DNA from: Deltaproteobacteria bacterium
Lineage (GTDB): Bacteria; Desulfobacterota; Desulfarculia; Adiutricales; Adiutricaceae
Direction: 5' to 3'
Length of the DNA stretch: 19,102 nucleotides
Assembly: GCA_031278795.1 (NCBI GenBank)
Contig: JAITJT010000171.1
Location: forward strand, 1-19,102
The notes under the pieces were generated by a model, which worked only from the letters and a program-made list of their open reading frames with translations, was not told the DNA's origin and searched no databases. Shown one piece after another: positions 1 through 19,102 of this stretch. Each line of letters begins with the position of its first letter. Positions within the stretch are counted from its first letter, which is position 1. Position numbers and translations under genes: made by a program.

Positions 1-142
1 GCCCAAAAATTATAATTGGGCTATAGCGAATAAGAGCTAAGAAAATTTTAGTTTGAAAGCATAGAGGTTTCAAAAAAAAAATGAATTCAGAACTATCAAA
101 TAATATGTTTTAGAGTAAAAATAATATTCTTTCTACTGTGAG

Positions 143-560
143 ATGATATGTCTCTTTGTGAATTATGTCATAAGTAGAGCCAAGATTATTGTCACAGTGG
201 CGCTCAAAGCTGCCTGTAAAGAATATCCAGACTCCGATAGGTGCTGTATTGATTCTGAGGATGGCACCCAACACTTTGTCTACAAAGAATCAAGCACGGC
301 TGCCGTTGATAACGAGCTCTCGCTTGATTTCACGCCATACTACAAGCATGTGTTCATCGTGAACGCTGATTTTCTTGACTACGCGAATGTTATCGATGAA
401 TCTAAATTAAGTACCTCAAGTGAACAAGCAAAATCATTTGCGCATCCGCTTTCAAATGTTTTACAAAAATATGGTATACAGCTTCACATACTTAACCGAA
501 GCAGATCTCGAATTTTTTCATGTCTCTATTAGTAGACTATTGAATTATATTTATATATAA
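143..560 (+). pseudogene. Remnant of an unrecognised gene, probable frameshift near 490
   Basis: An open frame of 129 codons starts at ATG 143 and stops at 532. It is far richer in GC than its flanks and reads like real protein up to about codon 116. Its last 14 codons are Arg/Ser-rich and odd. Moving one base forward at about 491 gives a more protein-like tail (LTEADLEFFHVS...) that stays open to a stop ending at 560, so I read this as one gene broken by a single-base indel, or as two overlapping fragments. I recognise no family. No membrane segment or signal peptide is convincing. It lies alone on the plus strand, in AT-rich DNA, facing the minus-strand genes. A sequencing error or an intact short protein of 129 residues are alternatives. 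Confidence 0.4.
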
Positions 561-747
561 TATTACAGTACCACGATTATTTTAGCGCTAGATATGAAAG
601 ATCATAAAGTCACCTGACTCTCATTTCATAGCTACAAATCTTTGGAGAAAGCTGAATATCCTTTTTACATTGTGGATATTTAGCTAAGCTGATGTCAAAA
701 CGAGAGGTTATAATTGAGTCAAAACTTTGTTATGGCGGGGGCGCTTT

Positions 748-1623
748 CTACAGTTTTTCGCCGCGGTAATGGAAGTCCATAGATTCAGTACCTGTCGTTG
801 AAAATTTGAGATCGCAGCGCGCTACGCCTGGAGCCCTGAGGCGACAGGTATAGACCCCGCTTTCCCATCCGGGGCATGGTGGGCCTTCAGTTACCGTGAA
901 ATTTTTCCCGTCCATTGTGGCTTTGGCGGTGGATTTGCAATCTTTTATTGTCTGACCAGAGGCATTTTTAACAGCTGAATAGGTAGTGGCGTTTCCTGAT
1001 AGATCATAACAGTAGCTATGGAAGTAGCGCTTCCCAGTTCTCTTTTGGACATAGTTAGATTCATTTACCCAACAGCCGTATAGATCTCTCACTTTTTCCA
1101 CTACTGTCGGCGGGGTATTTTTGGGTTTTTCTGGAGCCTTTGGTTTCGTTTCTATCTTGGGGGCGGGTTTGGGGGCGGGTTTTGGGGCGGGTTTTGGTTC
1201 AGGCTTTGGGGGCGCTTCGGGTTTTACGCTCAGCATGGCTGTAGGCGGATAATCGGATGAGTCGTCCTCAGAGTAGTCTACGGCCAGTTTATCTAAGGGC
1301 ACTGGAGGACTGTTTGCGTCATGGATTTCAGGCTCTACCGGTTCGGTAGTTGCAGGCTCCTCTTTCTCACAACCTTCTCTGAAGGGGTTATGCTGACAGT
1401 CTTCCTCGGGCTCGAAATCGGAATATCTCACCATGTCTTCTTGGAACTCATCGGTTTTGGCCTTACGGGAGGCGTAATACAAAGAGAAGGTAAAAATTAT
1501 CGCTAAGATAGTTCCGATCCCCACTCCAAGCAGATAGGGGTTTATTTTGTTTGGGGGTTTTTCCGCGCTCTGAGCGCTTTGTGGAGTATCCAACTTAGGT
1601 GGAGCTTGATAGTCGTTTGACAT
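748..1623 (-). CDS. Membrane-anchored protein with C-terminal six-Cys GCW domain (SrfA C-terminal-like)
   Basis: 291 residues. The start ATG at 1623 has a good Shine-Dalgarno (AAGGGA, 5 bases away). Residues 1-27 are polar, 28-50 form one transmembrane helix, 60-130 are acidic, 131-172 are a Pro/Lys linker (KPAP repeats), and 176-288 form the cysteine domain that begins YGCW. That domain matches the C-terminal domain of the proteins encoded at 8721-16070 and 18599-19102: six Cys in the same order (184, 205, 229, 250, 260, 270). It is closest to the 18599-19102 copy, sharing KRTG, GNA..Y..VK and GQ.I.DC. The SrfA-like N-terminal domain is missing, so this is a 'C-half only' member. Topology is inferred as N-terminus inside, Cys domain outside. 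It lies 100 bases downstream of the ABC-2 permease gene and may be cotranscribed. Function is unknown. Confidence 0.75.
   Translation of the reverse strand: MSNDYQAPPKLDTPQSAQSAEKPPNKINPYLLGVGIGTILAIIFTFSLYYASRKAKTDEFQEDMVRYSDFEPEEDCQHNPFREGCEKEEPATTEPVEPEIHDANSPPVPLDKLAVDYSEDDSSDYPPTAMLSVKPEAPPKPEPKPAPKPAPKPAPKIETKPKAPEKPKNTPPTVVEKVRDLYGCWVNESNYVQKRTGKRYFHSYCYDLSGNATTYSAVKNASGQTIKDCKSTAKATMDGKNFTVTEGPPCPGWESGVYTCRLRAPGVARCDLKFSTTGTESMDFHYRGEKL
1162..1197. repeat. 12-bp tandem repeat in coding sequence (Lys-Pro-Ala-Pro linker)
   Basis: Three near-identical 12-bp units (GGCGGGTTTGGG and variants) lie head to tail with C at 1164, 1176 and 1188. Read on the minus strand they encode repeated KPAP in the Pro-rich linker of the 748-1623 protein. 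The period is a multiple of three, so unit gain or loss would alter linker length without changing frame. Confidence 0.8.
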
Positions 1624-1723
1624 TAATATCCCTTAAATAGTTAGATGGTAAGATAACTTAAGTGATCGCTTAGACCATAAACAAAAAACTTTTATGTATG
1701 GATATTTATTTTGCGCTCTTGTC

Positions 1724-2482
1724 CTAATCAAAATCAGGCTTGGCTATACACAGTCCAGCGATTGTGAGGAAAAGAAAATAGATAACATCGTTAAAATCCA
1801 GAAGCCCAATGGTGAAGTGGCCCAGCCTAGGAGCGAATGCCAGGCCTTGGATGAGACTTGCGAAAAAGTCCGGTAGATAGGGGGCTGCCCAGCCCAGGGC
1901 CCAGAATACACCTAAGATCCCTAAGGTTGTGAGAGCTGCGGCCAGGGGACTTTTAGTGAGGGAAGAAACAGCGAGACCCACGGAGGTGAAGGCCGAGATA
2001 AGGAGCAGAAAGCCCACAAAGGCCGTAAACAATAGTTTCAAGCTACCCACCCCTGTCGCTATGAGTATGAGGTAGGGCAGAAAGCTAAGGAGGGTGAGAA
2101 TGGAAAGTGTCAGAAGAGACGCCAGATAGTGCCCCAGGATTAGCTCCATGGGCCTCAAGGGCCAGGCCAGGAGCAGATCCAGGTGTCCACCGCTGGTGAA
2201 CACCGTGAAGGCCCTCATGGTGGAAAGAGGGGTCACTAGCATGATTATTAGACCCAGCTGGGTAAGTGAGCCTGAGAAGAGGGCGAGGTTGGCGTCTAAG
2301 GCCTGTCCCCGGGAAAGGGCGTTCATGTTCATGAGAGAGTAGTCGGCTACACCGTTGTAGAACCAGAGCCCGGAGAGAACCAGAAAGACGAGGATGGAGA
2401 GCCCTCCGGCGCCGCTGGTGAGGAAGGCTTTGAACTCAGAGAGGGCAAGTCTCACTATGAATGTGATTTTTGCTTTTCTCAC
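1724..2482 (-). CDS. ABC-2 type transporter permease, GldF-like
   Basis: 252 residues with about six hydrophobic helices (roughly 27-47, 70-90, 115-140, 148-175, 180-205, 228-247). The N-terminus (RLALSEFKAFLTSG) and the GGHLDLLLAWPLRPMELILGHYLAS loop region, quoted here only for its L-A-W-P-L-R core, are typical of the GldF/ABC-2 family, the membrane partner of a GldA-type ATPase. In gliding bacteroidetes such pairs act in motility; elsewhere they are general exporters. The start is GTG at 2482 and overlaps the ATPase stop by four bases (GTGA), implying translational coupling. The C-terminus is slightly short and ends KPDFD rather than the usual basic tail. GldG, the periplasmic subunit that normally follows, is absent. 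Substrate is unknown. Confidence 0.85.
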   Translation of the reverse strand: MRKAKITFIVRLALSEFKAFLTSGAGGLSILVFLVLSGLWFYNGVADYSLMNMNALSRGQALDANLALFSGSLTQLGLIIMLVTPLSTMRAFTVFTSGGHLDLLLAWPLRPMELILGHYLASLLTLSILTLLSFLPYLILIATGVGSLKLLFTAFVGFLLLISAFTSVGLAVSSLTKSPLAAALTTLGILGVFWALGWAAPYLPDFFASLIQGLAFAPRLGHFTIGLLDFNDVIYFLFLTIAGLCIAKPDFD

Positions 2483-3234
2483 TTGGCACCAGAGGCCGAC
2501 AGGGCCTTAAAATAAATGTCTTCCGGATACTTAGCGTTCTCGGGTTTAGATGTCACGCCCAGATCCCCCTGAAGCTTTGACCAGGGGCCTTTGGCCATGA
2601 GCTTTCCATCGCTTACTATCATCACGTCCTGGGTGAGGGAGAAGACCTCGGGAAGAATGTGGCTAGATATTATGAGGGTGGTGTCCTTCTTTAGGTTCAT
2701 GACCAGCTCTTTTAGCCTCCTCACCTCGTCGGGATCCAAGCTAGATGAGGGCTCGTCCAGGATGATTAGCCTGGGTTCCCCCATGAGGGCTACGGCCAGC
2801 GCCGCCTGGCGGCGGCTTCCCAGGCTCAAGCGTCCGGTTAGCCTGTTTAACTTAGAACCCAAATTGAGTGCTGAGACCAGCCTCTCGGTCTCGCTTTTGG
2901 TCTCTTTGTCGCCTAAGCCCCTGAAGCAGGCGGTAAGCAAAAGGTGCTCAAGAACCGTGAGCTCGGAGTTGAGCGGCGCCCTTTCTGGAAGCCAGCCCAG
3001 AAACCTAGGCTCCGCGCACTTGGCCTTGGGATTCGCGCCGTCCACACTTACGCTTCCGGAATCTGGACTCATGGCGCCTGCGATTATCTTCAAAAGAGTG
3101 CTTTTCCCCGCGCCATTTGGCCCCAGGAGCGCTGTCTTTCTGCCCCTATCAATTTCGAAACTCAAGCCGTCCAAGGCCACCATGGGACCAAAATAGCGTT
3201 TGAGTTGGGAGACTATGACAATCGGGTTAGCCAA
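2479..3234 (-). CDS. ABC transporter ATP-binding protein, GldA/CcmA-like
   Basis: 251 residues. Walker A GPNGAGKS at 38-45, a Q-loop region with GWLPE at 80-84, signature LSLGS at 136-140 (altered from LSGGQ, as is common in this subfamily), Walker B LIILDEP at 156-162, and the H-loop His at 192. It energises the permease at 1724-2482, with which it overlaps by four bases. The start appears to be TTG at 3234: beta-strand 1 (IVIVSQL) begins at residue 5, the next Met is already residue 18 inside the conserved core, and a GAGG motif lies seven bases before the TTG. The TTG start plus an AT-rich, repeat-filled upstream region suggests modest or regulated expression. Confidence 0.9.
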   Translation of the reverse strand: MANPIVIVSQLKRYFGPMVALDGLSFEIDRGRKTALLGPNGAGKSTLLKIIAGAMSPDSGSVSVDGANPKAKCAEPRFLGWLPERAPLNSELTVLEHLLLTACFRGLGDKETKSETERLVSALNLGSKLNRLTGRLSLGSRRQAALAVALMGEPRLIILDEPSSSLDPDEVRRLKELVMNLKKDTTLIISSHILPEVFSLTQDVMIVSDGKLMAKGPWSKLQGDLGVTSKPENAKYPEDIYFKALSASGAK

Positions 3235-3246
3235 GTATTCACCTCA
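3227..3246 (-). promoter_or_regulatory. Ribosome binding site that fixes a TTG start for the GldA-like gene
   Basis: On the minus strand GAGG is followed by seven bases and then TTG at 3234. No ATG or GTG in frame is placed well enough to keep the first beta-strand of the ATPase, so this site decides the start. Confidence 0.6.
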
Positions 3247-3351
3247 CCCAAGATTAATTCTCTCTAAGAACGTTTTAGCGTCTTGACTCTTTAATGTTTT
3301 CTGTAGCTACTCTAATGATATCTAATGTTAAGTGAATTCTAAAATTTATTT

Positions 3352-3423
3352 GTGAACTAAAACCTTTTAATATTTGTGAACTAAAACCTTTTAATATTTG
3401 CGAACTAAAACCTTATAATATTT
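3352..3423. repeat. 24-bp minisatellite, three copies (array 1)
   Basis: Three consecutive 24-bp units start at 3352, 3376 and 3400, each with core GTGAACTAAAACCTTTTAAT (third copy GCGAAC... and TTATAA). A degenerate fourth unit begins at 3424, and a decayed one precedes 3352. The array is AT-rich, non-coding on both strands as far as I can see, and lies 118-190 bases upstream of the TTG start of the GldA-like gene. Confidence 0.9.
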
Positions 3424-3549
3424 GTAAAGTAAATTTCTGAAAGTGATTGTTTAAAAATCCAAATCATTATTTTAAACTAAATTCTGGTTGATTATTGTCG
3501 TACTTTTTCGTTTTTATATTTTTTTATTCATTTATATTTTGTTTGGTTT

Positions 3550-3756
3550 TTGAGCGAAATCCTGTGAATTGTTTTGAGCGAAATCCTGTGAATTGTTTTG
3601 AGCTAAATCCTGTGAATTGTTTTGAGCTAAATCCTGTAAATTGTTTTAAGAGAAATCCTGTGAATTGTTTTAAGCTAAATCCTGTGAATTGTTTTAAGCG
3701 AAATCATGTAAATTGTTTTAAGCTAAATCCTGTGAATTGTTTTAAGCTAAATCAAT
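3550..3756. repeat. 24-bp minisatellite, eight full copies plus a partial (array 2)
   Basis: Units begin at 3552, 3576, 3600, 3624, 3648, 3672, 3696, 3720 and (partial) 3744, spaced exactly 24 bp, with core GAGCGAAATCCTGTGAATTG. Point differences (GAGC/AAGC, GCG/GCT/GAG) are distributed along the array: GAG-type units are at the left and AAG-type at the right. The plus strand is open through it (about 3495-3761) and would encode an octapeptide repeat F-[EK]-[RL]-N-P-V-N-C, but I see no ribosome binding site or other sign of translation. The unit aligns with that of array 1 at about 17 of 24 positions. Confidence 0.92.
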
Positions 3757-3817
3757 GTTAAGGCTTATATGCACCAGCTTGCCACAAGTGCTTAGCTTGC
3801 AAATAAACACAAACATT

Positions 3818-4537
3818 TTAGTGATGCACCTCAAAAGGCACGTTGAGGCGTTTTTCGGCCATATGCAGAATCCAGGTGGCGATGGTTACCAGGGCCAGAT
3901 AGTAGAGGGCCGTGAGAAAGTAGCACTCAAAGTGCCTGAAATAGAGCGAGGCTATGCCCTTGGCCTCTCCTGTTAGCTCTGAGACTGTCACAATGAGCGC
4001 GAGCGAGGAGTATTTGATGAGATAGATTATCTCGTTTCCGCAGCCTGGAAGGGCCCTTCTTAAGGCCATGGGGACTATTAGGTACCAAAAGGTCTTACCC
4101 CTGGAGAAACCTAGGGACTGGGCGGCCAGGTACTGGCCTTTTTTGATGGAGAGGATGGCGCCCCTGATGTACTCGGACTGATAGGCCCCGCTGCACATGG
4201 CGAAGGCTATTACCGCGGAGTTGTAGGGGGATAGTCTAAAGAGATCCGAAAAGGGCCTTATGCCCGGACCAAAATGGGCCTCCAAAAAGAGGCTTATGCT
4301 GGGGAGGCCGTAGAACCACATCATGAGCTGCACGACCAGGGGAGTTCCTCTGAAGATGGCCACGTAGGCCCTTAGGAGAAATCTCAGCCACTTGATGCCA
4401 GTGGCCCTACCGGCCCCCACCAGTATGCCTATGGTCACTCCCAAGATAGCTGAGGGCACGATTATCTTGATGCTTAAGATGAGCCCCCGGTTGAGGGCGG
4501 GAATGAGGATGGACTCATAGAACTCTAAGGTATCCAT
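3818..4537 (-). CDS. Polar amino acid ABC transporter permease (HisM/GlnP family), last gene of operon
   Basis: 239 residues, the usual length for this family. Helices lie near 17-42, 52-78, 103-120, 168-188 and 203-225. The family motif YVAIFRGTPLVVQL is at 58-71, and the cytoplasmic EAA-type loop that docks to the ATPase is at 135-156 (LAAQSLGFSRGKTFWYLIVP). Start ATG 4537 follows the ATPase stop (4539-4541) by one base, so the two are translationally coupled. It would form a heterodimeric channel with the permease at 5319-6020, importing an amino acid delivered by the binding protein at 6200-6952. Substrate cannot be told from sequence. Confidence 0.92.
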   Translation of the reverse strand: MDTLEFYESILIPALNRGLILSIKIIVPSAILGVTIGILVGAGRATGIKWLRFLLRAYVAIFRGTPLVVQLMMWFYGLPSISLFLEAHFGPGIRPFSDLFRLSPYNSAVIAFAMCSGAYQSEYIRGAILSIKKGQYLAAQSLGFSRGKTFWYLIVPMALRRALPGCGNEIIYLIKYSSLALIVTVSELTGEAKGIASLYFRHFECYFLTALYYLALVTIATWILHMAEKRLNVPFEVHH

Positions 4538-4538
4538 C

Positions 4539-5318
4539 CTAGCGACCCCGGACCTCGGATAGTTTGGAGCAGAAGAGTCCGGCCCGGGAGGTGGAGTTCT
4601 CGGAGAGGAGTTCCTCCGGTGGGCCCTGTTCGGTTATCCTTCCGTGTTCCATGAAGAGTATCTCTTTGGTGAGGTGGCTCGCGAATCCCACCTGGTGGGT
4701 GACCATGAGCATGGTCATGCCGCCCTCGAAGAGGGCTTGGATGACGTTTAAGACCTCACCTATGAGCTCGGGATCCAAGGCCGAGGTGGGCTCGTCTAGG
4801 AGCATGACCTTGGGGTCCATGGCCAGGGCCCTGGCGATGGACACCCTCTGCTTTTGGCCTCCGGAGAGTTGGGCCGGGTACAAGTCGGCCTTACCAAAAA
4901 GACCCACCCGGTTGAGCTCGTGGAGAGCCCTCACATAGGCCTCCTCTTTTTTCAAACCCTTCACCCTCCTTAGGGCTATGGCCACGTTGTCCTTGGCGGT
5001 CAAGTGGTCAAAGAGGTTGAATTCTTGGAAGATCATGCCTATCTCCTGCCGGAAGAGGCAGATGTTCTTTTTGCCCATTTCCCTGGCACTATCGCCGTCC
5101 AGGAACACGTCTCCCACATCCGGAGGCACGAGGAAGTGGATGCACTTAAGTAAGGTGCTCTTGCCACCACCCGAGGGGCCAATCAAGACCTTGAGCTCAC
5201 CTTTGTTCAAGGACAATGACACGTCATCTAAGAGTAGCTTCCCACTTAGGGTCTTGGAGATGTTTTTTACCTCTAGATAGGCCATCTGAGGCGGTGATTG
5301 TACGGTATCGGCTTCCAC
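4539..5318 (-). CDS. Polar amino acid ABC transporter ATP-binding protein (GlnQ/HisP family)
   Basis: 259 residues with GTG start, or 248 from ATG 5285. Walker A GPSGGGKS at 47-54, Q-loop Gln 98 in IFQEFNLFDHLT, signature LSGGQKQR at 151-158, Walker B VMLLDEP at 171-177, D-loop SALD, and H-loop His 208 in VTHQ. The EFNLF segment is characteristic of amino acid importers. GTG at 5318 is preferred because GAGG lies five bases upstream and the GTG directly abuts the stop of the preceding permease gene; ATG at 5285 has no evident ribosome binding site. It powers both permeases of the operon. Confidence 0.93.
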   Translation of the reverse strand: MEADTVQSPPQMAYLEVKNISKTLSGKLLLDDVSLSLNKGELKVLIGPSGGGKSTLLKCIHFLVPPDVGDVFLDGDSAREMGKKNICLFRQEIGMIFQEFNLFDHLTAKDNVAIALRRVKGLKKEEAYVRALHELNRVGLFGKADLYPAQLSGGQKQRVSIARALAMDPKVMLLDEPTSALDPELIGEVLNVIQALFEGGMTMLMVTHQVGFASHLTKEILFMEHGRITEQGPPEELLSENSTSRAGLFCSKLSEVRGR

Positions 5319-6020
5319 TTACGCCTCGCTGTGCCCGAATCCGGGTATCTCGGTCTTTTTCTGGAGATATTTGAGGAGGCTAACCCCCAAATAGGTGAGG
5401 ATGAAATAGAGAATCCCCGCCAGGAGATAGAAGGGGATGTGGCGGTAGGTCTGGGCGGCCATGAACCTGGTGCGGGCCATGATCTCAATGGTTCCCAAGG
5501 TGTAGGCAATGGCTGAGTCCTTGAGCAAGATGGAGTACTCATTGGACCAGGCCGGTATGGAGTGCCTGAGGGCCTGGGGGAGGATTATGTGGTAGACCGC
5601 CCCGAAACGGCTAAAGCCCAAGGCCAGGGCCGCCTTGAACTGGCTAGCGGGTAGAGAGATGATAGCCCCCCTAAATATCTGGGACTGGTAGGCCCCGCTG
5701 GTGAGTCCTAGGGCTAAAAGGGAGGCTGAGAATGGGGAAAAGGAGTGGCTCAGCTGGAAGTGCTCCATGAGGAATACCTCAAGTATGTGGTATACCCCGA
5801 AATAGATGAGGAAGAGTAAAACGAGTATGGGAACCCCTCTAAAGAACCATACGTATACCCCCAAGAGCTTTCTCAAGGGCTTGGGGCCGTAGAGCTGAAG
5901 AGAGGCCAGGGGTAGCCCAATGAGGAGCCCTAGGGACATGGCGCCCAGGATGAGCCCCACGGTCCAGCCGGTGCCCCTGATGATGTAGAGGGAAGATTCC
6001 AGAAATTGCTTAAAATCCAT
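5319..6020 (-). CDS. Polar amino acid ABC transporter permease (first permease gene of operon)
   Basis: 233 residues. Helices are near 18-43, 53-80, 97-115, 163-182 and 195-217. The motif VYVWFFRGVPILVLLFLIYF lies around 55-74, and the EAA-type loop AALALGFSRFGAVYHIILPQ at 130-149. Start ATG 6020 lacks an obvious Shine-Dalgarno. Its TAA stop (5319-5321) abuts the GTG of the ATPase gene. The gene follows the binding-protein gene by 180 bases, across a hairpin, so its expression is probably lower than that of the binding protein, as is usual for such operons. Confidence 0.92.
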   Translation of the reverse strand: MDFKQFLESSLYIIRGTGWTVGLILGAMSLGLLIGLPLASLQLYGPKPLRKLLGVYVWFFRGVPILVLLFLIYFGVYHILEVFLMEHFQLSHSFSPFSASLLALGLTSGAYQSQIFRGAIISLPASQFKAALALGFSRFGAVYHIILPQALRHSIPAWSNEYSILLKDSAIAYTLGTIEIMARTRFMAAQTYRHIPFYLLAGILYFILTYLGVSLLKYLQKKTEIPGFGHSEA

Positions 6021-6048
6021 ATCAGTTTAACATTTGGGTAAAAAAGTT

Positions 6049-6088
6049 AAAAAAACTAACCGGGGAGCTCAAGCTGATTGAGCTCCCC
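6049..6088 (-). terminator. Hairpin with T-run between binding-protein and permease genes (attenuator or partial terminator)
   Basis: Perfect 11-bp inverted repeat: GGGGAGCTCAA at 6062-6072 and TTGAGCTCCCC at 6078-6088, with a 5-base loop. On the minus strand it is followed after six bases by seven T (6049-6055). The plus strand has no T-run after the stem, so it acts leftwards. Its place between the periplasmic protein and membrane components fits partial termination or 3'-end protection that raises binding-protein mRNA over the rest. Confidence 0.75.
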
Positions 6089-6199
6089 AGGAAAGTGAAA
6101 ATATATAACGCTTTTTGGTAATTATCTGGCAAATTCGAAAATACTTAGGGTCTTTAGATTTCGTCCCCTAAAGGGAGTGCTTACGTAGCCGAGTACAGG

Positions 6200-6952
6200 T
6201 CAATGGGGTTGGGCGGGGTTGTACTTCTCCAAAAGGGTCTGCCAATAGGGATCGGCCATGAGGAGGGTCAAGCCCTCGTTTAAGGTGGCCAGGAGCTCGG
6301 GGTTCTCCTTGTTCACACCGTAGGCGTATTGCTCCTCCGGGATTCCGGCATCGCCTAGGAGCTTCACCGGCTGGGCCTTCAAGGCCTCATTGGCCGGGGC
6401 GTCGTTCATGACGGCCGCCTGGATGCGGCCGTTGACCACGTCGGCCACGGCCAGCTCGAAGGTGTCATAGAGCTGCACTTTGTAGTTGCGGCCGTCTGTG
6501 TCCTTGGTGGCCTCCATGTTGGCGCCTTCGCTCGTGCCCCTCTGGACGCCAATGGTGTTTCCGCCCTTCAAGACCTCATCCAAGGTGAGCGTGGAGTCCT
6601 TGGTCACGAGAACCACCTGCTTCACCACCCAGTAAGGTATGGAGAAGGAAATCTGCTCGGCGCGCTCCTCGGTGACTGAGAGCCCGGAGGCAATCATGTC
6701 AATCTTTTTGTCCTTTAGGCTGGTGACAATGCTATCCCATTCCATGGCCTGATGCTTGACTGTGAAACCCTGTTTCGTGGCAATCCAGTTGAGGGCCTCC
6801 ACGTCAAAACCCGCGGCTTGGCCGTCCGGGCCAATATAGGCGAAGGGGGCGAAGTTGCCGTCTATGCCGTTTATTAGTTCACCTTCGGCGAAAAGCGGGC
6901 TGGAGATGCTTACGAGTGCGAAAATACAAATTAAGATTAGTCTTTTCAGCAT
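6200..6952 (-). CDS. Polar amino acid ABC transporter periplasmic binding protein (SBP family 3)
   Basis: 250 residues from ATG 6952. An upstream frame opens to 7048, but the ATG at 6952 has GAGG seven bases upstream and begins a textbook signal peptide (MLKRLILICIFALVSISSPL, cleavage about after FA at 22). The mature protein shows family-3 features: FAPFAYIGPDGQAAGFDVE at about 34-52, the IDMIASGLSVTEERAEQISF block at 84-103, IPYWV, IGVQRGTSEG at 134-143 and a NEGL...YWQTLLEKY C-terminus. It captures an amino acid in the periplasm and delivers it to the permeases encoded next. Ligand is not predictable by eye. It is the first gene of the operon and has a long leader with two palindromic repeats. 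Confidence 0.92.
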   Translation of the reverse strand: MLKRLILICIFALVSISSPLFAEGELINGIDGNFAPFAYIGPDGQAAGFDVEALNWIATKQGFTVKHQAMEWDSIVTSLKDKKIDMIASGLSVTEERAEQISFSIPYWVVKQVVLVTKDSTLTLDEVLKGGNTIGVQRGTSEGANMEATKDTDGRNYKVQLYDTFELAVADVVNGRIQAAVMNDAPANEALKAQPVKLLGDAGIPEEQYAYGVNKENPELLATLNEGLTLLMADPYWQTLLEKYNPAQPH

Positions 6953-6971
6953 GTTAAACCTCATTGTGTTC

Positions 6972-6985
6972 TTTTTGGCCAAAAA
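6972..6985. promoter_or_regulatory. Perfect 14-bp palindrome TTTTTGGCCAAAAA in the operon leader (candidate operator or RNA element)
   Basis: The 14-bp sequence is its own reverse complement and lies 20 bases before the binding-protein start. A second copy of its left 11 bases (TTTTTGGCCAA) lies at 7022-7032, exactly 50 bp further upstream, about five helical turns. Because the core is self-complementary, the two copies could also pair in the leader RNA. No regulator can be named. Confidence 0.45.
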
Positions 6986-7021
6986 AGGAGACTCAAGCGA
7001 GAAATGCCGTAAAAATGAGCC

Positions 7022-7032
7022 TTTTTGGCCAA
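7022..7032. promoter_or_regulatory. Second copy of the palindromic leader element (TTTTTGGCCAA)
   Basis: Matches the first 11 bases of the palindrome at 6972-6985 at a 50-bp spacing. See that entry for interpretation. It falls between the candidate promoter at 7078-7104 and the binding-protein start. Confidence 0.4.
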
Positions 7033-7048
7033 GTTTTCCTGGACACAT

Positions 7049-8030
7049 GTTTTGTGACTAGACATCCAGGGCGGAAGTTTATACGCAAGGAATAATATCT
7101 ACAAAAAAATTATCTAAAAACGTATGAAGGGAACCCTTTAAAAAAATTCATAACTAGGGAAGGCTTTGAGAGAACCTTTAAAGAGGGCGTTTTTGAGGGC
7201 GCTTTAGAGGAAAATGTGCTCGCGGGTTTGGAAAGTCAGAATCTAGGTAAGTTTAGTAGTTATTTAGGAAAATTTCAAGAAAATCGCTAAGTTTTTTTAG
7301 CATTTTCATGCCTTGAGGCCCAAGGCGCGGCTTTAGAGGGAAAACGCTCATAATGGGCACTTTTAGGAGAAAAAAAAGGCGCGAAAACATTAGGAAAGAT
7401 AAGAAAAGCAAAGCCGCCTTTCTTAAGAAAAAACCGTTAAAGCGATATAGATATAATTAAAATTTCGACATAAGTAAATGTATATGTCTGTTAAATATAA
7501 ATATTGGTAATTAATAACGATAATTTAGGCTTTTGGCATTGGGTTACTAATATCTAAGGCAATTCTCTAGAAAATGATCTAAGCGATTATACCCTAGATA
7601 CGCTAATAACCCTATATCCTACGTGAAAATGTTTTTTAAAACGTGAAAAATTTGTTGAAATCAGATAAAATTTGTATGTTAAAATTAAAACGAAATTTTA
7701 GAAAATGAAATCAAAATTTATGTAGTGTATATTTACTACAATTGCTAGGCATTATGGTTTTAATAAAAAATATTTTGTGAGAGTTTTTTCATAGTAATCG
7801 TCTAGCCAAGCGTGCCATTGGAAGGACTTGTTAGCTCAATTAGGTATCTTTCAATCTGTGAGGATGGCACTATGATGAAGAGCCAGCTCGTAAAAATAAT
7901 AGATGCTTAGATTTTACCGTTCAGTTTGGAAATGGAATGATAACACATACACAACTTACAACAAGCTTGGAGATAATTTAGAGAAACCATACAAAATGGC
8001 TTTTAGCAAAATTATGCAAAGGTATTAGAG
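7049..8030. other. AT-rich spacer with decayed-looking open frame at 7096-7290
   Basis: Almost 1 kb without a confident gene. The plus strand is open from 7096 to a stop at 7290 and reads as plausible protein (REGFERTFKEGVFEGALEEN), but has no ATG, GTG or TTG near its beginning, so it may be a gene remnant. A segment at about 7323-7350 (GCGGCTTTAGAGGGAAAACG) resembles part of this frame at 7199-7217, suggesting a decayed duplication. From 7440 to 8030 the DNA is very AT-rich. The 7-bp pair GTGCCAT (7812-7818) and ATGGCAC (7864-7870) is the only inverted repeat I noticed there. Confidence 0.45.
7078..7104 (-). promoter_or_regulatory. Candidate promoter of the amino acid ABC operon
   Basis: On the minus strand TTGTAG (7099-7104) is followed by 15 bases and TATAAA (7078-7083). 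The spacer is shorter than the usual 17, so this is tentative. It would give a leader of about 115 bases that includes both palindromic elements. Confidence 0.3.
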
Positions 8031-8402
8031 ATGCTAGAAAAGGTTAAAAATATAGGACTTATTGTAATAGGATTGGTAATAGGCATGTCAATAATGCTTT
8101 ATTATGGAGCACAATACAAACCTAATATAAATTCACGATCACCAGATCGAGAAATATTAAATATAGTAGATCATTTTTTTGACATGTTTTTTAGTATTGT
8201 GCCTAGTAAAGATGCTGCAATTAATATAACTGTGTTTCTTATTGGAGCTCCACTAGGTATTATCACTCTTTTCATGTTAAAGGACCTTTTCTTTGGTGGA
8301 TCAGACGAAGATGATCATTTACTTGCTATACTAATACTAATCGCAATTATAGCCTGTATACCAGCATTTCTGATATTAGATTATCATGTATTATCTAATT
8401 AA
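8031..8402 (+). CDS. Small three-helix membrane protein of unknown function
   Basis: 123 residues, not recognised. Hydrophobic helices are near 8-26, 64-84 and 97-117. Between the first two is a polar stretch with charged residues, and an acidic loop (GGSDEDDH) lies between the second and third. ATG 8031 has AAAGG about nine bases upstream. Base composition is clearly lower in GC than the other genes, with AT-rich codons (ATA Ile, TTA Leu), and it is one of only two plus-strand frames worth listing. This suggests a different origin, such as transfer or a small accessory or immunity-type membrane protein, but nothing shows which. An accidental open frame is unlikely given three well-formed helices. 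Confidence 0.6.
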   Translation: MLEKVKNIGLIVIGLVIGMSIMLYYGAQYKPNINSRSPDREILNIVDHFFDMFFSIVPSKDAAINITVFLIGAPLGIITLFMLKDLFFGGSDEDDHLLAILILIAIIACIPAFLILDYHVLSN

Positions 8403-8720
8403 CATTAATTAAATTGCCATGATTAGTTAAAATATTTTACTTCCAATAAGCACCTTTTAACAAGCATAGGCCAACAAAATTACTAAGCTTACAGCGAAAA
8501 ATATTTTCATTTATATTTTGCTAAAAGATGTAAGTGACCATGATAAAACCTAAGCGTAGAGCCAAAACTTTAAAAAAAGAATAAATCAAAAGAAGTACAA
8601 ATCTGTCTAACATGCTCTAAAATTTAAATTCTTCTAAGTTAGGTGTTACCCTCGCTTTTTTTCATTTTCTCTCAGGCAAAATAAAATAATCTAAATACAA
8701 TGAGGCGAAAAAAGTCCACT
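8403..8720. other. AT-rich intergenic region, nothing recognised
   Basis: This 318-bp stretch lies between the convergent ends of the small membrane protein gene and the first SrfA-like gene. I see no gene, no convincing terminator hairpin and no repeat in it. Confidence 0.6.
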
Positions 8721-10139
8721 CTAGGATCTTCCCAGATATTTAAACTGAGATTTAAATCCCCGCCCCTGGTTTTTCCCAAGGCAGCTGGTGGAGTTGTTGG
8801 GACCGTTGTTGCAGGTGAGGGTGTTTTTCGAGTACTGGGGGCTTCTTTTGCACCTGGCCCCGGTGTCCCTTATTGTTACGGTGTTCCCCTTTCTAGAGGC
8901 GGAGGTGGAAGCTGTGCAGGTGTCCGTTTGTCTTCCTGATTTGTCATACTCTTTGACAGTGGCGGTACCCGATCCCTTGCTGTTGAAACAGTAGACGTAG
9001 ACCACGGGCATTTTTGAGTAGGATGACACTAGGTTGCTCGCGGATTCCCAGCAGCCCTCCAAAAAGGAGAGGTCATTGGGATCGCCCCCTGGCGGAATGG
9101 CGAAGCCTTGGCCCTTTTTGGGGGTGGCCTTGGCGGGCGCCTGGGCCTTGGGCTTGGCCGGGGTTGGGGCCTTGGGGGTGGTTGTTGTCTTGGGCGCTAC
9201 CTTCTCTGGTTCAGGGGGAGGGGGATCCGGCGCTCTCACCGAGTAGAGGGACTGGTTCTCCTCTCCTTGTAGCTGTTCCTCCTCACGGGTCTTGGGAAGT
9301 GGTTCCAGCCTCAACTCTGCCTCCTGGGTAAGGCAGCTGGAAAGGGAGTCCAAATAGTGGGTCTTGAGGATATAGATCTCCTCAACGAGCCCGGCCTCGG
9401 TGCTTTGGTCAATCTTAGGAAGCTTTAGGAAAAAAAGATCCTTGAGTTTAGGCACAAAGAGAAACAAGAGAAGCGTGAACACGAGCAAGGTGAGAAGGGC
9501 CGCCAGAAAGGTTCTTAAGAGGTTCCAGAATGTTGGCTCTTTTTGGGGGTCTTTAGCACTGGAGGCCACTTGTTCTGAAGCGTTCGGATCAGTAAGTATC
9601 TGGTATCCTGGTGGCATTAGGCCACTTGCGAGTATATGAGCCGCGGCATTCTGCTGTGAGTCGGTGAGGGATTTTTCTCCTATGTTTTGGAGACCCCAGC
9701 CGCATATGACGGGAGTGTCCCCCACCACGAATACCTTAATGGATGAAGGGGCTCCGGTGACGCTCTCTGCCACGGACTGCGCGAGCTTCATGAAAATTAG
9801 GCCCACTATCCTCTGCTTTTCGTTCTCAGTGGCAGAGCAGGCGCTCCCCACCTGGAGGAAGTGCTTGGCGCTGAAGGCCAGACTTGCCCTTACGCTATTT
9901 TTGTCAGCTTGGGTGAGACTCTCAAAGGGCGTGGGCTTCCCCTCCACCGAGGTGTACCACTTCACGGAGTTGCTTCCCAGCTTTTCCACCGGCTCCGCCA
10001 GAATCTTGGAAAAACCCTTCCCCAGTAAGGCGTCCAGGTACCCGACCACCTGGCTATACATGCCGATGGTCTGAACCGAGTCTACCTTATCGGGAGGGTC
10101 CGTAAGCTTGTCGCTTGTGTAGAGGAGCTGTGTCGTCAT
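8721..10139 (-). CDS. SrfA-like membrane protein with C-terminal GCW domain (paralogue B)
   Basis: 472 residues from ATG 10139. This start is chosen over GTG 10154 because it aligns (MTTQLL) with the start of the next paralogue (METQIL); neither has a clear ribosome binding site. Order: N-terminal SrfA-like domain (about 20-150) with WYTSVEGKPTPFESL at 61-75 and KVFVVGDTPVICGWGL at 135-150; one transmembrane helix (205-229); post-membrane segment with YILKTHYLDSLSSC (256-269); Pro/Lys linker (304-345); and six-Cys GCW domain (352-472) starting DPNDLSFLEGCW. The six Cys fit an oxidising compartment, so the C-terminus is probably periplasmic. Salmonella srfA belongs to the SsrB-regulated srfABC set, with unclear role. 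Closest in the window to the 10287-11681 protein. Confidence 0.7.
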   Translation of the reverse strand: MTTQLLYTSDKLTDPPDKVDSVQTIGMYSQVVGYLDALLGKGFSKILAEPVEKLGSNSVKWYTSVEGKPTPFESLTQADKNSVRASLAFSAKHFLQVGSACSATENEKQRIVGLIFMKLAQSVAESVTGAPSSIKVFVVGDTPVICGWGLQNIGEKSLTDSQQNAAAHILASGLMPPGYQILTDPNASEQVASSAKDPQKEPTFWNLLRTFLAALLTLLVFTLLLFLFVPKLKDLFFLKLPKIDQSTEAGLVEEIYILKTHYLDSLSSCLTQEAELRLEPLPKTREEEQLQGEENQSLYSVRAPDPPPPEPEKVAPKTTTTPKAPTPAKPKAQAPAKATPKKGQGFAIPPGGDPNDLSFLEGCWESASNLVSSYSKMPVVYVYCFNSKGSGTATVKEYDKSGRQTDTCTASTSASRKGNTVTIRDTGARCKRSPQYSKNTLTCNNGPNNSTSCLGKNQGRGFKSQFKYLGRS

Positions 10140-10249
10140 AGTGGGGCATGACACCCGTAATGGTGATATGTGGTCCTAACATGTTTATATCGTTGTGACG
10201 AAGTTTATTTAAAAAGATACATTAGGATCTTAAATAGCAAAAATACTCG

Positions 10250-10264
10250 AAAAGGATGCCTTTT
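10250..10264 (-). terminator. Weak hairpin downstream of paralogue C
   Basis: AAAAGG (10250-10255), a 3-base loop and CCTTTT (10259-10264) lie just after the 10287-11681 gene. On the minus strand the stem ends in TTTT with a further T-run about six bases on. The stem is only six pairs, so it may not terminate efficiently. Confidence 0.3.
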
Positions 10265-10286
10265 GCCTAATGGGCTTCTTTTAAAT

Positions 10287-11681
10287 TCAGGAACTCCCCA
10301 GGTATTTGAACTGGGCCGTGAACCTGTTGCCTCCGGAGTTACCGCGGCAGTTGGTGGAGTTGTTGGCCCCGTTGGAGCAGGACATGTTGCATTTCACGTA
10401 TCTAGAGCCTCCAGAGCACCTGACCCCGGAGTCGCTTATGCTCACGGAGTTCCCGCGCCTGGATGCGTTGATGGTACCCGTGCAAGTGTCCAGGAGCCTT
10501 CCCGAGTCGTCGAGCTCCTTAACCGAGGCGGTTCCCGTTCCCTTATCGTTGAAGCAGTATCTGTAGGTGAGGGGCATACGCGTGGCCGTGCTGTACAAGG
10601 AGCTGGTCAATTCCCAGCATCCCTCTAAAAAAGAGAGATCATTGGGGTCACCACCCTCAGGTATGGTAAAACCCTTGCCTCTGGCGGGCTCCGCCTTGGC
10701 TGGGCTCTTGGGAGTAGCCTTGGGCTTGGATTGGGGCTTGGCTTGGGGCTTGGGTGGGGCGGGCTCGGGCTCGGGCGCTTTCACCGAGTAGAGGGCCTGG
10801 GCCACCTCCACGTCTTCCTGGGACTCGTTAGCTTCCTTGGGAAGGGCCGCAAGTTCCAGCTGGACCTCCATGGGCGAGCAGCCGTCTAAGGAGTCTAGAT
10901 ACTTTTCTCTTAAAGTGTAGATTCGCTCATTGAGACTGGCAATTTCACCGCGGTCATAGGCCTGTCCCAGGGTCCTATCCTTTCCCGTGATAACTAGGTT
11001 TCTGAGCCCGGGAATAAGAAGTAGGGCAAGTAGGGATAGAACTATGAAGGTCAAGAGGGCGGCCACTGCCGTTTTGAGTATGTACCAGAGGGTCTCCCCG
11101 CCTTCACCACTCTTACTTGCTGGCACAGTGCCTTGGGCTAGAGCACCGGAGAGGGAGGTGTCCGGTGGTAGTATGCCCGTCATAAGCACACTCTTGGCGT
11201 ACTCCTTCTGGGCCTCGGTGGGGAGGCCCAGGCCGCGTCCCTCTAGGCCCCAGCCTGAGAGAACCAGATTCCCACCCACCAGGAAGACCTCTAGGGTAGT
11301 AGGGGAGCCGGAGAGGAAGGCCGCGATGGTCTTGGAGAGCCTCTCCAAGATCTGCCCTAGGATCTCCTGCTGCTTGCCTTCCCCGTAGGATAATCCTAAG
11401 CCCAGGGCCTCCATGTTCTTGGAGATGGCGGCCAGTGCCGCCCTCACGCTGTTTTTGGACTCAGGCCTTAGGTAGGTATACGGTGTAATAGGACCAGACA
11501 GTTGGGTGTGCCACTCCAGGGTGCCGGGTTTTTCCAATGGGTCCGCAAGCAGGTTACCCGTACCTAGGGACCTCTCCAGAAGAAGCGCTAGCTGGGAGCG
11601 CATGCCTATGGAGCGTACCCCGTTTATTTGCTCCGGAGCGCTAGTGGAAAGGGAGCTTAGGCTTAAAATCTGTGTTTCCAT
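10287..11681 (-). CDS. SrfA-like membrane protein with C-terminal GCW domain (paralogue C)
   Basis: 464 residues from ATG 11681. The frame is open further upstream to a TTG at 11879, but that 66-residue extension comes from a low-complexity hexamer repeat and does not match the paralogues. Order: N-terminal domain with WHTQLSGPITPYTYL at 57-71 and EVFLVGGNLVLSGWGL at 131-146; transmembrane helix at about 200-224; post-membrane motif NERIYTLREKYLDSLDGC at 251-268; Pro/Lys linker (301-333); and GCW domain (345-464). It has seven Cys in the last domain, one extra (KCNMSC). It is closest to the 8721-10139 protein, sharing KG.GF.IP.GGDPNDLSFLEGCWE. The role is unknown; a heteromeric envelope assembly with the other paralogues is an inference. 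Confidence 0.72.
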   Translation of the reverse strand: METQILSLSSLSTSAPEQINGVRSIGMRSQLALLLERSLGTGNLLADPLEKPGTLEWHTQLSGPITPYTYLRPESKNSVRAALAAISKNMEALGLGLSYGEGKQQEILGQILERLSKTIAAFLSGSPTTLEVFLVGGNLVLSGWGLEGRGLGLPTEAQKEYAKSVLMTGILPPDTSLSGALAQGTVPASKSGEGGETLWYILKTAVAALLTFIVLSLLALLLIPGLRNLVITGKDRTLGQAYDRGEIASLNERIYTLREKYLDSLDGCSPMEVQLELAALPKEANESQEDVEVAQALYSVKAPEPEPAPPKPQAKPQSKPKATPKSPAKAEPARGKGFTIPEGGDPNDLSFLEGCWELTSSLYSTATRMPLTYRYCFNDKGTGTASVKELDDSGRLLDTCTGTINASRRGNSVSISDSGVRCSGGSRYVKCNMSCSNGANNSTNCRGNSGGNRFTAQFKYLGSS

Positions 11682-11760
11682 GGAAGGCCCCGATGAGCTT
11701 TGGGAATTTATTGAATATGGAACAAAAAAGTTGCTATGACAGATAGCCTTTAGGCCAATA

Positions 11761-11808
11761 AAAGTAAAAGTAAAAGCAAAAACAAAAACAAAAACAAAAG
11801 CAAAAACA
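11761..11808. repeat. Hexanucleotide microsatellite, eight units, upstream of paralogue C
   Basis: Eight consecutive 6-mers of the form AAAA[AG][CT]: two AAAAGT, one AAAAGC, three AAAAAC, one AAAAGC, one AAAAAC. They lie 80-127 bases upstream of the start at 11681 in the likely promoter or leader. The unit length is a multiple of three, so slippage would not shift frame; it could change promoter spacing. Confidence 0.85.
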
Positions 11809-11900
11809 TCAAAGAGTTTTGTTGTTTCAGAATCTCCAAAATCCCTCTTATTTAGGTGATTTACCCTAATTATGTGCAAATTTCTTTGACTTGGGGCCTC

Positions 11901-13319
11901 TTAGTTTTTCCCCAAATAGGTGAACTTATTGTCAAAGGGCTTCTGGCCGCTCCCGGAGTCCCTGCCGCGGATATTACACTGGGTGCGCTCATTAGAGGAC
12001 TTCTGGCAGTTCATCTGATACCTGGTGAAGTTGATTTTTTCCTTGGGGCACTTGGCCCCGTTATCCACAATGACTACCCTATTGGCGCTGCGGGTGGCGC
12101 TGGCGCTGGTGGTGCAGGTATCGGCTTTGTTGCCTTTCTTGTCGTAGAGCTCGGTTTTTAGGGTGCCGCGTCCGTTTTTATCAAAGCAGTAGATGTCATA
12201 GACCGGCCTTTTGGATGTGACCTCGAAAACCCCGGCGTCGGATTTCCAGCAGCCCTCCAGAAAGGAAAGGTCGTTGGGGTCCCCATCCGGGATGTTCATG
12301 GCCCCGCCCACCTTGGGGGTCTCCTTGGGGGTCTCCTTGGGCGTGGGTTTAGGTTCAGGCGTGGGCTCCGGCTTGGGAGGGGCCACCGAGTAAAGCTCAC
12401 TTGGGTCCTCTTCGGGCTCCTCTTGGTAGACCGGAGAGGTCTTTTCCAGAGGAACCTTCAGCTGGGCCTCCTCCACCGGGCAGGCCTCAATCTTTTCCAG
12501 ATAGTCTAGTTTGAAGCTGTAGAGGCGTTCCTCCAAGGTATCAGTTACAGTGGGGTCGTAGAAGGGCGCTCTGGTAAAAAGGAGCCTCAGCTCCGGAAAG
12601 AGGAGAAAGAAGAGGAGCGACAGAAGTAGGAGAGTCAAAAGTGCCGCAAGTAGCACCCTCAAAAGATTCCACAGGCACCCGGACTCGGTGGCTACCGGAA
12701 TAATTGGAACAATTGGAGGGGGCGCGGCCGTGCCGCGGCCCTCCTCAGGCTCTTTGGCCTTCTCCAACACAAGGGCCGGGGGTACCGCGCCGCTTTCCAG
12801 GATATACATGGCGCTGTCGCGGCTACTCTCGGAGAGCTCTCCGTTAAGGTCCTTTACGCTCTTGATGGGCACCAAGCCCCATCCGGCCACCACGGCCTTC
12901 TCTCCCACCAAAAATACCTGGAGCGGGGGGCCGGGATTGGCCACGAAAGAGGCAATCGACAGGGCAATCTTCTCCAGAACCTTTCCAGCCAGCTGCTTCT
13001 GCTGGGATTTGGATTCCTTTAGCCTCTCCCCCTCTTTAGCTATGAGCTGGGCCTTTTGGGCCAGCTGGCTGTTTACCTGATTCTTCTCCTCAAGGTCTAG
13101 ATCCTCATAGGGCTTTACCTTCCCCGTCACCGATGTGTGCCAGTTGATGGTGTTGGACTGGGGCTTCTCCACGGCCTCGGCCAAGATATCCGCGACACCT
13201 GGTTCCGCCGCTTCCAGGCTCTGGGCAATTAGATTGCGCACAAAGAGGATCTGGAGCCCCTCCACGTTGTCGAAGGAGAAATCCAGGCGACTGGTGCTGG
13301 TGAGCTCTTGAAAAGGCAT
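11901..13319 (-). CDS. SrfA-like membrane protein with C-terminal GCW domain (paralogue D)
   Basis: 472 residues from ATG 13319, which has AGGA seven bases upstream; the longer open frame to 13391 has no ribosome binding site. Order: N-terminal domain with WHTSVTGKVKPYEDL at 60-74 and LQVFLVGEKAVVAGWGL at 133-149; transmembrane helix (217-240); post-membrane motif LEERLYSFKLDYLEKIEAC at 262-280; acidic then Pro/Lys/Glu linker (310-338, with PKET repeats); and six-Cys GCW domain (348-472) beginning GDPNDLSFLEGCWKSDAG. In the last domain it is closest to the 14718-16070 protein. The Pro-rich segment 199-207 just before the membrane helix is an oddity of this copy. Function is not known. Confidence 0.74.
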   Translation of the reverse strand: MPFQELTSTSRLDFSFDNVEGLQILFVRNLIAQSLEAAEPGVADILAEAVEKPQSNTINWHTSVTGKVKPYEDLDLEEKNQVNSQLAQKAQLIAKEGERLKESKSQQKQLAGKVLEKIALSIASFVANPGPPLQVFLVGEKAVVAGWGLVPIKSVKDLNGELSESSRDSAMYILESGAVPPALVLEKAKEPEEGRGTAAPPPIVPIIPVATESGCLWNLLRVLLAALLTLLLLSLLFFLLFPELRLLFTRAPFYDPTVTDTLEERLYSFKLDYLEKIEACPVEEAQLKVPLEKTSPVYQEEPEEDPSELYSVAPPKPEPTPEPKPTPKETPKETPKVGGAMNIPDGDPNDLSFLEGCWKSDAGVFEVTSKRPVYDIYCFDKNGRGTLKTELYDKKGNKADTCTTSASATRSANRVVIVDNGAKCPKEKINFTRYQMNCQKSSNERTQCNIRGRDSGSGQKPFDNKFTYLGKN

Positions 13320-13493
13320 AGGGGGATCCTGAAATTTTCCTTTCACCTCACAAGAGAGGGAAGGGCCCAAGGCAAAACGCCTTAGGCTCATTTAGGGCTT
13401 ATTTAGGGGCTCATTTAGTGGCTCTTGCCTCTTCTTTAGAGCTTATCCTCTTAGCTGTGCTTATTCCAACAAAGTCGCTAGAAGTGTTTCAAA

Positions 13494-14525
13494 TTATGGC
13501 TCAGGCGTGGAAACTGGCCCTTCTTGGGGCTTGTCTTCCGCTTTACTTAGGGGCTCATCTTGAGCTGGGGTTTGAGCTGGGCCTTGAGTTCCAGCCTCCG
13601 GCTGGACCTCTGGGCTTTTTGGACTTTCTGGGCTGTTAGGCTCCATCTGGGGTTCTTCTTTTTCCGGGGCCTTGGGCTCGGGTATGCGGATAGCCTTGCG
13701 CGCGCGTGTGTTGTCTTGGGCCATGATAGCTGTCTCCCGCTCGGAAGAGCCACTGAGTAAGTCTTCTTTATTGGGGGCGCTGGGCGCTTTTTCGTTTTCT
13801 GAGATAAGTCCCTTGAGGCCCGGGGTCACCACCAGGAAGATGAGCGCCAGAAGTATAAGTAGCAATAGGGCCCCTAGGCCCACCTTAGCTAATTTTCCAA
13901 ATATTGCCTTGGGGATTTGCTTAGGCTCGCTTACGCTTACTGGGGGAAGATCTTGGTCAACTAATTCGTCGGCTAAGGTGTCTTGGGGATCATGGGGATC
14001 ATGGGGGTCATGGGGGTCATGGACCTCACTTACCAATGAGGGGCACTCCCCCACCGGGGCACCGCACTTTCTAAGATCTAGGCCCCAGTTGGCCATGACC
14101 AGATCGTCTCCTGAGAGGAAAAACTCCAAGGCGCTGGGTTTTCCGTCCACATAGGCCTCCATGGATGAAGAGATGCTTTCCAAGATCAAGGAGGCCTGGC
14201 GCTTGCGCCTGGTCTCAAAGGCCGAGAGGATCTTGGCCTGCTCCTGAAGCTCGTGGGCGAGGCTTTTGATTTGCTCCAGATACTTCTTCTTTTCTGGAAT
14301 CTCGGAAAGAGCGGTAAAGGGCCCTTCCAAATCCGTGTACCAGTCCAGGATGCCTGGGCTGTCGGGCTTTTCCATAGGAGTCGCCAAGAGCTTTGCGAGT
14401 CCTTTGGCCTTTCGCCTGTGGAGGAGCTCGTTGAGGGTGTCGCGGTAGCTAGTTACCTCTACGTCGCCTACAACTTGAGGGGTGAAGTCTGAGCATTTTG
14501 AGCTATGAATGAGGTTGGATATCAC
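13494..14525 (-). CDS. SrfA-like membrane protein lacking the GCW domain (paralogue E)
   Basis: 343 residues from GTG 14525. The N-terminus aligns position for position with the 14718-16070 protein (GDVEV versus GDVQV at 20-24), which supports the GTG although its ribosome binding site is weak. The SrfA-like domain has LDWYTDLEGPF at 60-70 and LEFFLSGDDLVMANWGLDL at 133-151; residues 169-180 are a repeated Asp-Pro-His; a transmembrane helix lies at 214-234. After the membrane there is only a 105-residue tail rich in Pro, Glu, Gln and Ser (280-343). The post-membrane Cys motif and the GCW domain are both missing. The frame ends cleanly and the next 100 bases carry no relic of the domain, so this looks like a true variant architecture, not a recent truncation. 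Confidence 0.72.
   Translation of the reverse strand: MISNLIHSSKCSDFTPQVVGDVEVTSYRDTLNELLHRRKAKGLAKLLATPMEKPDSPGILDWYTDLEGPFTALSEIPEKKKYLEQIKSLAHELQEQAKILSAFETRRKRQASLILESISSSMEAYVDGKPSALEFFLSGDDLVMANWGLDLRKCGAPVGECPSLVSEVHDPHDPHDPHDPQDTLADELVDQDLPPVSVSEPKQIPKAIFGKLAKVGLGALLLLILLALIFLVVTPGLKGLISENEKAPSAPNKEDLLSGSSERETAIMAQDNTRARKAIRIPEPKAPEKEEPQMEPNSPESPKSPEVQPEAGTQGPAQTPAQDEPLSKAEDKPQEGPVSTPEP
13984..14019. repeat. 9-bp tandem repeat encoding Asp-Pro-His
   Basis: Four 9-bp units (TGGGGATCA twice, TGGGGGTCA twice) lie inside the 13494-14525 gene. They encode the repeated Asp-Pro-His stretch between the N-terminal domain and the membrane helix. In-frame unit gain or loss would only change the length of this spacer. 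Confidence 0.85.
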
Positions 14526-14717
14526 TTTGGTTTTTATCTAATTTTAGGTGTTTTTATACGTTTGTATGAAATATAAAGACAGAGGGTTTTAATGAAGATT
14601 CAAGATTCTTGCATTTTTAGATAAATGCTAAGTTCATTATTATAGCACATAGGCAAAATCAGTAGAGAATCTAAAGAAAAAATTGGGAATAGGCAAGTGT
14701 TGAGGCTAAGTAAACCC
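14526..14717. other. AT-rich gap between paralogues F and E
   Basis: 192 bp with no gene. A 6-bp stem (TTGAGG at 14700-14705, CCTCAA at 14716-14721) overlaps the stop of the 14718-16070 gene, with a T-run about 20 bases beyond on the minus strand; it is too weak to call a terminator. Confidence 0.4.
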
Positions 14718-16070
14718 TCAATTGGCCCTTAGGTAGGTGAACTTGGAGTCGTAGTAGGGTTTTCTGGGGTTTTGCCGGGAGTGGGTGTTCTCCACCTTGC
14801 AGCTGGTACGGTTATTTTCCCCGGAGGAGCAGCTGAGGGTGTCCACGCTGAACCTCGAGCCGTTTTTTTGGCACTTGGGGCCGTCGTTTACGATTGTGAC
14901 ACTGTCGCCATTCCTCTTGGCCGTGGCCTTCCCCACGCAGGTATCCAGGTGCTTACCTTTCTTGTCATAGAGCTCGAAGGTGGAAGTGCCCGCGCCCTGG
15001 TCGTCCAGGCAGTAGATGGCGAAGAGGGGGAGCCCGGTGCGGGTGTTGAAGAGGCCCGCGTCTGACTTCCAGCAGCCCTTGAGGAAGGAGAGGTCGTTAG
15101 GGTCCCCTTCGGGGATGTCAAAGGAGTCCCCCTCCTCGGGTTCCCCCTTGGGAACCGAGATAACTCGCTCGCTGTCTTCCACTTCGGCCCCTTGGGCCTC
15201 CAGTTCCTTTTTGGGGAGATCCAGTCTGGCCTGGGGTTCCAGGGTCTCGCAGTTTAAAGTTTTCTCAATAAGCTCCTCTTTGAGGGAGAAGAGCCTATCC
15301 TGGAGGTTCCTCTCTTTCCTGAAGTCTAGCTTTACATCCACGCTCTTAGCGGAAAACATGAGCTTGTAGAGGCCCGGGAAGAGGAGCAGCAAAAGTAAGC
15401 TAAGTATCACAAAGGTGAGGATAGCTGTTAGGAATACCCTTAGGAGCTTCCAGGCACCCTCGTCTTTTGAGTCATCTCTGTCCGCAAGTGCGGCCGGAAT
15501 GATTTGGAGCCTCTGTAAAGACTCCAAAGGCACTGCCCCGGTGTGGAGGAGCTCATTTACTTGTTCCCGGGCGCGCAATTCTTCCGGAGTGAGTGCGGCA
15601 TCCTCTGGTATTAGGGACTTTAGGCCCCAGTTGACCATGGAGACGTGGTCACCTACCAGGAAGATATCCAAGGTGCTGGGGGCCCCCACCAGGTAGGCGC
15701 CCATGGCCTGGGAGAGTCTGGTGAAGACCTGGGCCGCCACCTGCTTTTGCCTCTCCGGAGAGGGGGAGAGCATCTTTCCCAGATCCGAGAAGTTTTTGGC
15801 CTGGACCGCCAGGTGCCTATAGACCTCCACCTTTTCCGGATAGCTTAGGGTGCTTATATGCCTCACCGGCCCTATGAGATCCGTCTGCCAGTCTATGTTT
15901 TCGTTATCTTGGCTCAGCTGGGGGATGGAGAGGAGCTGCGAGGTCCCTGACCCTAAGGCAGAGTCCATGATCTGGCCAATGAAGTTACGACTTCTTATGA
16001 CCTGCACGTCTCCTATGAAGTCGAGCGAGGTGTTGGAAAGCTTGGTGCTTGTGAGGGTTATGAGCGACAT
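14718..16070 (-). CDS. SrfA-like membrane protein with C-terminal GCW domain (paralogue F)
   Basis: 450 residues from ATG 16070, four bases after the stop of the glycosyltransferase gene, with AAGG at the end of that gene as ribosome binding site. The longer frame to TTG 16100 overlaps the upstream gene and is not needed. Order: N-terminal domain with IDWQTDLIGP at 59-68 and LDIFLVGDHVSMVNWGL at 134-150; transmembrane helix (207-231); post-membrane motif LQDRLFSLKEELIEKTLNC at 256-274; a short acidic linker (290-320) with much less Pro than in the other full-length copies; and six-Cys GCW domain (322-450) beginning DPNDLSFLKGCWKSDAG. Translational coupling to a glycosyltransferase suggests a shared envelope-related role, by inference only. 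Confidence 0.74.
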   Translation of the reverse strand: MSLITLTSTKLSNTSLDFIGDVQVIRSRNFIGQIMDSALGSGTSQLLSIPQLSQDNENIDWQTDLIGPVRHISTLSYPEKVEVYRHLAVQAKNFSDLGKMLSPSPERQKQVAAQVFTRLSQAMGAYLVGAPSTLDIFLVGDHVSMVNWGLKSLIPEDAALTPEELRAREQVNELLHTGAVPLESLQRLQIIPAALADRDDSKDEGAWKLLRVFLTAILTFVILSLLLLLLFPGLYKLMFSAKSVDVKLDFRKERNLQDRLFSLKEELIEKTLNCETLEPQARLDLPKKELEAQGAEVEDSERVISVPKGEPEEGDSFDIPEGDPNDLSFLKGCWKSDAGLFNTRTGLPLFAIYCLDDQGAGTSTFELYDKKGKHLDTCVGKATAKRNGDSVTIVNDGPKCQKNGSRFSVDTLSCSSGENNRTSCKVENTHSRQNPRKPYYDSKFTYLRAN

Positions 16071-16074
16071 GGCC

Positions 16075-17010
16075 TTAAATTCTCTGGGCCAGGAAACCAA
16101 TGTAGAGGGCCAGCTGCTGAACGAAGGATCTTCTGTAGATATTGTATTTTTTTATCTGTCTGTGGAGGTTCCAGAGGCTGGTGCGCTTCCTAAGGCTCAC
16201 CAAGGTATCCAAGGTCTCCTTGTTGATGGAGGTGAGATAGTCTTCCAGGGCGTAGAGGGCCTGGAAGTTGCGGTCGTTCATCTGCCTAAAGTTTCTCTGC
16301 CAGGCCTTTTTAACCCGGCCGGCGAAGGCCAGGAGGCCGTTATTGGAGCCTATTATGTTTTGGGAGTGCTGGCGGTACCTGATGGTGGGAACCGGGTCGT
16401 AGATGACTAGGCCACCAGCCCCTGTTACTATCTGGTAGGCCCACCAGTCGTGGCTGATGGGTTTCAAAGGATAGCCCTTCACTATCAGGTCCCTTGCCTT
16501 ATTGTTAAAGACCATGGTGTTGGCGCCGGCGATGGATTGGATTATGGCGTTGGAGAAACTTGGTGGGGGGCTGGTGCGCAGGGGTGATAGAGTTGTATCC
16601 ACTCCGTATTGGTTCATGAGCTGGGTTCTTCCGCAGTAGAGGAGGGCCTCTTCCTCCCCAATAGGGCTAATTAGCTCTATGATTCTGGAAAGCTTATGGG
16701 GAAGCCAGATGTCGTCTTGGTCAGACCAGGCGTAATAGTCGCTCTCACCATTATCTTCTATTGTCAGATGCATGAAGTTGCGGCAGAAGCCCTCTCTGGG
16801 GCCATCTATTATTTTGAGCTTATCCTCTCCCCAATCATGCTGGTATTTTTTAAGGATTTCAATGGTATTGTCCTTGGATCCGTCGTCAGATGCCGTGAGA
16901 GTCCAATTATCATAGCTTTGCTCATGGAAGGAATTCAATTGATCCGGGAGATAGCTTTCTCCGTTGTAGGTGCCCATGAGGATGGAGACCGATTTGTCGG
17001 ACTGGGTCAT
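16075..17010 (-). CDS. Family 2 glycosyltransferase (rhamnosyltransferase-like)
   Basis: 311 residues, usual length for single-domain GT2 enzymes. GT-A fold signature: VSILMGTYNGESYLPDQL at 8-25, ASDDGS at 40-45, SDQDDIW at 96-102 (the DXD metal/nucleotide-sugar site), HDWW at 187-190 (region of the catalytic base) and IRYRQHSQNIIGS at 210-222, all typical of O-antigen or rhamnan rhamnosyl/glucosyl transferases. No membrane helix; the protein would act at the inner face of the membrane, moving a sugar from a nucleotide donor to a lipid-linked, polysaccharide or protein acceptor. ATG 17010 has GAGAG five bases upstream. It stands alone among SrfA-like genes, with no other sugar genes in the window, and is coupled to the next gene at 16070. 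Confidence 0.9.
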   Translation of the reverse strand: MTQSDKSVSILMGTYNGESYLPDQLNSFHEQSYDNWTLTASDDGSKDNTIEILKKYQHDWGEDKLKIIDGPREGFCRNFMHLTIEDNGESDYYAWSDQDDIWLPHKLSRIIELISPIGEEEALLYCGRTQLMNQYGVDTTLSPLRTSPPPSFSNAIIQSIAGANTMVFNNKARDLIVKGYPLKPISHDWWAYQIVTGAGGLVIYDPVPTIRYRQHSQNIIGSNNGLLAFAGRVKKAWQRNFRQMNDRNFQALYALEDYLTSINKETLDTLVSLRKRTSLWNLHRQIKKYNIYRRSFVQQLALYIGFLAQRI

Positions 17011-17083
17011 GGTGGCTCTCTTCTGGTTCCTCTTACCTAAAGACTTTAAGATCCAAAGACATCATAATGCAAAAAAACAAAAC

Positions 17084-17097
17084 TTATCTTTTGATAA
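17084..17097. promoter_or_regulatory. Inverted repeat upstream of the glycosyltransferase gene
   Basis: TTATC and GATAA flank four T, 74-87 bases before the glycosyltransferase start in a short AT-rich promoter region. It could be an operator or nothing at all. Confidence 0.2.
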
Positions 17098-17158
17098 ATT
17101 AGGTGCTGATAGACATAGAACTAATATGTTTTTCGCTAATAAGCTCTGTTCTCATACG

Positions 17159-17212
17159 CCTTGGCTAATAAGCTTTTGCTATAAGCCTTGGCTAATAAGC
17201 CTTGGCTATAAG
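17159..17212. repeat. 27-bp tandem repeat, two copies, each itself a near-duplicate
   Basis: Two 27-bp units (17159-17185 and 17186-17212) differ at two positions. Each is made of a 14-mer CCTTGGCTAATAAG and a related 13-mer of the CCTTGGCTATAAG type, so four similar half-units stand in a row. They lie between the end of the 17268-18311 gene and the glycosyltransferase start. GGCTAATAAGCC can form a 4-bp stem, too weak for a terminator. Confidence 0.85.
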
Positions 17213-17267
17213 TCTTTCTAGATATAATATACAGCTAGTATGTTAAGCGCTCATAAAGTTATAAAGC

Positions 17268-18311
17268 TTAATCATTATTGTTCATGGCGGCCTTACGGCT
17301 GCGGCTGCGCTCGTTCTTGGTGGTATCTGACCTTTGGGTCTTGGTATCCACGTCCTTTTGGTCAAGGGTGCCGTTTATCTCCTTGGGGGACGCGGGGCTT
17401 TGGGCATCGCGCGCCAAAAACGCGCCTTGGGGCACCCGAGGGGCGGAGAACTGGCCCTTGGCCTCAAAGAGGTTTTGCTTGGGGGTCTTTCTCGTGGTGT
17501 AGTTCTCGGCGGTCTCCACCCCCATTTTCACGTAGGCTAGCATGGCCGCGTCCGGCACGCTGGACTTGTTGACCTTGGAGCTAATCTTAATGGGTACCTG
17601 AGTCGTATCTTCACTTTTAGGCCGTATGAGCTGGGCTGCCACCAAGAGCGCGACTATAGCTATCATGCCTATGGCGATGGTTCTTCCCAGGCCTTTATAC
17701 TTGGGGCGCCCGGTGATACCTTGCGTATTCGTCGTCTCGCTTAACTCTAGCCTGGCGTTGGTGTTAAGCCCTAGGCTGGAGGGGAGGGTGTCCATCTCTT
17801 CTAGGATGCTCATGGAGAACTGATCGGTTCCTGGGAGCCAATATTTGGGCTCCATCTTACCGCCCCAGCCGGCAATGACCACATGGCCGTCAATGCGAAA
17901 GGCAGCTTGTCCTTGAGGCACTCCGGCGGCTATGTCACTAATCCCTAAGGATATGCTAGCCAGCATGTTTCCAGCCACCCTCTTGTCGTTATCCTGCTCT
18001 AGGGAATAGTTAAGCGATATGGCGCCTAGGTGCTGCGCCCAGCCGCGGAGCTCCTTGCGGAACGAGTCCTTGTCATAACCCAACATGTCCTCGAAATTCT
18101 GGGGATTCCCCGCAAGCTCAGAGGTCCAGCGCACCTGTTCGCTATCATTGGGCGCAAGTGGCCTAGAGAGTAGGTACTGGGCGTCCCTCCCAAGGTTTAG
18201 GACAAGCATATCCCTTAGTTTATCGTAATAGGACGCGAAGTCCCTCCCTTCCACCTTCTGGGGAGTCCATACCTTGAGGTTGGTTGTGTGGAGCATCTGG
18301 AGCAGGGGCAT
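17268..18311 (-). CDS. Divergent SrfA-like membrane protein lacking the GCW domain (paralogue G)
   Basis: 347 residues from ATG 18311, with GAGG about eight bases upstream; ATG 18296 has none. The N-terminal domain matches the paralogues at VRWTSELAGNPQNFEDML (60-77) and AAFRIDGHVVIAGWGGK (136-152), though more distant than the others. One transmembrane helix lies at 209-228. The 118-residue tail has no post-membrane Cys motif, no Pro-rich linker and no GCW domain, and contains no Cys at all; it is polar and ends with a basic RSRSRK stretch and an Asn-rich end. It is therefore a second 'N-half only' member. It lies between the partial GCW gene (18599-19102) and the glycosyltransferase. Role unknown; a possible scaffold partner of full-length members. 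Confidence 0.65.
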   Translation of the reverse strand: MPLLQMLHTTNLKVWTPQKVEGRDFASYYDKLRDMLVLNLGRDAQYLLSRPLAPNDSEQVRWTSELAGNPQNFEDMLGYDKDSFRKELRGWAQHLGAISLNYSLEQDNDKRVAGNMLASISLGISDIAAGVPQGQAAFRIDGHVVIAGWGGKMEPKYWLPGTDQFSMSILEEMDTLPSSLGLNTNARLELSETTNTQGITGRPKYKGLGRTIAIGMIAIVALLVAAQLIRPKSEDTTQVPIKISSKVNKSSVPDAAMLAYVKMGVETAENYTTRKTPKQNLFEAKGQFSAPRVPQGAFLARDAQSPASPKEINGTLDQKDVDTKTQRSDTTKNERSRSRKAAMNNND

Positions 18312-18598
18312 TATCTAATCCTCATGCTAAGTGGAGGCCTCTGGAATCTCTTAATAAATAAGAAAAAATTTACAAAACACGGTGCCGGGCCTTACTTAGC
18401 TTCCACTTTACAAAATACATCTGCCAAAAGGCTTAAAAGCCTTATGAAAAAAGACGAAAAGAAAAAAATGCTAAAGCGTAAAAAGCAAAAAATGAAAATT
18501 TTATGAAATAAAAAGAGCTCAAATGTAAATTAAGGCAAAGAAAAAAAATGTTAGCTGTATGGGGCGTGGTAGAGAGACGGAATGTGAGCTTAAAGAGA
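18312..18598. other. AT-rich gap with small inverted repeat
   Basis: 287 bp between the partial GCW gene and paralogue G. It contains a 7-bp perfect inverted repeat AAGGCTT/AAGCCTT at 18428-18443 with a 2-base loop. On the minus strand the DNA between it and the gene end at 18599 is very T-rich. A terminator is possible but the loop is too short to be convincing. Confidence 0.4.
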
Positions 18599-19102
18599 TC
18601 ACTCTCTCTTGGTGAACCTGGTGGAGAAGTCCCTATCCACACCGCTCTGACCCAAGGAGCACTCGGCCTCTTTTTCACCTGGCTTACAGGTCACCTTGGA
18701 GGGGACGAAGTTGCGCATGCCGTCCTTGCACACGGCGGCGGTCTGGCTTTCCACCACCATGGCCCCGTCCTTGAGCTGGGCCTTGGCCCCGCCCCGGCAG
18801 GTGTCTATGATCTGGCCGTTCTGGTCCTTGACGTTGGCGTAGACATTGGCGTTCCCCTTCTCGTCAAAGCAGTAGTAGTACTCCATGTCCTCACCTGTTC
18901 GCTTGCTGGTGAAGCCGGTGCTGGAGTTCCAGCAACCCCTCAGCCAGGACATGTTCTCCGGGTTATCCCCGGACTTGGGATCCGGCATGTTGAGGGGGTC
19001 ACCGTCGTTGTTGTTCTCGGAATCCGGCGTGGGCTGAGGCATGCCCGTGGGCTCCTCGCTCTTGGGTGGCTCAGGTGGGGTCTCGGCTTTGGGCTCCTCA
19101 GG
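18599..19102 (-). CDS. C-terminal part of a SrfA-like GCW-domain protein (paralogue H, cut by window edge)
   Basis: The frame remains open to the window edge upstream of the first Met (19042), so the real start lies outside; 167 residues are visible. The first 45 or so are a Pro/Glu/Lys-rich linker, followed by an Asp/Asn-rich segment and the GCW domain (WLRGCWNS, EYYYCFDEKG, GQIIDTCRG, and three more Cys). All six Cys of the family are present and the ending (FSTRFTKRE) takes the place of FKYLG. The domain is closest to that of the distant 748-1623 protein. I infer the missing part has a membrane helix and perhaps a SrfA-like N-terminal domain, as in the full-length paralogues. Confidence 0.75.
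   Translation of the reverse strand, partial: PEEPKAETPPEPPKSEEPTGMPQPTPDSENNNDGDPLNMPDPKSGDNPENMSWLRGCWNSSTGFTSKRTGEDMEYYYCFDEKGNANVYANVKDQNGQIIDTCRGGAKAQLKDGAMVVESQTAAVCKDGMRNFVPSKVTCKPGEKEAECSLGQSGVDRDFSTRFTKRE

Follow-up and report, generated by a model that had tools for sequence, protein, structure and literature searches.

The window analysed here, a stretch of 19,102 nucleotides from a deltaproteobacterial genome, contains a tandem expansion of SrfA-like genes. Seven SrfA-related ORFs (g1 to g7) lie on the minus strand between positions 8721 and 19102, which confirms the array as real, and an eighth minus-strand ORF (g0, 748-1623) was overlooked in the preliminary description, bringing its count of seven members to eight. 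We propose, at a probability of roughly 0.4, that these genes encode divergent SrfA-type single-pass adaptors or receptors of the inner membrane that share one SrfB-SrfC pair, carry exchangeable periplasmic barrels and belong to a TagQ/TagTSR neighbourhood.

Four of the eight members have both SrfA domains, two have the N-domain only and two the C-domain only. The full SrfA-like proteins, consisting of N-domain, transmembrane helix (TM), Pro-rich linker and C-domain, are encoded by g1 (8721-10139) and its closest paralogue g2 (10287-11681), both of class epsilon, by g3 (11901-13319; class delta) and by g5 (14718-16070; class gamma). Their likely starts at 10139, 11681, 13319 and 16070 are internal to the ORFs, those of g2, g3 and g5 extending to 11879, 13391 and 16100, and were judged from where conservation sets in along the alignment and from P0001 and P0002, the forms in the database. 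The N-domain and TM of g4 (13494-14525) are followed by an acidic Pro-rich tail in place of a C-domain, which is also missing from the divergent g6 (17268-18311). The remaining g7 (18599-19102; class beta) is the C-terminal part of an SrfA-like protein that is truncated by the contig end, and g0 combines a TM near its N-terminus, a Pro-rich stretch and a C-terminal SrfA-type GCW domain without an N-domain; its relatives in other genomes are likewise C-only. The C-domain is thus present in g0, g1, g2, g3, g5 and g7, and the N-domain with its membrane helix in g1 to g6. The latter are the six genes described previously as adjacent, but a GT2-family glycosyltransferase gene (16075-17010, minus strand) splits their row between g5 and g6. 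The N-terminal motifs W-[YHQ]-T and F-[LV]-[VS]-G...W-G hold for five of the six translated N-domains; g6 retains the W and the WG only. Orthologues of g3 and g5 occupy the same slots in two related genomes (G001 and G002), as does the glycosyltransferase (55 and 60% identity, respectively); g6 has no counterpart in the corresponding gap of G001.

Similarity among the array ORFs is far above chance according to BLASTP, with 40-42% identity between g1 and g2 (E about 1e-97 to 8e-101), 34% between g4 and g5 (E 1e-18) and 25% between g6 and g1 (E 2e-15). The expected SrfA profile similarity was recovered in all eight ORFs with NCBIfam NF040486 (SrfA_fam), at E values of 5.6e-32 (g1), 3.2e-30 (g2), 5e-30 (g3), 4.5e-8 (g4), 1.8e-23 (g5), 2.5e-5 (g6), 2.4e-19 (g7) and 3.6e-5 (g0). 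All of them score under the curated cut-off of 150 bits (best score 111.7 bits), compared to 332.7 and 336.6 bits in the single-copy relatives G006 and G007, and we therefore regard them as a divergent SrfA branch. No match of the array proteins to another described family was found in its place. The order of N-domain, membrane helix, Pro-rich linker and GCW C-domain in g1, g2, g3 and g5 is that of the SrfA family, known from the SrfABC operon of enterobacteria and gut Desulfovibrio, and in relatives SrfA also adjoins SrfB (PF07520) and SrfC (PF10139). Unlike that family, the array shows sub-cut-off scores, many copies, partial separation from srfB/srfC, and N-only, C-only and C-C forms. The rickettsial SrfA-G share only the name and are unrelated (PMC11258249).

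A single-pass membrane architecture, as proposed before, is also predicted by our analysis. Full members would comprise an N-domain of about 150 residues that we take to be cytoplasmic, one TM, a largely Pro-rich spacer and, at the C-terminus, a barrel taken to be periplasmic, a topology behind which the charge bias is weak. The C-domain is predicted to form an eight-stranded avidin/calycin-like barrel with six cysteines (two folds run, g1 among the modelled proteins; best Foldseek E 0.014 at about 10% identity), and differs from avidin/calycin-type beta-barrels in these cysteines and in its membrane tether. For the N-domain, the structure search gave no significant fold match and returned mostly kinase folds with scores under the tool's stated noise level, so that a kinase-like fold is a lead and not a result. 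Its profile yielded 17 weak matches to solved structures (best E 0.061), in coiled-coil or helical stretches, and Pfam just scattered single matches among 47 N-domains. No sequence links to solved structures came up for G006 SrfA (E up to 1) or for G006 SrfC and G003 SrfB (E up to 0.1). The plan of N-domain, membrane helix and extracytoplasmic domain is shared with EssB/YukC and TraF, described as pseudokinase hubs that cross the membrane once in T7SS and Gram-positive T4SS (PMC13037476), and the sub-noise kinase folds would be a further likeness.

The same array is present in related Deltaproteobacteria MAGs, whose style of sample codes may hint at a termite origin. Termite-derived Desulfobacterota MAGs have been reported (PMC9137090), with none of the codes matched to them. 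Within the closest relative's family (that of G001), 20 of 37 genomes contained SrfA, with 1-22 matches each; these numbers are profile matches rather than genes, of which one may yield two, and stem from MAGs fragmented into contigs. SrfB was found in 20 genomes of this family, exactly once in 19 of them and as two partial matches in one. As relatives retain one SrfB and one SrfC alongside as many as 22 SrfA matches, the copies most likely share one pair. The window, which is the whole contig of 19,102 bases, holds no srfB, srfC or tag genes. The contig with the syntenic array of G001 also carries SrfB and SrfC, about 8 kb past the last SrfA, and the anticipated presence of both partners holds in array-bearing relatives. 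That srfA is normally a single gene is only roughly right: outside the enterobacteria, 31 of 149 genomes in the family of G006 had 1-5 matches each, and six genomes with loci labelled Alphaproteobacteria, Rhizobium, Asaia or Enhydrobacter had 2-7.

Some SrfA slots, next to tagQ-like genes and protease genes, are filled once per genome, while the remaining copies have expanded within lineages. The order of slots alpha, beta, gamma and delta is conserved among genomes, with alpha and beta as the conserved core, and most of the extra copies are lineage-specific (seven in G002, others in G004 and G035). In Pseudomonas, the TagQ/TagTSR neighbourhood senses outer-membrane damage. The srfABC flanks of G006 and G001 contain a Gly-zipper lipoprotein, a trypsin-like protease, a VWA protein and an ABC-FtsX-FGE trio, all in common with the tagQ/Hap-like protease/srfABC/LigA/ppkA/tagTSR neighbourhood described in 2013 for host-associated Deltaproteobacteria, in a source that called the function of SrfABC unclear (PMC3608642). 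Because this neighbourhood has been in print since then, the preliminary description's "undescribed envelope system" is too strong a term. Three features go beyond that source, namely an additional WG-repeat gene, another conserved SrfA located upstream of tagQ, and the array itself, with its expansion and its glycosyltransferase; no description of multi-copy SrfA was found in the literature searched. The PpkA-like 667-aa protein of G006 had VWA and weak SH3 matches but no kinase domain in Pfam, and a 650-aa G001 protein had no match in a scan that left out the 661-aa G001 homologue; the proteins scanned thus differ from the TagQRST/PpkA threonine phosphorylation pathway in the kinase domain. 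Neighbourhood genes were picked by a greedy longest-ORF rule, which in G006 and G007 led to spurious antisense ORFs, and the SrfA and SrfB positions in these two genomes were taken from separate searches.

SrfA variation accompanies recombination instead; the diversifying selection suggested earlier is not supported. Closely similar copies display N/C mosaicism, observed in MAG contigs whose tandem repeats may have been misassembled. Among 13 similar within-genome pairs, each divided into three segments, dN/dS was 0.13-0.64 in 38 of 39 cells, the last being undefined with saturated dS; in a wider set, in which dS is often high or saturated, one cell exceeded 1 (beta class, C-domain of G002/G004, 0.65 vs 0.57). 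A constant N-domain with swapped C-domains is disfavoured by the older gamma and delta orthologues, which show the reverse pattern (N 24-45%, C 52-63% identity), and by the N-domain being the more similar one in only 94 of 207 within-genome pairs.

The copies might instead be non-equivalent subunits of one envelope complex (a ring, basket or fibre), each with a fixed place, which we judge rather unlikely although it has several points in its favour. Slots filled once per genome in fixed order are as expected of non-equivalent parts, and to this extent the multi-subunit assembly envisaged before is retained; N-only and C-only members and the many SrfA per SrfB and SrfC fit as well. A range of 1-22 matches within one family and the lineage-specific extra copies, however, fit poorly to a fixed list of subunits. 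Plain amplification by unequal crossing over, with drift and weak selection on dosage maintaining the copies while some decay, would account for the N-only and C-only genes, the recombination between copies, and the rapid divergence of SrfA in comparison with six flanking transporter proteins of 57-82% identity. It appears the least probable explanation, as dN/dS shows constraint in 38 of 39 cells, conserved slots persist across genomes, and cysteines and motifs are retained.

A secreted tripartite cytotoxic SrfABC complex, in which the SrfA copies are variants of a component that is delivered or serves in targeting, is improbable as well. Xenorhabdus SrfABC is cytotoxic to insect and mammalian cells, but the tested activity derived from E. 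coli lysates (PMC6950479), and the SrfA proteins of the array carry a membrane helix in their centre and lack a release signal. The confinement of srfB/srfC to host-associated Deltaproteobacteria in the 2013 data would agree with a host-directed role (PMC3608642). TssC/VipB, however, shows no association with SrfA among the relatives of G006 in its family (9 of 31 genomes with SrfA vs 29 of 118 lacking it; Fisher p 0.65) and only a weak one in the family of G001 (18 of 20 vs 10 of 17; p 0.05), and is absent from the array genome G003, so that a link with T6SS does not appear to be general. A viral contig collection gave 18 pattern matches, none related to SrfA, and hence no indication of phage origin. 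At E 0.01, PADLOC matched none of g1, g6, SrfB (G003), SrfC (G006) and the VWA protein; one weak match of the glycosyltransferase to REase_II (E 0.001) was taken as chance.

In the adaptor or receptor reading, the cytoplasmic N-domains of interchangeable or side-by-side copies would dock on SrfB (actin/Hsp70-type motif) and SrfC (P-loop), an NTPase pair common to all copies, within the neighbourhood of TagQ, trypsin-like protease, VWA protein and TagTSR. Non-core copies may swap their C-terminal barrels and so widen periplasmic binding or anchoring. This leaves unexplained the cytotoxicity, the sole tested function of the SrfABC operon that we met in the literature (PMC6950479). A bolder version, which we consider doubtful, is a recombining repertoire in which one SrfB-SrfC pair reads many receptors with degenerate kinase-like cytoplasmic domains and cassette-swapped periplasmic barrels; if true, it would add a new class to the envelope surveillance systems of gut bacteria. 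Testable predictions concern the topology, whether one SrfB binds the N-domains of several SrfA copies, and whether the barrels differ in their ligands. With SrfA multiplied and its partners apparently single, SrfA would be the variable, exposed part and SrfB/SrfC the common engine. These uncultured bacteria may offer a natural way to probe the role of this three-part system.

The window, one entire contig of 19,102 bases, contains eight related minus-strand genes according to ORF listing, profile search and all-against-all BLASTP: g0 (748-1623), g1 (8721-10139), g2 (10287-11681), g3 (11901-13319), g4 (13494-14525), g5 (14718-16070), g6 (17268-18311) and the edge fragment g7 (18599-19102). The array of SrfA-like genes that the preliminary description had placed at 8721-19102 is thus confirmed, and enlarged to eight by g0, which lies outside that range. 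The relationship to SrfA is supported at the profile level, as all eight matched the NCBIfam family SrfA_fam (E 5.6e-32 to 3.6e-5), yet all scored below its curated cut-off of 150 bits. No Pfam family matched either domain of g0-g7 above its cut-off.

A pattern scan of genome contigs yielded 56 loci, the best of them from MAGs labelled Deltaproteobacteria, then Desulfovibrionaceae, with a few from alphaproteobacteria. The best relatives were Im510_bin21 (G001), Pcl387_bin47 (G002), Pcl387_bin105 (G003) and Gx485_bin53 (G004). While eight genomes gave 11, 16, 11, 19, 3, 1, 2 and 4 SrfA profile matches (one gene may give two), each had one match to SrfB and one full match to SrfC, with one short extra SrfC match in G003. 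In the family of G001, SrfA was matched in 20 of 37 genomes (range 1 to 22, at least eight in ten genomes) and SrfB also in 20, singly except for two partial matches on two contigs of G013; both were present in 19 genomes, with SrfA only in G031 and SrfB only in G033. The family of another relative, G006, showed 1-5 SrfA matches in 31 of 149 genomes. Since 2-7 matches were found in six genomes reached via alphaproteobacterial-labelled loci, modest SrfA multiplication extends beyond a single group.

The gene order of G006 (Gly-zipper lipoprotein resembling TagQ, membrane trypsin-like protease, SrfA, SrfB, SrfC, 360-aa protein, VWA protein, ABC ATPase, further genes) agrees with the ten-gene neighbourhood tagQ, Hap-like, srfABC, LigA, ppkA and tagR/S/T described for host-associated Deltaproteobacteria (PMC3608642). 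Pfam detected no kinase domain in the G006 VWA protein. One contig of G001 carries three SrfA genes, a glycosyltransferase (GT), SrfA, protease, TagQ-like, SrfA and a WG-repeat protein, followed on the opposite strand by SrfB, SrfC, proteins of 182 and 650 aa, VWA, ABC, FtsX and FGE. The window shares the order from its left-hand ABC genes to its GT2 glycosyltransferase between g5 and g6 (Pfam E 4.5e-18), with identities of 57-82% for six transporter proteins and 55% for the GT. Given this synteny, protease, TagQ-like and alpha-class SrfA genes would be expected just past the right end of the window. The ABC-2 type transporter pair adjoining g0 (1724-3234) has homologues near the G001 array, order kept, and the amino-acid ABC transporter set (3818-7048; two permeases, ATPase, solute-binding protein) is syntenic with G001 at 71-82% identity. 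The stretch 7049-8720 is AT-rich (GC 0.31 vs 0.54 in the array) and includes a small plus-strand ORF (8031-8402) with a hydrophobic product and no Pfam match.

Arrangements elsewhere range from SrfA(N)-SrfB-SrfC in G010, by way of WG, SrfA, TagQ, protease, SrfA, SrfB, SrfC, 409 aa, VWA, TagT, TagS, TagR, protease and SrfA in G027, to G035, where six SrfA genes follow WG on one contig and a second contig holds five. The WG-repeat protein (L074:7270-8904) adjoins the conserved alpha SrfA on seven examined contigs (G001, G003, G004, G023, G024, G027, G035) and may be an additional component of the system. In G003, a 782-aa protein between srfC and srfB (L081:4591-6939) has a short SrfC-family match (E 5e-8) and may be a second, divergent partner; the corresponding position holds genes of similar size in G030 and G035 (685 and 929 aa, respectively). 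Downstream of srfC, G003 also encodes a C-domain protein (L081:281-1639) whose N-terminal part resembles, by eye only, that of the LigA-like 360-aa protein after srfC in G006.

In the C-domain tree (56 rows, careful mode), g5 groups with genes 57906 of G001 and 8402 of G002 (100/97), g3 with 56175 of G001 and 6755 of G002 (100/99), and g0 with proteins from G001 and G003 that have the C-domain only (100/100). Genes g1 and g2 belong to a set of 11 rows whose other members are two genes from G001 and seven from G002 (99/88), and g7 pairs with G001 60547 (92/90), which G002 10902 joins more weakly (88/61). The N-domain tree (86 rows, quick mode, SH-aLRT support only) places g1-g5 in an 18-row set otherwise of G001 and G002 only (99), and leaves g6 on a long branch with no secure placement. 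Class alpha, adjoining the WG gene, comprises one row from each of eight genomes (97), and class beta, adjoining the protease, one from each of six (93); many remaining sets are single-genome expansions (G002 x7, G024 x3, G035 x3, G004). The trees thus indicate that the SrfA-like proteins comprise a conserved core plus an accessory set that is growing.

Diversifying selection, one of the two explanations in the preliminary description, was not supported: dN/dS was 0.13-0.64 in 38 of 39 cells, the remaining cell being saturated. Synonymous distances shift abruptly from the N/linker part to the C-domain in several pairs (dS 0.27, 0.32 and 1.05 for N, linker and C in G002 720/1740), which points to recombination rather than selection. 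On contig C12 of G035, gene 4298 shares 0.83-0.94 identity with 5877 as far as residue 198 or so, dropping to 0.46 at the end, whereas its identity with 2661 is 0.87-0.97 between residues 223 and 273, approximately; such mosaic copies come from tandem genes in MAGs, where misassembly is possible, and belong to relatives, the window copies being too old for a mosaic test. The N-domain was the more similar in 94 of 207 within-genome pairs having both domains, and therefore no general N-over-C rule applies. It was ahead in 10 of 12 closely similar pairs (at least 75% in either domain), and in 10 of 10 when pairs were picked by N of at least 75%, a choice that itself biases the result. Older orthologues are reversed (gamma and delta N-domains 24-45%, C-domains 52-63%). 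Two tandem C-domains in SrfA-like genes 10305 of G003 (L081:10305-12074) and 31439 of G004 (L085:11440-13281) suggest that the barrel was duplicated within one protein.

All eight SrfB proteins examined carry D-[IVM]-GGGT, which we take to be an actin/Hsp70-type phosphate motif, and all eight SrfC proteins GPSQxGKS, presumably a P-loop. Many SrfA beside a single SrfB and a single SrfC are best explained if SrfA acts as an exposed plug-in component, a membrane adaptor or receptor that would combine a periplasmic barrel with a cytoplasmic docking domain. We leave room for a fixed hetero-complex of SrfA-like proteins, with which the conservation of slots is consistent. Our literature searches found no experiment on these SrfA-like proteins. 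SrfA, SrfB and SrfC of Xenorhabdus co-precipitate and are reported to be cytotoxic (PMC6950479), and TagQRST-PpkA of Pseudomonas aeruginosa is a sensor of outer-membrane damage (PMC11881912). No general link between SrfA and type VI secretion emerged: in the G001 family, the sheath protein TssC occurred in 18 of 20 SrfA genomes vs 10 of 17 without SrfA (Fisher p 0.05), and in the G006 family the corresponding figures were 9 of 31 vs 29 of 118 (p 0.65). The array represents a variant of the SrfABC kind, in which many SrfA against a single SrfB and SrfC offer a useful natural contrast.
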